Below are positions 1 through 64,000 of a stretch of 64,000 bases of DNA, piece after piece. The translations under genes and the position numbers were made by a program. Location of the stretch: contig JAJYMY010000001.1 in assembly GCA_021786575.1 (NCBI GenBank), forward strand, positions 186,001 through 250,000. Reading direction: 5' to 3'. This DNA is from an archaeon (lineage in GTDB: Archaea > Thermoproteota > Nitrososphaeria > Nitrososphaerales > Gagatemarchaeaceae). How positions within the stretch are numbered: the stretch's first letter is position 1; each line of letters opens with the position of its first letter. The notes beneath the pieces were generated by a model that was not told the origin of the DNA, made no database searches, and saw only the letters and a list, made by a program, of their open reading frames with translations.

Positions 1-113
1 TCCATGTTGGGTTTGAAGTCGTAGCAGACCACCTTGTGACCGGCGTTCATCAGTTCCTCACAGAGAAATGCCCCAATCTGTCCTGTACCGCCCGTCACAA
101 GAAAGCTGCCCAT
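1..113 (-). CDS. NAD-dependent epimerase/dehydratase family protein (N-terminal fragment)
   Basis: Only the first 37 codons lie in the window; the gene runs off the left edge. The start is ATG at 113 and the protein opens with the Rossmann dinucleotide motif TGGTGQIG about residue 7, followed by an acidic-site strand ending in YDF, as in extended short-chain dehydrogenases. It is divergent from the aldehyde dehydrogenase that follows and shares a 92-bp intergenic promoter region with it. Since the next genes belong to oxidative pentose degradation, a sugar or uronate dehydrogenase role is possible, but the substrate cannot be told from this fragment. Confidence 0.8.
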   Translation of the reverse strand, partial: MGSFLVTGGTGQIGAFLCEELMNAGHKVVCYDFKPNM

Positions 114-205
114 CGTCTGACTGCTGTTGCGGGAGCTTAATACGCTCTTGTATGTTCCATAGTGGTCAAGGAATACAGAAATACGCTGTGTAGGAGAAAC
201 CTAAC

Positions 206-1642
206 ATGACAGATTACCAGGAACTAGCCAACAAATATATCACCGGGAGCGCTGAACAGATTGAAGATGCAGACCCTGCCGATGCCTCGCACATATTAGC
301 GAAGATCAGGCTCTTCTCAAAGACGGACGCGGAAGCAGCGGTCGAGAGCGCCCGTTCCAAGGTCGAACATTGGTCGTCTACCCCGGGGCCGAAGCGGGGC
401 GCAATCCTGCTGAAAGCGGGGGAAGTCATGGAGTCGCTAGTCGAGGAGTTGTCCGAGTTGATGACGCTGGAGGAGGGCAAGACACTGGCAGACAGCATGG
501 CCGAGGTCTCGAGGAGCTGCGCTCTCTTCAAGTTCTACGGGGCCATGGCCTATAAGCACGGTGGGATCACGCTACCTTCGGCCGAACCGAGGACGAGGAT
601 AATGACATTTAGGGAGCCGGTCGGCGTCGTGGCTGTGATAACCCCATGGAACTTCCCCTCGTCGATTCCCGCGTGGAAGATCGCGCCAGCGCTCGCGGCA
701 GGGGACTCACTTGTGTTCAAGCCTGCCACGAAGACCCCCCTGATGGCAGCCAAGATCGCTGAAGTGCTCGATGCAGTAGGCCTCCCGAAGGGTGTACTGA
801 ACCTGGTGGTCGGTCGAGGTGGAGAAGTCGGGGATGTCATCGTGGCTCACGAGGACGTCGCCGCGGTATCACTGACGGGCTCGACGGGAGTAGGGACGCG
901 GGTGGGACAGCGATTGGCCTCGAAGAGGACGATGACAAGGGTACAACTTGAACTTGGAGGGAAAAACGCTCTCTACGTGGACTCTGAAGCAGACCTTGCG
1001 CTTGGGGCCGACCTGGCCGTTCGGGGCGCGTTCGGGCTCACCGGCCAATCTTGCACCGCAACGAGCAGGCTGATAGTCCACGCGAGCGTTGAAGACGGGT
1101 TCAAGGCCCGTTTGCTGGAGAGACTGAAGACATGGAAGGTCGGGCCGGGGACCCAGCCCGGCGTGAACATGGGCCCGGTGGTTGACCAGGACCAGTATCG
1201 AAAGGACGTGGACTACATCCGCGCGGGAGAGGATGAAGGTGGGAAGCTATTACATGGTGGAGCTGGAAAGTCTCAAGGCCTCTTCCTTGAGCCCACGGTG
1301 TTCGACGACGTCACACCAGGGATGAAGATTTTCGATGAGGAGATATTCGGCCCGATCCTTTCGTTGACCTCTGCCGACACGATCGAAGGCGCGATCGACC
1401 TCGTCAACTCGGTCGAGTACGGCCACACGGCGGGGATCGTCTCAAAGGACTTCAACCACATCAACTCCTTCATCGACGGTGTCCAGACGGGTGTGATCAA
1501 AGTCAACAAGCCGACGGTGGGGCTCGAGCTCCAGGCTCCTTTCGGCGGCTTCAAGAAATCAGGGGCTGGGACCTGGAAGGAGTTGGGAGAGGAGGGGCTC
1601 GAATTCTACAGTCGGGAGAAGACAGTCTATCTTGGCTATTGA
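206..1642 (+). CDS. Aldehyde dehydrogenase, probably 2,5-dioxopentanoate (alpha-ketoglutarate semialdehyde) dehydrogenase
   Basis: A 478-residue member of the ALDH superfamily, which oxidises an aldehyde to an acid with NAD(P)+. Visible are the N-site motif TPWNFPS (Asn149), the cofactor lysine in FKPA (Lys172), the LTGST glycine motif (about 223), the general base in LELGGKN (Glu249) and the catalytic Cys283 in TGQSCT. The start is ATG with GGAG about 10 bases upstream. It converges with and overlaps by 7 bp a KdaD-like dehydratase whose product would be 2,5-dioxopentanoate, so conversion of that semialdehyde to 2-oxoglutarate is the best guess. The family is certain; the substrate is inferred from the neighbour. 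Confidence 0.9.
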   Translation: MTDYQELANKYITGSAEQIEDADPADASHILAKIRLFSKTDAEAAVESARSKVEHWSSTPGPKRGAILLKAGEVMESLVEELSELMTLEEGKTLADSMAEVSRSCALFKFYGAMAYKHGGITLPSAEPRTRIMTFREPVGVVAVITPWNFPSSIPAWKIAPALAAGDSLVFKPATKTPLMAAKIAEVLDAVGLPKGVLNLVVGRGGEVGDVIVAHEDVAAVSLTGSTGVGTRVGQRLASKRTMTRVQLELGGKNALYVDSEADLALGADLAVRGAFGLTGQSCTATSRLIVHASVEDGFKARLLERLKTWKVGPGTQPGVNMGPVVDQDQYRKDVDYIRAGEDEGGKLLHGGAGKSQGLFLEPTVFDDVTPGMKIFDEEIFGPILSLTSADTIEGAIDLVNSVEYGHTAGIVSKDFNHINSFIDGVQTGVIKVNKPTVGLELQAPFGGFKKSGAGTWKELGEEGLEFYSREKTVYLGY

Positions 1643-2508
1643 AGAAGCTGCTTCACAGGGTTCCGGAGCGTTCCGATCTTCTCGATTTCTATCTCTACTA
1701 TGTCCCCATCATGAAGGGTAAAGGAATCTGGGGGGACGATGGAGGTCCCGGTCATGAGGACCGTGAGGGTTCCGATGAGGTTGTCCTTCCTGAGATATCT
1801 CACGAGCTCGGCGACCTTTCGTTTCATCTGAGATGTATTCACTTCGCCTCTAAAGATCTCCCTCCCCTTGCGTTCGATGCCCATGGTTATTCTGAGCGAG
1901 TGAGGGTCGGGAATCTCCTCAGTGGTGGCGATAACTGGGCCGATGGACGCCGATCCTTTGTAGACCTTGGCCTGAGGAAGGTAGAGGGGGTTCTCGCCTT
2001 CAATGTCCCTCGAAGAGACATCGTTGCCGACAGTGTATCCGATAGTCCTGAACTTGCTGTCGAGGACTACGCATAGTTCAGGCTCCGGCACGGTCCACCT
2101 ACTGTCGCTCCTTATGCTGACAGGCTCTCCTGGCCCAACGCACCTGAGGCCACTGTCTTTCACGAAGAGTTCGGGTCTTTCTGCTGAGTAGACGTAATCG
2201 TAGAGCCCCTTCATCTTGGTCTCTGACTCTCTCGCCTCCCTGCTTCGCATATAGGTCACCCCAGCAGCCCAGATCTCCCTCGGCATGAACGGCGCGCGCA
2301 ACCTGCCGTAGTGGAGCCTCATCTTCTTGGACTTGGCCATTGCGTCCCGGATTGCAGACGTTAACCGGGCAGGCGAACCCGCATCGGCATAAGCTGTCGC
2401 CCAGTCCGAGAACATGGCAGGATCCACGGACGTAAGGTCGTAACAGCCACCATCCTCCAAGACCCCAATCCGACGTCGAGGTCCAGACGTGAAACTGCAG
2501 AGTTTCAA
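1636..2508 (-). CDS. kdaD: 2-dehydro-3-deoxy-D-arabinonate dehydratase (FAH family)
   Basis: 290 residues, matching the length of the Sulfolobus enzyme that dehydrates 2-keto-3-deoxypentonate to 2,5-dioxopentanoate. The fumarylacetoacetate-hydrolase fold is shown by PEPELCVVLD with metal-ligand Glu142 and Glu144, GNDVSSRD with Asp163, and ENPLYLPQAK. This region resembles Sulfolobus KdaD closely, including the RPELFVKD-type segment before it. The start is TTG (MKLCSF). It runs opposite to the aldehyde dehydrogenase that would take its product and is divergent from the Lut operon. Other FAH hydrolases share the fold, but the ALDH partner favours KdaD. Confidence 0.85.
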   Translation of the reverse strand: MKLCSFTSGPRRRIGVLEDGGCYDLTSVDPAMFSDWATAYADAGSPARLTSAIRDAMAKSKKMRLHYGRLRAPFMPREIWAAGVTYMRSREARESETKMKGLYDYVYSAERPELFVKDSGLRCVGPGEPVSIRSDSRWTVPEPELCVVLDSKFRTIGYTVGNDVSSRDIEGENPLYLPQAKVYKGSASIGPVIATTEEIPDPHSLRITMGIERKGREIFRGEVNTSQMKRKVAELVRYLRKDNLIGTLTVLMTGTSIVPPDSFTLHDGDIVEIEIEKIGTLRNPVKQLLQ

Positions 2509-2537
2509 CTTTGGACTTCTTAACCAGTAGCATCATG

Positions 2538-2579
2538 TTTAGTAAACGTTCTCCTTGGATGGATTCGTCGACGTTTACC
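2538..2579. promoter_or_regulatory. TAAAC/GTTTA inverted-repeat operator candidate
   Basis: Between the divergent kdaD and lutC genes lies the palindrome GTTTA-G-TAAAC (2538-2548). The 8-mer GTAAACGT (2543-2550) is answered by its exact complement ACGTTTAC (2572-2579). The second half sits just upstream of an A/T-rich TATA-like stretch (about 2585-2594) that precedes the TTG of lutC. This is the normal arrangement for a repressor or activator site. The regulator is unknown. Confidence 0.45.
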
Positions 2580-2614
2580 TGAAGAAATAATAGGAATGCG
2601 AAATCAACTACAGG

Positions 2615-3196
2615 TTGGCGAAGGTCACAGTGTTGCCTCCAACTGAATTGTTCTTCCAGGCGGTGAGGTCATTGAATGCCGAAGCGGTATACGCTGCGAC
2701 GGAGAAGGAGACGTCCGCGCTGGTCAAAGACGTGGTCCTCAGATCAGGAGCCTTGTCTGTGGCGGTTGGGGGAATCCCGAATCCCGTAAGAGAATCTGTC
2801 CTATCCGCTTTGGTCGGTGTGAAGGTAGTGGAGCCAGAAAGAATGGGAAACCGTGACGCGAAGGAGGCCCTGTCAGGGTCGGACTTGGGCATCACTTGGG
2901 CGAAGAACGGCATTGTAAAAGAGGGAGCGCTCCTCGAGGTCACGTGGGACGACGCCGTGAAGTTAACGTCCTGCCTTCCGATGTCCCACCTGGCTTTGCT
3001 TTCAGAGAAGAGCCTGCTCCCAGACTTCGCAGCTGGAATGAGAGAAGCTGGGAGGATGGTGGCGGCGAGCCCGCTCCCGAAGCCTACCGTCTCCTTCATC
3101 GCAGGCCCGAGCAAGACTGCGGACATAGAAAGCAGGTTATTGTATGGAGTGCATGGGCCCCACTCTCTGACGGTTGGGGTGCTAGGATGGATATGA
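2615..3196 (+). CDS. lutC: LUD-domain protein, LutC-like
   Basis: 193 residues with the LUD fold of lactate-utilisation protein LutC. It contains the DLGITWAKNGIVKEGALLEV segment that corresponds to the family's typical 'GIT-A-AIAETGT' strand, and ends with a GPSKTADIE motif followed by VHGP-L-V, the classic LutC terminus. In LutABC complexes this subunit helps oxidise L-lactate (or glycolate in some archaea) in the cytoplasm. The start is TTG about 25 bases behind a TATA-like element. Its stop overlaps the start of the downstream iron-sulfur subunit, so the two are translationally coupled. Confidence 0.85.
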   Translation: MAKVTVLPPTELFFQAVRSLNAEAVYAATEKETSALVKDVVLRSGALSVAVGGIPNPVRESVLSALVGVKVVEPERMGNRDAKEALSGSDLGITWAKNGIVKEGALLEVTWDDAVKLTSCLPMSHLALLSEKSLLPDFAAGMREAGRMVAASPLPKPTVSFIAGPSKTADIESRLLYGVHGPHSLTVGVLGWI

Positions 3197-5289
3197 ACGC
3201 CAGGAAGGAGTTGGCACAAAGGATCAGGTCATCGCTGACGACCGAAGGTCTAACCATGAAGATGTGGGGATCGACCAGCAGGGCCAGGCAAAACAGGATC
3301 GAGGGAATTCAAAGGCAGCATGTCGATGTACGTCAGATCAAGCGCGACATCAGCATGATTAAGAGCGTGAACGTCGGAAACCAGGACCTCCGGGAAAGGT
3401 TCGCGGCCCAGGTCAGAGCCAACGGCGGGAAGATATTCTTCGCGAAGAACGGCGCGGCCGTAATAGATTATGTGGCAAACCTTGCTAAGGAGCACGAGGC
3501 CAAGCTCTTGGCGAAATCCAAGTCCATCACATCCGAAGAGATAGAGTTTGACCATGAGTTGGAGAAGAGGGGGGTGACCTGCATCGAAACCGACCTTGGT
3601 GAGCTCATTGTACAAATGGCTCACGAAAGGCCTGTCCATCTCGTGATGCCCGCTGCCCACAAGTCGGTGGCCGATGTCGCAAAACTTGTCTCTGAAAGGC
3701 TCGGGAAGGAGGTGCCAGCAGAACCAGACACAATCCTGAGGGAAGTAAGATCCTACCTCAGACCTATCTTCCTTTCTGCCAAGATTGGCATGACAGGAGC
3801 CAACGCCGGCATCGCTGATACAGGGACCGTTGTGATTCAGACAAACGAAGGGAACGGGAGACTGGTGTCTGGAGCTCCGGAGGTGCACGTCGTGCTGATT
3901 GGAAGCGAGAAGATTGTGTCTAGCTGGGAGGATGCCGCAAAGGTGATCAGCGCTGCGGCCATAAGCGCGACCGGACAGCCTATCACGGTATATGTCTCTG
4001 GATTTTCGAGCCGTTCACCACTAGGGGGAGAAGAGACGGGAAGAGAGCTCCACGTAATAGTGCTGGATAATGGCAGGTCGAAGATGGAGACTGACAGCAG
4101 ATACTCTGACGCGCTTGACTGCATCAGGTGCGGTGCCTGCATGAACGCATGCCCGACCTATTCGGTCTTAGGTGGTCACACATTCGGGTACATCTACCCC
4201 GGGCCTATCGGCATACCTTGGACATCCAACATCCATGGGATAAAGAAGGCGGATTACGCAGATCTCTGTATCTCGTGCGGGCTCTGCAAGGAGGTCTGCC
4301 CGGCGGACATAGACATACCAATGATGATTTCAGAAGTCAAGCAGCAAAGAGTAGATCTGGTCGGCCAGCCTGTTGTGAATAGGTTCTTCGCTGGCTCGGA
4401 GAAGGTCGCGAAACTTGCAAGCGCTACCGCTCCGCTTTCGAACTGGGCGATGAGGCGGAAGGCCACTAGGTACTTCATGGAGAAGGCTTTCGGCGTCGAT
4501 AGGAGGAGGACGCTCCCAAATTTCTCCAGGAATAGGCTTAGGCCGAGACTCAAAGAGGCAGCGACTCACAGCGGGAAGGCGGGAAAGCTCGTATACTTCC
4601 CCGATGTTTACGCCGACTACAACGACCCCGACCTAGGTATCAAGGCGATAAACATCCTTGCGGAACTAGGGTACAGAGTAGAGGTCCCCGACCTGGAGTG
4701 GAGCGGAATGCCGTACATATCCTACGGCGAAGTTAGGAAGGCTGCAGCGGTAGCCGAACGGAATTTGAAGGTCCTGTCAAGGTACGTAGACGACGGGTAT
4801 GAGGTAATAGCCACCGAACCAACGGCGACGTATATGCTGCGAGATGTGTACCTGAAGCTGGTCCCGGGCGATCAGGCGCGCAAAGTAGCGGAGCATAGCT
4901 TTCCGTTCTTTGAGTTCATAGAACCGAAACTCGGAGCGCTCCGTTTGAGAGCCAGCATGGGCGTAAGTGGAGTGGTGGGCTTCCATATTCCCTGTCATGA
5001 CAGGGCGCTGTCGAACGGAAAGCCAGCGGTGAGATTCTTAGAAGAGGCAGGTTACAAGGTCAAGATAGTTGAAACGGGCACCTGCTGCGGGATGGGAGGT
5101 ACATTCGGGATGAAAGCAGGGACTTTAGGCTACGACCTATCTGTGGCGGTCGGCGCTCCACTGTTCGAACTCTTCAGGAAGAGCGGTTGTGAGGTGGCTT
5201 GCACAGAAAGCAGTGTGTGCTCCGCTCAGATAGAAGACGGTACCGGATTGAGGGTTGTCCACCCTCTCCATTTGGTGGAACTCGCGTGA
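3187..5289 (+). CDS. lutB: LutB-like iron-sulfur protein fused to a CCG (LutA/HdrD-type) domain
   Basis: About 700 residues. The N-terminal half is a LUD domain (GMTGANAGIADTGTVVIQTN). Then come two [4Fe-4S] motifs, CIRCGACMNACP (about residue 312) and CISCGLCKEVCP (about 361), and a C-terminal HdrD/LutA-type region ending in HIPCHDR and GTCCGMGGTFG (about 632). In Bacillus, LutA and LutB are separate; here they are one chain. I chose ATG 3187 (or 3193) because it overlaps the lutC stop; the frame is open far upstream but that part is inside lutC. Likely role: electron transfer from lactate or glycolate oxidation. The first CCG repeat of LutA is poorly recognisable. Confidence 0.9.
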   Translation: MDMNARKELAQRIRSSLTTEGLTMKMWGSTSRARQNRIEGIQRQHVDVRQIKRDISMIKSVNVGNQDLRERFAAQVRANGGKIFFAKNGAAVIDYVANLAKEHEAKLLAKSKSITSEEIEFDHELEKRGVTCIETDLGELIVQMAHERPVHLVMPAAHKSVADVAKLVSERLGKEVPAEPDTILREVRSYLRPIFLSAKIGMTGANAGIADTGTVVIQTNEGNGRLVSGAPEVHVVLIGSEKIVSSWEDAAKVISAAAISATGQPITVYVSGFSSRSPLGGEETGRELHVIVLDNGRSKMETDSRYSDALDCIRCGACMNACPTYSVLGGHTFGYIYPGPIGIPWTSNIHGIKKADYADLCISCGLCKEVCPADIDIPMMISEVKQQRVDLVGQPVVNRFFAGSEKVAKLASATAPLSNWAMRRKATRYFMEKAFGVDRRRTLPNFSRNRLRPRLKEAATHSGKAGKLVYFPDVYADYNDPDLGIKAINILAELGYRVEVPDLEWSGMPYISYGEVRKAAAVAERNLKVLSRYVDDGYEVIATEPTATYMLRDVYLKLVPGDQARKVAEHSFPFFEFIEPKLGALRLRASMGVSGVVGFHIPCHDRALSNGKPAVRFLEEAGYKVKIVETGTCCGMGGTFGMKAGTLGYDLSVAVGAPLFELFRKSGCEVACTESSVCSAQIEDGTGLRVVHPLHLVELA

Positions 5290-5864
5290 AGTGCTACCCC
5301 CGGCATAGAAAAAGTGATGCGCTGAGGTACAGGCGTGCCAACAGACAGTATGCCCCGATTCCTGAGGCGGATATATGGCGCTTCGTCGCCTCGAAGGAGA
5401 AACTGTACGTCGCCTTTTCCATGGAGAGCGGCTACCCTCACGTCACCCCGATGTGGTTCTGCATTCTGGACGGAAAACTCTATCTCAGAACACATGACTA
5501 CAAAGTGAAGGCGAAGCTGGCAGGTTCGGGGAAAGCGTGCTGTACTCTGGATGAGGGGAGCAGGTACGTGGAACTCCGAGGGGTCGTAATATGGGGACAG
5601 ACCAGGGTGGTGAAAGGAGGAGAGCTGGTCGAGAGGATAGAGAAGGCGATGAGGACGAAGTACAGAGACAAACAGTGGAGAGCGTCGGAGATGCCTGAGT
5701 GGTGGGTGAGAGAAAGGAGAGCAGAAAAGAGAGCCTATGTAGAAATCGTCCCGGTTAGAATCTCTTCTTGGGACAACCATAGAGTCTGCACTAGCCCTGC
5801 GTTGGCTGGACGAGTCGCGGCTCCTATCAGACCAGTGGCATCTTCAAATCTGCGGCCCATGTGA
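5286..5864 (+). CDS. Pyridoxamine 5'-phosphate oxidase-family flavin/F420-binding protein
   Basis: 192 residues from the GTG at 5286, which overlaps the TGA of the preceding gene and so is probably translationally coupled. The split-barrel fold of the PNPOx-like superfamily is seen in VAFSMESGYPHVTPMWFC and LYLRTHDYKVKAKLAGSG (the KAKNL-type cofactor contact), followed by VELRGVVIWG. Members reduce or oxidise small molecules with FMN or F420. The C-terminal about 25 residues after VEIVPVRISSWDN look non-conserved. The specific substrate is unknown. The operon position suggests a link to the Lut oxidation genes, which is inference only. Confidence 0.75.
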   Translation: MKCYPRHRKSDALRYRRANRQYAPIPEADIWRFVASKEKLYVAFSMESGYPHVTPMWFCILDGKLYLRTHDYKVKAKLAGSGKACCTLDEGSRYVELRGVVIWGQTRVVKGGELVERIEKAMRTKYRDKQWRASEMPEWWVRERRAEKRAYVEIVPVRISSWDNHRVCTSPALAGRVAAPIRPVASSNLRPM

Positions 5865-5896
5865 GAAGCGAATAGGATTTTCAAAACAGAAGGGTG

Positions 5897-5927
5897 CGGT
5901 CGACTAAAGTCGACCGAACAACTTGTT
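5897..5927. terminator. Bidirectional hairpin terminator candidate
   Basis: Two adjacent perfect inverted repeats, CGGTCGAC-TAAA-GTCGACCG (5897-5916) and GAACAA-C-TTGTTC (about 5914-5926), lie between convergent genes. They are suitable for ending transcription from both sides. Confidence 0.4.
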
Positions 5928-5945
5928 CCGCGGTGGTGCCGCCGA

Positions 5946-6236
5946 CTAGCTCGGGGGTGCGGCGGATTCCGACGCTGATCCTGCTGAACCTTCTACGACC
6001 TGTCCAGACGCGAACCTCTCGGAGACCTGGGTGACCTTTATCCTCACATTCTGGCCGACCTTAGTGCCAGGGACAAAGACGATGAACCCCTCGACTTTGG
6101 CAATGCCTTCTCCCCGCCTGCTGGTGTCGGAGATGCTGACGTTGTACTCCTTCCCGACCTCAACCGGCTTCTTGAAGGACCCGGAACCTCTTCCGAAACC
6201 TCCCCTATTGCCATATCCTCGTTGACCGAAACTCAA
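5946..6236 (-). CDS. TRAM-domain RNA-binding protein
   Basis: 96 residues: a Gly/Arg/Phe-rich N-terminal tail (FGQRGYGNRGGFGRGSGSF), then one TRAM OB-fold (VEVGKEYNVSISDTSRRGEG to FVPGTKVGQNVRIKVTQV, residues 26-75), and a short acidic/Ser tail. Stand-alone TRAM proteins are common in archaea and act as RNA chaperones comparable to bacterial cold-shock proteins. The RGG-like tail would add RNA affinity. Single gene; a TATA-like TTTAATAG lies on its strand about 55 bases upstream (about 6293-6300). Confidence 0.9.
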   Translation of the reverse strand: MSFGQRGYGNRGGFGRGSGSFKKPVEVGKEYNVSISDTSRRGEGIAKVEGFIVFVPGTKVGQNVRIKVTQVSERFASGQVVEGSAGSASESAAPPS

Positions 6237-6664
6237 TAGAAATCACCTGTCCTACCGTTATTCCGCCCGATGAGGGAGCGCCGACGGCCACCCTATTAAA
6301 TGCCACGAATGGCGATGTTGCATAGGAACCGACCGAGCCCGAAGACCATGGACCACGAACCCTGACCCGTCGCCAACCCCGTGGCGGAGGAGGCCTACAC
6401 GGGAGTGCTCAAGGCCACGACTCGGCAACCACTAGGGTTCTTTGAAACAGCTGGGCTGGCAGGCTCAAACTGCTAGCGTCGTCGGGAACGCCTACGGAGG
6501 GACTCTTGGTTGCTCATCTGAGCGCAGACTGGACATGAGAGGTTGGAGGACGCCCCATCTGGCTGAAGCCTGATTCGGTGGGTCACGCAAATCTCAGGCT
6601 GGGTTTGGCTCACAGAGATTATCATATCAGGGCCCTATTAAACATCAATCCAAACCCTATTAGC
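6237..6664. other. 428-bp intergenic region, no gene recognised
   Basis: It contains an A/T-rich promoter-like CTATTAAA near 6292 and a second at 6635. The stretch between them (about 6310-6560) has no convincing reading frame. It shows none of the conserved blocks of RNase P, SRP or box C/D RNAs that I could recognise. A non-coding RNA cannot be excluded. Confidence 0.4.
6634..6643 (+). promoter_or_regulatory. TATA box deciding the start at 6665
   Basis: CCTATTAAAC lies about 25-30 bases before ATG 6665. This implies a leaderless transcript and argues against the upstream ATG at 6578. Confidence 0.5.
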
Positions 6665-7090
6665 ATGGCCTTGGCGGCGAGTGGCGACTTGGCGAGCGGG
6701 GCCCGGGATGACAGGCTAGCTGAAATCTTCACCGCTTTCAACGAGGCGTGGATGAAATACTGGGCGTCTTATACGAAGCTTCAGGACCAGTTATACGACA
6801 GCCTGCGCGCAGGGCGAGAAGTTTCCTGGCTTGCCGCGACCGACCAGGAGAAGCTACGGGAGGTCAATCAGGTGCAGCGGGACCTTTTTTCGGAGATGCC
6901 AAGGCGGCTGGACTACGCGCCACTGGGGAACATAACGCATGACATGGGGAGCGCACCGAGCAAGATCGCCGATCTCTTGGAAGCCCTCTCGAAGGAAGAA
7001 GAAGGGTGCAGGGACTTGGAAGCCGCAATCTCCGTGATGAAGGAGAAGGTGGACGCCATGAGAAAAATCATGCTCGCCGAAGGGCACTGA
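6665..7090 (+). CDS. Hypothetical alpha-helical protein
   Basis: 141 residues, not recognised. Predicted mostly helical, with polar heptad-like stretches (FNEAWMKYWASYTKLQDQLY near the N-terminus and LEAAISVMKEKVDAMRKIM at the C-terminus) and no membrane segment or cysteine cluster. The ATG at 6665 is preferred over the in-frame ATG at 6578 because a TATA box stands 25-30 bases upstream. Isolated gene; no operon context. It could be a small coiled-coil protein. Confidence 0.6.
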   Translation: MALAASGDLASGARDDRLAEIFTAFNEAWMKYWASYTKLQDQLYDSLRAGREVSWLAATDQEKLREVNQVQRDLFSEMPRRLDYAPLGNITHDMGSAPSKIADLLEALSKEEEGCRDLEAAISVMKEKVDAMRKIMLAEGH

Positions 7091-7134
7091 CTCATCTATT
7101 GGAGACCTAACGCCGAGATCCGAATCTGTGGTAC

Positions 7135-7510
7135 TTACACGATTGCGGGCGTTCTCCGCAGCAAGCCGCTCACCTGTTCGTTCTCGACGAGCCCTGACCA
7201 AAGGAGACCCGAAAGCCCCATCGTTACGCCGCAGCTAAGAGGCAAGGTCATGACCACCAGCGCGGCGGGGATGGAGGCGATCTGAGCCATGTTCACCGAG
7301 AGCTGGCTCGCCGTGGAGAGCAGGTACAACGGATAGAAAGACGCCGGGACCAATAGCCCTATGAGGAAGCCGAGCGAAAGGGCAACTTCTTGTCAGCGCG
7401 AGCGGCAGCACCGCGACCACGCCAACCCGGATATTGGGCGCTAACAGATTGAAGGCATATGCCAAGAGCAGAGCCAGGACGGCGCCTGCGTAGGGTGCGT
7501 ACCTATTCAT
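7135..7510 (-). pseudogene. Frameshifted small integral membrane protein
   Basis: Two overlapping minus-strand frames each hold half of a hydrophobic protein. The first begins MNRYAPYAGAVLALLLAYAF (ATG 7510) and runs to VVAVLPLALT. The second continues LSLGFLIGLLVPASFYPLYL and later ALVVMTLPLSCGVTMGLSG to its stop at 7135. Joining them near 7385-7395 needs a single-base change and gives about 125 residues with about four membrane segments. It is either a recent pseudogene or an assembly error. Family not recognised. Confidence 0.55.
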
Positions 7511-8117
7511 AGTGAATCGTGACCTCGGTTCTCTGCGTAGCCATGTTGTAGTACTCCTGGTCGATTCAGAATCCAAACAGGCTCGAGAAATTTGTGCTGA
7601 GGGCGTTCTCGCTAGGCCCTCCAGTGATTACGCCCGTAGAACTGCCCCGTCCCCGGCGACGACACTTCCCGCGGGGACGAGCCCACAGTCACACATGGAT
7701 CTGGAACCTGCAGCATCCGGACTGACCCGACGCTCACCGTGTGGTCATCACCCAGATGGGCGTCGGCGCGATGGAAAGCGCGCCTGGCCCGGTCATGCTG
7801 GATATCTGAAGCTGGTGGACCTTCGCAGGTCCAGCCGCCCACTTGCCCGAGCTTGTTCGTCAGAAGCGCGACCTCGACCTAGAAAGCCGAGTCAGTGGAA
7901 GAAGCCGAGGCGTTGTCGTCGCCGCATCCATGTCTTGTCGCTGGAGTAGCCTCCTTCAAACCGCGGTATTGGAATCCGATGCGGGACTCCAAGGCCCCTC
8001 GGCTCCAGCCTCATCGGGAACGATTCTCGTTCGGAGCACCCGTCATCGATTTCCTCGGCGGGCGCTCTGGACCCCTGGGGCGCAATGCATACCTAGCCGT
8101 TCCGCCACGACCCGGCG
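7511..8117. other. 607-bp stretch without a supported gene
   Basis: Several long open frames exist on both strands, but they are Arg/Pro/Ser-rich, overlap one another and show no family signature. This is the pattern of GC-rich non-coding DNA or decayed coding sequence. It adjoins the broken membrane-protein gene, so this 1-kb segment may be an eroding region. Confidence 0.4.
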
Positions 8118-8723
8118 ATGCTCGTCAGACAGATCGCCGTAGGGACCATGAAGAACTTCGCGTACCTACTCGCCGACAGGCAGGGGGGAGAGGGGCTGGT
8201 GGTCGACTCTGGGTGGGAGATCGACCCCATAGTCGACGCGGCGGAGGAGACCGATGTCAAAGTCAAGTTCGCCGTCGCCACCCACAGGCACTCTGACCAC
8301 ACTTCTTCGCTTAGGGAACTAGCCAACTCGCTCGGAGCCAAGGTCGTGGCGCACAGGCGCTCCCCCGTCGACCACGACCTCTCCGTGGACGATGGCGATG
8401 TGCTTCAGCTCGGGGATGCCCAAGTCAGGGTCATCTATACCCCGGGACACACCGAAGACAGCATCTGCCTCTATGACGGCGAGAGCCTCTTCACCGGAGA
8501 CACCCTGTTCATCGGAAACTGCGGGAGGACTGACCTCCCTGGGGGCTCCCCGAGGGAGTTGTTCAGGAGCCTGCACGACGTCATACTGAAGCTTCCGCCA
8601 GCAACCATAGTCTATCCAGGTCACGACTACGGTGACGCCCCGTCCAGGCAGCTCGGAGAGGAGATCCTGTCCAACCCGGTCCTCTCCGCGAGGGACTACG
8701 ACGAGTTCCTCGGCGTGCCTTAG
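8118..8723 (+). CDS. MBL-fold metallo-hydrolase (glyoxalase II / persulfide dioxygenase-like)
   Basis: 201 residues. The metallo-beta-lactamase metal site is complete: THRHSDH (about 56-62), the His of TPGHTEDS (about 109), the Asp of TGDTLF (about 127) and the late PGHDYG (about 168). The short length and GRTDLPGG segment are typical of the glyoxalase-II/ETHE1 branch, which act on thioesters or glutathione-like persulfides. No rhodanese domain is attached. Single gene. Substrate unknown, since archaea of this type lack glutathione. Confidence 0.85.
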   Translation: MLVRQIAVGTMKNFAYLLADRQGGEGLVVDSGWEIDPIVDAAEETDVKVKFAVATHRHSDHTSSLRELANSLGAKVVAHRRSPVDHDLSVDDGDVLQLGDAQVRVIYTPGHTEDSICLYDGESLFTGDTLFIGNCGRTDLPGGSPRELFRSLHDVILKLPPATIVYPGHDYGDAPSRQLGEEILSNPVLSARDYDEFLGVP

Positions 8724-9016
8724 ACCCCCGCCACCGTTCCCAGTTCGAGTCAACCCCTTCTACTCCCCCAGGTACTGAGCGACATGGAGGAGCGCGATCC
8801 GCTTGGGCCCCTATCCTGACTGCTTCGATGGCGTCCCTCCTGCTGCATTACGTCAATTAGAAAGCCGCCCGAAGGGCGCCTGACGACCAAAGCCGATATC
8901 GGCGCGAACGTGACGGGAGCGGATGCGATCAGAAGGCGCGGCGCCGACGTGCTTCAATGGGGTCCAGGTGGGGGAAGGGTTAAGTCTCGGCCGGCTCGTT
9001 TGTAACCAGATTTCTC
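8724..9016. other. Intergenic region of about 290 bp
   Basis: No gene recognised. A short frame (about 8890-8990) reads TKADIGANVTGADA and recalls the LUD-domain strand seen in the Lut proteins, but it is too short and interrupted to call. A promoter-like GGGTTAAGTC lies near 8976, before the GTG of the next gene. Confidence 0.35.
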
Positions 9017-9490
9017 GTGGATAAGGTGAGTGGAACGGCTCCTCCCCTTAGGAATGCGCCACCTGAAGCCGTGCCGGCGGAGGGGGAAGTAGCTCTGTTC
9101 TCATGGGACAGGTGGGGGATTGGTTCGCTCTTCATGATCGGAGCGTTCCTTGGAGTCGGAGTGGTACTGCTCGTCCGCTGGATGATCACTCGTGGGTTCT
9201 ACTCGCTCTCCTTGTCCCTGCTGTTGTTTATCGGCGCCGGCGTCTTCTTCGTAGTCAAAGCGTCCGAGTCGATAGAGCGTGTCCAGTTCAGGGGCTACGA
9301 CCCGGTCGGCAAGGAGGGGGTCGTCACTGCGAGGACCAAGGATGGGAGGGCGTTCTCGGTGAGGGTGGACGGCCTTGAGTGGTCAGCGAAGTGCAAGAAG
9401 GACCTCGCTGTCGGGGACGAAGTGGTGGTTGTAAGCAAAGATGGGTTGCACTTGGCGGTAGAGAGGAAGAGCCGTCTCGCCCAGAGATGA
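9017..9490 (+). CDS. NfeD-like membrane protein with C-terminal OB domain
   Basis: 157 residues from a GTG start. Two membrane helices (about 38-56 and 62-82: GSLFMIGAFLGVGVVLLV and YSLSLSLLLFIGAGVFFVV) are followed by a small beta-barrel reading GKEGVVTARTKDGRAFSVRV to VGDEVVVVSKDGLHLAVER, the arrangement of short NfeD proteins. NfeD partners often modulate stomatin-type proteases, but no stomatin gene is adjacent. Function is therefore open. It lies just upstream of the P-type ATPase on the same strand. Confidence 0.6.
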   Translation: MDKVSGTAPPLRNAPPEAVPAEGEVALFSWDRWGIGSLFMIGAFLGVGVVLLVRWMITRGFYSLSLSLLLFIGAGVFFVVKASESIERVQFRGYDPVGKEGVVTARTKDGRAFSVRVDGLEWSAKCKKDLAVGDEVVVVSKDGLHLAVERKSRLAQR

Positions 9491-9550
9491 GCGTTGCGCC
9501 TTCATTGCAAGCCAGGGGCTCGTGAAACCATACGACCAGAGAAGGAGCAC

Positions 9551-11988
9551 ATGAAGGCGCGGCCGACCAGCCCGATTATAAGAACGTCGCTTCGGCCGAC
9601 GTCCTGAAGTCCCTTGACACAGACCCAGCCACCGGGCTCAAGGAGGAGGCGGCTGAGAGGAGGCTGTCGGAGTTCGGTCCCAACGAGGTCCCTGAGAAGA
9701 CGGAAGGATCCGCGGTCCGCCTCGGGAGGAAGTTCTGGGGGTTCACTGCGTGGATGCTCGAGTTCACGCTTGCGTTCTCCCTTTTCCTAAAGGACTACTT
9801 CGACGTCGCGGTTATTGCAGCGCTGCTGGGGGTCAATGCCGCGGTCGGCTTCTTCCAGGAGCAGAAGGCGTCAGGGGCCGTGCAGGCTCTCAAGCAGCGC
9901 CTTCAGGTCAGCGCCAGGGTCCTGAGAAACGGGAGCTGGCGGGGGGTTCTGGCGAGGGCGCTCGTCCCCGGAGACATCGTGAGGGTCAGGGCAGGGGACT
10001 TCGTCCCGGCCGACCTGAAGGTGATAGAAGCCGCCGAGCTCAGCGTGGACCAGTCTGCCCTGACCGGCGAGTCCATGGCGGTCGAGAGAAAGGAAGGGGG
10101 CATCCTCTACTCCGGGTCGATTGTCAGGGCGGGGGAAACAAACGCCGTCGTGGTCGCGACGGGCCCCAGGACCTACTTCGGCAGGACGACTCAGCTCCTC
10201 CAGGAAGCCAGGCCGAAGCTCCACATGGAGGAGATCACATCGAGGGTGGTGAGATATCTGCTGGCGATGGTGGGCGTACTGATAGCCCTCGTGGTCGGGG
10301 TTTCTTACACGCGTGGGACCGAGCTGTTGCAGGTGATCCCCCTTGCACTGGTGCTCGTCGTCTTCGCGGTCCCGGTCGCCCTCCCGGCCATGTTCACTGT
10401 GAGCATGGCGTTCGGCTCCCTGGAGCTAGCCAGGGAAGGGGTCCTCGTCACCAGGTTGAGCGCGTCCGAGGACGCGGCGTCCATGGACATCCTCTGCGTC
10501 GACAAGACAGGGACCATAACGGAAAACCGCATCTCGGTCGCAGAGGTGGTCCCTGCGAGCGGGTTCGACGAGAGCTCCACCCTGCTCTATGGAGCGCTGG
10601 CATCCCAGGAGGCGAACCAGGACCCGATCGACCTCGCCTTCCTCGCCGCGGCCAGGGACAGGCGGCTGGACCTCGCTGCGTACACGAAGGAGAGGTTCAT
10701 CCCATTCGACCCTGCTACGAGGAGGACCGAAGCTGTAGTCTCGTCAGGGAAGAAGAGGGTCAGGGCGATGAAGGGGGCTGTCGAGGTCGTCGCGCGCCTG
10801 TGCGGCCGCGATGTGAAGTCGACCGGTCTCGAAGGGAAGTTGACGGACCTGGCATCCAAGGGCTACAGGGCTCTGGGGGTGGCGATGTCTGAGGACGGCC
10901 ACGCAATGCGGTTCTGCGGCATTGTGGCCTTGTACGACGCGCCGCGGCCCGACTCGAGGGACTTCATCGGCCACTTGAAGGGACTTGGCGTATCAGTCAA
11001 GATGCTGACCGGGGACGCACTCCCAGTCGCCAGGGACATCTCGCGACAGGTAGGCCTAGGCGACTTGGTTGTCCGTGCCACAGACCTGAGGAAAGTGATC
11101 GAAGTCAGGCCGAAGTCCGCGGCCGAGCTTGCAGGGAACAGCGACGGCTTCGCGGAGGTCTACCCCGAGGACAAGTACGTTATCGTGAAGAGCCTCCAGG
11201 CCGGCGGCCACGTCACAGGCATGACAGGGGACGGGGTGAACGACGCGCCCGCCCTCAAGCAGGCAGAGGTCGGGATAGCCGTCAGCAACGCCACCGACGT
11301 GGCGAAGGGAGCCGCGAGCGCCGTCTTGACCGAGCCAGGGCTGTCGAACATCGTCTCTCTAGTCCAAGTCGGGAGGATGATCTACCAGAGGATAGTCACG
11401 TGGATCCTGAACAAGGTCGTCAAGACGTTCGAGGTCGCGGTGTTCGTCGCCCTGGCGTTCCTCATCACCGGGTACTACGTCGTTTCGGCCCTAGACATTC
11501 TCCTCCTGCTGTTCCTCGTCGATTTCGTGACGATATCGCTTTCCACAGACAGGGTGAGGTGGTCGAGGCAACCCGAGAAGTGGAACGTTTCAGGGCTAGT
11601 GGGGGTGAGCGCTCTCCTCGGGGTCTTCACCGTGGCCGAGCTCTTCGGGCTCCTGTACCTTGGGCTGAATTACCTCGGCCTGGCAGGCGAACCCGCTGTC
11701 CTGCAGACATTCGTCTTCACCGCCCTGTTCTACCTTGGGATGTTCACGCTCGTTATAGTGAGGGAGAGGGGTCCCTTCTGGAGGTCCGCCCCGAGCAGGG
11801 CCCTGATCGGGACGATCCTAGTGGACATGGTCGTAGTCGCGGGGCTGGTCACCGTGGGCCTCCCGGGGATGGCGCCGATCCCGCCGTACTACGTGGGGAT
11901 GGTGTTTGGGTACTCCCTGGCGCTTTCCCTGGTGATAAACGACAGAGCGAAGCTCTTCCTCATGAGAAGGTTCGGCATAATGGGGTGA
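9551..11988 (+). CDS. P3A-type proton-translocating ATPase, 5' end apparently frameshifted
   Basis: Plasma-membrane cation pump with TGES (LTGESMAV), the phosphorylation site DKTGTITEN, and TGDGVNDAPALKQAEVG. MLEFTLAFSLFLKDYFDV and the C-terminal membrane half resemble archaeal H+-ATPases of the P3A group. Homology starts well before the first in-frame ATG (9754): the frame reads ADVLKSLDTDPATGLKEEA from about 9595, yet it has no ATG, GTG or TTG between the stop at 9523 and 9754. A good ribosome site (GAAGGAG) precedes ATG 9551 in another frame, so a one-base shift between 9551 and about 9580 is likely. It is otherwise intact to the stop. Confidence 0.85.
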
Positions 11989-12020
11989 AGATAGGTTCAA
12001 TTCAGCCAGGAGGCCTGGCC

Positions 12021-12674
12021 ATGGCCTTGTTCTCGGGGAAGAGGGTGCAACTGGTCCACGATTCTGTGACAGACCCTTCTTTGAACATGACCCGCGAAGA
12101 CGGGCTCTTCAGGCTCGTCGAGAGCTCGGCGAACATAGAGGCGGTGAGGTTCTGGACGAACTCTGAGTGCCTCGTTAGAGGGAAGGTGAGGACCGCACGC
12201 TACGGGTGGTACCATGAGGAGGTAGCGGAGGCGCTTGGGGTGACGGTGGTCCAGAGAGAGACTGGCGGGGGGGTGGTCTACCACGACCCGGGGAACCTCA
12301 ATTGGAGCATCTTCGCCCGGTCGGCGGGTGGATTCCAATCCCCGACGAAGCTGTTCAGCCAGGCTTCGCGTTACATGGTAGAGGCGCTGGGACGGCTGGG
12401 GGTAAGGGCCGAGTTCTCCCCCCCGAACAGGATAGACGTCGAAGGCTGCAAGGTATCGGGACTGGCGGCGAAGTCGACCGCCAAGGCCGTACTTGTCCAT
12501 GGGACTCTCCTCCTTGCCTCGGACCTGGAGAAGCTGAACAGGCTCTGCATCCCGCCTGACGGGTGTCCTCCCGTCGCGAACCTCAGCAGGTGGGTCGAGG
12601 GGATTCACGCGCCCGCGGTGGTGGCCTCCTTCGGAGAAGCGTTGAAGGCGTCGGGGCTCGTGGTGCTTACGTAG
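12021..12674 (+). CDS. Lipoate-protein ligase A-like protein (BPL/LPL fold)
   Basis: 217 residues. The lipoate/biotin ligase catalytic core is visible as RETGGGVVYHDPGNLNWS (about 79-96), the lipoyl-adenylate site, and KVSGLAAKSTAKAVLVHGTL with the conserved lysine (about 151). It lacks the C-terminal accessory domain of bacterial LplA, as do archaeal LplA proteins, which work with a separate LplB. No partner is adjacent. ATG 12021 is used; the frame is open upstream but only inside the ATPase gene. It could also be an octanoyltransferase-type relative. Confidence 0.75.
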   Translation: MALFSGKRVQLVHDSVTDPSLNMTREDGLFRLVESSANIEAVRFWTNSECLVRGKVRTARYGWYHEEVAEALGVTVVQRETGGGVVYHDPGNLNWSIFARSAGGFQSPTKLFSQASRYMVEALGRLGVRAEFSPPNRIDVEGCKVSGLAAKSTAKAVLVHGTLLLASDLEKLNRLCIPPDGCPPVANLSRWVEGIHAPAVVASFGEALKASGLVVLT

Positions 12675-12677
12675 TGC

Positions 12678-13952
12678 TTGCGGGCGCCTGACCGTCAAAG
12701 ATTTACAAAGCGAATTCGGGGGAGATTGCCCAGATTGAGCCAGGCGGCGGTTGCCTCGGGCGGGGGCTGGCTCACCAGGGACGTGCTGTTGCTCTCCTTG
12801 TCGGCGTGCTTCGCCGACATGGGCTATCAGGCGGTGACCGCAGTCTTCCCCCTCATCATTGTCATAGATCTTCGCGAGCCGGCTTACATCTACGGGTTGC
12901 TTCTCGCGCTCAGCTTCGGCGTGGGCTCCCTCTTCTCCCTCGTCGGGGGGAAGCTTGGGGACACTCACGGAAAGAAAAGCGTCTCGCTCGCGGGGAATCT
13001 GCTGATACCGCTGATGTCCATCAGTGTGCTCTTCCCGAACATAGTGCTCATGGGAGCCCTCTTCGTGTTCGGATGGTGGGCCAGGTACTTCCGCACGCCC
13101 ACTAGGAGGGCGTGGCTTGTGGAGGTTTCAGACCCTGCCCACAGGTCCAAGGTCTTCGGGTTCCTGCACGCCCTGGACGTGGGAGGAGGGATGATCGCGG
13201 TGGCCTACTCGATAGTCCTCGTCCTCCTAGGGGCGCCCCTTGAAGACATCGTCCTCGTGACAGCGATTCCGATTTTAGTCTCCAGCCTTGCCCTGGCCCT
13301 CGCGAGGACTGCCCCCCACCCCGCGTTCTTGACCGCGAACGCGGAGGCCGCCAAGGAGGCGCCACAGAGCGCCGGGCGTCAGGAGCGTGAGAACAGGTTC
13401 ATCTTCAGGTGGCTGCTCGTCTCGGCCACCCTGTTTGGGTTCAGCTACTATGCGTTGGGGTTCCCCATAGTGACTGTGGCGCAGTCGCAGGGGAGCGCGA
13501 CGTTCGGAATCCTCACATTCGGCATATATCTCGGGGTGTCAGCGGGCGCGGGATACCTCCTGGGCTCGGTCCGGTCACGCAGGCCGTTCAGGACACTCTG
13601 GACCCTCGGATACCTCCTTGCCGCCATGTCGTCGCTTGTCATCGGGGCGTCCTACGCCTTGCACCTCGGCCTCGGGGTGTACTACCTCGGTGCCGCGGGC
13701 CTGGGCTTCGCGACCGGCTCCGTGGAGACATTCGAGCCCGTCCTGACATCAACGCTATCGAAGGCGGGGAAACTTTCGAGCGGACTAGGGTGGCTCAGCT
13801 CGAGCAGGGCCCTCGGCCTCTTCACCTCCAACTTGGTGATGGGGATGATCTTCACCTTCAGCCAATTTGGGTCTTACGCATACGCCGCTGCCTTGGCGGT
13901 TTGCGCAGCGGTCATCCTCCTTGCCGTGGAGCTGAAGACAAAGATCTGCTAG
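12678..13952 (+). CDS. MFS transporter
   Basis: 424 residues with about 12 membrane helices. The first loop carries a GKLGDTHGKKS motif (about 94-104), a form of the MFS signature A (GxLaDrxGrk). A polar central loop (about 211-238) separates the two halves. The start is uncertain: TTG 12678 is three bases behind the stop of the preceding gene, and a TTG at 12735 would also leave the first helix intact. Substrate unknown. Confidence 0.8.
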   Translation: MRAPDRQRFTKRIRGRLPRLSQAAVASGGGWLTRDVLLLSLSACFADMGYQAVTAVFPLIIVIDLREPAYIYGLLLALSFGVGSLFSLVGGKLGDTHGKKSVSLAGNLLIPLMSISVLFPNIVLMGALFVFGWWARYFRTPTRRAWLVEVSDPAHRSKVFGFLHALDVGGGMIAVAYSIVLVLLGAPLEDIVLVTAIPILVSSLALALARTAPHPAFLTANAEAAKEAPQSAGRQERENRFIFRWLLVSATLFGFSYYALGFPIVTVAQSQGSATFGILTFGIYLGVSAGAGYLLGSVRSRRPFRTLWTLGYLLAAMSSLVIGASYALHLGLGVYYLGAAGLGFATGSVETFEPVLTSTLSKAGKLSSGLGWLSSSRALGLFTSNLVMGMIFTFSQFGSYAYAAALAVCAAVILLAVELKTKIC

Positions 13953-14012
13953 CGGCCTCGCCGGCGCGCACCGGCAGTCGCTTTATCCACCCGCATCCGC
14001 GACCTGGGGCCC

Positions 14013-14384
14013 ATGAAAGCGGCTGTAGTTACTGACGATTTGCGGACCGTCTCGCCCCACTTCGGCATGGCCAGGCACTTCCTAGTCTACGAAATCTTAG
14101 AGGGAGAGGTGAAAGGGAAGGAGGCCAGGGACAAGGCGGCGCATGCCAGAGGAGCGCACCTCCACATAGGAGGAGAGGAGTCAGGGTTCCATGATTCAGT
14201 CCTCTCGGCCATAGCCGACTGCGAAGTCGTCATCTCTGGCGGGATGGGGAGACCGATGTTCGAATCAATCAGGACCGCCGGAATCAAGGCGTATGTGACC
14301 CGGATTCGCACCGCGGACGAAGCGGTGAAGGCGCTGGCCAAAGGAACCCTCGACAACAGTCTAGAGTTGTTCCACGAAGCGTGA
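14013..14384 (+). CDS. NifX/NifB-associated (dinitrogenase iron-molybdenum cofactor) domain protein
   Basis: 123 residues with the NifX/NafY fold: MKAAVVTDDLRTVSPHFGMA at the start (HFG is the family's hallmark), then VLSAIADCEVVISGGMGRPM and GIKAYVTRIRTADEAVKAL. Stand-alone members are widespread in archaea without nitrogenase and may bind Fe-S or metal clusters. ATG 14013 is supported by the fold beginning immediately. Precedes an OsmC gene by 39 bp; nif genes are absent, so nitrogen fixation is not implied. Confidence 0.85.
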   Translation: MKAAVVTDDLRTVSPHFGMARHFLVYEILEGEVKGKEARDKAAHARGAHLHIGGEESGFHDSVLSAIADCEVVISGGMGRPMFESIRTAGIKAYVTRIRTADEAVKALAKGTLDNSLELFHEA

Positions 14385-14423
14385 CCCCTAAATCTCGCGA
14401 GGTGGCGAGCGAGGCGAGAAAGG

Positions 14424-14858
14424 ATGTCTGAACCTGGGCCGAGGGTCAAGGTGAAGCTCATCAGGGGGTATCAGTTCAAGGTGACCTTCCCTGGGGTCAA
14501 AGGAGAAGGGTTCGCCATGGACGAGCCTGAACCACTCGGTGGGCTGGACGGCCCGAATGCGTCGCGGGTCCTGGCGGCGTCGATAGCCAATTGCCTCAGC
14601 GCGTCCCTCCTCTTCTGCCTGAGCAAGTCGAGGGTCGCGGTGGAGGACATCGAGACAGAAGCCGAACCGACGGTGGAACGGAACCAAGAGGGGTACTGGA
14701 GGGTCAAGAAGGTGGACGTCTCCATCAAGGTGAAGCTCCGCGAGCATTCTGACAAAGAGAGGACGGACAGGTGCCTCCAGATATTCGAAAACTACTGCGT
14801 GGTGACAGGGGCAGTAAGGAAGGGGATCGGGGTAGACGTTTCAGTGAACGTAGACTGA
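14424..14858 (+). CDS. OsmC/Ohr family protein
   Basis: 144 residues. The OsmC fold is seen in GPNASRVLAASIANCLSAS (first conserved Cys, about residue 58) and later ENYCVVTGAVRKGI (second Cys, about 130), the pair that reduces organic or fatty-acid hydroperoxides. The N-terminal strand region VKVKLIRGYQFKVTF is typical. Redox partner unknown, but the peroxiredoxin further on suggests general oxidant defence. Confidence 0.85.
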   Translation: MSEPGPRVKVKLIRGYQFKVTFPGVKGEGFAMDEPEPLGGLDGPNASRVLAASIANCLSASLLFCLSKSRVAVEDIETEAEPTVERNQEGYWRVKKVDVSIKVKLREHSDKERTDRCLQIFENYCVVTGAVRKGIGVDVSVNVD

Positions 14859-14889
14859 AAGACCGACCCCGCGGACTCCAGTAGGCTGC

Positions 14890-14896
14890 TTTTTTT
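14890..14896 (+). terminator. Oligo-T archaeal terminator
   Basis: A run of seven T follows the OsmC stop by about 30 bases and precedes the next gene, matching the usual archaeal intrinsic termination signal. Confidence 0.5.
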
Positions 14897-14914
14897 GCCT
14901 CGGTCCAGACCCAC

Positions 14915-17062
14915 GTGGCGGAGTTGCACGGGCGCAGAGGGATCAAGAGCTTCTTCGAACCGAAGAGCATAGCTGTGGCGGGGGTATCCGCTGACCCGGA
15001 TAAGATGGGCTCGATAGTCTTCGCGAATCTGCTGGCCAGCGGGGAAAAGGGGGTGCTGAAGGCTCGAGTCTACGCGCTCAACCCTTTCCACGCGTCGGTC
15101 GCTGGACAGAAGGCATACCGTTCGATATCGGCCCTTCCGGAAGTCCCCGAACTGATCGTGGTCGCAGTCCCGGAGTCTCAGACCATGGAGGTGGTCGAAG
15201 CGGCCGCGGCGGCGGGAACAAGGGCCGCGATAATCATCACCAGCGGCTACGCCGAGGTGGGGAGAAAAGACATCGAGAAGAAGATCGCCGAGGTCGCAGA
15301 GCGCTCCGGCATGAGGGTGCTCGGCCCCAACACCATAGGGGTCGTCGACACGACGACGGGGGTCGACACCCTTTTCCTACGGCCCACGAAGAGTCTCCCC
15401 GACGGCAGTGAAATAGCTTCGACGCTCAAGCCGACCCCCGGCGGCGTCGTCATGATCACCCAGAGCGGGCACCTCGGGCAGGCGATTGTGGAAGAGCTTA
15501 CCGACAACGGAGTGGGGATAAGGGCCCTGGTAGGTACCGGGAACCAGGCAGACGTCTCAGTTGAAGAAGTGATAGAATATTTCTCTGATGACCCTCGGAC
15601 GACGGTCATCGCCCTGTACCTTGAAGGCTTGAGGGATGGGAGGGAATTCCTAGAGGTCGCCCGCAGGGCGACAAGGAGGAAGCCCCTGGTGGTCTTCAAG
15701 GCCGGGAAGACCGCGGGCGGTGCGAGGGCGGCCCTGACGCACACGGCCTCGCTCGTGGGAGACTATTCTGTGTACCAGGCGGTGTTCAGGCAGGCGGGGG
15801 CGGTCGAGGCCTCGAATCTCCAGGAGCTTTCTGACTTCTCCATCTCGCTCTCTATGCTCCCGAGGCCGGCGGGGAACAGGCTCGTAGTGGTGACCAACGC
15901 AGGCGGGGTCGGAACGGTGGCCACTGACGAAGCCATCAGGTCGGGTCTCAGGGGGGACAGGCTCAGTCCGAGTAGCATGGACAAGCTCCGGAAGAAGCTT
16001 GGAGGTCCAGGGTTCATCTCCAACGCTTCCCTGGGGAACCCGGTAGACTTAACCGCGTCCGCGGGGACTCAGGACTTTGTCAGGGCAGTCGAGGAAGTCA
16101 CGGCGCTGCCCGAGTGCGACATGATACTCGCGCTCCCTACACATCAGGCCCCTGCAATCGGACCGGACGTCGCGGAAGGGCTCATCGAGGTGGTCAGGAG
16201 GTCTGGTAAGACGACCTGCATGTGCGTGGTCGGCAAGTCTGAGCTCGCCGAGCGCATGCACAAGGAATTCGTGGAGAACGGCGTTCCGAGCTTCCCGACG
16301 CCAGAGAGGGCTGTGAGGGCCCTTGCCGCTGCGTGGCAACGCGCCGAGCTGCTCGGGGCGCCATCTGCTCCGCAGGCGACAGTACCCGCCATGCGTTCGG
16401 ATGCTTGGAAGGAAGGGCCGCTAAGGCGCGAAGAGCTGGCGGACCTGCTGAAGGTGTATGGGATCAGAGAGCCGCGGTCGGTCGTGGCGCGGAAAGAGGA
16501 GGACGCGACGAGGGTGCGCGGGTTGAAGTTCCCAGTCGCGTGCAAGCTCCTTTCTCGTGGCCTCTCCCACAAGACGGACGCGGGCGGGGTCGTGCTTGGG
16601 GTTGAGAGCGCAGAGGAGGCCGGGAAGGCGGTCACGCGGCTCAGGACTCTCGCGAGCAGGAAGGGGATCGATTTCGAAGGGGTGCTCCTGCAGGAGATGG
16701 TCGAGGGCGGGGTCGAGATTATACTTGGTGGGAAGAGAGACTCGACATTCGGGCCAGTGGTCGTCGTAGGGCTTGGGGGGACGAATGCGGAGCTGATTCA
16801 CGAGGTGGCGATGGCAGTCGCGCCTGTATCCCCCGCGTGGGCGGAGGCGATGCTGAGGAGCACCCGTCTCTGGACGGCAATGCATGGCTTCAGGGGAGGC
16901 CCAAAGGTTTCTGCGTCCGGGCTCGGGAGGATCGTGTCTGACTTCTCGAGGATGTTGGTCGAGCATCCGTCGCTGGGACAGGTCGAAGTGAACCCTCTCA
17001 TAGCTCAAGGGACGAGGTTCTTCGCTGTGGACGCGAGGGGCGCGGTCCTCCCTCAATGGTGA
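14915..17062 (+). CDS. Acyl-CoA synthetase (ADP-forming), fused alpha and beta subunits
   Basis: 715 residues, start GTG. The alpha part has the CoA-binding Rossmann region (SIAVAGVSADPDKMGSIVF) and the phosphohistidine segment ARAALTHTASLVGDYSVY (about 271-288). The beta part is an ATP-grasp domain with ACKLLSRGLSHKTDAGGVVL near residue 540. These enzymes make ATP from acyl-CoA or activate acids such as acetate. Thaumarchaeota use relatives for 3-hydroxypropionate and 4-hydroxybutyrate. Substrate is not decided by sequence; the carboxylase operon 4 kb on would be compatible with either. Confidence 0.9.
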   Translation: MAELHGRRGIKSFFEPKSIAVAGVSADPDKMGSIVFANLLASGEKGVLKARVYALNPFHASVAGQKAYRSISALPEVPELIVVAVPESQTMEVVEAAAAAGTRAAIIITSGYAEVGRKDIEKKIAEVAERSGMRVLGPNTIGVVDTTTGVDTLFLRPTKSLPDGSEIASTLKPTPGGVVMITQSGHLGQAIVEELTDNGVGIRALVGTGNQADVSVEEVIEYFSDDPRTTVIALYLEGLRDGREFLEVARRATRRKPLVVFKAGKTAGGARAALTHTASLVGDYSVYQAVFRQAGAVEASNLQELSDFSISLSMLPRPAGNRLVVVTNAGGVGTVATDEAIRSGLRGDRLSPSSMDKLRKKLGGPGFISNASLGNPVDLTASAGTQDFVRAVEEVTALPECDMILALPTHQAPAIGPDVAEGLIEVVRRSGKTTCMCVVGKSELAERMHKEFVENGVPSFPTPERAVRALAAAWQRAELLGAPSAPQATVPAMRSDAWKEGPLRREELADLLKVYGIREPRSVVARKEEDATRVRGLKFPVACKLLSRGLSHKTDAGGVVLGVESAEEAGKAVTRLRTLASRKGIDFEGVLLQEMVEGGVEIILGGKRDSTFGPVVVVGLGGTNAELIHEVAMAVAPVSPAWAEAMLRSTRLWTAMHGFRGGPKVSASGLGRIVSDFSRMLVEHPSLGQVEVNPLIAQGTRFFAVDARGAVLPQW

Positions 17063-17086
17063 GCCGCCGACCGGCACCAGGATTGC

Positions 17087-18334
17087 CTACTGGAGGTCCG
17101 ACAGCCTCGCGGCCGCCAGGGGGACCTCCATCTCGTCCTTGGTGAGCCCTCCGTGGTGGCCTCGTAGGTCCAATGCGTTCCCCTTAGCGTACTTGTACCA
17201 CACCGTCTTGTTGCAGTGGGGGAGGATCATCAGGTTGCCTACCCGGCTGCGGAACCTCCTGCTCGGACTGTTGATGCCGAAGAGGCCTTCGCGGATCGCT
17301 TCCTCGGTCTCCAGGACGGTGGCGACCCCGTCCAGCTTCTCCTGGAGATACGACTTCGTCTTGTCGACCGTGTCATCCTCTACCGCCAGGTATGCGTCCC
17401 TCGCACTCCCCCAGGGAGGGATGGGGTTTCCCCTCGGGTCCTTCCGAAGATTCTTGTTCAGAACCCCCCAGCGGTTCATATACAGCGTCTTCTCCGGTTC
17501 GATGGTCAGCTGGCCGTGGTCTGCAGTCAGGATGACAATGGTTCGCTTCGCTGCACCCCTGTCGAGCCTGTCAAGGAAGCCCTCTTGGAGGGCGTGGGAA
17601 ATCAGCGACGTCTCGACGCGGGCTTCGTCCGTCCTCGGCCCGTAGATGTGTTCGATGGTGTCGACATAGCTCCAGTAGACATAGACGAAGTTCCTCCCTC
17701 GCGCACCCTCGATGTGTCGTCTCAGAGAGACTCCGAGGTCTGAAGCCGTGACATAGGGGGTCACGGCGCACCCGTCCCTCGAGGCCTTGGAGTAGACCGT
17801 GTTGGCAAGGCTCCTCCCTATGAACGACATGCAGCCGACACCTGCCTCCTTCAGCTGCCTGAAGATCGTGGTGCCGTCGACCAGCGCCCTCCCCGGCAGA
17901 ATCCCCTTCAGAGTGTCCCTACCGTGGTCCCCGACCCTGGTAAACGGGAGGGTAACAACTATCTCCCCGACCTCCTTCATGTAGACGAACCACTCGGGGA
18001 GGCCGTGTTCCTGGGGGGTCAGCCCGGTGCTGACAGATGTGAGGGCTGCGGCGGTGGTAGAAGGGAAGACGGTGGTTATCGGCATGACGCTCCCCTTCCT
18101 TGAAAGCGCGCCGAAGAAGCCCGTCTCGGGCTTCCTCTGCCATTCGTTCATCCCTAGCCCGTCACAGAGGACCAGAATCACGTTCTCCACGCCTGATGTC
18201 TCGACGCTCCCGAGGGCGTCCGGCGGGAGGGCGGGTCTCCCTGGGCGCTGGCCCAAGATTGACACGGCGGTGGAAGGGACGTTCGAGAGGCAGTATCCAG
18301 TGTAGTCCGGCTTGACCGATCCAGGCGGGAGCAA
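17087..18334 (-). CDS. Alkaline-phosphatase-superfamily phosphodiesterase/pyrophosphatase
   Basis: 415 residues, start TTG. Metal-site motifs are NVILVLCDGLGM (Asp, about 57), the nucleophile region TTVFPSTTAAALTSVSTGLT (Thr, about 92), YWSYVDTIEHIYGP (Asp/His, about 218-224), ILTADHGQL (about 267) and a late HHGGL (about 397). These define type I phosphodiesterases/nucleotide pyrophosphatases. There is no signal peptide, so it is probably cytoplasmic. Substrate unknown. It ends 24 bp from the CoA ligase, tail to tail. Confidence 0.85.
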   Translation of the reverse strand: MLPPGSVKPDYTGYCLSNVPSTAVSILGQRPGRPALPPDALGSVETSGVENVILVLCDGLGMNEWQRKPETGFFGALSRKGSVMPITTVFPSTTAAALTSVSTGLTPQEHGLPEWFVYMKEVGEIVVTLPFTRVGDHGRDTLKGILPGRALVDGTTIFRQLKEAGVGCMSFIGRSLANTVYSKASRDGCAVTPYVTASDLGVSLRRHIEGARGRNFVYVYWSYVDTIEHIYGPRTDEARVETSLISHALQEGFLDRLDRGAAKRTIVILTADHGQLTIEPEKTLYMNRWGVLNKNLRKDPRGNPIPPWGSARDAYLAVEDDTVDKTKSYLQEKLDGVATVLETEEAIREGLFGINSPSRRFRSRVGNLMILPHCNKTVWYKYAKGNALDLRGHHGGLTKDEMEVPLAAARLSDLQ

Positions 18335-18421
18335 CGTTGGAGGGTCACCCTCACGTCAGATATGCGTTGCGAGGTGAGGAGGGAGACTGATGAATCAGGA
18401 CGCCTGATCAGGGCACCGCAG

Positions 18422-18430
18422 GATTTTTAC
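18422..18430 (+). promoter_or_regulatory. TATA box of the peroxiredoxin gene
   Basis: GATTTTTAC lies about 24-32 bases before ATG 18454, implying a leaderless or nearly leaderless transcript. Confidence 0.5.
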
Positions 18431-18453
18431 ATGGCTTCCCCTAACGGGTTAGT

Positions 18454-18918
18454 ATGCTCAAAGTAGGAGACAAAGCGCCGAAGTTCGCGCTCTACGACAC
18501 AGACCTGAAGCTTAGGGAGTTGAAAGATTTCCTGGACGAAGGCCAAAGGACCATCTTGGCGTTCTATCCAGGGGCATTCACCGGCGTCTGCACCAAGGAG
18601 ATGTGCGAGTTCAGGGACATGCATGGAGAGCTCCAGAAGATGAAGGCTAAGACTGTGGGGATTTCAGTAGACCCGCCCTTCGCTAACAAGGCCTTCGCGG
18701 AGAAGTACGGGCTGACGTTCCCTCTCCTGAGCGACTTCAAACGTGAAGCCATCAGGGACTACGACGTCGTATGGAAGGACCTGGGCGGGATGAGCGGATA
18801 CGACGGCGCCAACCGTGCGGTCTTCGTCGTAGACGGGTCTGGCAGGATAGTGTACAGCTGGGTCGGCGAGAACCCAGGGAAATATCCTGACTTCGGCGCG
18901 ATAAGGAAGTCGCTCTAG
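18454..18918 (+). CDS. Peroxiredoxin (Bcp/AhpC-TSA family)
   Basis: 154 residues. The peroxidatic cysteine is in YPGAFTGVCTKEMCEF (PxxxTxxC pattern, Cys about 49). A second Cys four residues on gives the CxxxxC arrangement of alpha-type Bcp enzymes. The later TFPLLSDFKREAIRDYDV and NRAVFVVDGSGRIVYSW are standard for the family. It reduces hydroperoxides at the expense of thioredoxin-like donors. It converges on, and overlaps by 4 bp, the biotin carrier gene. Confidence 0.92.
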   Translation: MLKVGDKAPKFALYDTDLKLRELKDFLDEGQRTILAFYPGAFTGVCTKEMCEFRDMHGELQKMKAKTVGISVDPPFANKAFAEKYGLTFPLLSDFKREAIRDYDVVWKDLGGMSGYDGANRAVFVVDGSGRIVYSWVGENPGKYPDFGAIRKSL

Positions 18919-19421
18919 CGCAGCCGCATCAGACCCTGGCCGCGCTTCACCGTTTCACCTTCGTTCACGAGGATTTCGGCCACCTCGCCGTCGCGATCTG
19001 CCCTGACCGCGACCTCCATCTTCATCGATTCTATCATCACCAATGGGTCGCCGGCCTTCACCCGCTCTCCTTCCTTTACGAGGGCCCCGGTTACCCTCCC
19101 TGGCATGGGGGCCGCTACGACGCCCGCCTGCTTGTGAAGAGGTAGAAGGTCTGAGGACCTCTGCTCCATGACAGTCGCCCATGCCCGATATACCAGGCGC
19201 TCCCCGCTGATCACAAGGACCACGCGCTGGGGGGCGACATCCACGACGGTCACCTGGACTGGCTTGTCTGAGAACTCGGCGATGAATGAAGCCGGCTCGG
19301 TGCCATGTTTCAGCCTCAGTGTGTACCTGCGGCCGGCGACTGACGCCTCGTAGTCATCCCCAGACCGGACGATATCGACCGCGTACTTGGCGTCGTCACC
19401 GCTCAAGTCATAACGCGTCAT
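18915..19421 (-). CDS. accB: Biotin carboxyl carrier protein of acyl-CoA carboxylase
   Basis: 168 residues from ATG 19421. The C-terminal biotinyl domain has APMPGRVTGALVKEGERVKA and the biotinylation site VMIESMKMEV (Lys about 134). The N-terminal half is a separate domain seen in archaeal and actinobacterial-type carriers. It overlaps the end of the biotin carboxylase gene by 14 bp, so it is translated from the same message. It carries CO2 between the carboxylase and transferase subunits. Confidence 0.92.
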   Translation of the reverse strand: MTRYDLSGDDAKYAVDIVRSGDDYEASVAGRRYTLRLKHGTEPASFIAEFSDKPVQVTVVDVAPQRVVLVISGERLVYRAWATVMEQRSSDLLPLHKQAGVVAAPMPGRVTGALVKEGERVKAGDPLVMIESMKMEVAVRADRDGEVAEILVNEGETVKRGQGLMRLR

Positions 19422-20922
19422 AGTGCCTCTCCTTCTGTGACATCCGACGCTGTGCGGAACGGTGTTCTTGGCGCCTGGGTCCGCTGTGGCCCGCACCCGA
19501 TTCCAACAGTACGGCGGCTATCACCGCTCCCTTCGTGGCCAGGTCCGCCCGCTCGACCGCAGCCTGCTCGGAGAAAGCCTCCAGTATCCTGTTCTCCTGG
19601 AGGAACTCGACGCTAAGGTTCCATCTAGCGAACCCCTCGTGCGCGAGGATGAACCTCTGGAGGGGTATCGTCGTCTTGGGGCCCTCTATCTCGAACTCCG
19701 AAAGGGCGAGCGACATCCTCCTCCTGGCGTCCTCCAAGTCGGCCCCCCGAACCACGAGCTTAGCCAACAGCGAGTCGTAGTATTCCGGGACTATGTATCC
19801 CGGGTAGAGGGCTGTGTCGATTCTGACCCCGGCTCCCCCTGGGAAGAACAGCCTCTCGACCTTGCCGCTGGACGGGGCGAAGCCAGCGGTCGGGTCCTCG
19901 GCGTTTATCCTGCACTGAATCGCTGCCCCCTTGAGCTCGACGTCGTCCTGCCCATAGTCGATTCCCTCCCCGGCAGCTATCTCCAGCTGTTCCTTGACCA
20001 GGTCGACGCCCGCTCTCATCTCGGTTATGGGGTGCTCCACCTGCAGGCGGGAGTTGACCTCGATGAAATAGAAGTTCTGGTCAGCGTCCATTAGGAACTC
20101 AACTGTCCCCACGTTCTCGTACCCCAGCGCCTTCGCGAGCGTCACCGCGTGCTCCGCCACGCGCATCCGCGCCAGCTCGTCGAGCCCCGGGGCGGGGGTG
20201 ATCTCGAGCAGCTTCTGGTGCCTCCTCTGTATGCTGCACTCCCTTTCGCCGAGATGGATGACCTTCCCCCTCCCGTCGGAGACTATCTGCACTTCGATGT
20301 GACGGGCTGGCTTCACCAGTTTTTCTACGAAGAGCCCCGTCTTCCCCAGGGAGCGTTTCATCTCTGTCGTGGCAAGCCTGAAGGCCTGCACGAGCTGCCT
20401 GTCGTCTGATGCCTCTCTAATCCCCCTCCCCCCTCCACCAAAGGCTGCCTTGAGTAGGACAGGATACCCAATCTCCCGCGCGGCATCCAGAGCTCCTTCA
20501 AGGGTGTAGAAGACAGACCCGCCCCCTTCGATGACGGGTATCCCGGCCCCCTTCGCTATCCTCTTACAGTCTACCTTATTCCCGGCTATTACTAGAGTCC
20601 TCGCTTTCGGGCCAACGAACTTGATGCCCGCCTGTCGGCACTTCTCTGCGAGGTTCCAGTTCTCGGAGACGAAGCCATACCCTGGATGGAGGGCGTCGAC
20701 GCCGGCTTCTGCGGCGGCCTGGACTAGCTTGTCTATGTTCAGGTAGCTGTCTCCAGGGTCTGCGGAGCCTATGCGGAGGGCTCTGTCGGCGAGCTTTACG
20801 TGGAGAGCCTCGGCATCAACGTCCGAGTAGACGGCAACGGTCTTCACCCCGAGGAGCTTGCAAGTCCTGATTATCCGGACCGCTATCTCCCCTCGGTTGG
20901 CTATGAGCACGTTGTCGAACAA
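19408..20922 (-). CDS. accC: Biotin carboxylase subunit of acetyl/propionyl-CoA carboxylase
   Basis: 504 residues, start TTG, 6 bp behind the carboxyltransferase stop. ATP-grasp enzyme with FDNVLIANRGEIAVRIIRTC at the N-terminus, LHPGYGFVSEN (about 79), the glycine-rich loop AAFGGGGRGIREA (about 159), QRRHQKLLEI and FIEVNSRLQVEHPITE (about 286-301). It carboxylates biotin using bicarbonate and ATP. About 50 extra C-terminal residues beyond the core are basic and poorly conserved. Confidence 0.95.
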   Translation of the reverse strand: MFDNVLIANRGEIAVRIIRTCKLLGVKTVAVYSDVDAEALHVKLADRALRIGSADPGDSYLNIDKLVQAAAEAGVDALHPGYGFVSENWNLAEKCRQAGIKFVGPKARTLVIAGNKVDCKRIAKGAGIPVIEGGGSVFYTLEGALDAAREIGYPVLLKAAFGGGGRGIREASDDRQLVQAFRLATTEMKRSLGKTGLFVEKLVKPARHIEVQIVSDGRGKVIHLGERECSIQRRHQKLLEITPAPGLDELARMRVAEHAVTLAKALGYENVGTVEFLMDADQNFYFIEVNSRLQVEHPITEMRAGVDLVKEQLEIAAGEGIDYGQDDVELKGAAIQCRINAEDPTAGFAPSSGKVERLFFPGGAGVRIDTALYPGYIVPEYYDSLLAKLVVRGADLEDARRRMSLALSEFEIEGPKTTIPLQRFILAHEGFARWNLSVEFLQENRILEAFSEQAAVERADLATKGAVIAAVLLESGAGHSGPRRQEHRSAQRRMSQKERHYDAL

Positions 20923-20928
20923 CTGGCG

Positions 20929-22470
20929 TCACAGCTGGATGTTGCCGTGCTTCTTGGGGGGCCTGAATTCGCTCTTATTTGCCAGGGACTCGAAGGCTGA
21001 GACGAGCTTGGGCCTCGACATAGAAGGGGCGACCACTTCGTCGATGATCCCCCTGCTCGCTGCCACGTAGGGGTTGGCGAATTTCGCCCTATATTCCGAG
21101 ACCAACTGCTTCCTGAGGGCGGCGGGGTCAGGCGAAGCCTCAATCTCTTTCCTGTATATGATGTTGGTAGCCCCCTCCGGACCCATCACAGCGATCTCTG
21201 CTCCCGGCCAGGCGTAATTGACGTCGGCCCTGCTGTACTTCGAGCCCATGGCGCAGTATGCGCCGCCGTAGGCCTTCTTCACGATCAGAGTCACCTTAGG
21301 GACGGTCGCCTCGCAGTAGGCATACAGCAGCTTGCAGCCGTGGCGTATCAGTCCCCTCTGCTCCTGATCGGTGCCCGGCATGTAGCCGGGGACGTCTACG
21401 AGGGTAAGGATTGGGATGTTGAACGCGTCACAAAACCGCACGAACCTCGCGGCTTTGTCTGAGCTATCCACGTCGAGTGCGCCCCCGAGGACCTGGGGTT
21501 GGTTCGCCACGATCCCGATACTGTTGCCTGCGACCCGCCCGAATCCGATCATGATGTTTTGGGCCCACCCGGCCTGCACCTCCAAAAAACTGCCATCGTC
21601 CACGAGCCTCTCGACTATCTTCCTGATGTCGTAGGCGACGTACGGTTCGACTGGAGCCAGCGAGTCCATCTCTGGGTCCGCATCCACAGGTCCCTTCCAC
21701 TCGGCCGCGGGTGGGGTTTCCGTGTTGTTCTGGGGGAGATAGGAGAGGAGGGACCTGATGGACTTCAGGCATGCGCTCTCGCTTTCATACATGAAATGAG
21801 CTACGCCGCTCTGAGTGGCGTGTATCATGGCTCCTCCCAGGTCCTCGAAGGTCACGGTCTCCCCTAGAGCGGCCTTCACCACGTCGGGCCCGGTCACGAA
21901 CATCTGGCTAGTCCCCTTGACCATGAAGATGAAGTCTGTCATCGCAGGGGAGTAGACAGCGGCGCCGGCGCAGGGTCCCAGTACTGCGCTGATTTGAGGT
22001 ATGACGCCAGAAGCCAGCGTGTTCCTGAAGAACAATTCGCTCACCCCCGCAAGGCTGGAGACCCCCTCCTGGATTCGCGCCCCCCCTGAGTCGTTCAGGC
22101 CTATTACCGGCGCGCCGTTCTTCAAGGCTAGATCCATGACCTTAGATACTTTCTTCATGAGCGCCTCACCCAGGGAGCCGCCGAAGACTGTGAAGTCGTG
22201 GGCGTAGACGTAGACGAGCCTTCCGTCTATCTTCCCGTATCCTGTCACGACCCCGTCGCCAAGGGGGTGCGACCTGTCCATGCCGAGGTCAGCGGACCTG
22301 TGGGTGACAAATTTGTCGAACTCGTTGAACGTCCCTTGGTCGAGGAGAAGGTCGATTCTCTCGCGCGCTGTCATCTTCCCCTTCTTGTGCTGGTCATCGA
22401 TCCTCTGCTGGCCGCCGCCGAGTTCTGCGGCCCTGTTCATCTCGTCGAGGTTTCTTTCGGCCCCACTCAA
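20929..22470 (-). CDS. pccB: Acyl-CoA carboxylase carboxyltransferase subunit (propionyl-CoA carboxylase beta type)
   Basis: 513 residues, start TTG. The crotonase-like carboxyltransferase has KMTARERIDLLLDQGTF (N-terminal), GLNDSGGARIQEGV (about 124-137) and GPCAGAAVYSPAMTDF (about 166-181). The second half has VDVPGYMPGTDQE and KKAYGGAYCAMGSK. In archaea this single-chain transferase carboxylates acetyl-CoA and propionyl-CoA. With AccB and AccC it forms a complete complex. Substrate could feed fatty-acid-free C3 metabolism or a 3-hydroxypropionate route. Confidence 0.95.
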   Translation of the reverse strand: MSGAERNLDEMNRAAELGGGQQRIDDQHKKGKMTARERIDLLLDQGTFNEFDKFVTHRSADLGMDRSHPLGDGVVTGYGKIDGRLVYVYAHDFTVFGGSLGEALMKKVSKVMDLALKNGAPVIGLNDSGGARIQEGVSSLAGVSELFFRNTLASGVIPQISAVLGPCAGAAVYSPAMTDFIFMVKGTSQMFVTGPDVVKAALGETVTFEDLGGAMIHATQSGVAHFMYESESACLKSIRSLLSYLPQNNTETPPAAEWKGPVDADPEMDSLAPVEPYVAYDIRKIVERLVDDGSFLEVQAGWAQNIMIGFGRVAGNSIGIVANQPQVLGGALDVDSSDKAARFVRFCDAFNIPILTLVDVPGYMPGTDQEQRGLIRHGCKLLYAYCEATVPKVTLIVKKAYGGAYCAMGSKYSRADVNYAWPGAEIAVMGPEGATNIIYRKEIEASPDPAALRKQLVSEYRAKFANPYVAASRGIIDEVVAPSMSRPKLVSAFESLANKSEFRPPKKHGNIQL

Positions 22471-22554
22471 TTCTACCAGTCTTCAGTTCGGCCGTTAAAA
22501 GCATGGGGTCAGTAAGACGCGAGAAACAGGTTTCCATAGTCTATTGTCGAACCG

Positions 22555-23295
22555 CTAGAATCTCTCCCGAAGCCGCTCGAGGTCCTCAGCGCTGACGGCT
22601 ACGGTCTCCCCTTCGAGAGAGACAACCAAGTTTCCTTCGGCATCGATGCCTTCCGCTACGCATGAAAACTGGTTTTCGCCTGTTTTCAACTTGATTGAGA
22701 CCTCCTTGCCTATGGTCCCGACTTTGCTCGACCAGTCCTCCTTCATGTCCTCGCCTGATTGCCAGCGCTCGTACGACGCTGAGAACGAGTTGAGGATCGA
22801 ATGCATGACGTTAGGGATTTCGACCTCCTTCCCCAACTCTTGGGCGATGCTCGTCGATTCTGTCTCCAGATCACGACCCCCGGAGGGAAGCGCGTTACAG
22901 TTGACCCCCACTCCGACTACGACCCAGTCGACCTCAGCCCCGCGTGAGGCTGCCTCGGCTATCGCTCCGCCAAGTTTTCGTCCCCTCATCGTTATGTCGT
23001 TCGGCCACCTGATCGTCGGCGCGAGCCCTGTCGCATCTTTGATTCCATCGACGGCAGCGGCCGCTGCGATTAACGAGGTAAGTTCTGGCCGGCGGAGGCA
23101 CCCGGGACGTAAGATGAACGACATGTAGAGCCCTCCGACAGGGGAGACCCACGTCCTCCCCATGCGGCCGGTCCCCGAGGCCTGGGCGGATGCGATGATG
23201 GTCGTGCCTTCGGGCGCCCCCAATGCAGCTCGCTCCCTAGCCACCTGTTGTGTCGAGCCCACCGAGTCGAACTCGATAAACGACCAGCGAATCAT
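22555..23295 (-). CDS. birA: Biotin–[acyl-CoA-carboxylase] ligase
   Basis: 246 residues from ATG 23295 (an upstream GTG at 23316 is also in frame). The ligase core has FDSVGSTQQVARERA, the biotinyl-AMP loop SGTGRMGRTWVSP (about 39-51; the family motif is GRGRxGRxW), RWPNDITMRGRKLGGAIAE and VVVGVGVNCNA. A C-terminal SH3-like domain follows. There is no N-terminal DNA-binding domain, so it is an enzyme only. It lies 85 bp upstream of its substrate operon on the same strand. Confidence 0.93.
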   Translation of the reverse strand: MIRWSFIEFDSVGSTQQVARERAALGAPEGTTIIASAQASGTGRMGRTWVSPVGGLYMSFILRPGCLRRPELTSLIAAAAAVDGIKDATGLAPTIRWPNDITMRGRKLGGAIAEAASRGAEVDWVVVGVGVNCNALPSGGRDLETESTSIAQELGKEVEIPNVMHSILNSFSASYERWQSGEDMKEDWSSKVGTIGKEVSIKLKTGENQFSCVAEGIDAEGNLVVSLEGETVAVSAEDLERLRERF

Positions 23296-23393
23296 TGTTT
23301 GTAGTCCCAGGACCACTCCGTTATCCCCTTTGCCCTGGAGGAGAGAGAACGACTTAAGACATAAAGGCGGTCAGGAGTCCTGCCGTACCTAGT

Positions 23394-23469
23394 GGCCCTG
23401 GTGGTGCAGCTTGGTTAGCATTGGAGGCTGTGGACCTCTCGATCGTGGGTTCAAATCCCACCCAGGGCC
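23394..23469 (+). tRNA. tRNA-His (GTG)
   Basis: Cloverleaf: G-1 at 23394, acceptor GCCCTGG paired with CCAGGGC, D-stem GTGC/GCAT, anticodon stem GGAGG/CCTCT with loop CTGTGGA (anticodon GTG), T-stem GTGGG/CCCAC with loop TTCAAAT, and discriminator C73 opposite G-1, the hallmark of tRNA-His. No intron and no encoded CCA. An A/T-rich CTTAAGACATAAA lies about 30-45 bases upstream. Confidence 0.93.
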
Positions 23470-23700
23470 CCTATATCTGGGCTCAAGTATTTCGCCGTAA
23501 TCTTCTGACCATCGGGAGCCAGATGGTGTTGGCTACACGATAGCCCGGAGCCCTGATGACGTTGAGAAGTCTCTCGTGGAGGCTGCGCGACATCCCGGCA
23601 CGCCACGGTTCGAGCTTCCTTAGCGCGGCCATCCGCTGCTGTCAACCCTCACGGCGTCGTCAGATGATTGTGGCGAAATTTGTGCATGTGTCTGGACGAT

Positions 23701-24405
23701 TCATGGGACGCACGTAGGCGCATATGACGGAGTTACACCGCAATAGGTCCACGCATAGACCGACCCATTGTAGGCTGGCAAGTTGTCTGCCCCGACCTGG
23801 GCCACCTGCCATGATGCTGTGCTGTTGTAAGTCCAGAGGAACCAATACATGCTGTTGGAGTTCGAGACGCCGTCTATCCCCGATACTAGGTGTTCCTGAT
23901 ATTCTGGATACCACTGAGCCTGGAGGTTCCCGTTGCTAACCAAGACCGTGGTCACATACATATTCCATCCAGGTTGAACTTGCGTCCCATTGTACCAGTG
24001 CTGAGTTCCGTTCCCGAAGTCGATCAAGACGTCCACCCTGTAGAATGAACTCTTTGCTGGTGAGAGACTGAGATATTCGCTCCATAGCTGGGAGAGTTCG
24101 GTGCTCGCTTGCGCGTATATCGGGAGTGACGTGTTTACTACGGCAACTGCCCCCACCAGCAGAGAAAGCGTCTTATTGATCAGAGAAAGGGATGAGTTGT
24201 AGTTAGAGGCCAGCTGGTTGTACTGGTTGGTTGCGGTGACAAGCTCGCTAACATAGTTATCCTTGGACTGGCGGACCTGATTGTATTCATAATAGTAATA
24301 CGCGCTCGCCGTTACGCTGACTATCAGCAATGCGACCAAAACTAGGGCCACGCCATAGGTGGGTTTCGAATTGGCGGTCAACGGTAGATTGGATGGTTTA
24401 TCCAT
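23701..24405 (-). CDS. Membrane-anchored DUF4430-type (transcobalamin-like C-terminal domain) extracytoplasmic protein
   Basis: 234 residues: one N-terminal membrane helix (about 19-39, VALVLVALLIVSVTASAYYY), a Gln/Asn/Ser-rich helical stalk with several NxS/T sites, and a C-terminal domain (about 123-234) with WNMYVTTVLV, GIDGVSNSNSMYWFLWTYN and a WTYCG ending. That repeat of W/Y-containing strands resembles DUF4430, the domain related to the cobalamin-gripping end of intrinsic factor. The start is ambiguous: ATG 24405 lies inside an inverted repeat behind a TATA box, so TTG 24381 may be the real, leaderless start. Domain assignment is by eye. Confidence 0.65.
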   Translation of the reverse strand: MDKPSNLPLTANSKPTYGVALVLVALLIVSVTASAYYYYEYNQVRQSKDNYVSELVTATNQYNQLASNYNSSLSLINKTLSLLVGAVAVVNTSLPIYAQASTELSQLWSEYLSLSPAKSSFYRVDVLIDFGNGTQHWYNGTQVQPGWNMYVTTVLVSNGNLQAQWYPEYQEHLVSGIDGVSNSNSMYWFLWTYNSTASWQVAQVGADNLPAYNGSVYAWTYCGVTPSYAPTCVP

Positions 24406-24410
24406 CCAAT
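24388..24410. promoter_or_regulatory. Inverted repeat (operator candidate) at the DUF4430 gene promoter
   Basis: A perfect 9-bp repeat, ATTGGATGG-TTTAT-CCATCCAAT, lies directly downstream of the minus-strand TATA-like TTTAATAT (24411-24418). It covers the expected transcription start. A related TGGATG/CATCCA palindrome occurs at 25395-25415. Confidence 0.6.
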
Positions 24411-24535
24411 ATTAAATGTTATCGACGTGAATCCCACGGCCATCTCGTCAACCCCGGGAGAGCATGGGATGACAAGTGACAATCAGTCCTTGAAACAGCA
24501 CTTATTCTGGGTCCATGCATGAAATAGGGTAAAAT

Positions 24536-25183
24536 ATGACAAGCCCCGTGGAGTATCAGTTGTCAGTTCTCGCTTCTGTCTTGAAGGCCGATCGCTCGAG
24601 GGCTCCCGGGCCTGTACCTACGTACACTTCTGCGCACGTCCTGCTGGTGCTGCTTACGATCGGGGATTCTGGGGCGATTGGCAGGCAGGCGCTTTCGACT
24701 GAGGCTGGCCTGGGGGAGGGAGCGATAAGGACCGTGATAAAATGGCTCAGGGCTGATGAATACATTACGGTCAACGCAAGCGGGTGTCGACTGACTCCAA
24801 AGGGAAAGCACGCTTACGCCGAACTGAAGAGGCTGATTCCGAAGACGTTGGTGCTTCCGCGGACGACGCTGACCGTAGGTGAGGTACAGGTAGCGGCTCT
24901 CATAAAGGGAAAGTCCGACCAGGTGAGAAGCGGAATAGAGCAACGAGACTCTGCGATAAAGGCGGGCGCGTCGGGGGCCACCACGTATCTCTTCAGAAGG
25001 TCGAGGTTCGAAGTCCCTGGCTCCCCAGGAGACGCAGAGAAGTTGTTCCCTACTGAGGCTTGGAAAAAACTCAAGACTGGGCTTGAGCCCGAGGAGGGTG
25101 ACGTGGTGATAGTCTGTGGTTCAGGAGAGAAGCATGTCTCCCTAATAGGCGTGCTCAGTGCCGCTCTAACCTTGCTAGGCTAG
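24536..25183 (+). CDS. Winged-helix transcriptional regulator with DUF4443 domain
   Basis: 215 residues. The N-terminal domain is a winged helix (VLLVLLTIGDSGAIGRQAL, then EGAIRTVIKWLRADEYITV and the wing SGCRLTPKGKHAYAEL, about 34-100). The C-terminal part (about 105-215) matches the DUF4443 pattern: LTVGEVQVAALIKGKSDQV, IEQRDSAIKAGASGATTYLF and DVVIVCGSGEK. DUF4443 is an archaeal sensor domain of unknown ligand. Divergent from the DUF4430 gene, same direction as the S component; it is the obvious candidate to bind the inverted repeats at both neighbours. Start ATG 24536. Confidence 0.8.
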   Translation: MTSPVEYQLSVLASVLKADRSRAPGPVPTYTSAHVLLVLLTIGDSGAIGRQALSTEAGLGEGAIRTVIKWLRADEYITVNASGCRLTPKGKHAYAELKRLIPKTLVLPRTTLTVGEVQVAALIKGKSDQVRSGIEQRDSAIKAGASGATTYLFRRSRFEVPGSPGDAEKLFPTEAWKKLKTGLEPEEGDVVIVCGSGEKHVSLIGVLSAALTLLG

Positions 25184-25383
25184 GCACGTAACCGGTTAAG
25201 ACAAGAACGATTAGTCCCCTGGGCGCATAACTGCATCGACCGCCATTGAGGGATTCGTCATTGAGCCCCAACATCAGCTTCCTCGGTCAAAAGCGAGGAG
25301 TCCGCACGTGGAGCGCCTGACTTCTTTGGATCTTTCTTCCTGACCGCTGGTCGACCCTAGCAATGAGCGTAGTAATTTGCAGC

Positions 25384-25390
25384 CTTTTAT
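25384..25390 (+). promoter_or_regulatory. TATA box of the ECF S-component gene
   Basis: CTTTTAT lies 26-32 bases before TTG 25416. It places the transcript start downstream of the in-frame ATG at 25377, which therefore cannot be used. Confidence 0.55.
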
Positions 25391-25394
25391 GTTT

Positions 25395-25415
25395 GGCTGG
25401 ATGAACCATCCAGCC
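25395..25415. promoter_or_regulatory. Inverted repeat (operator candidate) at the S-component promoter
   Basis: Perfect 9-bp palindrome GGCTGGATG-AAC-CATCCAGCC between the TATA box and the leaderless start. A regulator bound here would block transcription. It shares TGGATG/CATCCA half-sites with 24388-24410, but the half-site spacing is 3 rather than 7. Confidence 0.6.
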
Positions 25416-26039
25416 TTGGAGATAATCCGGTTGCGGGGCACGCAGAAGGTGGCAATGGTGTCCCTGCTTTCCGCCCTCGCCATAGCCACCGACTACGCCA
25501 TGCTACCACTGGCGAACATCAAATTGATGGACACTGTAGTATTCGTGTCTGGACTTGTATTTGGGATGGGGGTAGGAGCCTCTGTAGGCGGTCTCACGTG
25601 GCTGGTGTACGGCTCAGTTAACCCGTTGGGCTCCGATAGCGGGCTGTTGCTGATCATTCTCATAATGTCAGAGATGGTTTACGCGTTCTTAGGGTCCATA
25701 GCTCGGAGATCGTTTAGTGAAGGCATGGGCACCCCCACAAAGAGCGTATACTGGGGATGTCTCGGTCTGATTGGCGCATTCTTCTACGATCTGGTCACGA
25801 TAATGGTGCCAACCATGTTAGCTGGAGCGTCAATCAGAGTCGCGGCAGCATCTCTTGTCCTTGCGGTGCCGTTCATGCTCGCGCATGAAGTCAGCGATTT
25901 TGTGTTTTTTGCGACGGTCGGACCACTTCTCGTCAGCACTATACTTAAAGTGGTCAAACCGCGGATATCCAAACGATCAACAGTCATGTTGCCAAACGAC
26001 CATACCCACCACGTGGGAAGGGGCGCAAGCAGTTCGTGA
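25416..26039 (+). CDS. ECF transporter S component-like integral membrane protein
   Basis: About 207 residues from TTG 25416, with five or six membrane helices. ALAIATDYAMLPLANIKLMDTV and VSGLVFGMGVGASVGGLTWLVYGSVNP follow the pattern of substrate-binding S components: first helix, then a G-rich helix before an 'N-P' loop. No ATPase or T subunit is adjacent, so it would use a shared energising module such as the one at 55.5-58.6 kb. Linkage to a DUF4430 protein suggests a corrinoid or similar cofactor as cargo. That is inference. Confidence 0.65.
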   Translation: MEIIRLRGTQKVAMVSLLSALAIATDYAMLPLANIKLMDTVVFVSGLVFGMGVGASVGGLTWLVYGSVNPLGSDSGLLLIILIMSEMVYAFLGSIARRSFSEGMGTPTKSVYWGCLGLIGAFFYDLVTIMVPTMLAGASIRVAAASLVLAVPFMLAHEVSDFVFFATVGPLLVSTILKVVKPRISKRSTVMLPNDHTHHVGRGASSS

Positions 26040-26185
26040 GCATCTGTCGGACATACTACGCCTGAGGAGAAGCAGCGCGTCTTGGTGACAGGTTTCCAGT
26101 CGAACAAGAGCAGGGAGCACCAGGTTGTGCGGGACATAGAGACCGAGCACTGTAATCCTTCGGTTTCATGAGCGCGGAGCCGAGG

Positions 26186-26238
26186 GTGCTTTGAGCGGAC
26201 TCCGGCGTCGAAGCCGCCTACCAACATCCTCAAAGCAC
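26186..26238 (+). promoter_or_regulatory. Hairpin in the folP leader
   Basis: GTGCTTTGAG (26186-26195) pairs perfectly over 10 bp with CTCAAAGCAC (26229-26238). The 33-base interior holds a smaller GGC/GCC stem. It ends 20 bases before ATG 26259 of folP. It may be an RNA regulatory element or a protein-binding palindrome. Confidence 0.4.
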
Positions 26239-26258
26239 AGGGAGGGATCACCACGACG

Positions 26259-27146
26259 ATGGAAGCCACGGCAAGGTTGGGCGAAGTATCACTCGGACCA
26301 GACTTCCCCGTCCGTATCATGGCCGCCGTTAATCTGAGCCCCGAGTCGTTCTACAAAGGTTCGGTCGCTAAGAACGCCCGAGAGACCGCTTCTATTGCTA
26401 TGAAGGCCGTCGACGCCGGTGCAGACATCGTAGACATCGGCGCCATGTCGACCGCCCCTTATCTGCGCAACGAAGTCTCTGAGGAAGTCGAATCGACCCG
26501 CGTAGCGGAGGCGCTGCGGGCGACGGCGGGGATAGGAGTCACGATTTCAGTAGACACTGTCCGTGCCTCAGTAGCCGCCTTGGCCCTCGATCGCGGCGCG
26601 TTGGTCATAAACGACGTGTCAGGGCTCAAAAACGATCCGAAGATGGCTGACGTCATCAAAGAGCGTGGCGCTTCCGTCATCGCTATGGCGCGTTCGACGG
26701 AGCCGTCCCGACTGGGACCGATTCCCAGGGTTCGTCAAGCGCTGGGTGAGACTATGAGAATTGCAAGGAAGGCAGGGATAGATGATAGGCTCGTCGTGTT
26801 GGACCCGGGCATAGGCTTCTTCAGGGAAGAAGGGAACGGGAAGGCATACTCCCGTCAGGACGTCGTGCCCTGGTACCAGTGGGATTGTGAAGTGCTTGCA
26901 AACCTGAGGCAATTGGAGTCACTACACAGGCCTCTGTGCGTCGGGCTGTCAAGGAAGTCCTTTCTTGGGAAGATCCTGAAACTGGAGAGCCCTGACGACA
27001 GGCTTTGGGGGTCCCTGGCTGCCACGGCCATAGCCGTAAACAACGGAGCACGAGTGATAAGAACCCATGATGTAAAGGAGACAGGTCACGCTGTCAGGGT
27101 CTCTGAGGCGATAATGAAGAGGCGAGGTCGAAATCGGACCTCTTGA
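26259..27146 (+). CDS. folP: Dihydropteroate synthase
   Basis: 295 residues. The TIM-barrel pterin-binding enzyme shows MAAVNLSPESFYKGSV (the archaeal version of NVTPDSFSDGG), ADIVDIGAMSTAP, ISVDTVRASVA, VINDVSGLKN, VVLDPGIGFFRE and LCVGLSRKSFLG. It joins the pterin pyrophosphate made by FolK to an aminobenzoate. It converges on folK and overlaps it by 53 bp at the 3' ends. A 10-bp hairpin lies in its leader. Confidence 0.93.
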   Translation: MEATARLGEVSLGPDFPVRIMAAVNLSPESFYKGSVAKNARETASIAMKAVDAGADIVDIGAMSTAPYLRNEVSEEVESTRVAEALRATAGIGVTISVDTVRASVAALALDRGALVINDVSGLKNDPKMADVIKERGASVIAMARSTEPSRLGPIPRVRQALGETMRIARKAGIDDRLVVLDPGIGFFREEGNGKAYSRQDVVPWYQWDCEVLANLRQLESLHRPLCVGLSRKSFLGKILKLESPDDRLWGSLAATAIAVNNGARVIRTHDVKETGHAVRVSEAIMKRRGRNRTS

Positions 27147-27612
27147 GAACCTGTTTGGAAGTCTCCAATTCATCTATGAGCCGTGATACGCTCTTACCCA
27201 AGACAGGATGAACCAGGTCGGGCCGTACCTCCCTGAGGGGGACTAGGACGAAGGGCCTCTCTGTAATCTTGGGATGAGGTACCTCGAGCCCTGGCTCGGA
27301 GATGACCTCGTCGCCATAGAACAGGATGTCCAAATCGATGATTCTTGGACCATATTTCACCGTACGTTGCCTCCCCATTTCGGCCTCGGCTGTCTGTAAC
27401 TCGCAGAGCAGCGCTCGAGGTGTCAAATCAGTCTCGATGACGACGACGCAATTGAGGAACGGGCGTTGATTCTCGTAATACATCGGCTCAGTCTCGTATA
27501 CGGATGACATCCTGGCCAGTTTTGCCTTCCGACCAATCATACCGACTGCTCTCCGGAGATTGCCTTCCCTATCTCCGACGTTGGTCCCAAGCGCTATGAT
27601 TGCTTCGGCCAT
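27094..27612 (-). CDS. folK: 6-hydroxymethyl-7,8-dihydropterin pyrophosphokinase
   Basis: 172 residues with bacterial-type HPPK signatures: IIALGTNVGDREGNLRRAV, SSVYETEPMYYENQRPFLN and GPRIIDLDILFYGDEVI (the magnesium-binding DLD, about 89-91), then VPHPKITERPFVLVPL. It transfers pyrophosphate from ATP to the pterin. It follows folB by 6 bp. Many archaea use the unrelated MptE instead, so a bacterial-type FolK here is a possible transferred gene. Confidence 0.93.
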   Translation of the reverse strand: MAEAIIALGTNVGDREGNLRRAVGMIGRKAKLARMSSVYETEPMYYENQRPFLNCVVVIETDLTPRALLCELQTAEAEMGRQRTVKYGPRIIDLDILFYGDEVISEPGLEVPHPKITERPFVLVPLREVRPDLVHPVLGKSVSRLIDELETSKQVLKRSDFDLASSLSPQRP

Positions 27613-27618
27613 TTACGC

Positions 27619-27996
27619 TTACGAACTCCTCTCAATTTTCACCCCGATTGAGGGTTCGCTTGAATACTTCGCCTTGCGCGCCTTCACTGTGACTTTTTCC
27701 ACCCGGTCGACCTTAAGCGCAAGCGCGGCGATTCCTTCTGCAAGACCCTCCAACAGCTTGAACTCTCTCTCCGACGCAAACTGCGATATTCTGCGCAGCA
27801 TATCTTTGTAGTCGAGCGTGTCGCCGAGGTTGTCGCTTGTCCCTGCCGGCTTGAGGTTGATTGCGAGGGTAATGTCCATCAGGATTTCCTGCGGAAGCAA
27901 CCTTTCTTCGTCTGTCACGCCGACCCTGCACTTGAGACGGAGATTATCGATGAAGATCCTGTCGCCCAACGACGCCGTGCTCGAGAGCCCCGTCAC
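27619..27996 (-). CDS. folB: Dihydroneopterin aldolase
   Basis: The FolB tunnelling fold is clear from DRIFIDNLRLKCRVGVTDEE, PQEILMDITLAINL, DTLDYKDMLRRISQFASERE and FKLLEGLAEGIAALAL (with the catalytic region). The frame is open to an ATG at 28143 (174 residues), but the extra 49 residues do not resemble FolB. I therefore favour GTG 27996, giving 125 residues, the family's normal size. First gene of a folB-folK pair, which with folP covers the middle of folate synthesis. Confidence 0.85.
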   Translation of the reverse strand: MTGLSSTASLGDRIFIDNLRLKCRVGVTDEERLLPQEILMDITLAINLKPAGTSDNLGDTLDYKDMLRRISQFASEREFKLLEGLAEGIAALALKVDRVEKVTVKARKAKYSSEPSIGVKIERSS

Positions 27997-28143
27997 TAAA
28001 AGCCCTTCGACCTGGGGGATGGCGAGTAACCCGCATGCGAAGTGCGCATACCACGCAACACCTACGGTCATCCCTTCACGACTCTGGTTGGAGAAACGCT
28101 GCAGGTGGTGCAGAGCTTCGAACCTCTGTAGGGCAGATAGCAT

Positions 28144-28432
28144 GTCTGGTGCGAGGGCGAACGTAAACGCTGACGCGCAAGGCCTCGGTTTGTAGGAATG
28201 TCGAGGCCTATTTCATTGTTGTAGCATCAAGTCCTTCTCAGAGCGGGAGGGCGCCTCCCCTATGTTGCTCACAACATATATTCGACGACGCGCCTGCATT
28301 CGGACGCTAGCAGGCAGGGGAGCTTGCGATACTCAAGCACAGCCTTAGCATCCAGAGGCTGCCCCCCCATATCTAAGTCAAGCATTGGAGGTGTGACGCA
28401 CGCTCCTTAACGTCGAACAGCCAACTTGCCAG
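28144..28432. other. Hairpin-rich intergenic region upstream of folB
   Basis: No gene. In 28180-28360 there are six short perfect inverted repeats in a row: AGGCCTCG/CGAGGCCT (28180-28209), GGGAGG/CCTCCC (28245-28259), TATGTTG/CAACATA (28261-28278), GCCTGC/GCAGGC (28292-28315), GCTTG/CAAGC (28322-28338) and AGCCT/AGGCT (28341-28360). A TATA-like GAATATATG lies on the minus strand near 28280. It may hold a structured RNA or the folB leader. Confidence 0.45.
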
Positions 28433-28876
28433 TCACGTCCCCTTGTAGCAGAAGTACGGATACCCCCCGTTCACCATCCCCACCGCCATTTCGACTATCC
28501 TTTCAGACACCTCCTTCCACTTCGAATCCCAGTCAATCCCGTCAACCACGAGCTCTTTCTCGTCCCCACTCCTCGAAGGGACTTGCTTCCAGAGCGCCCG
28601 GCCCTGGAACGGCTTCACGATGCGAACTTGCCACTTGTCGCACTTCGCGGCCCTGCCTTCTGACCTGAAGTAATGGCATGAGGTGCAGAACCTGGACAGC
28701 CAGATTATCTCCTTGGTCCGCTTAACTGATTTGCCTATTTCCTCGAGGAGGCGCTCAGACTCCCTGCGTATCATGTCTGCGAGCTCCTTCTGCCCTTGCT
28801 CGGTGTTGGTGTAGTACTCGGGATCCCTGGATAGCGCCAGCCACCAGCTTACGTATTCCTCCGCTTCCTCGCTCAA
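28433..28876 (-). CDS. Hypothetical protein with CxxC motif
   Basis: 147 residues, start TTG. Not recognised. The N-terminal half is helical and acidic (SEEAEEYVSWWLALSRDPEY, then a charged helix). The centre has a probable metal site, SRFCTSCHYFRSEGRAAKCD (Cys/Cys/His/Cys, about 62-80), and another Cys near the C-terminus (GGYPYFCYKGT). It could be a small zinc- or iron-binding protein. Monocistronic; a CTATTTATCC promoter-like element lies about 65 bases upstream on its strand. Confidence 0.65.
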   Translation of the reverse strand: MSEEAEEYVSWWLALSRDPEYYTNTEQGQKELADMIRRESERLLEEIGKSVKRTKEIIWLSRFCTSCHYFRSEGRAAKCDKWQVRIVKPFQGRALWKQVPSRSGDEKELVVDGIDWDSKWKEVSERIVEMAVGMVNGGYPYFCYKGT

Positions 28877-28969
28877 GGTGACGATATGCCTCGTTCCCCG
28901 CTACTAAAACCGCTCGGCCGCCCCACTGCCTCAAGGAACGGATAAATAGAGAAAGGGACCGAAACTAAC

Positions 28970-29052
28970 GGTCTGACACGCAGCGTGCTACGACGGGCGA
29001 TCTGGACTGGCCTGAAAGGCCGGGATGATGACTTCATTGCTGCGTGTCGGCC
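28970..29052 (+). ncRNA. Candidate structured RNA (long hairpin)
   Basis: GACACGCAGC (28975-28984) pairs perfectly with GCTGCGTGTC (29039-29048) over 10 bp. It encloses an inner GGCC-TGAAA-GGCC hairpin (29009-29021) and an ATGATGA sequence like a C' box at 29024-29031. A GGATAAATAG promoter-like element lies about 30 bases upstream. It sits in the gap between two genes transcribed on the other strand. The class of RNA is not identified. Confidence 0.35.
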
Positions 29053-29054
29053 AA

Positions 29055-29696
29055 TCACGCGACCTTCGAGATGCGAGAAAGTCGGGCTGGGGAGTCATCC
29101 CTGTTGAGTTTCATGTAGAACTTGTTCAAGCGCTCGATTGTGGCAGATACTGTGGTGAATTCTACGCCAGCCTCCTTCATCACTACCAGCGCTCTGGTCC
29201 CGTCTCCCAGCTTTGCATCCACTGCCCTGACGCAGTCCTCCAGCAAGAACACCCTGAATCCAGCACGGCGGGCGTCCAGGGCGCTCTCCTTGACGCAGTA
29301 ATCGGTGGTCAGACCCCCTATGTACATCTCGTCGACCCCCAGTCTTTTCATCGCTCCTTCCAGGCCGGTCCCCTCGAAGCCGGAGTAGGCGTCCTTTAGA
29401 GGGTCGTCCCCCTTTCTGAAGATGGTAGCCCCAGCGGGGACCCTGAGGTCGGGGTGGAGCTTTGCTCCATCGGTCCCTTGGACACAGTGCCTCGGCCAGA
29501 CGCCGCCCTGGCTTTGGAAGGAGACGTGGTCGGGCGGGTGATAGTCCATGGTGAAGAATGTCGGCAACCCGAACTTTGCGAAGGTCCCGATGACGGCGTT
29601 GAGCCGCGGGACTACCTTGTCACCCCCCTCGACAGCGAGAGCACCCCCCGGGCAGAAGTCAACCTGGACGTCGACCACCACTAACGCAGGGTGCAA
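29055..29696 (-). CDS. pncA: Nicotinamidase (isochorismatase family)
   Basis: 213 residues, start TTG. The catalytic triad is visible: Asp9 in VVVDVQVDF, Lys94 in IFRKGDD, and Cys133 in GGLTTDYCVKESALDA. Metal-site residues lie in MDYHPPDHVSF (about 50-60), and WPRHCVQGTDGAKLHP is a nicotinamidase hallmark. It makes nicotinate from nicotinamide. It follows pncB by 5 bp, so the two steps of nicotinate salvage form one operon. The C-terminal about 20 residues are an unusual basic extension. Confidence 0.92.
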   Translation of the reverse strand: MHPALVVVDVQVDFCPGGALAVEGGDKVVPRLNAVIGTFAKFGLPTFFTMDYHPPDHVSFQSQGGVWPRHCVQGTDGAKLHPDLRVPAGATIFRKGDDPLKDAYSGFEGTGLEGAMKRLGVDEMYIGGLTTDYCVKESALDARRAGFRVFLLEDCVRAVDAKLGDGTRALVVMKEAGVEFTTVSATIERLNKFYMKLNRDDSPARLSRISKVA

Positions 29697-29701
29697 CTGC
29701 G

Positions 29702-30922
29702 TTATCTCCAGACGATGGCAGGGGTCGCCCCGCCGAGTTGGTCCAGGTCATCCCTGATTCTTGCTCTGATAGCTTCGATGCCTCGGAAGCTTTCCACAGG
29801 CTTCCCGTCCTTCAGGAACTGCCTCAGCATGGGAGTCGACCCTCTAGGCCTTGGCGAGCCCTCCAGCGCCACGGTGTCCTTGAAGCCCGCGGCCCTGTAG
29901 ACCACCTTTCGCCCTCCCAGCCCGCCCCTCTTCGCCCTGAACTCCTTCTTCTTTCCCACCTCGACCTCAACTATCTTCGCGCTCAAATCGATGACTGGAG
30001 GATAGGCGACCGCCGTCCCTACACCGTAGCCGTCGACTATGGGATTGAGCTTGACTATCGCTTCTTCGTCAAGTCTCCCGGAAGCTATGATCTTAACGTC
30101 ATTCCCCCCGCGTATGTCCAGCTCCCAGCGGACCTCTTGGGCAATCTTGGTGAAGTCCCCACGCCTCGACGCCGGGGTGTCCAGCCTTACCCCCCAGAGC
30201 TTAGGTCCGAGGACCTCGAAGGCCTTGATGGACTCTGCCTTCTCGTCCCAGAAAGTGTCGACGAGCGCGACGCGGGGTATGCTCCTTGGTATTGTTTCGT
30301 CAAAGAGGCGCCAGGCCTTCTCCTGGCTCCCCAGTATCTGGACGAGGGCGTGTGGCATCGTCCCGGACGGCTCGAGGCCCAGAAGTTTTGCCCCCAAGAC
30401 GTTTGAGACGCCGTCGAAACCAGCGACATAGCACGCCCGCTCGACCAAAGGAGCCAGGGCCGGGTGCACCCTCCTGGTGCCGAAGCTGAGGAGGAGCTTC
30501 GAGCCCGCGGCCTGCCTGAACTTCGCGGCCTTCGTCGATATGCTGGTAGACGAAGAGAGGAGGCCGAGCAGTGGGGTCTCGTACTCTACGAAGTCAGAGT
30601 ACTTCCCCTCGATGATGAGTAGCGGTTCATAGATGGCCGTGCTTTTGTCCGCCAAGAAGACAGACCCCTCGTCGAAGGCCCAGACGTCCACCGGAAGCCC
30701 TTCCAGCAACTTGACAGCCTCATAGACACCGGTGAGGACCCCCCAGTTGTCGGGGTAGGGGACGTCCCGTGCGAAGACCTCCATGACCACCCGTGAATCG
30801 ACGTTGTTCCGCCTGAGGACCTTCTTCGTATGAAGGAAGTAGGCGTCGGTGGTCGCGGCAGTCCTGATCTCTTTCTCCGTGGCCATCCAGAAGAGCCGGT
30901 CGTCCAGGTCGGTGCGTGGCAT
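29702..30922 (-). CDS. pncB: Nicotinate phosphoribosyltransferase
   Basis: 406 residues from ATG 30922. Recognised by TDAYFLHTKKVLRRN, the SFGTRRVHPALAPLVERACY segment (about 148-167), GFDGVSNVLGA, the Asp/Gly phosphoribosyl site in GVRLDTPASRRGD, and IIASGRLDEEAI followed by GYGVGTAVAYPP. It converts nicotinate and PRPP to nicotinate mononucleotide for NAD synthesis. Operon with pncA. The length agrees with archaeal homologues. Confidence 0.93.
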   Translation of the reverse strand: MPRTDLDDRLFWMATEKEIRTAATTDAYFLHTKKVLRRNNVDSRVVMEVFARDVPYPDNWGVLTGVYEAVKLLEGLPVDVWAFDEGSVFLADKSTAIYEPLLIIEGKYSDFVEYETPLLGLLSSSTSISTKAAKFRQAAGSKLLLSFGTRRVHPALAPLVERACYVAGFDGVSNVLGAKLLGLEPSGTMPHALVQILGSQEKAWRLFDETIPRSIPRVALVDTFWDEKAESIKAFEVLGPKLWGVRLDTPASRRGDFTKIAQEVRWELDIRGGNDVKIIASGRLDEEAIVKLNPIVDGYGVGTAVAYPPVIDLSAKIVEVEVGKKKEFRAKRGGLGGRKVVYRAAGFKDTVALEGSPRPRGSTPMLRQFLKDGKPVESFRGIEAIRARIRDDLDQLGGATPAIVWR

Positions 30923-31026
30923 CGGGACTTGGGAAAGGACCGGCCCGCAAAAGGGTTTCCCTTGGTCGCGGGGTGGAGAAGGGCGACTAACCCTTAAACG
31001 CGGAAGACGTCAGGGCGGGAGCCGGT

Positions 31027-31119
31027 GGGCCGGTAGTTCAGCGGTACGAACGTCCGCCTCGCACGCGGAAGAACCCCAAAAGGGCTCCAAGGTCGGGGGT
31101 TCAATTCCCCCCCGGTCCA
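31027..31119 (+). tRNA. tRNA-Ala (CGC) with a 20-nt non-canonical intron
   Basis: Acceptor GGGCCGG/CCGGTCC, D-stem GTTC/GAAC, anticodon stem TCCGC/GCGGA with loop CTCGCAC (anticodon CGC), T-stem GGGGG/CCCCC with loop TTCAATT, discriminator A. Between the anticodon stem and the expected variable loop AGGTC are 20 extra bases (31070-31089) containing a CCC-AAAA-GGG hairpin. They are read as an intron at position 43/44 or 44/45. The alternative, an expanded variable arm, is unlikely for tRNA-Ala. No encoded CCA. Confidence 0.85.
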
Positions 31120-31210
31120 CCTTTAGCGAACTGATTCGTTTGGGTTCGTGAAGAAAGTAGTTGCCATGAAGGGGGCAGGCGGCGACGCCTCGGCGTTTGT
31201 CACCAAACGT

Positions 31211-32203
31211 CTAATCAGGCGGCTTAGCTTCGTTGTAGGCAGGTATCGGCTCAAGAGGCTCTGTCTCATAAAGCCCGAGCTGCTTGCCCAAGTCGGCCCT
31301 CAGCCCCTTGTACCTGTTCCTCACGGTGACCTCGGTGACGCCGGAAGCCTCTGCTATCTCCTTCTGCGTCTTTACCTCCCCCTCCATCACCCCTGCAAGG
31401 TAGAGTGCTGCTGCCGCCAGCCCCATCGGGGACTTTCCTGCGGAGATCTCCCTCTCCTCGGTTATCCTCACTATCTCGATGGCTTTGCGAGCGACCTTCT
31501 CTGACAGCCCTACCTTAGAGGCTATCCTGCTGACATTCCTGGCCGCGTCGGCAACGGGCATTGTCAAGTCCATCTCTCTCAGCAGAATCCGGTAGTCCCT
31601 GGCTACAGACTTTTTCTGTAGGTTGTTGGCCGCCGCGATGTCCTTGAGGGTCCTGGGAGTCTCGGTGTCCCTCATGGCCGCATAGAGCGCTGCTGCGGCA
31701 ATCCCGATTATGGAGCGCCCTCTGAGGAGCCCCCTATCGAGCGCCTTCCTGTAGATGTAGGCCGCCCTCTCACTCACCGCTTGGGACGTGCCGAGCTTGT
31801 CAGCCATCTTCTCCAGCTCGCGCAGAGCGATGCTGAGGTTCTTCTCCTGGGCCCCGAAGGCCGGAGAACGGTTGTCCCACCTCCTGAGCCGGTCGATGGT
31901 GGTCCGCATAGGCGAAGCGAAGGACCTGCCTGAGGCGTCCCGGTTCGAGCTGCCAATCATGGTGGAGAGGCCCATGTCCCTGTACGTGATGGACGTCGGG
32001 GCGCCAACACGGGCCCTGTCCTGACCTTTCTCGTCGCCGAAAGAGCGCCACTCCGGCCCTTGATCGACGGACTTCTCGGTTATGACGAATCCGCAGTTGC
32101 CGCATGTAAGCTCACCGGTATTGACGTCCTCGACCAGCAACCTCTTGCCACAATGAGGGCACCTGTCAGAGACTTGGAGCGCCGAAGTTCTAGAATATCT
32201 CAT
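31211..32203 (-). CDS. tfb: Transcription initiation factor TFB
   Basis: 330 residues. The N-terminal zinc ribbon is CPHCGK to CGNCG (C-x2-C, C-x2-C, about 14-35), followed by the B-finger region with GPEWRSFGDE. Two cyclin repeats follow (about 125-205 and 220-300), each with the GIAAAALYAAMR or GLAAAALYLAG helix. The C-terminal HTH VTEVTVRNRYKGL contacts the BRE. ATG 32203 is chosen because the TATA box at 32234-32242 puts the transcript start a few bases upstream. General factor that recruits RNA polymerase to TATA/TBP. Confidence 0.95.
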   Translation of the reverse strand: MRYSRTSALQVSDRCPHCGKRLLVEDVNTGELTCGNCGFVITEKSVDQGPEWRSFGDEKGQDRARVGAPTSITYRDMGLSTMIGSSNRDASGRSFASPMRTTIDRLRRWDNRSPAFGAQEKNLSIALRELEKMADKLGTSQAVSERAAYIYRKALDRGLLRGRSIIGIAAAALYAAMRDTETPRTLKDIAAANNLQKKSVARDYRILLREMDLTMPVADAARNVSRIASKVGLSEKVARKAIEIVRITEEREISAGKSPMGLAAAALYLAGVMEGEVKTQKEIAEASGVTEVTVRNRYKGLRADLGKQLGLYETEPLEPIPAYNEAKPPD

Positions 32204-32233
32204 GGAATCACTATACAACCAGAAGATGGCATC

Positions 32234-32242
32234 CATATATAA
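32234..32242 (-). promoter_or_regulatory. TATA box of tfb
   Basis: On the minus strand the sequence TTATATATG stands about 31-39 bases before ATG 32203. It excludes the longer in-frame start at 32236. Confidence 0.6.
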
Positions 32243-32302
32243 GCATGGTAGTATTTTCGTAGTTAGTTACCACTCCTGAGTTTACCAATTCAAGGCGGGG
32301 CC

Positions 32303-32779
32303 ATGGCATGCCACATCATCCAGTTCACTTTGGCGGAGCGTGGCCCTGGAGAATGGGTAGACGTATTACCAGGTTGGGCTTTCGATAGGCTGATGGGCGG
32401 GAGGGAGAAGGGGGTGGCGGCAATCGTAGGCCTCCTAGCTTTGACTCTCTCTGGGAGGATGACCGTGAGTCTGGGGGAAGGGCCCATGATTACAATTGAC
32501 GCGGACAGTAGGGTGATAGATTTGGAGGCAAGCGGAATAGAAGAGGCAGGAATCCACCTCTCTGACTTCATAAGGCTGCGGCAGGGGCCGAGGGGCGCCT
32601 TCGAAGAGTCCGTACAGATGATAGGGACCCTCTCGCGCCTGGGCTGGAAACTGAACCTCTACGCCCATGGGGACAGGGTGCTCAGCGCGGGCAGCGGCGT
32701 GTCTAGGCTGACAGGGCGCATCAATGTGAATCCGCTGGAGCTGAGGAAGTTGAGGGAACTGATAGAGGCTAAGCGCTGA
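32303..32779 (+). CDS. Conserved-looking hypothetical protein
   Basis: 158 residues, not recognised. No membrane segments or signal peptide. The sequence alternates short hydrophobic strands and polar loops (GWAFDRLMGGREKGVAAIVG, then MTVSLGEGPMITIDADSRVI and a late LNLYAHGDRVLSAGSG), suggesting a small alpha/beta protein. Start ATG 32303. It ends one base before the convergent 80-residue gene. Composition and codon use match neighbouring real genes. Confidence 0.65.
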   Translation: MACHIIQFTLAERGPGEWVDVLPGWAFDRLMGGREKGVAAIVGLLALTLSGRMTVSLGEGPMITIDADSRVIDLEASGIEEAGIHLSDFIRLRQGPRGAFEESVQMIGTLSRLGWKLNLYAHGDRVLSAGSGVSRLTGRINVNPLELRKLRELIEAKR

Positions 32780-33022
32780 CTAAGGTTTTGACATCAAGGC
32801 GACGTTTTTCGAGGCCGACGCCTTCTTCTCGTCTTCGGTGATGTCCCTTATGTGAGCGGTGAGCGTCACAAGTCCTGTGCACTCTAAGCTCATACCGATG
32901 CTCGGCAGCCTTATGCTCATCCCTTGGAGGTTGATGTCCAGTTGAGAGTGTTTGTCTGACAGTGCGCCCAAGATCCCTTCGAAGATAGTCTTTGCTTCTG
33001 CTACGCCTTCCAATTGTGTCAT
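32780..33022 (-). CDS. Small hypothetical protein
   Basis: 80 residues from ATG 33022, not recognised. A helical first quarter (VAEAKTIFEGILGALSDKHS) is followed by a beta-rich part, LDINLQGMSIRLPSIGMSLE and TGLVTLTAHIRDITEDEKKA. A TATA-like TAAATATC lies about 25 bases upstream on its strand, supporting this start. Tail-to-tail with the preceding hypothetical gene. Confidence 0.6.
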   Translation of the reverse strand: MTQLEGVAEAKTIFEGILGALSDKHSQLDINLQGMSIRLPSIGMSLECTGLVTLTAHIRDITEDEKKASASKNVALMSKP

Positions 33023-33136
33023 GAAGACGCCAGGAACATCCTTGATATTTACGGGTTATCGAAAGGTGGCGTGCTTCGAGGCGCGGGCATGCCCTCGCCC
33101 GAAGAACCTGATCCCTACCGGTTCTTTCTCCTAGTA

Positions 33137-33300
33137 CTAGTTCAGGGCATAGTAAGTGACGGTCAGAGCGAGAACCATAACCACCCCCGAAGGCAAGCGT
33201 TTCTTGAGGCGCCCCGGCCGCGGCGGTCCCGCCCAGGTCGAATATACCAGCCCCGATGATGGCGTCGACCGACGGCTGTGGCAAGGCCAGGCGGATGCTC
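33137..33300 (-). other. Possible small membrane protein, Sec61beta-like (weak)
   Basis: One minus-strand frame ends STPSSGLVYSTWAGPP, then RLKKRLPSGVVMVLALTVTY and YALN before a stop at 33137. This is the layout of archaeal Sec61beta: a Ser/Gly-rich stretch, a basic linker and one C-terminal membrane helix. But no ATG, GTG or TTG precedes it in frame after the stop, so it may be a remnant, frameshifted, or chance. The rest of 33023-33372 shows nothing else. Confidence 0.3.
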
Positions 33301-33372
33301 TTAGCGCCTTCCTTTATGACCTCCTTCCGCGGCTGGCTTCCGGTCCGATTTAGACAGGACATGGGTCACCAG

Positions 33373-33924
33373 TCACTGCAGTCGTACTGGCGAAGGGCCG
33401 CCACCACTAGGCACAACGTAGAGTGAGATTTCGTCTTCCGAATCCCTCGATATCGGGTCCCAGCCGTCGAATATCCAGACGTATGATACTACCCTGGCCC
33501 CTGGCTTTAGCTCCGAAAGGAGCTTCGCCTTCAGCCTCCGATTAGCCCCTCGCGATAGGAAGAGCGTGACCACCGTCGCCTCGCTAAGGTCTGCATTGAA
33601 GAAGTTCCCCCAGACCACCTTCACCTGCCCCTTGAGCCTGTGGACGCCCACCGCGGACCTAGAAAGAAGCACGCGGATCGGGTCAGCCTCTACCCCGACG
33701 GCACGGGCATGGTAGGTCTTCGCTGCCTCTATTATGATTCTCCCGTCTCCTGAGCCGAGGTCGTACACGACATCAGACGGTCCTGTGCCGCACATTTCGA
33801 GCATCTTCCTCACCTTTCGCCTCGAGGTGGGTTGCCAACCCGCGCCGATGGATGCAGACCACAAGAGGAACACTCCCAAAGCCAGCACCGTCGCGATGAG
33901 CGCCCACCCCAGGATGGAGGCCAA
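33373..33924 (-). CDS. Membrane-anchored class I SAM-dependent methyltransferase (FAM173-like)
   Basis: 183 residues, start TTG. An N-terminal membrane helix (about 4-22) precedes a Rossmann methyltransferase: VVYDLGSGDGRIIIEAAKTY (motif I, about 52-71), AVGVEADPIRVLLS, VVWGNFFNADLSEATVVTLF and GARVVSYVWIFDGWDP. The order and the TM anchor match the FAM173/ATPSCKMT family of protein lysine methyltransferases and their prokaryotic relatives. Target unknown in archaea. Confidence 0.8.
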   Translation of the reverse strand: MASILGWALIATVLALGVFLLWSASIGAGWQPTSRRKVRKMLEMCGTGPSDVVYDLGSGDGRIIIEAAKTYHARAVGVEADPIRVLLSRSAVGVHRLKGQVKVVWGNFFNADLSEATVVTLFLSRGANRRLKAKLLSELKPGARVVSYVWIFDGWDPISRDSEDEISLYVVPSGGGPSPVRLQ

Positions 33925-33991
33925 TCTGGTCCGTTGGAGGTACGCTTGACATAAGGTTGCTTCAAGCGGCGCTACAGGAGGCAGGTCAGCT

Positions 33992-34486
33992 TCAGCTGTT
34001 CGATGCCCTTTTCACGAGCTGCGTTCCGCAGACAGGGCACGCAGTGAGCTTCGGGTTGGCGTATGTCTTGCCGCAACCCCTGCAGTACATCTTCCAACTG
34101 ATGTTTTTCCACTCGCCTCCCTTAAGTGAAGTCGGAGCCAGAGGGATGGAGAGGGCTTCGGCGACGTTGCGGACTGCGAAGTCGTCGGAGACGAGGCTCA
34201 CACCGCCGTCACCCTGCTTCAGGTCTAGACCCAGGGCAAGGAGAGAGAGGTCGGTCTGGGATAGGGCCCGGATGTCTCCCGTCTTGACGGCCATCGCCTT
34301 CACCCGGCCGAGGGACTCCTGTGAAGGTTCAGTGACCTGCACCCTGGTGTGGATGAGGGAAGACCCGACACTGTGGTGCTTCACCTCTTCGAGGACCAAG
34401 TAGGTAGTGAAATACCGCCCGTTCCCCTGGTATGGTATCCCTGCATAGAAGGCTGTGGAGTCGAGGATATATGCCGGGTCAGACAA
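33992..34486 (-). CDS. nob1: rRNA maturation endonuclease Nob1 (PIN domain plus zinc ribbon)
   Basis: 164 residues, start TTG. The PIN nuclease domain has Asp9 in ILDSTAFYAG, Glu34-Glu35 in VLEEVK, and LSQTDLSLLALGLDL then LVSDDFAVRNVA with further acidic ligands. The C-terminal zinc ribbon is YCRGCGKTY to CPVCGTQL. It is the standard archaeal Nob1 form that cuts the 3' end of 16S rRNA during 30S maturation. It is divergent from the IF5A gene. Confidence 0.92.
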   Translation of the reverse strand: MSDPAYILDSTAFYAGIPYQGNGRYFTTYLVLEEVKHHSVGSSLIHTRVQVTEPSQESLGRVKAMAVKTGDIRALSQTDLSLLALGLDLKQGDGGVSLVSDDFAVRNVAEALSIPLAPTSLKGGEWKNISWKMYCRGCGKTYANPKLTACPVCGTQLVKRASNS

Positions 34487-34624
34487 TTGGGAGTGCCTTC
34501 AAAGAATCAAACTTGCCCTAGAGATGTATGCTCGTCAGTCTTTGGCGTCGTCAATCGTTCGTGCGATGGGTCCACCCGGTGAGACATTTATTTAGCTTCC
34601 CTCGCGAGGCAGGTCCGCTTATCC

Positions 34625-35035
34625 TTGAGCAGACCAGCTGAGCTTGGCAGCGTGAAGGAAGGGAGCTACATCATAATCGACGGAGAGCCGTGCAAGGTCG
34701 TGAGCCGCGAGCATTTCAAACCAGGGAAGCACGGGAGCGCCAAGGTGCGGCTGGTTGCCATCTCCCTGTTCACCGGATCGAAGAAGAGCTACGTCTCTCC
34801 GGCCGAGTCAAGGGTCGACATACCGATGATTGACAAGAGGTCCGGTCAGGTCACCACCATCATGGACAACACGGTACAGATCATGGACCTCCAAACGTTC
34901 GAGGTCATTGAGACAGCTAAGCCCAGCGCGGAGGAGATGGCCGAGCTTAACGGGCCCCTCTCGCCGGGCGTAGAAGTCGAATACTGGTCGATGCTGGGCC
35001 GGAACAGGATAATGCGGGTAAAGGGCGGCAGCTGA
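34625..35035 (+). CDS. eif5a: Translation initiation factor 5A (hypusine-containing)
   Basis: 136 residues, start TTG. The hypusination loop HFKPGKHGSAK contains the lysine that is modified (about residue 36). The KOW-like N-terminal domain (GSYIIIDGEPCKVV) and C-terminal OB domain (VQIMDLQTFEVIE) are complete. It promotes peptide-bond formation on stalling sequences. A TATA-like CATTTATTT lies about 32-40 bases upstream. The deoxyhypusine synthase gene is not in the window. Confidence 0.95.
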   Translation: MSRPAELGSVKEGSYIIIDGEPCKVVSREHFKPGKHGSAKVRLVAISLFTGSKKSYVSPAESRVDIPMIDKRSGQVTTIMDNTVQIMDLQTFEVIETAKPSAEEMAELNGPLSPGVEVEYWSMLGRNRIMRVKGGS

Positions 35036-35655
35036 ATCCCGACGCCCTCGTAGCTAGCCGAACAAACGTTCAAGTCTGCAAGTTTGATTTGGGACGGGCA
35101 GGTTTCGCGAAGACGATTATGCCTCAATACCCACAGCACCCTTCGGTTTGGGTACTTGTGGCTAACTCGTCCACGCAGACGGTCGACCTCCTCGGCGACC
35201 TTCGATGAGAGCTTCCAGCAGTACGCCCTGCTTGAAGCATCGACTTTTACTGGAGCGGTGGCAGCCCATGGATAGGCGATAGCTAGGACAACCATTGGTC
35301 GTCTAGGCAGCCCTTGCAGCGTCGACAGCCGTCTTGACCGCGGGCCCCTGATAGCAGTTGCGTCGATGTGCCCGGCTATATCCACGCTAGGTCGCAGAAA
35401 CCGTGTCTGCCAGGGCCCTATTCTTCGCTCGTAGAAGGTGGTTCTCTGGGTTCTCCCCCGGATTCCCTCTCGGGCGCAAAACACTCGGTCGCGCTCAACA
35501 CTCTCTCACCTCAAAATAGAACGAAGGACAACACGAACCACCGCCGACCATGGTCAACACAGGAGACGAGACATGCTCTTAGAGGACCGCCATCAGTTCT
35601 CAAGCACGAGACCAGTCTACCTTAGATAGGGGTGCGGGAGGGCAGCCCCAGAAGG
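35036..35655. other. 620-bp region, possible decayed DDE transposase
   Basis: On the minus strand a frame from about 35460 to 35080 reads MVVLAIAYPWAATAPVKVDA, a gap, then RLRGRVSHKYPNRRVLWVLR. This recalls the catalytic core of IS630-like transposases ('KYPNRRV-x-x-VLDN-A'), but the catalytic Asp is missing (VLRHNR) and no intact ORF of transposase length exists. No terminal repeats were seen. The rest has no recognisable gene. Confidence 0.3.
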
Positions 35656-36141
35656 ATGCAGGCGTCCAGATTGGTGGTGGTGGCGATACTGATTGGAGCC
35701 ATAGCTTTCGGGCTCGTTGTTGGGTACCTCGGGTACAACAGCGCCCTCTTCCCGACGAAACAGGTCCCGTTCGGGAACTACGCCTCTGTGGTTTCAACGT
35801 CTTTCAACGGGACGGAATTGGCATTCAACGTTCGCTGGAACAATGCGAGCGCCCTCCCCCTCAAAGTACAGCTCACCTCGACCACATCCACCCAGGCAGA
35901 TTCCCCGGTGTGCGTGGCTGGATTATCCTCGGTGACGAGCGGGCAGGTTATTTTCTTCCCGTTCGCGGTGAGCCCTCCGTCAGGGACTCTCGTCAACGTA
36001 GACTTTTCCATCGCAGTCAAGGATTTGGCCACCGGAAATCAGTTCACCATCATCTACAATCTGAACACCATAACAGCGGACAACGCGACGATCACCCCCA
36101 TCGGCCCAATATGCGAGCTCCCGCCAGGGACGAGCGGCTGA
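35656..36141 (+). CDS. Hypothetical membrane-anchored extracytoplasmic protein
   Basis: 161 residues from ATG 35656 (the upstream in-frame ATG-like start gives a polar addition). A single N-terminal membrane helix (about 5-27, LVVVAILIGAIAFGLVVGYL) is followed by a Ser/Thr/Asn-rich beta domain with two cysteines (SPVCVAGL and PICELP) that could form a disulfide outside the cell. Not recognised. It is immediately upstream of the respiratory island, so an accessory role is possible but unsupported. Confidence 0.65.
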   Translation: MQASRLVVVAILIGAIAFGLVVGYLGYNSALFPTKQVPFGNYASVVSTSFNGTELAFNVRWNNASALPLKVQLTSTTSTQADSPVCVAGLSSVTSGQVIFFPFAVSPPSGTLVNVDFSIAVKDLATGNQFTIIYNLNTITADNATITPIGPICELPPGTSG

Positions 36142-36535
36142 GCGGGTCGACCAGCCTGAGACGTGGCGGCTAGAGGTGCCCGGCGTCGTCAACTGACGGC
36201 TGGCATGCCTCAGAAATCCTATGCAGAAGACATGCTCTGAATGTGAGCGCAAATTGGAGACCACACAGAGTAAGCTGCAGGCCCAAGATTTTAAATGCGG
36301 GCGATTGGAGTTCGTTTCCAAGCTCAGTCGGCTTGTCGGAGAGGTTGCGGTGCGCAGACGGCTTACGAGGACCACACGCACGGTTACCATTGTCGCGATG
36401 TGAGACCAGAAGGAAACGGACCTCCGCTCTCCTGAGAGCGAGCCTGAAGGTATCGACCCAGCGAGGGCTGTCCTACTTCCGTAGGATTTCGGCGTATCGC
36501 CATCCCCACATGCACGCTCCGGAGGCTTTCTGAAA
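36142..36535. other. 394-bp leader/intergenic region
   Basis: No gene supported. A good TATA-like GATTTTAAATG at about 36289-36299 would start a transcript near 36320, giving a leader of about 215 bases before GTG 36536. GGAGG at 36521-36525 is that gene's ribosome site. A short basic frame (ends 36403) is not convincing. Confidence 0.4.
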
Positions 36536-38605
36536 GTGCAAGCGATTGTCGGACTCCTATGGGTTGCGGCAGTTTCGATGGCTGCCGTGACCGCCCTGCT
36601 GGTGAAGAGAGCGTCGAAGGTGGCGACGATTTACGACGCGGCGGTAGTGTTGTTCCTCCTGGCCATGATGGTCTCTATGCTCGTGAGCGCGGTGTACTAT
36701 CTGTACGTTCCGAGCATCACCAGTCTGTTCATCATCTTCGCGGCAAACATGGTCTCCATGAGCATCCTAGCGATCCCCATAGTCGCCTCGCTCATGTACG
36801 GAGGCAAGAAGTTGGAGGACTTCGGGGGCATCCGATGGTTGACCATGGCCGGGGCCTTCAGGTCGTCCGCGGTTGCGCTGGTGGTCATCGCTGAAGTCTT
36901 CATGGGTTGGGCCTTCGCCCTCGCGTCCGGCGCTATACCTACTATCGAAGGCGGTGCAGGGATCTATTCGGCCTTGGTCTGGTCGATTGGCTCTTACTGG
37001 TTCGTCTTCACCATGGCCGGAGAGATGGCAGTCACAGTGTACTTCCTGAGGGACAGGCTCCAGAGCTCGGTATGGCCTGTCGTCGGAGCGCAGGTGCTAA
37101 TCATGCTATTCTCGCCGACCGCAATCGACTCCTATGGATGGGCGCGATATGCAACCCTCGCTGGCAGTTCGGTCATGATCGTGCTCTTCATCTACATCTT
37201 CGAATTGCTGTACAAGAACCGCAGCCTAGACCGAAGGACGTCGAACTACCTCGTCTCGATTTTGATGGCGTACGGAATAATGATGGCCGGAATCTTCTCA
37301 TGGGTGCTCTTCGGGAATGAAGAAGTCTTCGCGCTGTCTCTGATTGTGGAGATGGTCGTATACTTCTCCACTATCATTCGAAATAAAGAGGAGAGCGCGG
37401 AGAAGCTCGAGAGCTGGCAGTCCAAGCCTCTGTGGGTATTCGCCGTCCTCAGTTTCCTTTTCGTCGCTGAGTTCTTCATGGGTGGAGTCATCGATGTGTA
37501 TGCCTACGGGACGACATTCTTCACAAATCTCCATCTTGCCCCCGTCGCGGGTTACGTCCCAGGGGCTATCGCCGCCGCGGCCTACGACTTCGTCGTATAC
37601 TTCTCCGCGGTCACTGCGTCCGCCTGGTACCTCATCATGATGGGGGTAGAGATGGGCGCTCTGGTGCTCTTCAGGATAAGGTACGCACGTGAGTTAGAGA
37701 CCAAGGTCAGGCTTGTGATGGTCATTGCAGCGTATGCAACCTACGCTGTCTTCCTCCCCTACTTCGTGTTCCCCACGACTGCCCGGTACGTGCCGTGGGT
37801 GGGGTGGAGCATGGGGGTCGGGACCGCCGGTGCGTTCGCCCCCGCGGTCGCGCTCGCCCTTCTGGCCACCTACTTCGTGAGCGGGCTCCTTTCTTTCTTC
37901 TTCGGGAGCAGGAATGTCTGTTCGGTCTTCTGCACTGCGGCGCTCATGTATCAGGGGACGACAATAGACGCTATGAGTTCGTTCAACCGGACGTCGAAAA
38001 TAGGCCGCAAGTTCCTCACCAGCAAGCTCTCTGCAACCTACAAGTGGGTGGTGTCGCTCGTATGGCTGTCGTTGGTGGTCGCGGCCGCCCTCTCCTACCT
38101 GAACTCAGTCGGAGTGATAGATGTAACCATATTCGGGACTGACACTAGCTTCTTCATGTATAGCTTCTACTTTAGTTTCCTCTGGTACATAGTCTGGATA
38201 CTCATCCCCTTCATGGGGACCTACGCGTGCGCTACGACAGGGCTGTGTGGGTGGGGTTCGTTCAATCATTTGGTGTCGAGGTTCGGATTGTTCAGGCTGA
38301 AGGTTAAAGACAGCGACACATGCGTCACCTGCGCCACCAAGGACTGCGCCAAGGTGTGCCCCGTGGGGATAACAGACCAGCCCGGAACGTTCATCGCCAC
38401 AGGACAGCTCAAGAGTATGAAATGCATAGGGGTAGGAGACTGCGTAACCGCGTGCCCATATCAGAACATATACTTCTACGACATAAGAGGGTGGCTCAGG
38501 GAGAGGCTCCGCGGGTCCAAGCCAGCCGCGGCCAAGGGGGCCCTGCTACCTGTGGTGCGGTCGCGCCTGTTACGTGACGCCGGACAAGAAGCGGTTGGGG
38601 CTTGA
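36536..38605 (+). CDS. Large polytopic membrane protein with C-terminal two-cluster ferredoxin domain
   Basis: 689 residues, start GTG after GGAGG. About fourteen hydrophobic helices fill residues 1-590. Cys-containing loops GSRNVCSVFCTAALMY and TYACATTGLCGWGSFN flank the last ones. The soluble tail has CVTCATKDCAKVCP (about 596) and CIGVGDCVTACPYQN (about 633), i.e. two probable [4Fe-4S] sites. The NapH/CcoG-like membrane iron-sulfur layout suggests electron exchange with the quinone pool. It faces the oxidase operon tail to tail. No histidine pairs typical of haem b were seen. Specific function unknown. Confidence 0.75.
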   Translation: MQAIVGLLWVAAVSMAAVTALLVKRASKVATIYDAAVVLFLLAMMVSMLVSAVYYLYVPSITSLFIIFAANMVSMSILAIPIVASLMYGGKKLEDFGGIRWLTMAGAFRSSAVALVVIAEVFMGWAFALASGAIPTIEGGAGIYSALVWSIGSYWFVFTMAGEMAVTVYFLRDRLQSSVWPVVGAQVLIMLFSPTAIDSYGWARYATLAGSSVMIVLFIYIFELLYKNRSLDRRTSNYLVSILMAYGIMMAGIFSWVLFGNEEVFALSLIVEMVVYFSTIIRNKEESAEKLESWQSKPLWVFAVLSFLFVAEFFMGGVIDVYAYGTTFFTNLHLAPVAGYVPGAIAAAAYDFVVYFSAVTASAWYLIMMGVEMGALVLFRIRYARELETKVRLVMVIAAYATYAVFLPYFVFPTTARYVPWVGWSMGVGTAGAFAPAVALALLATYFVSGLLSFFFGSRNVCSVFCTAALMYQGTTIDAMSSFNRTSKIGRKFLTSKLSATYKWVVSLVWLSLVVAAALSYLNSVGVIDVTIFGTDTSFFMYSFYFSFLWYIVWILIPFMGTYACATTGLCGWGSFNHLVSRFGLFRLKVKDSDTCVTCATKDCAKVCPVGITDQPGTFIATGQLKSMKCIGVGDCVTACPYQNIYFYDIRGWLRERLRGSKPAAAKGALLPVVRSRLLRDAGQEAVGA

Positions 38606-38850
38606 GGATTGCGACAAGTGGAATTGCGATGCACCAGCGTCCCAAGGTGACACAACGCTGACTTAGAATAGGAAAGACAGGTTCTCGGCTCCTCTATGGA
38701 TTCAGAAGCGACCAGCCTCTTTCGTGGTGCGCCTTTGCGATAAAGCGAGGTTCGTTCCCGCTTTGCATCTGTTCAGAATAGTGAATGAAAGAGCGCCCCG
38801 GCGTCGCCGGAAGAGAGACTGGAGCGGACGGCTCTCGGGCACGCGAGGCT

Positions 38851-39120
38851 CTAGTATGATGGTCCTATGTATTCGACGACCATAGATATGATCAGAACGG
38901 CGATGAATATCACACCTACCAGCGCTATAGCACGCACAGGGGAAGGCTCGTCCTTCAATCCCATGTAGTAGCCGCCCATCACCACCGCTTCGCTTATGGC
39001 TATGATTCCGATCACGGCGTAGTAGGTATTGCTCACCACTATCGACCCGGCGAGGTACACCTCGAAAATAGTAGCCAGAACCAGATACGCGAGTACGCCG
39101 ATGGTTCCTGCTTCTCTCAT
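38851..39120 (-). CDS. Small membrane subunit of cytochrome oxidase (CoxIV-like)
   Basis: 89 residues with three membrane helices: GVLAYLVLATIFEVYLAGSI, YYAVIGIIAISEAVVMGGYY, and AIALVGVIFIAVLIISMVVE. The length, helix number and position match prokaryotic subunit IV/caa3-type small subunits. It lies 3 bp after the fused subunit I/III gene and is therefore its last operon member. It probably stabilises the catalytic core. Confidence 0.75.
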   Translation of the reverse strand: MREAGTIGVLAYLVLATIFEVYLAGSIVVSNTYYAVIGIIAISEAVVMGGYYMGLKDEPSPVRAIALVGVIFIAVLIISMVVEYIGPSY

Positions 39121-39123
39121 GTG

Positions 39124-41454
39124 TTACACCAAGTAGAACAGCGGGAAGAGGAAGACCCAGACTATGTCGACAAAGTCCCAGTATAGGGCGAAGTTGGCTA
39201 TAGAGCTGCTTCCCTCAGGGCCTGGTTTTCTAATCGCCCTGACCATCAGATAGACCATCATAACGAGCCCGGCGGTCACGTGAGAGGCGTGAACCCCCGT
39301 TAGCAGGAAGTAAAGGCCATTGGGGAGCGAGGTGTTGAACCAGATGCCCTTGAGATACAATCCATACCACTCACTCGCCTCAGTAAGGAGGAACGCCAGG
39401 CCCAAGGCAAACGTAGCGCCGAGCCAAGCTAGATAATGGCGGTATTCACCAGCCTTCTGCGACATGACCGCACGGACCATCGTGAAGCTGCTGATGAGCA
39501 GGAACGCGGTCGATATAGCACCAGTTGTCAGATTGTGGACGCTGCCTACTGCCGGCCATGTGACCCCGGCTATGGCAGAGTTTTCGCGGATGAAGATGGT
39601 ACTGCCTATGAGCGACCCGAAGAGCAGCACGTCAGAAGCGATGAATATCCACATCCCCAGCTTGATCCGACCGACACCCGAGAACGGGAACTTGTCCCCG
39701 AAAGTCTCGCTCAGGGAGAACTTGTCGCCCATGTTGTCCTTTGCCCAGCGGAACAGAGAATAGATGACAAACAGCAGACCAACCACTATTATTGCCTTCC
39801 CGGCAAGGTAGGGAGATGTCGCGAGGCCTACAAGAGTGACCGCAATGGCGATGCTGAGCTCGAGCGGCCTGTGGCTCGTATGGTTCGCCTCGACTACATG
39901 CTCGGACGGCTCGACCGCCCCGCCTGTCGCCGACCCCACCGACCTGAAAAGGCCCTTCCCCCATTCAGGGGATAGACTCTGCCACGGATTAGGTATGGAA
40001 GGGAGGCCGCCGTAGTGCGTATATACCAGATTTGCAATGAAGATTAGCTGCGCCCCCCCGAAGATTATGGCACCGACGCTCGAGATGTAGTTGAGCGTCC
40101 CCCACCCGGTGGAAGCAGAATAGGTTACAATCCTCCTGGGCATGTCTATGAGGAGGAACATCGGAGCATAAGTGATGTTGAATCCTATGAAGGAGATAGC
40201 GAAGTGGATGAGACCCAGTTTCTCACTATACATCTTTCCGGTTATCTTCGGGAGCCAGTAGTATATCCCAGCGACCAGGCCGAATATTGTCGCTCCTACC
40301 ATGACGTAATGGAAGTGCGCCACGACGAAGTAAGACCCCCTAAAGACGACGTCGAGGACGAACGACGAAAGGAAGACCCCGGATATCCCTCCTATGATGA
40401 ACAGCACGATTGCGCCGTAGGCCCAAAGCATAGGGGTGTTGAGTTTGACCCCTCCTAGCATGGTGAGTATGAATGAAAGAACTATGATGTCGAATGGGAA
40501 TGAGATGATGAGCGTCGTGACGCTGAAGGTCGCCAGCTCAGCCAGGTTGATTCCAGTGATGAACATGTGGTGCTGCCAGACCAACATGCTGAGGGGTAGG
40601 ACCAATAGCCCTGTAGCGAGCAGAATCATCCTCCTCCCTTCGAGGTCTCTCCCTGAGAAGACGGGGAGTATTTCGGCGATGGCGCCGAAGGCGGGGAGCA
40701 GTACTATGTACACCTCGGGGTGGCCGAAGAACCAGAACAGGTTCGTCCAGAGGATGGCTCCACCCGCAACGGACAAGAAGATTACCGTCCCGAGCAGTCT
40801 GTCGGACATGAGCATCACTAGCGCTGCCAGCAGAGGCGGGAAGGCGAGGAGCATCAAAATCAGCGTGAAAGTCGCGAACCATGTGAACATTGGAATCTTG
40901 GATATGGACATGCCGGGAGCGCGTTCATGAGCGATTGTGACCAAGAAGTTGATGCTTCCAATCGTTATGGACGCTGCGAGCATAGCGAGGCCCAAGAAGA
41001 CCAATGAGATGCCTACACCAGGAGAGTAGACTGAAGTGTTCAATGGTTGGTATATCGTCCACCCCCCATTGGGCCCGCCCCCGGGAAGGAATAGCCCAGC
41101 CACCGCGAGGACCCCGCTGAAGAGATACATCCAGTAGCTCAGCGCGTTGAGCCTCGGGAAAGCCAGGTCTGGAGCACCTATCTGTAAGGGGACGAAGTAA
41201 TTCATCAAGGAAATCCCTAGTGGAGAGAGGAACCAGAGTATCATTATCAGCCCGTGCATGGTCACGAACTCGTTGTACAGTGAGGCAGAGAGCACCGTGT
41301 TGCTAGGGACAGATAGTTGCACGCGCATCAGTTCGGCAAGCATCGCCCCCACTGCACCGAAGAACAGAGAAGTCAAAAAGTACAGGATACCGATGTCCTT
41401 ATGATAGGTGGTGGTTGTCCATCGGTGCAGACTCTTCCGGAGTTCGAAGGCCAC
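39124..41454 (-). CDS. Haem-copper oxidase subunit I fused to subunit III
   Basis: 776 residues. Subunit I holds the low-spin haem region TMHGLIMILW, GAPDLAFPRLNA (D-channel Asp), FWFFGHPEVYIVLLPAFG (CuB His, Tyr, Glu), QHHMFITG (CuB His pair) and VVAHFHYVM (haem His). Subunit III (about 545-776) has GMWIFIASDVLLFGSLI, LTEASEWYGLYLKG, and ends FALYWDFVDIVWVFLFPLFY. It reduces O2 and pumps protons in the cytoplasmic membrane. GHPEVY places it in the A type. The usual K-channel Lys of helix VIII (PTGIK) is replaced (PFDII). Confidence 0.95.
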   Translation of the reverse strand: MAFELRKSLHRWTTTTYHKDIGILYFLTSLFFGAVGAMLAELMRVQLSVPSNTVLSASLYNEFVTMHGLIMILWFLSPLGISLMNYFVPLQIGAPDLAFPRLNALSYWMYLFSGVLAVAGLFLPGGGPNGGWTIYQPLNTSVYSPGVGISLVFLGLAMLAASITIGSINFLVTIAHERAPGMSISKIPMFTWFATFTLILMLLAFPPLLAALVMLMSDRLLGTVIFLSVAGGAILWTNLFWFFGHPEVYIVLLPAFGAIAEILPVFSGRDLEGRRMILLATGLLVLPLSMLVWQHHMFITGINLAELATFSVTTLIISFPFDIIVLSFILTMLGGVKLNTPMLWAYGAIVLFIIGGISGVFLSSFVLDVVFRGSYFVVAHFHYVMVGATIFGLVAGIYYWLPKITGKMYSEKLGLIHFAISFIGFNITYAPMFLLIDMPRRIVTYSASTGWGTLNYISSVGAIIFGGAQLIFIANLVYTHYGGLPSIPNPWQSLSPEWGKGLFRSVGSATGGAVEPSEHVVEANHTSHRPLELSIAIAVTLVGLATSPYLAGKAIIVVGLLFVIYSLFRWAKDNMGDKFSLSETFGDKFPFSGVGRIKLGMWIFIASDVLLFGSLIGSTIFIRENSAIAGVTWPAVGSVHNLTTGAISTAFLLISSFTMVRAVMSQKAGEYRHYLAWLGATFALGLAFLLTEASEWYGLYLKGIWFNTSLPNGLYFLLTGVHASHVTAGLVMMVYLMVRAIRKPGPEGSSSIANFALYWDFVDIVWVFLFPLFYLV

Positions 41455-41457
41455 TCG

Positions 41458-42090
41458 CTAACCTCCCTTTGTCTGAACAGACGAATACCAAGTATTGAAG
41501 GTCGACGCATTCACTGCGTAGAGCTCCGCTGTCATGAAGGCGTGGCCGACCCCACATAGCTCCTTGCAGATGATTGAGTAGGTCGAAGGCGTAGGGACCT
41601 CCAGCCAGAGCTGATTGTATCTGCCGGGGATTGCGTCCTTAGCCACGTCGAGCTGCTGTATGGCAAAGGAGTGGAAGACATCTTTGGAGGTGATGTTCAA
41701 TATTATCGTTTCACCCACGGGGATTGTGAGGTTCCCCACCTGGGCGTAGCTGTTCGGATAGATGAACGTCCAGAAGAACTGCTGCCCCACCACCTGGATG
41801 GTCATCGAATTGGGCGGGTCTGAAGGGACCGTGACCAGGGAAGAAGAGCTGAAGGTATCCAGTTCAACGGTGGTGAGTATGGTTATGGTGATCAAGGCGA
41901 GGACGACGGCTCGAATCTTCTTCCTCCTCTCGATGGACCTCCTCGAGCTGACCTCCACCTTCACCTTGGGCTTTGTGAATACGCTGTATGTCAGGACAGA
42001 GATTACGACGATGCCTACCAATGTGCCGAGTACTAGATAGACGTCGAACAGCGAGGTCCAGATGGCCACTGTAGGTGGCGCAACCGTCAT
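41458..42090 (-). CDS. Cytochrome oxidase subunit II (CuA)
   Basis: 210 residues. Two N-terminal membrane helices (about 11-37 and 61-82), then a cupredoxin domain with QFFWTFIYPN, the CuA His in DVFHSFAIQ and the ligand set ICKELCGVGHAFM (C-x3-C-x3-H-x2-M, about 184-196). It accepts electrons for subunit I. No cytochrome c domain is attached. First gene of the oxidase operon, followed by a 3-bp gap to the I/III fusion; divergent from the Rieske gene. Confidence 0.95.
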   Translation of the reverse strand: MTVAPPTVAIWTSLFDVYLVLGTLVGIVVISVLTYSVFTKPKVKVEVSSRRSIERRKKIRAVVLALITITILTTVELDTFSSSSLVTVPSDPPNSMTIQVVGQQFFWTFIYPNSYAQVGNLTIPVGETIILNITSKDVFHSFAIQQLDVAKDAIPGRYNQLWLEVPTPSTYSIICKELCGVGHAFMTAELYAVNASTFNTWYSSVQTKGG

Positions 42091-42198
42091 TAAAATCCAC
42101 CGAAGGTGTTAGGGAACCGCTCATAAGCTTTGCCTAAAAATTGAAGATGTCTGGGATTTAGGGTTACGACGACCGCGGATACAAGATAGGTTTTTTTA

Positions 42199-42945
42199 AT
42201 GAGGATTAGGGAGTTTCCAGAGATGGACGAGCCGGCAGAGAAGAAGGAAACCCCGCCGAATGATGGAGGGAAGGATTCGTTGACAGGGAGGCGCGACTTC
42301 CTTAGGGTGGTGGTGACGGTGGGAGCGGTCGGAACCATCGTCGGAGTGGCGGGGCTTTTCACGGAGTTCTTGACATACATCCCTGCTGCGAATGTGACAC
42401 TTGCATGGCCGAAGGCCTTGATAGCCAACATAAACGACCTTCAGGACCTAAAGCCAGTCAACTTCTTCTATCCACTGAGCAACGAGCCGAATGTCCTCGT
42501 GAAGCTCGGGGTCAAGGCAGAGAACGGAATCGGGCCTGGCGAGGACGTCGTCGCTTTCAGCCTCATCTGTCAGCACTTGGGGTGCATCTACGCCTTCGTC
42601 CCAGAAGGATCCTCTCCCGTATGCAATTCCTCATACAAGATGCCGGTCGACGGCGGGTATTGTTGCTGCCATGGGAGCCACTATGACTTCACCAAGGAGG
42701 GGGCGGTCATAGGAGGTCCCGCTCCGAGGCCGGTGCCCATGGTACAGTTGGAATTGGACCAATCCACGGGGGACATATATGCTACTTCGATGGGGCCCCC
42801 GAGCATCTTCGGCCACAATACGGGCGCGACGGCACCGGCCCAGGTACTCGCTGCAGACATGACAGGCGGCACCGTCATAACCAACACGGTCGCAGTTACA
42901 TCCACCCAGGCCGCGAGCAGCACCAGCACGAGCTCTGGGGCATAG
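42199..42945 (+). CDS. Rieske iron-sulfur protein
   Basis: 248 residues, start ATG 42199 or 42223. A twin-arginine-like RRDFLRVVVTVGAVGTIVGV anchors it (about 31-50). The [2Fe-2S] ligands are CQHLGC and CCCHGSHYD (about 124 and 156), the classic C-x-H-x-G-C / C-x-x-H pair with extra cysteines. The C-terminal tail is Thr/Ala/Ser-rich. It carries electrons out of the cytochrome b complex that follows 3 bp downstream. A T7 run and A/T-rich box lie just upstream. Confidence 0.93.
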   Translation: MRIREFPEMDEPAEKKETPPNDGGKDSLTGRRDFLRVVVTVGAVGTIVGVAGLFTEFLTYIPAANVTLAWPKALIANINDLQDLKPVNFFYPLSNEPNVLVKLGVKAENGIGPGEDVVAFSLICQHLGCIYAFVPEGSSPVCNSSYKMPVDGGYCCCHGSHYDFTKEGAVIGGPAPRPVPMVQLELDQSTGDIYATSMGPPSIFGHNTGATAPAQVLAADMTGGTVITNTVAVTSTQAASSTSTSSGA

Positions 42946-42948
42946 GGT

Positions 42949-44451
42949 ATGGCACCAAGCATACGCAAACTCGTAGGGAAGGCCATCGAGAAGGCCAAAA
43001 AGACGAGAGAGACCCTTACCCCCGACAACCTGACGAAGTTTGTGGACAGCAGGTTCGGGTTCACCAACACAATGCTGAAACCGGCTCCGTCGTACAGCCT
43101 GAATCCATTCTACTGGCTCGGAGCGCTGGCCATAATGGCGTTCGGCATCCAAGTTCTGACCGGATTCCTCATGCTCCTCTACTACATACCCACCCCTGAG
43201 CAAGCGTACGCCACCACCATAATGATCATGCAGACGGTCCCATTCGGGGAGCTCATCGAGACCGTACATCTGTACGGCGCGTACGCAATGATACTGCTGA
43301 CCTTCCTCCATCTCATGCGCGGCTATTTCGCAAGCGCGCAGAAGAAGCCCAGAGAGCTCATGTGGGTGACAGGCATGGTGATGGGGATTGTCACGTTGAT
43401 GATGGGGCTCACCGGCTACCTTCTCCCGTGGACCGTGGTATCGAAGTCGGCTACTGATGTCTCGATAAGTATGATCGGGCTACTCCCTCCGCAGCTTGCG
43501 GGGATTGTGACCTATCTGGCGGCGGGGAACACGGGGAATTCCGCGGAGCTGACCCGGTTCTTCGACCTGCACGTCCTCATACTCCCTGCCGTGCTGCTGT
43601 TGCTCTTCGCGGGCAAGATGTATATGTTCGAGACGCATGGCGCTTCGGAGCCACCCACCGGACTGAAGGGAGAGGTCACGTACCACAAGTGGTTCCCTGG
43701 CGTGCTCTCTTACCTCATGATGATAGGAGCGGTCTTCCTCGGCCTCCTCCTCGCGGCGGCGGTGTTATTCCCGCTTTCGCTTCCGCCTGAATATTCGATT
43801 CAAGCGGCAGCCAGCTATACCGCCAGGCCGGACTGGTACTTCATCGCACTGTACCAGCTGCTGAAGCTTGGCATGTTCGCTGGAGTCCATGAGCCAGACG
43901 CCATGGCCTTCGTCACCGTCGGGCTCGTCCTCGCCGTCATACTCCCGTTCGTCGACAGGAACCACAGGAGGAACCCGATGCAGAGGCCTGTCTACTCCAC
44001 GCTCGGGCTGGTGTTCATAGTGGAGCTCATCTGGCTGACTATCTGGGGGTATCTCACCCCAGGTCAGGACATTCCCATCCCTCAGTCAATTGCCGGCCTC
44101 GCCATCCCCGCCCTAATCACCATAGGTGCGGTCTGGCTCGTCTGGCGCAGGAGGGCCTCGGCGAGAAAGACTCCCTCAGTCCCCATATCTTCCTCAGTCC
44201 AAGGCTCTAGCGGCTCCCTCACTAGGGTGATGAAGACGCCCTTCAAGGTTCCAGCCTTGACAGGGAGTTTTGTGGTCCTGTTACTTGTTGGCAGCATCGC
44301 GTTTGCTTCGTTCGTCAACACGTTCGACGCGCTGCAGAGCCAAGCTGGGATGTTCTTCGTAAGCCTGGGGGTTCTGGTTGGCAGCTTCGCTTTCATGTCC
44401 CTCATTGTGAAGAGGCTGGTAAGTATCAACGAGCGAGCCAAGCAAGTATGA
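42949..44451 (+). CDS. Cytochrome b (b6 and subunit IV fused)
   Basis: 500 residues with about ten membrane helices plus a soluble linker (about 400-430). The first haem pair is in ETVHLYGAYAMILLTFLHLM (His spacing 14). In helix D the first ligand is in FFDLHVLILP, but the position 15 residues on, His in b6-type proteins, is Lys in LFAGKMYMF. The Qo-site motif is PDWY (ARPDWYFIALYQ) in place of PEWY. It should oxidise quinol with the Rieske protein. The gene overlaps the next by 4 bp (ATGA). Confidence 0.92.
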   Translation: MAPSIRKLVGKAIEKAKKTRETLTPDNLTKFVDSRFGFTNTMLKPAPSYSLNPFYWLGALAIMAFGIQVLTGFLMLLYYIPTPEQAYATTIMIMQTVPFGELIETVHLYGAYAMILLTFLHLMRGYFASAQKKPRELMWVTGMVMGIVTLMMGLTGYLLPWTVVSKSATDVSISMIGLLPPQLAGIVTYLAAGNTGNSAELTRFFDLHVLILPAVLLLLFAGKMYMFETHGASEPPTGLKGEVTYHKWFPGVLSYLMMIGAVFLGLLLAAAVLFPLSLPPEYSIQAAASYTARPDWYFIALYQLLKLGMFAGVHEPDAMAFVTVGLVLAVILPFVDRNHRRNPMQRPVYSTLGLVFIVELIWLTIWGYLTPGQDIPIPQSIAGLAIPALITIGAVWLVWRRRASARKTPSVPISSSVQGSSGSLTRVMKTPFKVPALTGSFVVLLLVGSIAFASFVNTFDALQSQAGMFFVSLGVLVGSFAFMSLIVKRLVSINERAKQV

Positions 44452-44708
44452 CCACAGTCCAGCGCGACATGCGCACCCTCGCTGCTATCCCGCTCGCAGT
44501 GTATCTGGTCGTGGTGGGGATTTCGTTATGGCTCTTCAACCCTGTGTCGCAGCAGAACCAGTTCGCCGCGCTCTTCGCTTCCGAGCTATTCACCATAGCT
44601 ATGTTGTTCTACGTGTACCTGCACCAAGACTTCGACCGCCTGGCCGCGCTCTGGTTCGGCGCGTGGTGGTTCGCAATCTGTGTCATGCTGAGCCTGGCGT
44701 TCCTGTAG
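44448..44708 (+). CDS. Small membrane protein of the Rieske–cytochrome b operon
   Basis: 86 residues with three hydrophobic helices: LAAIPLAVYLVVVGISLWLF, FAALFASELFTIAMLFYVYL, and LAALWFGAWWFAICVMLSLA. The ATG overlaps the cytochrome b stop (ATGA), so it is translationally coupled and is probably a small subunit or assembly factor of that complex. No family recognised. Confidence 0.75.
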   Translation: MTTVQRDMRTLAAIPLAVYLVVVGISLWLFNPVSQQNQFAALFASELFTIAMLFYVYLHQDFDRLAALWFGAWWFAICVMLSLAFL

Positions 44709-45042
44709 TTACGCCAATTGGCCCAGGGCAGCATCGCTCTATCGATGGTTTGGCTCTTCATCGAATGTCTCAGACGGCTCTTCCCGTAAACCCTTCATCT
44801 AGAGCAGTCTGAATGACGCTCCTTCAGGATATAGGCTTTTGTCCCTTCAAGGGGCTTTGACCTCTGGTTTCTGCGCGGTCAACCAGGTTCCGTCGCTTCG
44901 ATTAGTTGACGTGGAGGCGGTCAAGTCGCGCTCTTGTGTGTCTTGCCGAACCCATGTTCGTTGGCCAAAGTCGAATGGTCGGAAGCGGTCAGATGATGAC
45001 AACTAACCTCACACTCAGAATGGAGCCGATGGAGCCTTTCAC
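44709..45042. other. 334-bp intergenic region
   Basis: No gene or RNA recognised. It contains a weak CCCTT-CA-AGGGG hairpin near 44846-44857, which may end transcription of the cytochrome b operon, and an isolated ATGATGA without matching D boxes. Confidence 0.35.
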
Positions 45043-45726
45043 CTAGGCCTTCACTACGAGGGCCGCATCTGAAATCTCGAGATATCCCGAGTCGCCTCTC
45101 CAGTGCTTCGTCGCCGAGCGGACTTCAATTCGTTTAGAAAACGAAGGAGCATCCAACACGAACGTCTCCCCCTCGCCTCCTTCAAGGCCGATGTGGAACC
45201 TGTGTTTCTTTCCCAGCGCCGCAAGCTCATCTATGCTACGTTCGTCCAATGTTCTTCCCAGCCAGCTCTGGTCCAGCCCAAGGGCAGACACGCTAACCAC
45301 CATGACGGAGAATCCGTCGGCCACAAGCCTGCGCAGGTGAGCCTCCGGGTCAATCCCCCACAGAGGAGAGATGCACCGGAGATCGAGGTCATGACAGATC
45401 ATCTCCACCCTCGACTTCTGGTAGACGCTTGCCAGGGCCCCGGTATAGACTCCCTCCAGACCATACCTCGACTTCGCGTCTTGAATCGCGCGTCGGAGGT
45501 CGTCTAGCTCCACTTCCTTGACCCCTTCTGTTGCGGCCGTGAGTTGTGGAACGCCGATTGCTTGGGCCTGGAGTCGGGTCCACCCCACGTTTGGGAAGTG
45601 GAACATGAAGGACATCTCGGATTTCGGGAAGAGTGTGATTAAGCAAACCAGTTCGTCCTTCTTTGATGCCACCCAGGCAGCGAAGGTAGAGTCCTTGCCT
45701 CCGGAGAAGAGCGCCGCTACCCTCAT
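45043..45726 (-). CDS. dph6: Diphthine–ammonia ligase (Dph6-type PP-loop ATPase)
   Basis: 227 residues from ATG 45726. The N-terminal PP-loop is ALFSGGKDSTFAAW (about 5-18), then MFHFPNVGWTRLQAQAIGVP, GVYTGALASVYQKSRVE and the signature GLEGGEGETFVLDAPSF (about 180-196). It adenylates diphthine on elongation factor 2 and adds ammonia, the last step of diphthamide formation. The frame is open further upstream but the family begins at MRVAALFSGG. Confidence 0.9.
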   Translation of the reverse strand: MRVAALFSGGKDSTFAAWVASKKDELVCLITLFPKSEMSFMFHFPNVGWTRLQAQAIGVPQLTAATEGVKEVELDDLRRAIQDAKSRYGLEGVYTGALASVYQKSRVEMICHDLDLRCISPLWGIDPEAHLRRLVADGFSVMVVSVSALGLDQSWLGRTLDERSIDELAALGKKHRFHIGLEGGEGETFVLDAPSFSKRIEVRSATKHWRGDSGYLEISDAALVVKA

Positions 45727-45736
45727 GTTTCCCCCC

Positions 45737-45994
45737 TCACAGCCTGACAGCTTCGATGACGAGATGAAGCGGGGCCTCCTGGAAGCCAACGCCATCCAAG
45801 TCTCCCAGCTTTTCCTGTACCTTCTTGATGAATTGGGGAGTTGGCTCCGGCTCTTCAAGCGCCGTTATGGCCAGGTGGTTTGAGCTGAGCACCCCAGGGT
45901 CTATCAACGCCCTGTGCCACAAGTCTCCCGCCTCTCTCTGCTTCCGATCATACCAGTCGCAGAGCTCCTCCCATCCGTCCTTGCTTGGACTCAA
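45737..45994 (-). CDS. Small hypothetical protein
   Basis: 85 residues from TTG 45994 (an ATG at 46030 would add 12 residues of low-complexity sequence). Not recognised. Mainly helical, Trp-rich near the start (DGWEELCDWYDRKQREAGDL), followed by LWHRALIDPGVLS and PTPQFIKKVQEKLGDLDGVG. It stands 10 bp upstream of dph6 on the same strand, so they are probably co-transcribed, and is divergent from srp54. Confidence 0.6.
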   Translation of the reverse strand: MSPSKDGWEELCDWYDRKQREAGDLWHRALIDPGVLSSNHLAITALEEPEPTPQFIKKVQEKLGDLDGVGFQEAPLHLVIEAVRL

Positions 45995-46079
45995 ACTCCG
46001 ACCGCCTGAAGCGAATCCGCCTAAAAACAATCCGAACGCTATTAAAGAAGCGCAAACCCCGTTGCTTGAGACTCACAGC

Positions 46080-47402
46080 ATGCTAGATTCACTCCGCGAG
46101 GGCCTCCAATCGGCGGTCAAACGCCTGGTGGGGTCGAACGTGGTAGACGAGAAGAACATCAAGGACTTCGTGAGGGATTTGCAGCGCGCGCTCATCCAAT
46201 CCGACGTCAACGTCAGGATTGCCCTGGATGTCACAGACAGGGTGCAGAAGCGGGCCCTAGAAGAGAAGCCCCCGCCTGGGGTGACCAAGAAGGACCAGAT
46301 TGTCTCGATACTATACGAGGAGCTCGCCAGGCTCCTTGGAGGAGAGGGAGGCTTGCAACTCAGTAAGGAAAAGGCCAACGTCGTAGTCATGCTTGGAGTC
46401 CAGGGGTCGGGGAAGACGACCACCACAGGGAAGCTCGCCAGGCTCTATTCGAAGCGCGGGTTCAAGGTAGGGGTGGTGGCGGCAGACACGTTCAGGCCCG
46501 GAGCTGTGGCCCAACTGAAGACCCTCGCTGCAGCTTCTGGAGTCGAAATCTACAGCGATGAAAAGGAGAAGGATTCTGTGAAGATAGCCAAAGAGGGAAG
46601 AAAGAAACTCGAGAGCTCTAAGAATTTGATAATCATCGACACCGCCGGTAGGCACAAGGAGGAGGAGGGGCTCCTCCAAGAGATGAGAGACTTGGTGGAA
46701 GGCGTCAAGCCAGACGCCACCATCCTGGTGATTGATGGGACCATAGGCCAGCAGTGCTACAGCCAGGCCCTGGCGTTCCATCAGGCTGCGCCGGTGGGCG
46801 GGATAATTGTCACAAAGCTGGATGGGGCGGCGAAGGGGGGCGGCGCGCTGGCAGCCTCTGCAGCCACCGGGGCGAAGGTCTTCTTCATCGGAACCGGAGA
46901 GAGGATAGACGACTTAGAGGAGTTCGTCCCGACCAGGTTCGTCGGCAGGCTCCTCGGGATGGGTGACCTGAAGTCGCTCATGGATATGGTGAGGGAGTCA
47001 GAGGTGGTGGTGGACGAGAAGATGACCCAGAGGGTGATGTCAGGAAAGATGACGATGAACGATCTGCTTCTCCAGTTCGAACAGATGAAGAAATTCGGTT
47101 CACTCAAGAAGATCCTGGAGCACGTCCCTGGGTTCTCCGGACAGTTGGACGTCAAGGAGCTCGACAAGGCAGAAGACAGGGTGAAGGTCTATAGGTCGAT
47201 CATCCAGTCTATGACTGGAGACGAGAAAAACAACCCCGAGGCCATCAATGCGTCCAGGCTCAAGCGCATCGCGAGGGGGTCAGGGCGGAGCGAGAAGGAT
47301 GTGAGGGAGCTTCTAAGCAGGTACAAGCAGATGAAGGTCCTCGTGAAGACGAGCAAGGGCCGCGAGATGCGCCAGATGATGCGACGCATGGGTGAAGGAT
47401 AG
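46080..47402 (+). CDS. srp54: Signal recognition particle 54 kDa protein
   Basis: 440 residues from ATG 46080, behind a TATA-like CTATTAAAG about 40 bases upstream. The N domain is about 1-85. The GTPase domain has GVQGSGKTTTTGKLA (G1), DTFRPGAVAQL (G2), IIDTAGRH (G3) and TKLDGAAKGGGAL (G4). The methionine-rich M domain (about 315-440) ends RGREMRQMMRRMGEG-like. It binds 7S RNA and signal peptides for co-translational targeting. The SRP RNA gene was not found here. Confidence 0.96.
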   Translation: MLDSLREGLQSAVKRLVGSNVVDEKNIKDFVRDLQRALIQSDVNVRIALDVTDRVQKRALEEKPPPGVTKKDQIVSILYEELARLLGGEGGLQLSKEKANVVVMLGVQGSGKTTTTGKLARLYSKRGFKVGVVAADTFRPGAVAQLKTLAAASGVEIYSDEKEKDSVKIAKEGRKKLESSKNLIIIDTAGRHKEEEGLLQEMRDLVEGVKPDATILVIDGTIGQQCYSQALAFHQAAPVGGIIVTKLDGAAKGGGALAASAATGAKVFFIGTGERIDDLEEFVPTRFVGRLLGMGDLKSLMDMVRESEVVVDEKMTQRVMSGKMTMNDLLLQFEQMKKFGSLKKILEHVPGFSGQLDVKELDKAEDRVKVYRSIIQSMTGDEKNNPEAINASRLKRIARGSGRSEKDVRELLSRYKQMKVLVKTSKGREMRQMMRRMGEG

Positions 47403-47403
47403 G

Positions 47404-48534
47404 ATGCCAGGAGTTGTATTGGCATACGAACTATGCCAGCGGTGCTTGGAGAGGCAGGGGGCGGAGGCTCCGCCGTTCGACGTGGTGTCAGGCAAGCAGT
47501 GCTTCGTCTGCAGCGGGATGCTGGATAGCGTCCCGACGATGGTCATGATTGCGGAGCGGAGGCTCCGCCCATACGAATACGAGACGTTCTCAGTGGGCGT
47601 GACGCTCCCCATGGGGACGCAGGAGAGAGAGGACGAGCTGAGGTCGGCGCTCAGGCTTAAGGGAGGGGAGACAATCAAAGTCCAGACGGCGAAGCTGGTC
47701 GCAGCTGGGATTTCTGTGGCCGTCGGGAAGAAAGTGGATAAAGCCCGGCCAGATGTCACCGTCTTGACCGACTTCGAGAAGGGAGACGCCCTGGTCTCGT
47801 CGAAGCCTTTGTTCTATTATGCGAAATACACGAAGCCAACTGGGGTGGCCCAGAGGAGGGCTCTCTGCGGCGAATGCCGGGGGAGAGGGTGCTCGGAGTG
47901 TGGGGGGACGGGATTCAATGGCACCCTCAGTGTGGAAGAAACGCTGAGGACGAAACTTCGGAGGTTCGCCGGGAGCGATAAGATGGTCTTCACGTGGCTC
48001 GGGAGCGAGGACGAGGACAGCAAAGTCTTCTACCCTGGAAGGCCCTTCGTGGTCGAAATCAAAGGTCCGAAGAAGAGGAGGCTCCCCAAGAGGTTCGGTG
48101 CCCGCGTGGGGGGCGGCTTGGTAGCCGTGTCATCGGGAAGGGTGCTCCGGTCGAAGCCAGTGAGGATACCCTCTTTCAGGTTCAAGACCACCATCAGAGC
48201 AACAGCTGCATCCAAAGTCCGGTCGGAAGGAGTTTCAGAGCTGCAGGCAAGGTTCCACAAGGCGACAGTCACCTTCGAGAGGCCCAACAACAGACCCGCG
48301 GTCAAAATGGTATATGGCGTCAGAGCGAAGGCTCGGGGCAAAGCTCTCTTGATAGACGCCGAACTGGACGGGGGCCTGCCGGTGAAACGGTTCGTGAGCG
48401 GAGAACTCGTCTCACCCTCGGTGTCGGAAGTCTTAAAAACTGAAGTCAGTTGCCACAGCTTCGACATCCGTAGAGTCAGAGAGACAGGAGCATTCGAGTT
48501 TGCCGAAATCACACGGGGCGAGGAGAAGAACTAG
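47404..48534 (+). CDS. pus10: tRNA pseudouridine synthase Pus10
   Basis: 376 residues, ATG one base behind the srp54 stop. The N-terminal zinc/THUMP region has LCQRCLE and CFVCSG (about 14-44). The centre has a second Cys-rich insert, CGECRGRGCSECGGTG. The catalytic region WLGSEDEDSKVFYPGRPFVV carries the Asp, where other Pus10 proteins read GREDxDxRxLGxGRPF. The terminus has CHSFDIRRVRETGAFEF. It makes pseudouridine 54/55 in archaeal tRNA. Confidence 0.9.
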   Translation: MPGVVLAYELCQRCLERQGAEAPPFDVVSGKQCFVCSGMLDSVPTMVMIAERRLRPYEYETFSVGVTLPMGTQEREDELRSALRLKGGETIKVQTAKLVAAGISVAVGKKVDKARPDVTVLTDFEKGDALVSSKPLFYYAKYTKPTGVAQRRALCGECRGRGCSECGGTGFNGTLSVEETLRTKLRRFAGSDKMVFTWLGSEDEDSKVFYPGRPFVVEIKGPKKRRLPKRFGARVGGGLVAVSSGRVLRSKPVRIPSFRFKTTIRATAASKVRSEGVSELQARFHKATVTFERPNNRPAVKMVYGVRAKARGKALLIDAELDGGLPVKRFVSGELVSPSVSEVLKTEVSCHSFDIRRVRETGAFEFAEITRGEEKN

Positions 48535-48784
48535 GTCGCTTCTGAGGTCTTCGACCAAGAAGGGCTTGAGCAGCCTACTCGTCGAGTACGCCCCCAACGA
48601 CAAGGTGGTCGTCAAGATAGACCCCACCCAGGTGAAGGGGATGCCCCACAGGAGGTTCAATGGCCTGGTGGGGACGGTGACCGAGGTGGGCAGGAGGGCG
48701 GTAACAGTAGACGTAAAGGTGGGGGACAAGGTAAAGAAGCTCATCGCGAGGAAGGAGCACGTCGTGAAGATGGGGGAGAGCTGA
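48500..48784 (+). CDS. rpl21e: 50S ribosomal protein L21e
   Basis: 94 residues, TTG start, overlapping the pus10 end by 35 bp. MPKSHGARRRTRSLLRSSTK is the typical basic L21e N-terminus, followed by the SH3-like barrel (VVVKIDPTQVKGMPHRRFNG, then VGTVTEVGRRAVTVDVKVGD). Structural protein of the large subunit. It overlaps the rpoF start (TGATG), so it is translationally coupled. Confidence 0.95.
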   Translation: MPKSHGARRRTRSLLRSSTKKGLSSLLVEYAPNDKVVVKIDPTQVKGMPHRRFNGLVGTVTEVGRRAVTVDVKVGDKVKKLIARKEHVVKMGES

Positions 48785-49110
48785 TGTCAGAGAAACCAGG
48801 GAAGAGGTTGCTTTCGATCTCCGAGGCCAACCAGATTCTCGCAAAGATAGACGTGGAGAAAGCGGACCAGATACAGAAGAGGACCCTGGATTACACCACG
48901 AAGTTCTCGAAGGCAGAGCCGGACGTCGCGAAGAAGCTCAGAAAGCAGTTGGAAGAGGAGGCGGGCCTAAGCGAAGAGGAGGCGGTGGAGCTGGTGAACA
49001 TCTCACCGAAGTCTGTGGAAGAGCTGAGGACTTTCACGTCCGGTTGGCGGAAGCTGCTCTCCACGGAGACCCTCGAGAAGATTCTGAAGATCCTACACAC
49101 AAAGGCATAG
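48784..49110 (+). CDS. rpoF: RNA polymerase subunit Rpo4 (RpoF)
   Basis: 108 residues. The Rpb4-type helical protein has LLSISEANQILAKIDVEKAD, the helical ALDYTTKFSKAEP-like segment, and the HRDC-like C-terminal bundle AVELVNISPKSVEELRTFTS. With Rpo7 it forms the polymerase stalk. The L21e-rpoF order is conserved across archaea. It overlaps the previous gene by one base. Confidence 0.93.
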   Translation: MSEKPGKRLLSISEANQILAKIDVEKADQIQKRTLDYTTKFSKAEPDVAKKLRKQLEEEAGLSEEEAVELVNISPKSVEELRTFTSGWRKLLSTETLEKILKILHTKA

Positions 49111-49235
49111 GCGGGACAGCGTTAATTAACAAGGCGGCCGACTGACCCTACCGGGGGAGCGCTCAGTAATACCATGAAGTTCACTGTTCTCTGCTGCACC
49201 GCGGAGCCCCCCGTGAATTAGGGCGCGCAGAAGGG

Positions 49236-49808
49236 GTGTGGCGCCGGGAATTGATACCAGCGGACAAGAAGTACGAAGAGTTTGCCTATGTGTTGGATTT
49301 CATTCCAAGGGGAAAGTCGATGGTCATCAAGGGGAGGGAGGGCCCGATGGTGGACGCTCTCGGAGAGGACAGGCTGACCCTGCTGGAACTACTTGCTGTG
49401 GAGAACCAAGACTTCGAGGTGGGAGAGAAAGTGAAGATAGGGAAGGAGGGGAGGGAGAAGATAGTAAGCGTCCTCGGGAAGCTCACCTACGAAGAGCTCT
49501 CGTCCGAGGCCAAAGCCTCACTCCCGGCCGTGGTCGAAGGACTGGTGAAAGAAAACGAGAGCAAGTACGTCTCCTATTTCAACGACCTGCAACCGCTCAC
49601 GCCGAGGCTACATGGACTTGAGCTCATCCCAGGTATCGGTAAGACTTTCATGAAGCAGATTGTCGAGTTGAGAGACAAGCAGCCGTTCACCAGCTTCGAC
49701 GACGTCCAAACCAGGGTGGGGGTACGGGACCCAGCCAAGATGATCGCGAAGAGGATCGTCGAGGAACTCGCCGGCGACTCTAGGGTCAGCATCTTCGTAA
49801 GGAAGTAG
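49236..49808 (+). CDS. DUF655 nucleic-acid-binding protein
   Basis: 190 residues, start GTG (TTG 49254 also possible). An OB-fold-like N-terminal half (KKYEEFAYVLDFIPRGKSMV to NQDFEVGEKVKIG, about 11-75) is joined to a helix-hairpin-helix half, LELIPGIGKTFMKQIVELRD (about 130-149), with QTRVGVRDPAKMIAKRIVEE. DUF655 proteins always sit between rpoF and ksgA in archaea, as here, and probably bind rRNA or DNA. Abuts ksgA with no gap. Confidence 0.9.
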   Translation: MWRRELIPADKKYEEFAYVLDFIPRGKSMVIKGREGPMVDALGEDRLTLLELLAVENQDFEVGEKVKIGKEGREKIVSVLGKLTYEELSSEAKASLPAVVEGLVKENESKYVSYFNDLQPLTPRLHGLELIPGIGKTFMKQIVELRDKQPFTSFDDVQTRVGVRDPAKMIAKRIVEELAGDSRVSIFVRK

Positions 49809-50507
49809 TTGAAGCGGCAAAGGCTCGGCCAGCACTACATCGTCGAGGAGGAGCTGGCCATGAGGATGGTCGAAGCGGCCGGGATTAGCCGAGGCGAACG
49901 GGTGCTCGAAATCGGCACTGGAAAAGGGGCGATAACTCGGCTCCTGGCAGGGAAAGGAGCGTCACTGTTGGCTTTCGAGGTAGACAGGAAGAACTTCGAC
50001 GAAACGCTAAGGGCGCTAGACGGGACAGGAGCTGAGATCCGTCTGGGGGATGCGTTCGCTGAGAAGCCAGAGTTCGACGTGCTGGTCGCCAGCCTCCCAT
50101 ACTCCGAGTCGTCGACATTCGTCGGATGGCTGTGCACCTTGGAGTTCAAGAGGGCGGTTGTAATGCTGCAGGAGGACTTCGTCAGGAAGCTTACAGCCCC
50201 GCCAGGGGATCGAAACTATAGAGGGGTGTCGGCCCTGGCGCAGATCGCGTTCGACATCAGGGTGCTCGAGCGGGTAAGCAATAGCGCGTTCTCGCCGCGG
50301 CCGAAGGTGGGGTCCTCGGTCGTCTCCATCGTCCCGCGGCGTAGACTCTCTGAGACAGAAGTCTCTCGGATAGTCCGCCTCTTCACCATCAGGAGGAGGC
50401 AGGTGGACTCGGCCCTATCAATGCTCGGGATGAAAGGCGGCAGCCACGGTCGTAGGAGGGTAAATTCGCTCGCCCCGGAAGAGGTATTCGAGATCTGCAG
50501 GGGGTGA
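49809..50507 (+). CDS. ksgA: rRNA adenine dimethyltransferase KsgA/Dim1
   Basis: 232 residues, TTG directly after the previous stop. It shows LGQHYIVEEELAMRMVEAAG, motif I LEIGTGKGAITRLLA (about 33-47) and EVDRK (about 57). The catalytic motif IV reads ASLPYSES, with Ser where the family has Asn (NLPY). It ends with the C-terminal helical domain. It dimethylates the two adenosines near the 16S rRNA 3' end. Shorter than bacterial KsgA, as usual for this clade. Confidence 0.93.
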   Translation: MKRQRLGQHYIVEEELAMRMVEAAGISRGERVLEIGTGKGAITRLLAGKGASLLAFEVDRKNFDETLRALDGTGAEIRLGDAFAEKPEFDVLVASLPYSESSTFVGWLCTLEFKRAVVMLQEDFVRKLTAPPGDRNYRGVSALAQIAFDIRVLERVSNSAFSPRPKVGSSVVSIVPRRRLSETEVSRIVRLFTIRRRQVDSALSMLGMKGGSHGRRRVNSLAPEEVFEICRG

Positions 50508-50538
50508 GGGCTTTATCCCCCGTTGAGGGGGTGGCCGC

Positions 50539-51255
50539 GTGCTCCCACGGGGCGTCTCAGTCACTTTGGTAGAGCCAACAGGCCCGGTCAACGTAGGCCA
50601 CGTGGCCAGGCTCGCGAAAAACTTCGGTGTCGAGAAGCTGTATCTTGTATCTCCCAAAGCTGATCTCTCAGTGGCCGCAATATATGCGTCACACGCTTCC
50701 GATGTCCTCGACAGGGCCTTAGTGACCACCTTCGATAAGGTGAGGGAAGAGAATGAGCTGTTGGTGGCTACTACCGCGGTCAGGGCATCGAAGAAGTCCA
50801 ACGTCATCCGCAGGATGGTGAGTCCAGACCGGCTTCACGCCTTGCTTTCGTCCACCCCCAGATCATCCCTGGTATTCGGGAGGGATACGACCGGGCTGAC
50901 CAATAATGAGATCAGGATGTGCGATGTTACGACCACCATCGACACCGGGCTTGAGTACAGGTCGCTCAATATAGGCCATGCGGTTGCCATAATACTATAC
51001 CTTGCTTCTCATGGACCCGCGAAGCGTCGGGCCCCCCAGAGCCGTAAGGCGAGGGAGGTGTTCGCGAAGAGCGTCGCGGACCTTGCGGCGGCGTCGATGG
51101 TCCCGAAACACAAGGCAGGGAGCGTGATGGAAGTGGGGAAGAGGATAGCAGCGACGTCCAGCATGACGGACGCCCAGCTCTACCTACTTTCCGGGATTGT
51201 TAGGAAGGCCCTGGCTGCCATCGAATCGACTCACGACCGGGGCTCGAAGACATAG
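50539..51255 (+). CDS. SPOUT-family RNA methyltransferase (TrmJ-like)
   Basis: 238 residues, start GTG. The SpoU-type knot is visible as VEPTGPVNVGHVARLAKNFG (about 11-30), LVFGRDTTGLTNNEIRMCD (about 114-132) and YRSLNIGHAVAIILY (about 143-157). The C-terminal extension is helical, as in TrmJ, which 2'-O-methylates position 32 of tRNA. It follows ksgA by 31 bp and overlaps the next, convergent methyltransferase by 25 bp. Exact target not decidable. Confidence 0.88.
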   Translation: MLPRGVSVTLVEPTGPVNVGHVARLAKNFGVEKLYLVSPKADLSVAAIYASHASDVLDRALVTTFDKVREENELLVATTAVRASKKSNVIRRMVSPDRLHALLSSTPRSSLVFGRDTTGLTNNEIRMCDVTTTIDTGLEYRSLNIGHAVAIILYLASHGPAKRRAPQSRKAREVFAKSVADLAAASMVPKHKAGSVMEVGKRIAATSSMTDAQLYLLSGIVRKALAAIESTHDRGSKT

Positions 51256-52412
51256 ACCGCCCTCTTCACCCACCTGGTGCTCTCGAATGATAACCTGACT
51301 GGATACTCGAAACCGACTGGTCCAGGCTGGTACATGCGCAGCCCCAGCCTCCTGCCGTCCAGGGTGAGAGCGACCTCGTCTCCGTCCATGGTTTCTATGA
51401 CTGGGACCACCACGACGATCCTCCCATCTGCCTGGACTGACTCGGCCATGGAAGACAGGGCGTCGTTGTAGACGTCCGCCGATTCGTGGATTAACGCCTC
51501 TGCGGTTGAGGTCTTTGGCCTAGCCGTCAGGCTCGGCAACAGGAGAGGCTCGGTGACTATGGCGTCAACCTTCGTCCCTCTGAGCATCCTCTGGAGCTCC
51601 CTCGCATCCCCTTTCCTGATATCGAATCCTCTGTCCGTGACTCCGCCGACAGCCCACCGCAGGTTCTCCCGCGACTCCTCTACGCGGCTTGCCTTCGAGT
51701 CTAGGCCTAGGCATCTTAGAGACTTCTTGAGCGCTTCCGCGAGTATGGTCCCGGAGCCACAGAAGGGGTCGAGGATGGACTGCCCTGGCTTCAAGCCTGC
51801 CAGGTTCAACAATGTCCGGGCAAGGCGTGGTGACAATGTGATTTCCGGTCGAGGGACAGGCCTGCGTGTCCCGCTCTGCCGCATGGCGGCGGAGTCAGGG
51901 ACCCAGACTGTTGGGCCCAGAGCGAACCCACCATGATAAGGAAAGGCGACGACATCAAGTGCGCCCCTGGTCAGAACTTGCTCAGACAGGAGCTCGTTTC
52001 CCTTCGGCCTGAGCAGCCTCGCCTTCCGGAGGCCACGGCTCCGAAGTCCGTCGAGCATGGATCGGACCATATCCTCGTAGTCGTCATCCCCGATCCCATA
52101 GGCACTGAGAGAGACGTTCGACTTCTCATCGAGATACATCGCCATCATGTCAGGGAGCGAACCTTGGCTCCCCGTAGGCGAGTCTAGAATCTCAGTCACG
52201 GGGGCGCACTTGTGCGCGCCCGAGAGGTCTCGGAGCCGGCCGAGGTCGAGCCTTGTTGTGTGGAGGACAGAAACACGTTCGACAGGTGCTTCGGCGCGCT
52301 TCACGGAACCTTCCAGCATGGAGCAGGCCTCGAGGACGGACAGCTTCCCGAAGGCAAGGACCATCGCGACGTCCCCAGCCTCCAAAAGAGAACCAGGAAG
52401 GAGGAAGGGCAT
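51231..52412 (-). CDS. Trm11/Trm-G10-like RNA methyltransferase
   Basis: 393 residues. An N-terminal region without clear motifs (THUMP-like) precedes the Rossmann core with KPGQSILDPFCGSGTILAEA (motif I, about 213-232) and GLDSKASRVEESRENLRWA. Motif IV reads VTEPLLLPSL in place of the usual D/N-PPY. Related archaeal tRNA m2G10 methyltransferases use (D/N)PPY, so either specificity or activity may differ. ATG 52412. Convergent with the SPOUT gene. Confidence 0.85.
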   Translation of the reverse strand: MPFLLPGSLLEAGDVAMVLAFGKLSVLEACSMLEGSVKRAEAPVERVSVLHTTRLDLGRLRDLSGAHKCAPVTEILDSPTGSQGSLPDMMAMYLDEKSNVSLSAYGIGDDDYEDMVRSMLDGLRSRGLRKARLLRPKGNELLSEQVLTRGALDVVAFPYHGGFALGPTVWVPDSAAMRQSGTRRPVPRPEITLSPRLARTLLNLAGLKPGQSILDPFCGSGTILAEALKKSLRCLGLDSKASRVEESRENLRWAVGGVTDRGFDIRKGDARELQRMLRGTKVDAIVTEPLLLPSLTARPKTSTAEALIHESADVYNDALSSMAESVQADGRIVVVVPVIETMDGDEVALTLDGRRLGLRMYQPGPVGFEYPVRLSFESTRWVKRAVYVFEPRS

Positions 52413-52639
52413 CTGTCCTGACTTTCAGCGGCACTGTATTAAGGGTGGACTTGTCTCACCTTCCGGTCCATTCGACAGAAAGGCGCGAGTGGAGACTTGG
52501 TTGGAGCTCCCGTCGGTGTCAGTGAGAAAAGAAGATTAGAAGCCTACGACCCGTTTTCGGGGTTCATCCAACTCCTCACCTGGCACGGTTGAAGCTTAAT
52601 TAGGGGTTACAGGGGCGCGGTCTTGAGAGGAAATCAGGC

Positions 52640-53167
52640 GTGCATGGGAAGAACTACCGGGTCATCCGAGGGATGGCTTACACTTCGAAGAAATTCGCGC
52701 CGGGGGCGCCGAACCCAAAGGTAGCGCGGTTCACAACCGGCAAGAGCAGGGCTGATTACGATCTGACTTTCAAGCTTGTCTCTGATGGCAGGGTCCAGAT
52801 AAGGCACAACGCCCTCGAAGCTGCCAGGGTCGCGGCCAGCAAGAAGGTAGCCCTGCTCGGAGAAGAGAATTTCCTGCTCAAGGTTGTGACATACCCGCAC
52901 TTGATACTCCGCGAGAACAAGATGATTGCTACGGCAGGCGCGGACCGCCTTCAGGAAGGGATGCGCAAAGCCTTTGGGAAGCCAATTGGCCTGGCAGCAC
53001 GGGTCGGAATCGGTAGCGTTGTGCTCGAGTTGAGCTTGAAGTCAGAGAACTACGAGAAAGGAAGGGAGGCCATGTGGGCAGCTGGGACGAAGCTCCCAAT
53101 GAAGACTCATGTTGACATAGTCCAACTGAGTAAACCTGTTGCGACGGAGCTCCGAGCAGCTTCCTGA
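52640..53167 (+). CDS. rpl10e: 50S ribosomal protein L10e (uL16)
   Basis: 175 residues, start GTG. NYRVIRGMAYTSKKFAPGAP, NALEAARVAASKKV, VVTYPHLILRENKMIATAGA (KMI is the tRNA-contact loop) and ADRLQEGMRKAFGKPIGLAA are all L10e signatures. It organises the P- and A-site cleft of the large subunit. Monocistronic; a GCTTAATTAGG box about 40 bases upstream (about 52594-52604) is the probable TATA element. Confidence 0.96.
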   Translation: MHGKNYRVIRGMAYTSKKFAPGAPNPKVARFTTGKSRADYDLTFKLVSDGRVQIRHNALEAARVAASKKVALLGEENFLLKVVTYPHLILRENKMIATAGADRLQEGMRKAFGKPIGLAARVGIGSVVLELSLKSENYEKGREAMWAAGTKLPMKTHVDIVQLSKPVATELRAAS

Positions 53168-53196
53168 CGGTCCCTGAACCATCGCTTCGACCAAGG

Positions 53197-53224
53197 AACA
53201 ACTTGCCTTGGTGGGCAGGTTGTT
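53197..53224. terminator. Hairpin between convergent genes
   Basis: AACAACTTGCC pairs with GGCAGGTTGTT over 11 bp (one G-T), with loop TTGGTG. It lies 30 bases after the L10e stop and before the oppositely oriented peptidase gene, so it may end transcription. There is no strong T run. Confidence 0.4.
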
Positions 53225-53410
53225 GCCGACCAAAACTCGTCCTCCAAACCCTGGACTTAATCCTAACCGGGGTATCACAGGCTCGGAGCCCATATGGTCC
53301 CGCCTGGGTTCGCCTGCCCTTTGTGGCGTACGCGCCTTCAGTAGAGACCACGCTCGGCATTGAAGGTGATACGGGTGAGCCTGCTGAAGAAACAAGCGGG
53401 CCCGAGAGGG

Positions 53411-55372
53411 TTACCAGACGCCGACCCTGCGCCTGGCAGCTGAGCCAGCCTTTTTCCTTGGAGGGAAGGCGCTATCGAAGGCCGGGTGATTTATGGCTGG
53501 AAGGACGGCCCTAAGCTTCCCCAACGAATGAGGGTCTATGGTGGTGCGCCTCCGTACCTCTTGTTCGGTCATCTTCTCCCCCCATATCTGGGCGTATGAT
53601 ACGAAGAAGCGCTGGTCTGGCGTCAGCCCGTCCTTCTTCGCCGGCGGGCGCGAGTGGGCAAGTCTCTCCTGCAATGCCTCGAATGCAAGGCTCACGCCGC
53701 CGAGGTCTGCTATGTTCTCCCCTAGTGTGAGCTTCCCGTTGGCGTGGAGCCCTGGAAGGACCTCAACTTTCTCGTAGGCCTTTATCACCGCTCCAGCCCT
53801 CTTTGCGAACTCCCTCTTGTCGTGGGGGGTCCACCAGTCCCTCATGTTCCCCTTGTCGTCATACTTTCTCCCCTGGTCGTCATAGCCGTGGGTAATCTCA
53901 TGGCCGATGACCACGCCGATGGCACCGTAGTTCACGGCGTCATCTGCCATATAGTCGTAGAATGGAGGTTGCAGGATGCCGGCAGGGAAGACTATCTCGT
54001 TCATCGTCTCGTCGAAGTACGCGTTCACCATGGAGGGGCTCATCTGCCACTCCTCCTTGTCAACCTCGGCTCCTGCCCTCTTCGCCAGCCTATCGAACTC
54101 GAAGGAGGCGGCTCTGAGGACGTTCCCTAAGTAGTCTCCGGGGTCGATTGCGACTGCTGAATAGTCGCGGAAGGTCAGCGGGTGGCCTATCTTCACTCTA
54201 AAGTTATGGAACTTCGCTAGGGCCTGCCGCTTGGTCTCATCCGACATCCACGGAAGACCCTCAAGCCTTTTCACGAACACCCTCCTTAGGTCGTCGACCA
54301 GGGCTTGGGCCCTGTGCCTAGCCTCCCCGGGGAAGTGTTCCTCCACGAAGAGCTTGCCGAGAGCCTCACCCACCATCGCGTCGATGGTTCTGATGGCGCG
54401 CTTCCATCGCAGCTCCGGCTCCTTTTGACCGGTGAGCTTCCTGCGGAAGAAGTCGAAGTTCTCCGCTTCAACTTCAGAATGAAGATATGGTGCCGCAGAA
54501 TGGATGACGTTCCAGCATAGGTAGGCCCTCCAGTCGTCGATGTTTCCTTCTTTGAGGATTCCGTCCAAGGCTTTGAAGAATTCAGGCTGCCCTACCACCA
54601 CGAATGGAAGCGCCGGGACTCCGGCGCCTGTCATGAATCGTGTGAGAGAAAGCGTAGGATAAATCGAATCGAGGCCTGAGACATTGAGGCGGTTGTAGTT
54701 CTTTTCCCTCTCACGCAGCTCAGCCCTCGACCTGCTTGTCTTGGCTAGAGCAGTCTCCACCTTCAAGACGGCGTCCGCCCAACGTCTGGCTTGCCTGTTG
54801 TCCACCCCTTTCAGCCTGAACATCCTCGCGACGTGAACGCGATATTGATCGCGGATCCTTGTGAAGTCCTTCGAGAGGTAATAGTCTCTGTCTGGGAGCG
54901 AAAGCCCGCCCTGCTCGAAGTAGAAGGCGTATACACCGCTCGCCTTGTCGTCTGGTTTCGAGAACGCGTGGAAGGCGGGTTCAATCCCTTGAATCTGGAG
55001 CTGGAGAATCGCCCCCACGACCTCCTCGGGCGTGCTGACCCCCTCGGTGAGGCTCCAGAGACGTTCGATGGGGCGGAACTTAGCTGACTCTATCTTCCTG
55101 GTGTCCATCGCGGACCTGTAGAATCGTCCGACCAAGCCAGCGACTGGGTCGCACCCCTCATCCATGCTCTCATCAGCGCACTTCGACGCAATGGCTCTGA
55201 GGAGCACCAGATTGCTCTCGTCCAACTCGTTGAAGGTGCCGTAGCGCGACTTGTCTGGTGGGAGCTTGTGTGTGTCGAGCCATCCCCCAACGGCGTACCG
55301 ATAGAAGTCGTCATGTGGGTCTGCGGACCTGTCCATGAACGCGACTGAAAACCTGCGCGGCTTAGACGCCAA
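53411..55372 (-). CDS. M13-family zinc metallopeptidase (neprilysin/PepO-like)
   Basis: 653 residues, start TTG (or ATG 55336). The N-terminal DDFYRYAVGGWLDTHKLPPD is the usual PepO opening. The catalytic part has AYFDETMNEIVFPAGILQPP, VVIGHEITHGYDDQGRKYDD (HExTH zinc site with catalytic Glu, about 505-509) and LTLGENIADLGGVSLA (third ligand Glu). No signal peptide, so it is cytoplasmic, unlike most animal relatives. It degrades oligopeptides. M13 enzymes are uncommon in archaea, so past transfer from bacteria is plausible. Confidence 0.93.
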   Translation of the reverse strand: MASKPRRFSVAFMDRSADPHDDFYRYAVGGWLDTHKLPPDKSRYGTFNELDESNLVLLRAIASKCADESMDEGCDPVAGLVGRFYRSAMDTRKIESAKFRPIERLWSLTEGVSTPEEVVGAILQLQIQGIEPAFHAFSKPDDKASGVYAFYFEQGGLSLPDRDYYLSKDFTRIRDQYRVHVARMFRLKGVDNRQARRWADAVLKVETALAKTSRSRAELREREKNYNRLNVSGLDSIYPTLSLTRFMTGAGVPALPFVVVGQPEFFKALDGILKEGNIDDWRAYLCWNVIHSAAPYLHSEVEAENFDFFRRKLTGQKEPELRWKRAIRTIDAMVGEALGKLFVEEHFPGEARHRAQALVDDLRRVFVKRLEGLPWMSDETKRQALAKFHNFRVKIGHPLTFRDYSAVAIDPGDYLGNVLRAASFEFDRLAKRAGAEVDKEEWQMSPSMVNAYFDETMNEIVFPAGILQPPFYDYMADDAVNYGAIGVVIGHEITHGYDDQGRKYDDKGNMRDWWTPHDKREFAKRAGAVIKAYEKVEVLPGLHANGKLTLGENIADLGGVSLAFEALQERLAHSRPPAKKDGLTPDQRFFVSYAQIWGEKMTEQEVRRRTTIDPHSLGKLRAVLPAINHPAFDSAFPPRKKAGSAARRRVGVW

Positions 55373-55484
55373 TTGCTGGCTCCAACCGGGGAGGGATAGC
55401 GACTGTTAATCGTTTGGGAACCTGGGTAAGAATCAGTAACACGGCAACACAGCTAAAGAGGGGGAAGCACGGCACGGGCTCTCG

Positions 55485-57089
55485 TTGCCGGAGATAGAGA
55501 TCAGGAACCTCACATTCACCTATGAGAACAGGGCAACCCCGGCTCTCCAGGACGTTAGCCTCAGCGTGGAGAAGGGAGAATTCATCCTAGTGGCTGGTCA
55601 AAGCGGCTGCGGGAAGTCGACCCTCCTTAAGTGCCTGAACGGATTAATCCCGCACAGGTACGTAGGTAACTACGCTGGCGAGGTGAGGGTTTCTGGGCAG
55701 GTCGTCATGGCGTCGAATCTCCTTGAGCTAGGTCTCAAGGTAGGGACAGTCATGCAGGAGGTCGAAAAGCAAGTCGTGTCCCCTGTCGTCGAAGACGAGA
55801 TAGCATTCGGGCCATCCAATCTCGCGCTCCCCAGGGACAAAATCGAAGAAAGGGTACACGATGCTGCTTCCTCTCTGGGCCTAGAAGAGTTGAGGAGGCG
55901 TTCCACCTATGCCCTATCTGGAGGTCAGAAACAGAAGGTCGCTATCGCTGACATCATCTCAATGGAGCCTTCGATAGTGCTCTTCGACGAGCCTCTTGCC
56001 AACCTGGACTCACAAGGGGTCGAGATGATGCAAGATGCCTTCAGGAAGATGTCGCGGTCGGGGAAGACGGTGGTGGTGGCAGAGCACAGGACCGAGGAAG
56101 TACTGAAAGCGGGTCCAAGAAGGGTGGTGGTCATGGTTGATGGGCGGATAGCTGCCGACAGCGGTGACCCGACGGTGCTTGTCAAGTTCGCTGATGCCCT
56201 CAAAGTCCCCGCGGAGTATCTCATCCAGGGAGGACATGGGCATCATGGGCCAGTGCTGAGGAAGCCAGCGGGCGCCGAAGGCGAGCCGATTGTCAAGTGC
56301 ATTGATGTAGTGGCAGAATATCCGGGGGGAGTAAGGGCGCTGGACGGGGTCTCTATCGAAATCAAGCGAGGGGAGAGGATAGCCCTCCTCGGGAACAACG
56401 GAGCGGGGAAATCGACCCTGGCACTCGCGCTTACGGGGATATTGAAGCCGACCTCGGGGTCGATTCTCTTGAGAGGACGAGACTCAAAGGGGCTGGCGGT
56501 CTCAGACGTCGCGAAGACTATCGCAGTAGTCTTCCAGAGCCCGTTCCTGATGCTCTTCTCGCGGACCGTCAGGGAGGAACTCGCTTTCGGACCGAAGAAC
56601 ATCGGCATAGAGAAAGCAGATGTCCCTGGGATTGTCACCGAGACAGCCAGGGAGTGTGGCGTGGAGCACCTGCTCGATGGCTCCCCGTTCGCGACGAGCT
56701 TTGGCGAGAAGAAGCGCGTGTGCGTGGCTTCCGTCTTATCCATGAGACCAGAGTGCATCATACTTGATGAGCCCACCGCAGGTCAGGACTACGCCAACTG
56801 TGCCCGTTTCATGGACTTCGTCAACTCGGTGCAGAGCGCGAAGTCGTTCATAGTGATCACCCACGACCCCGACCTCGCTATTGACTATACCGACAGAACT
56901 GTGGTTATGCACGGAGGGAAGGTCATTGCCGACGGACCTACGAAGGAAGTTCTTGCAGAGGAGAAGGTACTGAGCGAGGCGGCTATACGTGAGACCTCGC
57001 TGATATCCCTATCAAAGAAAGTTACCGGCGGAAGAACCGTGCTTACGACAGCTGAGCTTCTCGCGGCGTCCGCATCTAAGCCAGCTTGA
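55485..57089 (+). CDS. ecfA: ECF transporter ATPase, two fused ABC domains
   Basis: 534 residues, start TTG. Domain 1 (about 1-250) has AGQSGCGKSTLLK (Walker A), a Q-loop after TVMQEVEKQ, LSGGQKQKVAIADI and LFDEPLANLD. Domain 2 (about 268-520) has LGNNGAGKSTLAL, FQSPFLMLF, TSFGEKKRVCVASV and ILDEPTAGQD. One polypeptide thus supplies both ATPases that energise an ECF transporter, as in YkoD-type proteins. The S and T genes follow; a 96-bp gap with its own TATA-like box separates the first from the S gene. Confidence 0.93.
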   Translation: MPEIEIRNLTFTYENRATPALQDVSLSVEKGEFILVAGQSGCGKSTLLKCLNGLIPHRYVGNYAGEVRVSGQVVMASNLLELGLKVGTVMQEVEKQVVSPVVEDEIAFGPSNLALPRDKIEERVHDAASSLGLEELRRRSTYALSGGQKQKVAIADIISMEPSIVLFDEPLANLDSQGVEMMQDAFRKMSRSGKTVVVAEHRTEEVLKAGPRRVVVMVDGRIAADSGDPTVLVKFADALKVPAEYLIQGGHGHHGPVLRKPAGAEGEPIVKCIDVVAEYPGGVRALDGVSIEIKRGERIALLGNNGAGKSTLALALTGILKPTSGSILLRGRDSKGLAVSDVAKTIAVVFQSPFLMLFSRTVREELAFGPKNIGIEKADVPGIVTETARECGVEHLLDGSPFATSFGEKKRVCVASVLSMRPECIILDEPTAGQDYANCARFMDFVNSVQSAKSFIVITHDPDLAIDYTDRTVVMHGGKVIADGPTKEVLAEEKVLSEAAIRETSLISLSKKVTGGRTVLTTAELLAASASKPA

Positions 57090-57185
57090 AGTATCGCGCA
57101 ACCATCGCGCGTCTATTCCTATGCGAATAACCTACTCAATAGCATTGATAAAGGTATACATTAGAACCGGTACGAGCGATTCAAA

Positions 57186-57788
57186 ATGCCAGAACAAGCG
57201 CCCAGCACGGCTCCCGGGCCCGTTTCGATTGCACGGAAAGAGTCCTTGTTCTCGACAAAGAACCTCGTCGCAACAGCCATTGGAATAGCACTCTACGCTG
57301 CGCTAACGATTCCGTTTAACGTATTCACTATCCCTGGGGTGTATGACGTAGCCATAAGGCCTACTGTCGCAATCCCCATCGTATTCGGATTCATCTTCGG
57401 CCCTGTGGCGGGGTTCTTCTCTGGGTTCATAGGCAACATCCTCTCGGACCAACTTTCCTTTGGGGCATTCTTCTGGAACTGGGATTTGGGGAACGGTCTG
57501 ATTGGGCTTATCCCAGCTATCGGCTATTACGCCATCAAGAAGTCTGATTGGGCGAAGACGAGGGGGCTGGCTGCCAGCGCGATTCTTGCTATTGCTGCGT
57601 CAGTCATAGGCATTGGATTCTCCGCGCTCACCGATTTCATCTTCCAAATCGGATTGACCACTGTGGGAGCGGCGGTGGCCGAGTTCATCCCCGCTGCTGT
57701 CACCGACGCCATCAATGGGGCTATCATCGCGCCGATACTGATTTACACCTACGTGAGATCGACGGCCGGAAGGGCTCGTAGGCTGTAA
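57186..57788 (+). CDS. ECF transporter S (substrate-binding) component
   Basis: 200 residues with six membrane helices: VATAIGIALYAALTIPFNVF, then RPTVAIPIVFGFIFGPVAGF, the IGNILSDQLSFGAFFWNWD loop, and LGNGLIGLIPAIGYYAI. These are the R-P-x-V, G-P-x-x-G and N-W-x-x-G-N-G motifs of ECF S components that bind vitamins. The cargo (HMP, thiamine or another cofactor) is not clear. Start ATG 57186 behind GATAAAGGTATACATTA about 35-50 bases upstream. It is encoded between its ATPase and T subunit. Confidence 0.88.
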   Translation: MPEQAPSTAPGPVSIARKESLFSTKNLVATAIGIALYAALTIPFNVFTIPGVYDVAIRPTVAIPIVFGFIFGPVAGFFSGFIGNILSDQLSFGAFFWNWDLGNGLIGLIPAIGYYAIKKSDWAKTRGLAASAILAIAASVIGIGFSALTDFIFQIGLTTVGAAVAEFIPAAVTDAINGAIIAPILIYTYVRSTAGRARRL

Positions 57789-57795
57789 CCTTTCG

Positions 57796-58602
57796 ATGAT
57801 TTACCTGCGGTATTCACAGGGCGACACCCTCCTTCACAGGCTAGACCCTCGGGCGAAGCTTTTGATTCTCCTGTTCTTCATATTCGTTGAACTGGCATTC
57901 AGGGACGTCAGGATAATCTTCATCCCCTTTGTCGCCGCGCTGATCCTCTACCTCGCAGCGAAGATACCGTTCAGGGAGGTAAAGGGGACGTGGAGGTTCA
58001 TAATCCTCCTGATTGTAATCATAGGGGGAATAAACGGCGTCTTCCTCTTCGCCTTCCCTGGGCCGAACGTGCATGTCATAGGTCGCTATTGGATATTCAC
58101 AATCACCATCGAAGGCATCTCGGCGGCGTCAGCGGCGATACTAAAGCTCCTCGCGGTGGCTGTGGTGACTGTGACTATGGTATTGACGACTGACCCTTCG
58201 CTCTACGGGCCTTCCCTCGCCAAGATAGGCGTCCCATACAAAGGGGCCTACGTGTTCGACCTGGCCATGAGATACCTCCCAGCTTATGTGAACGACCTAG
58301 AGACGACCCTGAACGCACAAATGGCTCGAGGTTACAGGACAAAGGGCGGGAAGAACGTATTCGCCACAATCATCAATACCATCCCCCTGATCATCCCTGT
58401 CTCGATTAACGCGATGCTGTCGGTCTATGAGGTGGCTGACGCGATGGAGCTGAGAGCCTTTGGGGCGAAAAGTCATCGGACATGGTTTAGGACCGTCGCG
58501 TTCAAGAGGGAAGACTATGCTGTGGTGGCAGCCGTTGGGGTTGCGCTCGTTGCGTTCATCTACCTCAGGGTGCTCTATCCAGGTATCTGGGTCCCGGCGT
58601 AG
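57796..58602 (+). CDS. ecfT: ECF transporter T (transmembrane coupling) component
   Basis: 268 residues with five or six membrane helices. DTLLHRLDPRAKLLILLFF at the N-terminus is the usual EcfT opening. The coupling helices carry NAQMARGYR (about 174-182) and DAMELRAFGAK (about 215-225), the Arg-Gly/Arg-Xaa-Gly motifs that insert into the ATPases. It links EcfA to the S components. It follows the S gene by 7 bp and ends the operon. Confidence 0.93.
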   Translation: MIYLRYSQGDTLLHRLDPRAKLLILLFFIFVELAFRDVRIIFIPFVAALILYLAAKIPFREVKGTWRFIILLIVIIGGINGVFLFAFPGPNVHVIGRYWIFTITIEGISAASAAILKLLAVAVVTVTMVLTTDPSLYGPSLAKIGVPYKGAYVFDLAMRYLPAYVNDLETTLNAQMARGYRTKGGKNVFATIINTIPLIIPVSINAMLSVYEVADAMELRAFGAKSHRTWFRTVAFKREDYAVVAAVGVALVAFIYLRVLYPGIWVPA

Positions 58603-58666
58603 GGACGGCGGCGAAAGGGTAGAGAAACTGGACACCCTTAACTAGCCCAGTAGTGTAGACGACCGA

Positions 58667-58846
58667 ATGCCTAGGATAGAAATCTACGAAGGATCACAGA
58701 AGGTCGCGGATGTAGGTCTCCCGGAGAAGAAATTCAGCACCGGTTCCGTCGGCTATTGGGCCAGCCAAAAGTTGGAGATAAACGGGAAGAGGTACCAGGC
58801 TCAGTTCCAGCTCGTCGAGATCGGTTCAAAGCAGCAGAAAGAATAA
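58667..58846 (+). CDS. Small conserved-looking hypothetical protein
   Basis: 59 residues from ATG 58667. The protein opens PRIEIYEGSQKVADVGLPEK, continues KFSTGSVGYWASQKLEINGK, and ends RYQAQFQLVEIGSKQQKE, a compact all-beta sequence with no Cys and no membrane helix. I take it as a real gene because it has a clean start, a coding-like strand pattern and normal composition. From memory, similar small proteins occur in Thaumarchaeota; this is not verified. It is convergent with the dehydrogenase by 9 bp. Confidence 0.6.
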   Translation: MPRIEIYEGSQKVADVGLPEKKFSTGSVGYWASQKLEINGKRYQAQFQLVEIGSKQQKE

Positions 58847-58855
58847 GCGCTTGGA

Positions 58856-59860
58856 CTAGAGTAAGGCGGACGGTAGCGTCATGTCCTTCATAGTATAGAG
58901 CCCCGGCGTGAAGGCCACCACCTTGGGGGCCATGTTGACAAGCATTGCCACCGTGCCATGATCTCCGTGCACGCATGGACTTATCCTGCAGTTCACGGGT
59001 GGCACTCCGTCGACTTCGATTTGGTCGTACTCCTCCTCCGAGCCGACATAAGCAGCGAAGTTCAACTGTATTCGGACGCCCCCGCCAACCAGGCCCCGAG
59101 CCACTTGTTTCACTCCCGCCACGTCGCCCTGCTTTATCCTGACATAGCCTGCGTCGGTGGCAGCTTCGGCGATTACTGGTTCCACACCGCCTACCTCGAT
59201 TCTGTCCAACTTCCATCCTAGAGCGTCCGCCAGCATGGAAATCGACTGCTCGAGCCCGACGTGGCCCGAGATCCTCTTGTCACTGATGGCGGCCATGAAT
59301 TCAGCCTTGCTCATGCCCGCCCCGACTTTCTTTTGAAATGGGACGCGCCTGGAGGCCGCGTTCATCCGTCTAGAGACCGTAATCCTCCTGATGCTCTTGC
59401 ATGGAGCCGTGAGCGCGATTGGGAGGGCGTCCATGAGAAAGCCAGGGTTTATGCCAGTCCCTAGGATCGTCGCCCCGTTCTTCTTCGCCTGTAGGTCGAT
59501 TTTGGTGGACAGCTCCTTGTCAACGGCGTAAGGGTAAGAGAGCTCCTCGCAGGAGGAGACCACGTCCACACCATGGGAGAGGATGGATTCGAGCTGAGGA
59601 TATGCTGACTTTAGGTAACTAGAAGTGGTATGGATGGCCACGTCGGCGTCTTTCAAAGCAGCTCCGAGGTCGTTGGTGACTTTCACCCCTGCAGGATGGT
59701 CGAGCCCTACTACTTTCCCGACATCCTTCCCAATCTTCGCGGGGTCTATGTCGAACGCCCCAACTAACTCCATTCGCTGCCTCTTCTCCTCCAAGATGAA
59801 CTTCGCGGCCGCACTCCCGATGACCCCCACCCCGAACGACGCCACTTTGATGTTGCCCAT
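58856..59860 (-). CDS. DapB-like NAD(P)-dependent dehydrogenase
   Basis: 334 residues. The N-terminal Rossmann fold begins IKVASFGVGVIGSAAAKFIL (G-x-G-x-I-G, about 10-15), with AFDIDPAKIGKDVG closing the cofactor site and IHTTSSYLKSAYPQLESIL, VVSSCEELSYPY and GTGINPGFLMDALP. This is the pattern of dihydrodipicolinate-reductase-like enzymes such as 2,4-diaminopentanoate dehydrogenase. No lysine or ornithine genes are adjacent, so the substrate is open. ATG 59860. Confidence 0.8.
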   Translation of the reverse strand: MGNIKVASFGVGVIGSAAAKFILEEKRQRMELVGAFDIDPAKIGKDVGKVVGLDHPAGVKVTNDLGAALKDADVAIHTTSSYLKSAYPQLESILSHGVDVVSSCEELSYPYAVDKELSTKIDLQAKKNGATILGTGINPGFLMDALPIALTAPCKSIRRITVSRRMNAASRRVPFQKKVGAGMSKAEFMAAISDKRISGHVGLEQSISMLADALGWKLDRIEVGGVEPVIAEAATDAGYVRIKQGDVAGVKQVARGLVGGGVRIQLNFAAYVGSEEEYDQIEVDGVPPVNCRISPCVHGDHGTVAMLVNMAPKVVAFTPGLYTMKDMTLPSALL

Positions 59861-59963
59861 GGCGGAGACTGCTCCAATCCCTCTGATTTTAAGGGCTATT
59901 CCTAATCGGTATCCTTGGAGGATTGTTCAAAAGCCTCCCTCTTAGCTCGACGCGAGGGATTCG

Positions 59964-61529
59964 ATGGGCCTGCTTGGAAAGGAGGACAGGAGGTTCGTCC
60001 AGGTCGTCTTTAGACTTCTCTTTGTCGGGCTGAGGTACAGGAGTGACAGGCAGGAGATACTGAAGGCGGAAGGGAAGATAGCCAATCCGGAGAAGTACAG
60101 GATCCACGGTCGGAAGGCGGTCGAGACGTTCATCAGGTTGGGGCCAGCCTTCGTCAAGCTGGGTCAGCTCCTTTCGGTGCGGCCAGACGTGCTGCCGGAG
60201 CCGTATGTCACGGAGTTCGCCCGGCTGCAAGACGAGGTTCCACCCGCACCCTTCGAGTTGGTTAAGCCTGTGATTGAGGCAGACCTGGGACCCATCGACA
60301 GAACGTTTGACTCATTCGACGCGTCCGTTGTGTCAGGGGCGAGCTTGGGGCAGGTGTACCGGGCTAGATACAGAGGGAGGGATGTAGTGGTCAAAGTGAA
60401 CAGGCCAGGGATACTGGAGGAGGTCTCCATCGACGTCAAAGTGCTACGACGCCTCGTCCCGCTCGTGGGGCGGTTCATCGACGGCGGCCTCAGGACCAGT
60501 GCCGAGTCGATCGTCGACCAGTTTTCGTTAACGGCGATGGAAGAGATAGACTACAAAAAAGAGGCGGAACACCTCCTAGCAATCAAGAGAAACCTCCGCG
60601 GAGACAAGGGTGTCGTTGTCCCAGAGCTGTTCGGAGATGTGTCTTCCAGGAGGGTTTTGGTCATGGAGTGGATAGGAGGAACCAAAATAGGGGACGTGAA
60701 TGCTCTGGACGCCGCAGGCATCGACAGGAAACGACTCGCGAGGAGGGTGGCCAGGGTGTTCCTGGTCATGCTGCTTCGGGACGAGATATTCCACGCCGAC
60801 CCTCATCCAGGGAACATCTCGGTGACAGAAGGAGGGAAAATCGTCCTTTACGATTACGGGATGGTCGGGACCCTGAGCGAGGACACCCGCACCGACCTTA
60901 TCCGATTCTACCTCGCCCTGCTGTCAGGGGACCCAGATAAGGTAGTCGAGATGATGCTGCGATTGGGGATCCTCGACCCAACGGCCAACAGGATGGTGGT
61001 CCGCCGGGGCGTCGAACTCGCGATAGCAGACATGCATGGAAAGAAGGTGGAGGAGACCGAGGTGAAGGCGCTAATGGAGGTTGCGAACAGGACGATCTAT
61101 CAGTTCCCGTTCAGGCTGCCGATGAACCTGGTGCTCTACATTCGCATGTCTTCGATATTGGAGGGCATCTGCCTCAAACTGGACCCTGACTTCAGGTTCG
61201 TCCGCATGCTCGGCGGGCTACTCGAAGAGGAGGGGCTCCTAAACGAGTTATACAAGAGGGACGTCACAGATGGTATTGCCAAGCTGAGGTCTGGACTTGA
61301 AGCGACGATAGAAGTGGCGCCTCTCCTAAAGACTGCACTTGAAGACTATCGGTCAAGGGCTGACCCCCCTCCACGGAGAAGGGGGGAGTTCCTATCAGGA
61401 GCGCTTGCGGGGGTGGGGGTCAGTGGCCTGGTTGCATCTGCATTCTACTTTGGTACGTCCCTCGGGAAGGCAGGGTTTATCGCGTCGCTGATTCTGCTCG
61501 GGGTCGCGTCCCTGACTTCTAGGGGATAG
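59964..61529 (+). CDS. ubiB: ABC1/UbiB-family atypical kinase
   Basis: 521 residues. The ABC1 domain has the KxGQ motif in FVKLGQLLSVRPDVLP (about 53-68), the A-rich nucleotide loop VSGASLGQVYRARYRG, VVVKVNRPG (ATP-contact Lys), FHADPHPGNI (catalytic loop, about 275) and LYDYGMVG (metal Asp). Two C-terminal membrane helices (about 472-520) anchor it. Such kinases support quinone biosynthesis or lipid handling. Divergent from the DapB-like gene. Confidence 0.92.
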   Translation: MGLLGKEDRRFVQVVFRLLFVGLRYRSDRQEILKAEGKIANPEKYRIHGRKAVETFIRLGPAFVKLGQLLSVRPDVLPEPYVTEFARLQDEVPPAPFELVKPVIEADLGPIDRTFDSFDASVVSGASLGQVYRARYRGRDVVVKVNRPGILEEVSIDVKVLRRLVPLVGRFIDGGLRTSAESIVDQFSLTAMEEIDYKKEAEHLLAIKRNLRGDKGVVVPELFGDVSSRRVLVMEWIGGTKIGDVNALDAAGIDRKRLARRVARVFLVMLLRDEIFHADPHPGNISVTEGGKIVLYDYGMVGTLSEDTRTDLIRFYLALLSGDPDKVVEMMLRLGILDPTANRMVVRRGVELAIADMHGKKVEETEVKALMEVANRTIYQFPFRLPMNLVLYIRMSSILEGICLKLDPDFRFVRMLGGLLEEEGLLNELYKRDVTDGIAKLRSGLEATIEVAPLLKTALEDYRSRADPPPRRRGEFLSGALAGVGVSGLVASAFYFGTSLGKAGFIASLILLGVASLTSRG

Positions 61530-61538
61530 AGACGTCAG

Positions 61539-61904
61539 TTACTGGATTACTACCCTGCCGACTCCCTTGACCGGAAGCCTCACGGTGAGCACCCCGTCTT
61601 CGTACCTTCCCTTTACCTCTTCATCCCCAGTCTCCACTTTGACAGGGAGCGGAATCCGTTTGCTCAGGCGGAGCGGTCGCTGTGCGATGTAGGAGACACC
61701 GTCGTTTTCAGCCGCTTCCCTCTTCGCCGAGACCGTGAGCGCGGACTCGTTTAGCCTTGTCTTGATGTCCTCCTTGCGGAACCCCGGCATGTCGATAGAG
61801 ATGACCAAATCTGACCCGTCTTCGAAGACGTCGGCAGGAGGGAGTATCAACTCGAAAAATTGTCTGGACCTAGTGTTCAGATCTCTGCCGATTTCGCGGG
61901 ACAT
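61539..61904 (-). CDS. hsp20: Small heat-shock protein (Hsp20/alpha-crystallin)
   Basis: 121 residues from ATG 61904. The alpha-crystallin domain spans about 25-115: PADVFEDGSDLVISIDMPGF, then LRLSKRIPLPVKVETGDEEV and the terminal GVLTVRLPVKG (the A-x-x-x-n-GvL motif). It prevents protein aggregation. It is close to the MFS gene on the same strand, but a 57-bp gap suggests its own promoter. Confidence 0.92.
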   Translation of the reverse strand: MSREIGRDLNTRSRQFFELILPPADVFEDGSDLVISIDMPGFRKEDIKTRLNESALTVSAKREAAENDGVSYIAQRPLRLSKRIPLPVKVETGDEEVKGRYEDGVLTVRLPVKGVGRVVIQ

Positions 61905-61961
61905 ATATCTCAGCAACCTTAAAGTCAGAAAGCCCTTTGAGATAAAAAGCTGCCGGGAAGG

Positions 61962-63200
61962 TCACCTGATGGTATACAGCACGAGAGCGGCTATGGTGAA
62001 CGGGACTATCGATAGGGCGAAGGGGAACACCGGTGAGCCCACGGAGTAGATGTACCCTGCTATCACTTGCGATGGGAGGGAGACCATGGTGGGGAGGATG
62101 CTGAACATGGCCAAGACCTTCCCCCTGTGCCTGAGCTCGATTGCCTCAGCCTGCATGGTAGAAAGCGAAGGCGACTGCAGCGCGGTGGAAACGGCCCCCG
62201 TCACTCCCCATTCTAGGAGTTCATCCATTGTCTTCGCTTGCGTGAACATGACGTTGCTAAGCGGGGCTGCCACAGAGGCGAGGAGGATGCTCTTCTTCGA
62301 ACCGAGCCTTTTGATGAGGAAGACCACTGTGAGGAGCAGGATTACGGTGGTGGCTCCGGCCAAGTCCACCACGATGCTGTAGCTGAGTGCGTTCAACCCC
62401 AGATAGTTGACGACGTAGATTGAGACATAGGGGGAGGTGAGCCCGGTTCCGATACCAGCCAAGGTGACATAGAGAAGGAGGCGCTTCACCACGGTTCCAG
62501 ACCCTCTGACTGCGCGGACGCCTTCTACGAATGAATCCCTCAAATGAGAGAAGGGAGACTTTGTGGGGGGCGAGTCGGCCAAGTACGTCTCCTTCAGCTT
62601 TAGGCTCCGTATTCCTACACCGAGCACGCCGAACAGGCCGCTGGTCAAGTAGCAAAGCCGGAGGCCGGGGGTGACCCCGAGCCTGTCGATGAGGATGCCT
62701 GCTATGGTCGGGGCGAATATCGACGGGGTGGTGTTGATTGCGCTGAACACCGCGAAGCCTCTTATCCTATCGTCAGGTTCGATGGAGTCGATCATGACAG
62801 AGTTGAATGCCGGGGTGTAGAAACTGGCCACCGAGGCAAGGCTTAGTGGGATGATGATCATCATATAGGAGCCTATGAAGAAGTAGACGAATGCGCTGGC
62901 AACCGAGACCCAGCTGAATAGGATTATGACCCTCCTCCTTCCCCATACGTCTGCGATGTAGCCCCCCATGAGAAGGGCGAACATGGTCAACCCGGTACCA
63001 TAGGCGACGAGGAGGCCGATGGAGATGGGGGAAGCCCCGAGTGAGGCGAAGTACACCGATTGGTACGGGCTAGGCATGGCAGAGCCGATCGACCACAGAG
63101 CGGATGTAGCTGTGAGTATCCATGCGTTCCTCGGGAGTCGGAAGAAACCACGCAGGCCGGCTGAGCCGCTCAACCTCCCGCCTGCGCCGGTGGACCCCAT
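61962..63200 (-). CDS. MFS transporter
   Basis: 412 residues with 12 membrane helices. The signature GGYIADVWGRRRVIILF (about 78-94) is the MFS loop 2-3 motif. ATTVILLLTVVFLIKRLGSK repeats it in the second half. ATG 63200. Substrate unknown; drug/proton antiporters and sugar-acid carriers share this look. Confidence 0.85.
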   Translation of the reverse strand: MGSTGAGGRLSGSAGLRGFFRLPRNAWILTATSALWSIGSAMPSPYQSVYFASLGASPISIGLLVAYGTGLTMFALLMGGYIADVWGRRRVIILFSWVSVASAFVYFFIGSYMMIIIPLSLASVASFYTPAFNSVMIDSIEPDDRIRGFAVFSAINTTPSIFAPTIAGILIDRLGVTPGLRLCYLTSGLFGVLGVGIRSLKLKETYLADSPPTKSPFSHLRDSFVEGVRAVRGSGTVVKRLLLYVTLAGIGTGLTSPYVSIYVVNYLGLNALSYSIVVDLAGATTVILLLTVVFLIKRLGSKKSILLASVAAPLSNVMFTQAKTMDELLEWGVTGAVSTALQSPSLSTMQAEAIELRHRGKVLAMFSILPTMVSLPSQVIAGYIYSVGSPVFPFALSIVPFTIAALVLYTIR

Positions 63201-63385
63201 ATGTATTGGGCTCGTTGCCCGAAGGGGAACATCGGGCTCCTCCTTTAGGTGGCTGTCGTTGTCTGCACTTCGGCCGTCGCACTCGCCTGGGTATGGAGGC
63301 GCGCGGATAACCGGACCTCACTTGAGCCACCGATGCCAAGTAGGGTTCCTGTAGAGGCCGTGTTAACTGACGCTGTCTTAGCTTC

Positions 63386-63799
63386 TTAAAGTGCTTCGAC
63401 GTATCTCGCGAATGAAGCCAGCTCTTCGAACGCCGAAGATTCGACTTCTGTTTTCCCTCGGGTCCTCAAGACCCAACCCCATCGCCCTTTGAACCTGAGG
63501 TCTAGCGAGGCTGTCACCTTGGTGCCCTCTGGCACTCCCTCGAACCTCACGACGCTACTCGTCCTCGTGAACCTCGTCTCTCCGTCTGACTCGACCCTCT
63601 CCGGAGGAAAGAGACGCACCTCCCTGACCACCTTCCGGCTGTTCCCCGCGGTAGTCTCCACGCGGACCACTTTCCCAGTCACCGAGGTTGACAGCACCTT
63701 CTCCTGTTTGGACCACCTCGGGGCGGCCTCAAAATCGATATAAGCGGAGTAGACCCTTTCGCGCGGGGCCTTGACCAGGACTGACGCCTCAAACCTCAT
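63386..63799 (-). CDS. SRPBCC-fold (START-like) protein
   Basis: 137 residues from ATG 63799. FEASVLVKAPRERVYSAYID, then APRWSKQEKVL, and GWVLRTRGKTEVESSAFEEL with a C-terminal helix, follow the lipid/ligand-binding polyketide-cyclase fold. Single gene. The ligand is not predictable. Confidence 0.8.
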   Translation of the reverse strand: MRFEASVLVKAPRERVYSAYIDFEAAPRWSKQEKVLSTSVTGKVVRVETTAGNSRKVVREVRLFPPERVESDGETRFTRTSSVVRFEGVPEGTKVTASLDLRFKGRWGWVLRTRGKTEVESSAFEELASFARYVEAL

Positions 63800-63861
63800 C
63801 TCCGATGGTGAGGAAGGAGTTCAATTAAGAGGTTGCATGGAACGGACGTAGAAAAGGCAGA

Positions 63862-63868
63862 TTTATCT
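63862..63868 (+). promoter_or_regulatory. TATA box of the VOC gene
   Basis: TTTATCT lies 24-30 bases before ATG 63892, so the transcript is probably leaderless. Confidence 0.5.
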
Positions 63869-63891
63869 TAAAGCGGGCGGGAAGTGAATTT

Positions 63892-64000
63892 ATGATAACT
63901 GAAATCGCAGACATAGCCGTAGTGGTCTCCGACTCGAAGAAGGCCCTGAAGTGGTACACTGAGGTGCTGGGACTGGAACCCAGGTCGGTCGAAGGGCACT
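63892..64000 (+). CDS. VOC-family (glyoxalase/bleomycin-resistance) protein, N-terminal fragment
   Basis: The first 36 codons only; the gene runs off the right edge. It reads EIADIAVVVSDSKKALKWYT followed by EVLGLEP, the standard first strand and helix of vicinal-oxygen-chelate proteins. Function not decidable from the fragment. Confidence 0.8.
   Translation, partial: MITEIADIAVVVSDSKKALKWYTEVLGLEPRSVEGH

Follow-up and report, generated by a model that had tools for sequence, protein, structure and literature searches.

The locus described here occupies positions 23701-26039 of the window, that is, of the whole 64,000-nucleotide stretch of archaeal DNA that was analysed. It contains three genes and two palindromic operators, and each operator sits between a TATA box and a start codon, one for a DUF4430-like gene and the other for an ECF S-component gene. 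The features are as follows.

23701..24381, minus strand: DUF4430-like membrane-anchored surface protein (probable start TTG 24381; longest ORF from ATG 24405)
24390..24408, minus strand: operator 1, 19-bp site TGGATGGATAAACCATCCA, in the promoter of the DUF4430-like gene
about 24410..24417, minus strand: TATA-like box of the DUF4430-like gene, TTTAATA, read from the sequence
24536..25183, plus strand: DUF4443 winged-helix regulator, proposed cobamide-responsive repressor (PF14544 and CggR_N profile matches)
25385..25391, plus strand: TATA-like box of the S-component gene, TTTTATG, read from the sequence
25394..25412, plus strand: operator 2, 19-bp site TGGCTGGATGAACCATCCA, in the S-component promoter
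25416..26039, plus strand: ECF-type S component, proposed cobamide transporter subunit (longest ORF from TTG 25377)

The product of the central gene matched PF14544 over its C-terminal domain (E=3.7e-23, 81.8 bits versus a cut-off of 27) and CggR_N over the winged helix in front of it (E=6.6e-9, 35.8 bits versus a cut-off of 30). It is related in sequence to PH0730 (PDB 2P8T, E=4.3e-9), and its predicted model (mean pLDDT 74) aligned to that structure with a TM of 0.66. The surface protein consists of an N-terminal hydrophobic helix, a coiled-coil-like stretch and a C-terminal DUF4430-type domain. Its ORF start at 24405 falls within the palindrome; since the geometry of TATA box, site and start is conserved, the gene probably starts later, at TTG 24381 (226 aa), and the S-component gene likewise at TTG 25416. 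The first-pass annotation had identified the 234-residue protein as DUF4430. The reading 23701-24405 gave no Pfam match of its own, but the relationship stood through intermediates, as 14 of 20 aligned family members match PF14478 (best 6.1e-17) and the bridging relatives range in identity from 75% down to 22%. Short versions of the protein are present in more distant families. A single-sequence structure model (pLDDT 38) was too low for use in a fold search, and the DUF4430-family profile searched against PDB returned mainly coiled-coil or helical chains; the best matches fell within the helical part, and transcobalamin was not among them. In transcobalamin-type proteins, DUF4430 forms the C-terminal region (PMC4350170).

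The gene at 25416..26039 encodes a small multi-span membrane protein whose matches to PF12822 (E=0.006, 17.0 bits versus a cut-off of 30.7) and PF07155 (E=0.026) are both below cut-off, and it is proposed to be S-component-like on its membrane topology, the weak match and the family context. Throughout the family its orthologues are neighbours of DUF4443 and DUF4430, and elsewhere in the class genes for ECF-type ATPases have the same site in front of them; no EcfT/EcfA energising module was found in the neighbourhood examined of this 49%-complete assembly. With the Pfam matches below cut-off, it is the context that suggests its substrate. A nearby cluster in the window, at 18915-23316, holds genes for acyl-CoA carboxylase (carrier protein, biotin carboxylase, carboxyltransferase) and for a biotin ligase that has no DNA-binding domain.

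The two palindromes reported in the first-pass annotation were recovered exactly at 24388-24410 (ATTGGATGG-TTTAT-CCATCCAAT) and 25395-25415 (GGCTGGATG-AAC-CATCCAGCC), and the TATA box it had placed beside each was seen as an AT-rich box directly upstream of both. The annotation had objected to its own reading that the half-site spacing differed (7 versus 3); the two repeats had been taken in different registers, and the spacing is identical. When read in gene direction, TGGATGGATAAACCATCCA (24408-24390) and TGGCTGGATGAACCATCCA (25394-25412) differ at 2 of 19 bases, therefore the objection falls away, and both palindromes are copies of one 19-bp site, TGGHTGGATNATCCADCCA. A search of the window at three or fewer mismatches to this family consensus returned the two sites and one overlapping register, while 100 dinucleotide shuffles searched in the same way gave a mean of 0.19 matches and never 3. 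A scoring matrix built from 93 sites in other genomes gave 31.5 for operator 1 and 27.2 for operator 2 (1 mismatch to consensus each); the next-best independent place in the 64 kb scored 2.2 and the highest score in 60 simulated 64-kb sequences was 17.8, the absolute scores being optimistic because the training sites were chosen by the same consensus. No further independent site was found in the 64-kb window by the consensus and matrix search. The two palindromes are not due to chance. As the annotation had noted, the motif is missing from the promoter of the window's DUF4443 gene; a search for a B12 riboswitch at 18000-32000 found none. Operator 1 is kept in relatives L003-L005, L007, L101, L102, L109 and L145, and operator 2 in L101, L102 and L005.

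Within the window's family, a DUF4443 match was present in 40 of 46 genomes and the site (one mismatch or fewer) in 33 of 46, with the reversed pattern in 1. In many loci of the family, DUF4443 is divergent from an operon running from the S component to DUF4430, and one palindrome lies in the shared promoter, such as TGGCTGGATTATCCAGCCA in G019 and TGGATGGATTATCCATCCA in G040; the window and its close relatives have this operon broken into two parts, each with a site to itself. Two comparisons with related genomes that the annotation had proposed came out positive: the three genes co-occur, usually in this divergent arrangement, and the palindromes are conserved upstream of orthologues. In G022 the S/DUF4430 locus is on a different contig from DUF4443 and the site is still present. 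Of 81 DUF4443 genes, 26, from several families, have the site (at most two mismatches) no more than 400 bp away; L012, L015, L020 and L021 have DUF4443 without a linked site. In G156 and G153, DUF4443 paralogues (L128:8433-11792, L114:8312-11049) adjoin FecCD/BtuF-type and ZnuABC-like transporter genes and may sense other ligands. In genus g4 (L103:8999-9646, L132, L133, L135) there is a second paralogue of the S component, which carries a site of its own and adjoins genes named by eye as thiolase-, acyl-CoA-ligase- and acetoacetyl-CoA-synthetase-like.

The site was present in 54 of 300 genomes of the class, with ammonia oxidisers almost never having this form. For target assignment, 94 distinct sites, which are most of those listed, were fetched without selection by target. 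A recognised target family, nearly always cobalamin-related, follows 83 of them, and 11 had no recognised target assigned. The S component accounted for 36, DUF4430 for 9 and an ECF ATPase with its membrane partner for 8; HemA, BtuF, CobT, CobD, CbiA, CbiM, NrdD and NrdA were also found, as was a hemA-cbiXC arrangement. Among distant ORFs used as control, 26 of 388 matched the target set, compared with 83 of the 94 sites, a comparison that is partly circular in that the reference was drawn from site targets. NCBIfam and Pfam searches of representatives identified HemA (4.5e-120), CbiM (8.4e-90), CobT (2.6e-119), CobD (1.2e-91) and CbiE (1.3e-35), together with a CbiX-CbiC fusion, class I NrdA, NrdB, NrdD (NRDD) and CobB/CbiA. 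In different genomes the site thus precedes a number of independent cobalamin genes, as in a cobalamin regulon. Class I and class III ribonucleotide reductases need no B12, and it is a mark of B12-status regulons, as in bacterial B12 regulons, that such reductases share control with B12 uptake or synthesis. Their presence under the site therefore points to cobamide as the ligand.

Several further genes recur beside sites of this B12 type. An asparagine-synthase-like protein is found beside BtuF or DUF4430 genes (L258:7551-8567, PF00733; L259:4347-5465; L102:4019-5026; L105:3435-4418; L145:325-1326) and is possibly a cobamide salvage or amidation enzyme. In family f9, a radical SAM protein lies under or next to the sites (L240:5494-6324, L244:3364-4128), and in two genomes (L242:2731-4991, L250:5070-7264) the site is followed by alcohol-dehydrogenase-like and glycosyltransferase-family-3 genes, the latter of TrpD/thymidine-phosphorylase type, which are possible lower-ligand or salvage enzymes. 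In L265, L266, L268, L270 and L271, a double ECF-type ATPase is divergent from a membrane protein without Pfam match over one shared site, and the pair is probably a divergent cobamide transporter.

AmoA was found in 10 of 10 genomes tested from families f2, f3 and f4, and was absent from the window's family and the other families tested. In 20 ammonia-oxidiser loci, DUF4443 adjoins the cobalt transporter gene CbtA (profile matches CbtA 2.4e-59, CbtB 2.2e-9), with a related palindrome, TTGGATAAACCATCCAA or TTGGATAAATCATCCAA, between DUF4443 and CbtA in many of them; DUF4443 in this group is divergent from cbtBA. The exact pattern TTGGATAAAYYATCC occurred at 72 places among the matches listed, in 52 of 201 genomes, with a few matches to the reversed control. 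In 20 regions with such sites, fetched for target assignment, the targets included cbtBA distant from DUF4443 (L316, L318, L320, L325, L326), a NiCoT transporter, a CbiX-like chelatase and an RcnR/CsoR-like gene, and several regions had no clear target. The sites at L308:4463, L310:4651, L311:2142 and L315:4174 precede this small RcnR/CsoR-like metal-sensor gene, which suggests cross-talk between B12 and cobalt/nickel control.

The corrin-ring gene cbiC was found in 0 of 14 genomes of the window's family, compared with 8 of 8 ammonia oxidisers. Methylmalonyl-CoA mutase was present in 15 of 15 high-quality family genomes and was not found in the window's 49%-complete assembly, which itself encodes an AdoCbl-dependent ribonucleotide reductase. 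Since cbiC is absent and B12-dependent enzymes are present, the family probably imports cobamide (B12). The acyl-CoA carboxylase encoded at 18915-22470 is a possible source of substrate for methylmalonyl-CoA mutase.

Nearly all of the 94 distinct sites are closely preceded by a TATA-like box, and from the first base of the site it is typically 18-26 bases to the start codon. This geometry fits a mostly leaderless archaeal transcript, in which a protein bound to the site would cover the transcription start. The fixed distance to the start codon also puts the palindrome in frame with many targets, several of which would then begin with a conserved N-terminal peptide (W-M-D-Y-P-S), and the palindrome might accordingly be read as coding sequence or as an RNA hairpin instead of a DNA operator. 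We give this reading almost no chance, and codon choice and reading frame led to its rejection. The codons in the site are frozen at rare choices, GAT in 58 of 60 (26% background) and CCA in 59 of 61 (16% background), counts that are about half independent because palindromes were scored on both strands. In L261 the frame that starts at the ATG of the palindrome meets TGA at once and the BtuF gene starts in another frame, the TATA spacing places the transcription start at or after the 3' end of the palindrome, and the identical palindrome precedes unrelated proteins. It is just as hard to credit that the ligand is another vitamin such as biotin or folate/pterin, as the neighbouring BirA/acyl-CoA carboxylase genes (18915-23316) and folP/folK (26259-27612) might suggest; in most relatives these genes do not adjoin the DUF4443-S-DUF4430 cluster, and the target lists spoke against such a ligand, with 0 of 94 sites assigned to such a gene and 11 of 94 having no assigned target.

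Two other readings accept the regulon and differ on what is sensed or what binds. DUF4443 might sense cobalt ions, with B12 genes following indirectly via the cobalt supply, in keeping with CbiM under a site in L246 and with most assigned ammonia-oxidiser sites, which precede CbtBA, NiCoT or the RcnR/CsoR-like gene. We consider this unlikely, as BtuF, CobT, CobD, HemA and the B12-independent ribonucleotide reductases track B12 status, and a family without cbiC has little need to gauge cobalt. That the sites are B12 operators bound by another transcription factor, with DUF4443 merely a linked gene or target, is very unlikely in our judgement: DUF4443 is not adjacent to a site in every genome, but in several families the gene for this winged-helix protein is divergent from a promoter that carries the site, and the ammonia oxidisers show the same layout with another target, cbtBA, and a related palindrome.

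Taken together, sequence conservation shows a B12 regulon, in that the site was observed along with its preservation in relatives, the genes that it precedes and its linkage to DUF4443. Linkage and fold point strongly to DUF4443 as the predicted protein that binds the site; its ligand would be cobamide and not cobalt, and it would act as a repressor by blocking initiation. We therefore consider it highly likely that DUF4443 is a cobamide-responsive repressor of this regulon and that the window holds the uptake branch. The proposed repressor would be of one-component type, sensing cobamide (vitamin B12) sufficiency through its C-terminal ligand domain and binding DNA through the N-terminal winged helix. 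In its cobamide-bound form it would occupy the 19-bp palindrome between TATA box and start codon and stop transcription initiation, and when cobamide is scarce it would leave the palindrome. In the window it would control two separate promoters, that of the ECF S component for cobamide uptake and that of the membrane-anchored, transcobalamin-type DUF4430 protein, which may serve as the partner of the S component by capturing extracellular corrinoid. Other lineages of the class would use this operator to govern corrin biosynthesis, the uptake of cobalt, BtuF-type uptake and ribonucleotide reductases that do not depend on B12, and in ammonia oxidisers a shorter form would govern cobalt transport. 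The annotation had suggested a compact uptake system under DUF4443 control, with a corrinoid as a possible substrate. The comparative evidence favours this suggestion, and the predicted system is larger than it described, being a class-wide B12 regulon that includes the ammonia-oxidiser cobalt transporter.

We lean towards a broader proposal, in which DUF4443 would be the ancestral B12-sensing factor of the class that contains the ammonia oxidisers. It would bind cobamide directly in the C-terminal domain and switch the uptake of cobalt, the synthesis of corrin, the import of cobamide and B12-independent ribonucleotide reductases, with a transcobalamin-like surface receptor taking part in the import. 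This role may not extend beyond the class, because in the Thermococcales loci seen DUF4443 (PH0730 family) adjoins pyrF and not a B12 gene, and no TGGAT palindrome was found at Thermococcales cobS loci (n=32). If the DUF4443 reading is true, archaea, including ocean ammonia oxidisers, would gain a protein-based B12 switch, and the regulon would consist of a named protein, a defined operator and a directly testable gene list. The reading would also give a function to DUF4443, a domain of unknown function whose structure has been solved (2P8T), and would make archaeal DUF4430 proteins candidates for capturing cobamide. As Thaumarchaeota are among the major ocean cobalamin producers (PMC8123684), a switch over their cobalt uptake bears on B12 supply.

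In the literature searched, DUF4443 was mentioned nowhere, and no work on archaeal DUF4430, nothing on 'CBL-box' and no published regulator for this B12 regulon were found. The CBL-box reportedly comes from Rodionov et al. 2003. The predicted cobalamin regulon of Pyrococcus is listed as 'CblrR (unknown)' (PMC10746257), and the Pyrococcus CblR/CBL-box regulon is also recorded in RegPrecise. It resembles the present case as an archaeal cobalamin regulon with a DNA site, its regulator being unnamed there; it differs in that a regulator family is proposed here and a different class is concerned. We do not claim DUF4443 as the Pyrococcus CblR regulator, for which the Thermococcales gave no support. 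PH0730 of Pyrococcus horikoshii, the solved member of the family, is like the window's DUF4443 in sequence and fold, and its entry title gives no function.

Control of cobalamin biosynthesis is treated in a review mainly in terms of riboswitches (PMC8123684). As is generally known, bacterial cobalamin riboswitch regulons (RF00174 and relatives) have the same kinds of target, including B12-independent isozymes, whereas the present system is predicted to consist of a protein and a DNA operator, not an RNA. The transcobalamin/intrinsic factor C-terminal domain (DUF4430, PF14478) is the domain family to which the surface protein belongs via intermediates (PMC4350170); unlike those proteins, the window's protein is membrane-anchored and without the large N-terminal domain, and its cobalamin binding is putative. 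RbkR (riboflavin) and ThiR (thiamin) are archaeal vitamin regulators (PMC10746257) and, like DUF4443 in its proposed role, exert one-component control of archaeal vitamin genes, but DUF4443 is of a different protein family and has no sign of enzyme activity. The one-component vitamin repressor is thus known as a kind, while the protein family, the operator and the regulon proposed here appear new.
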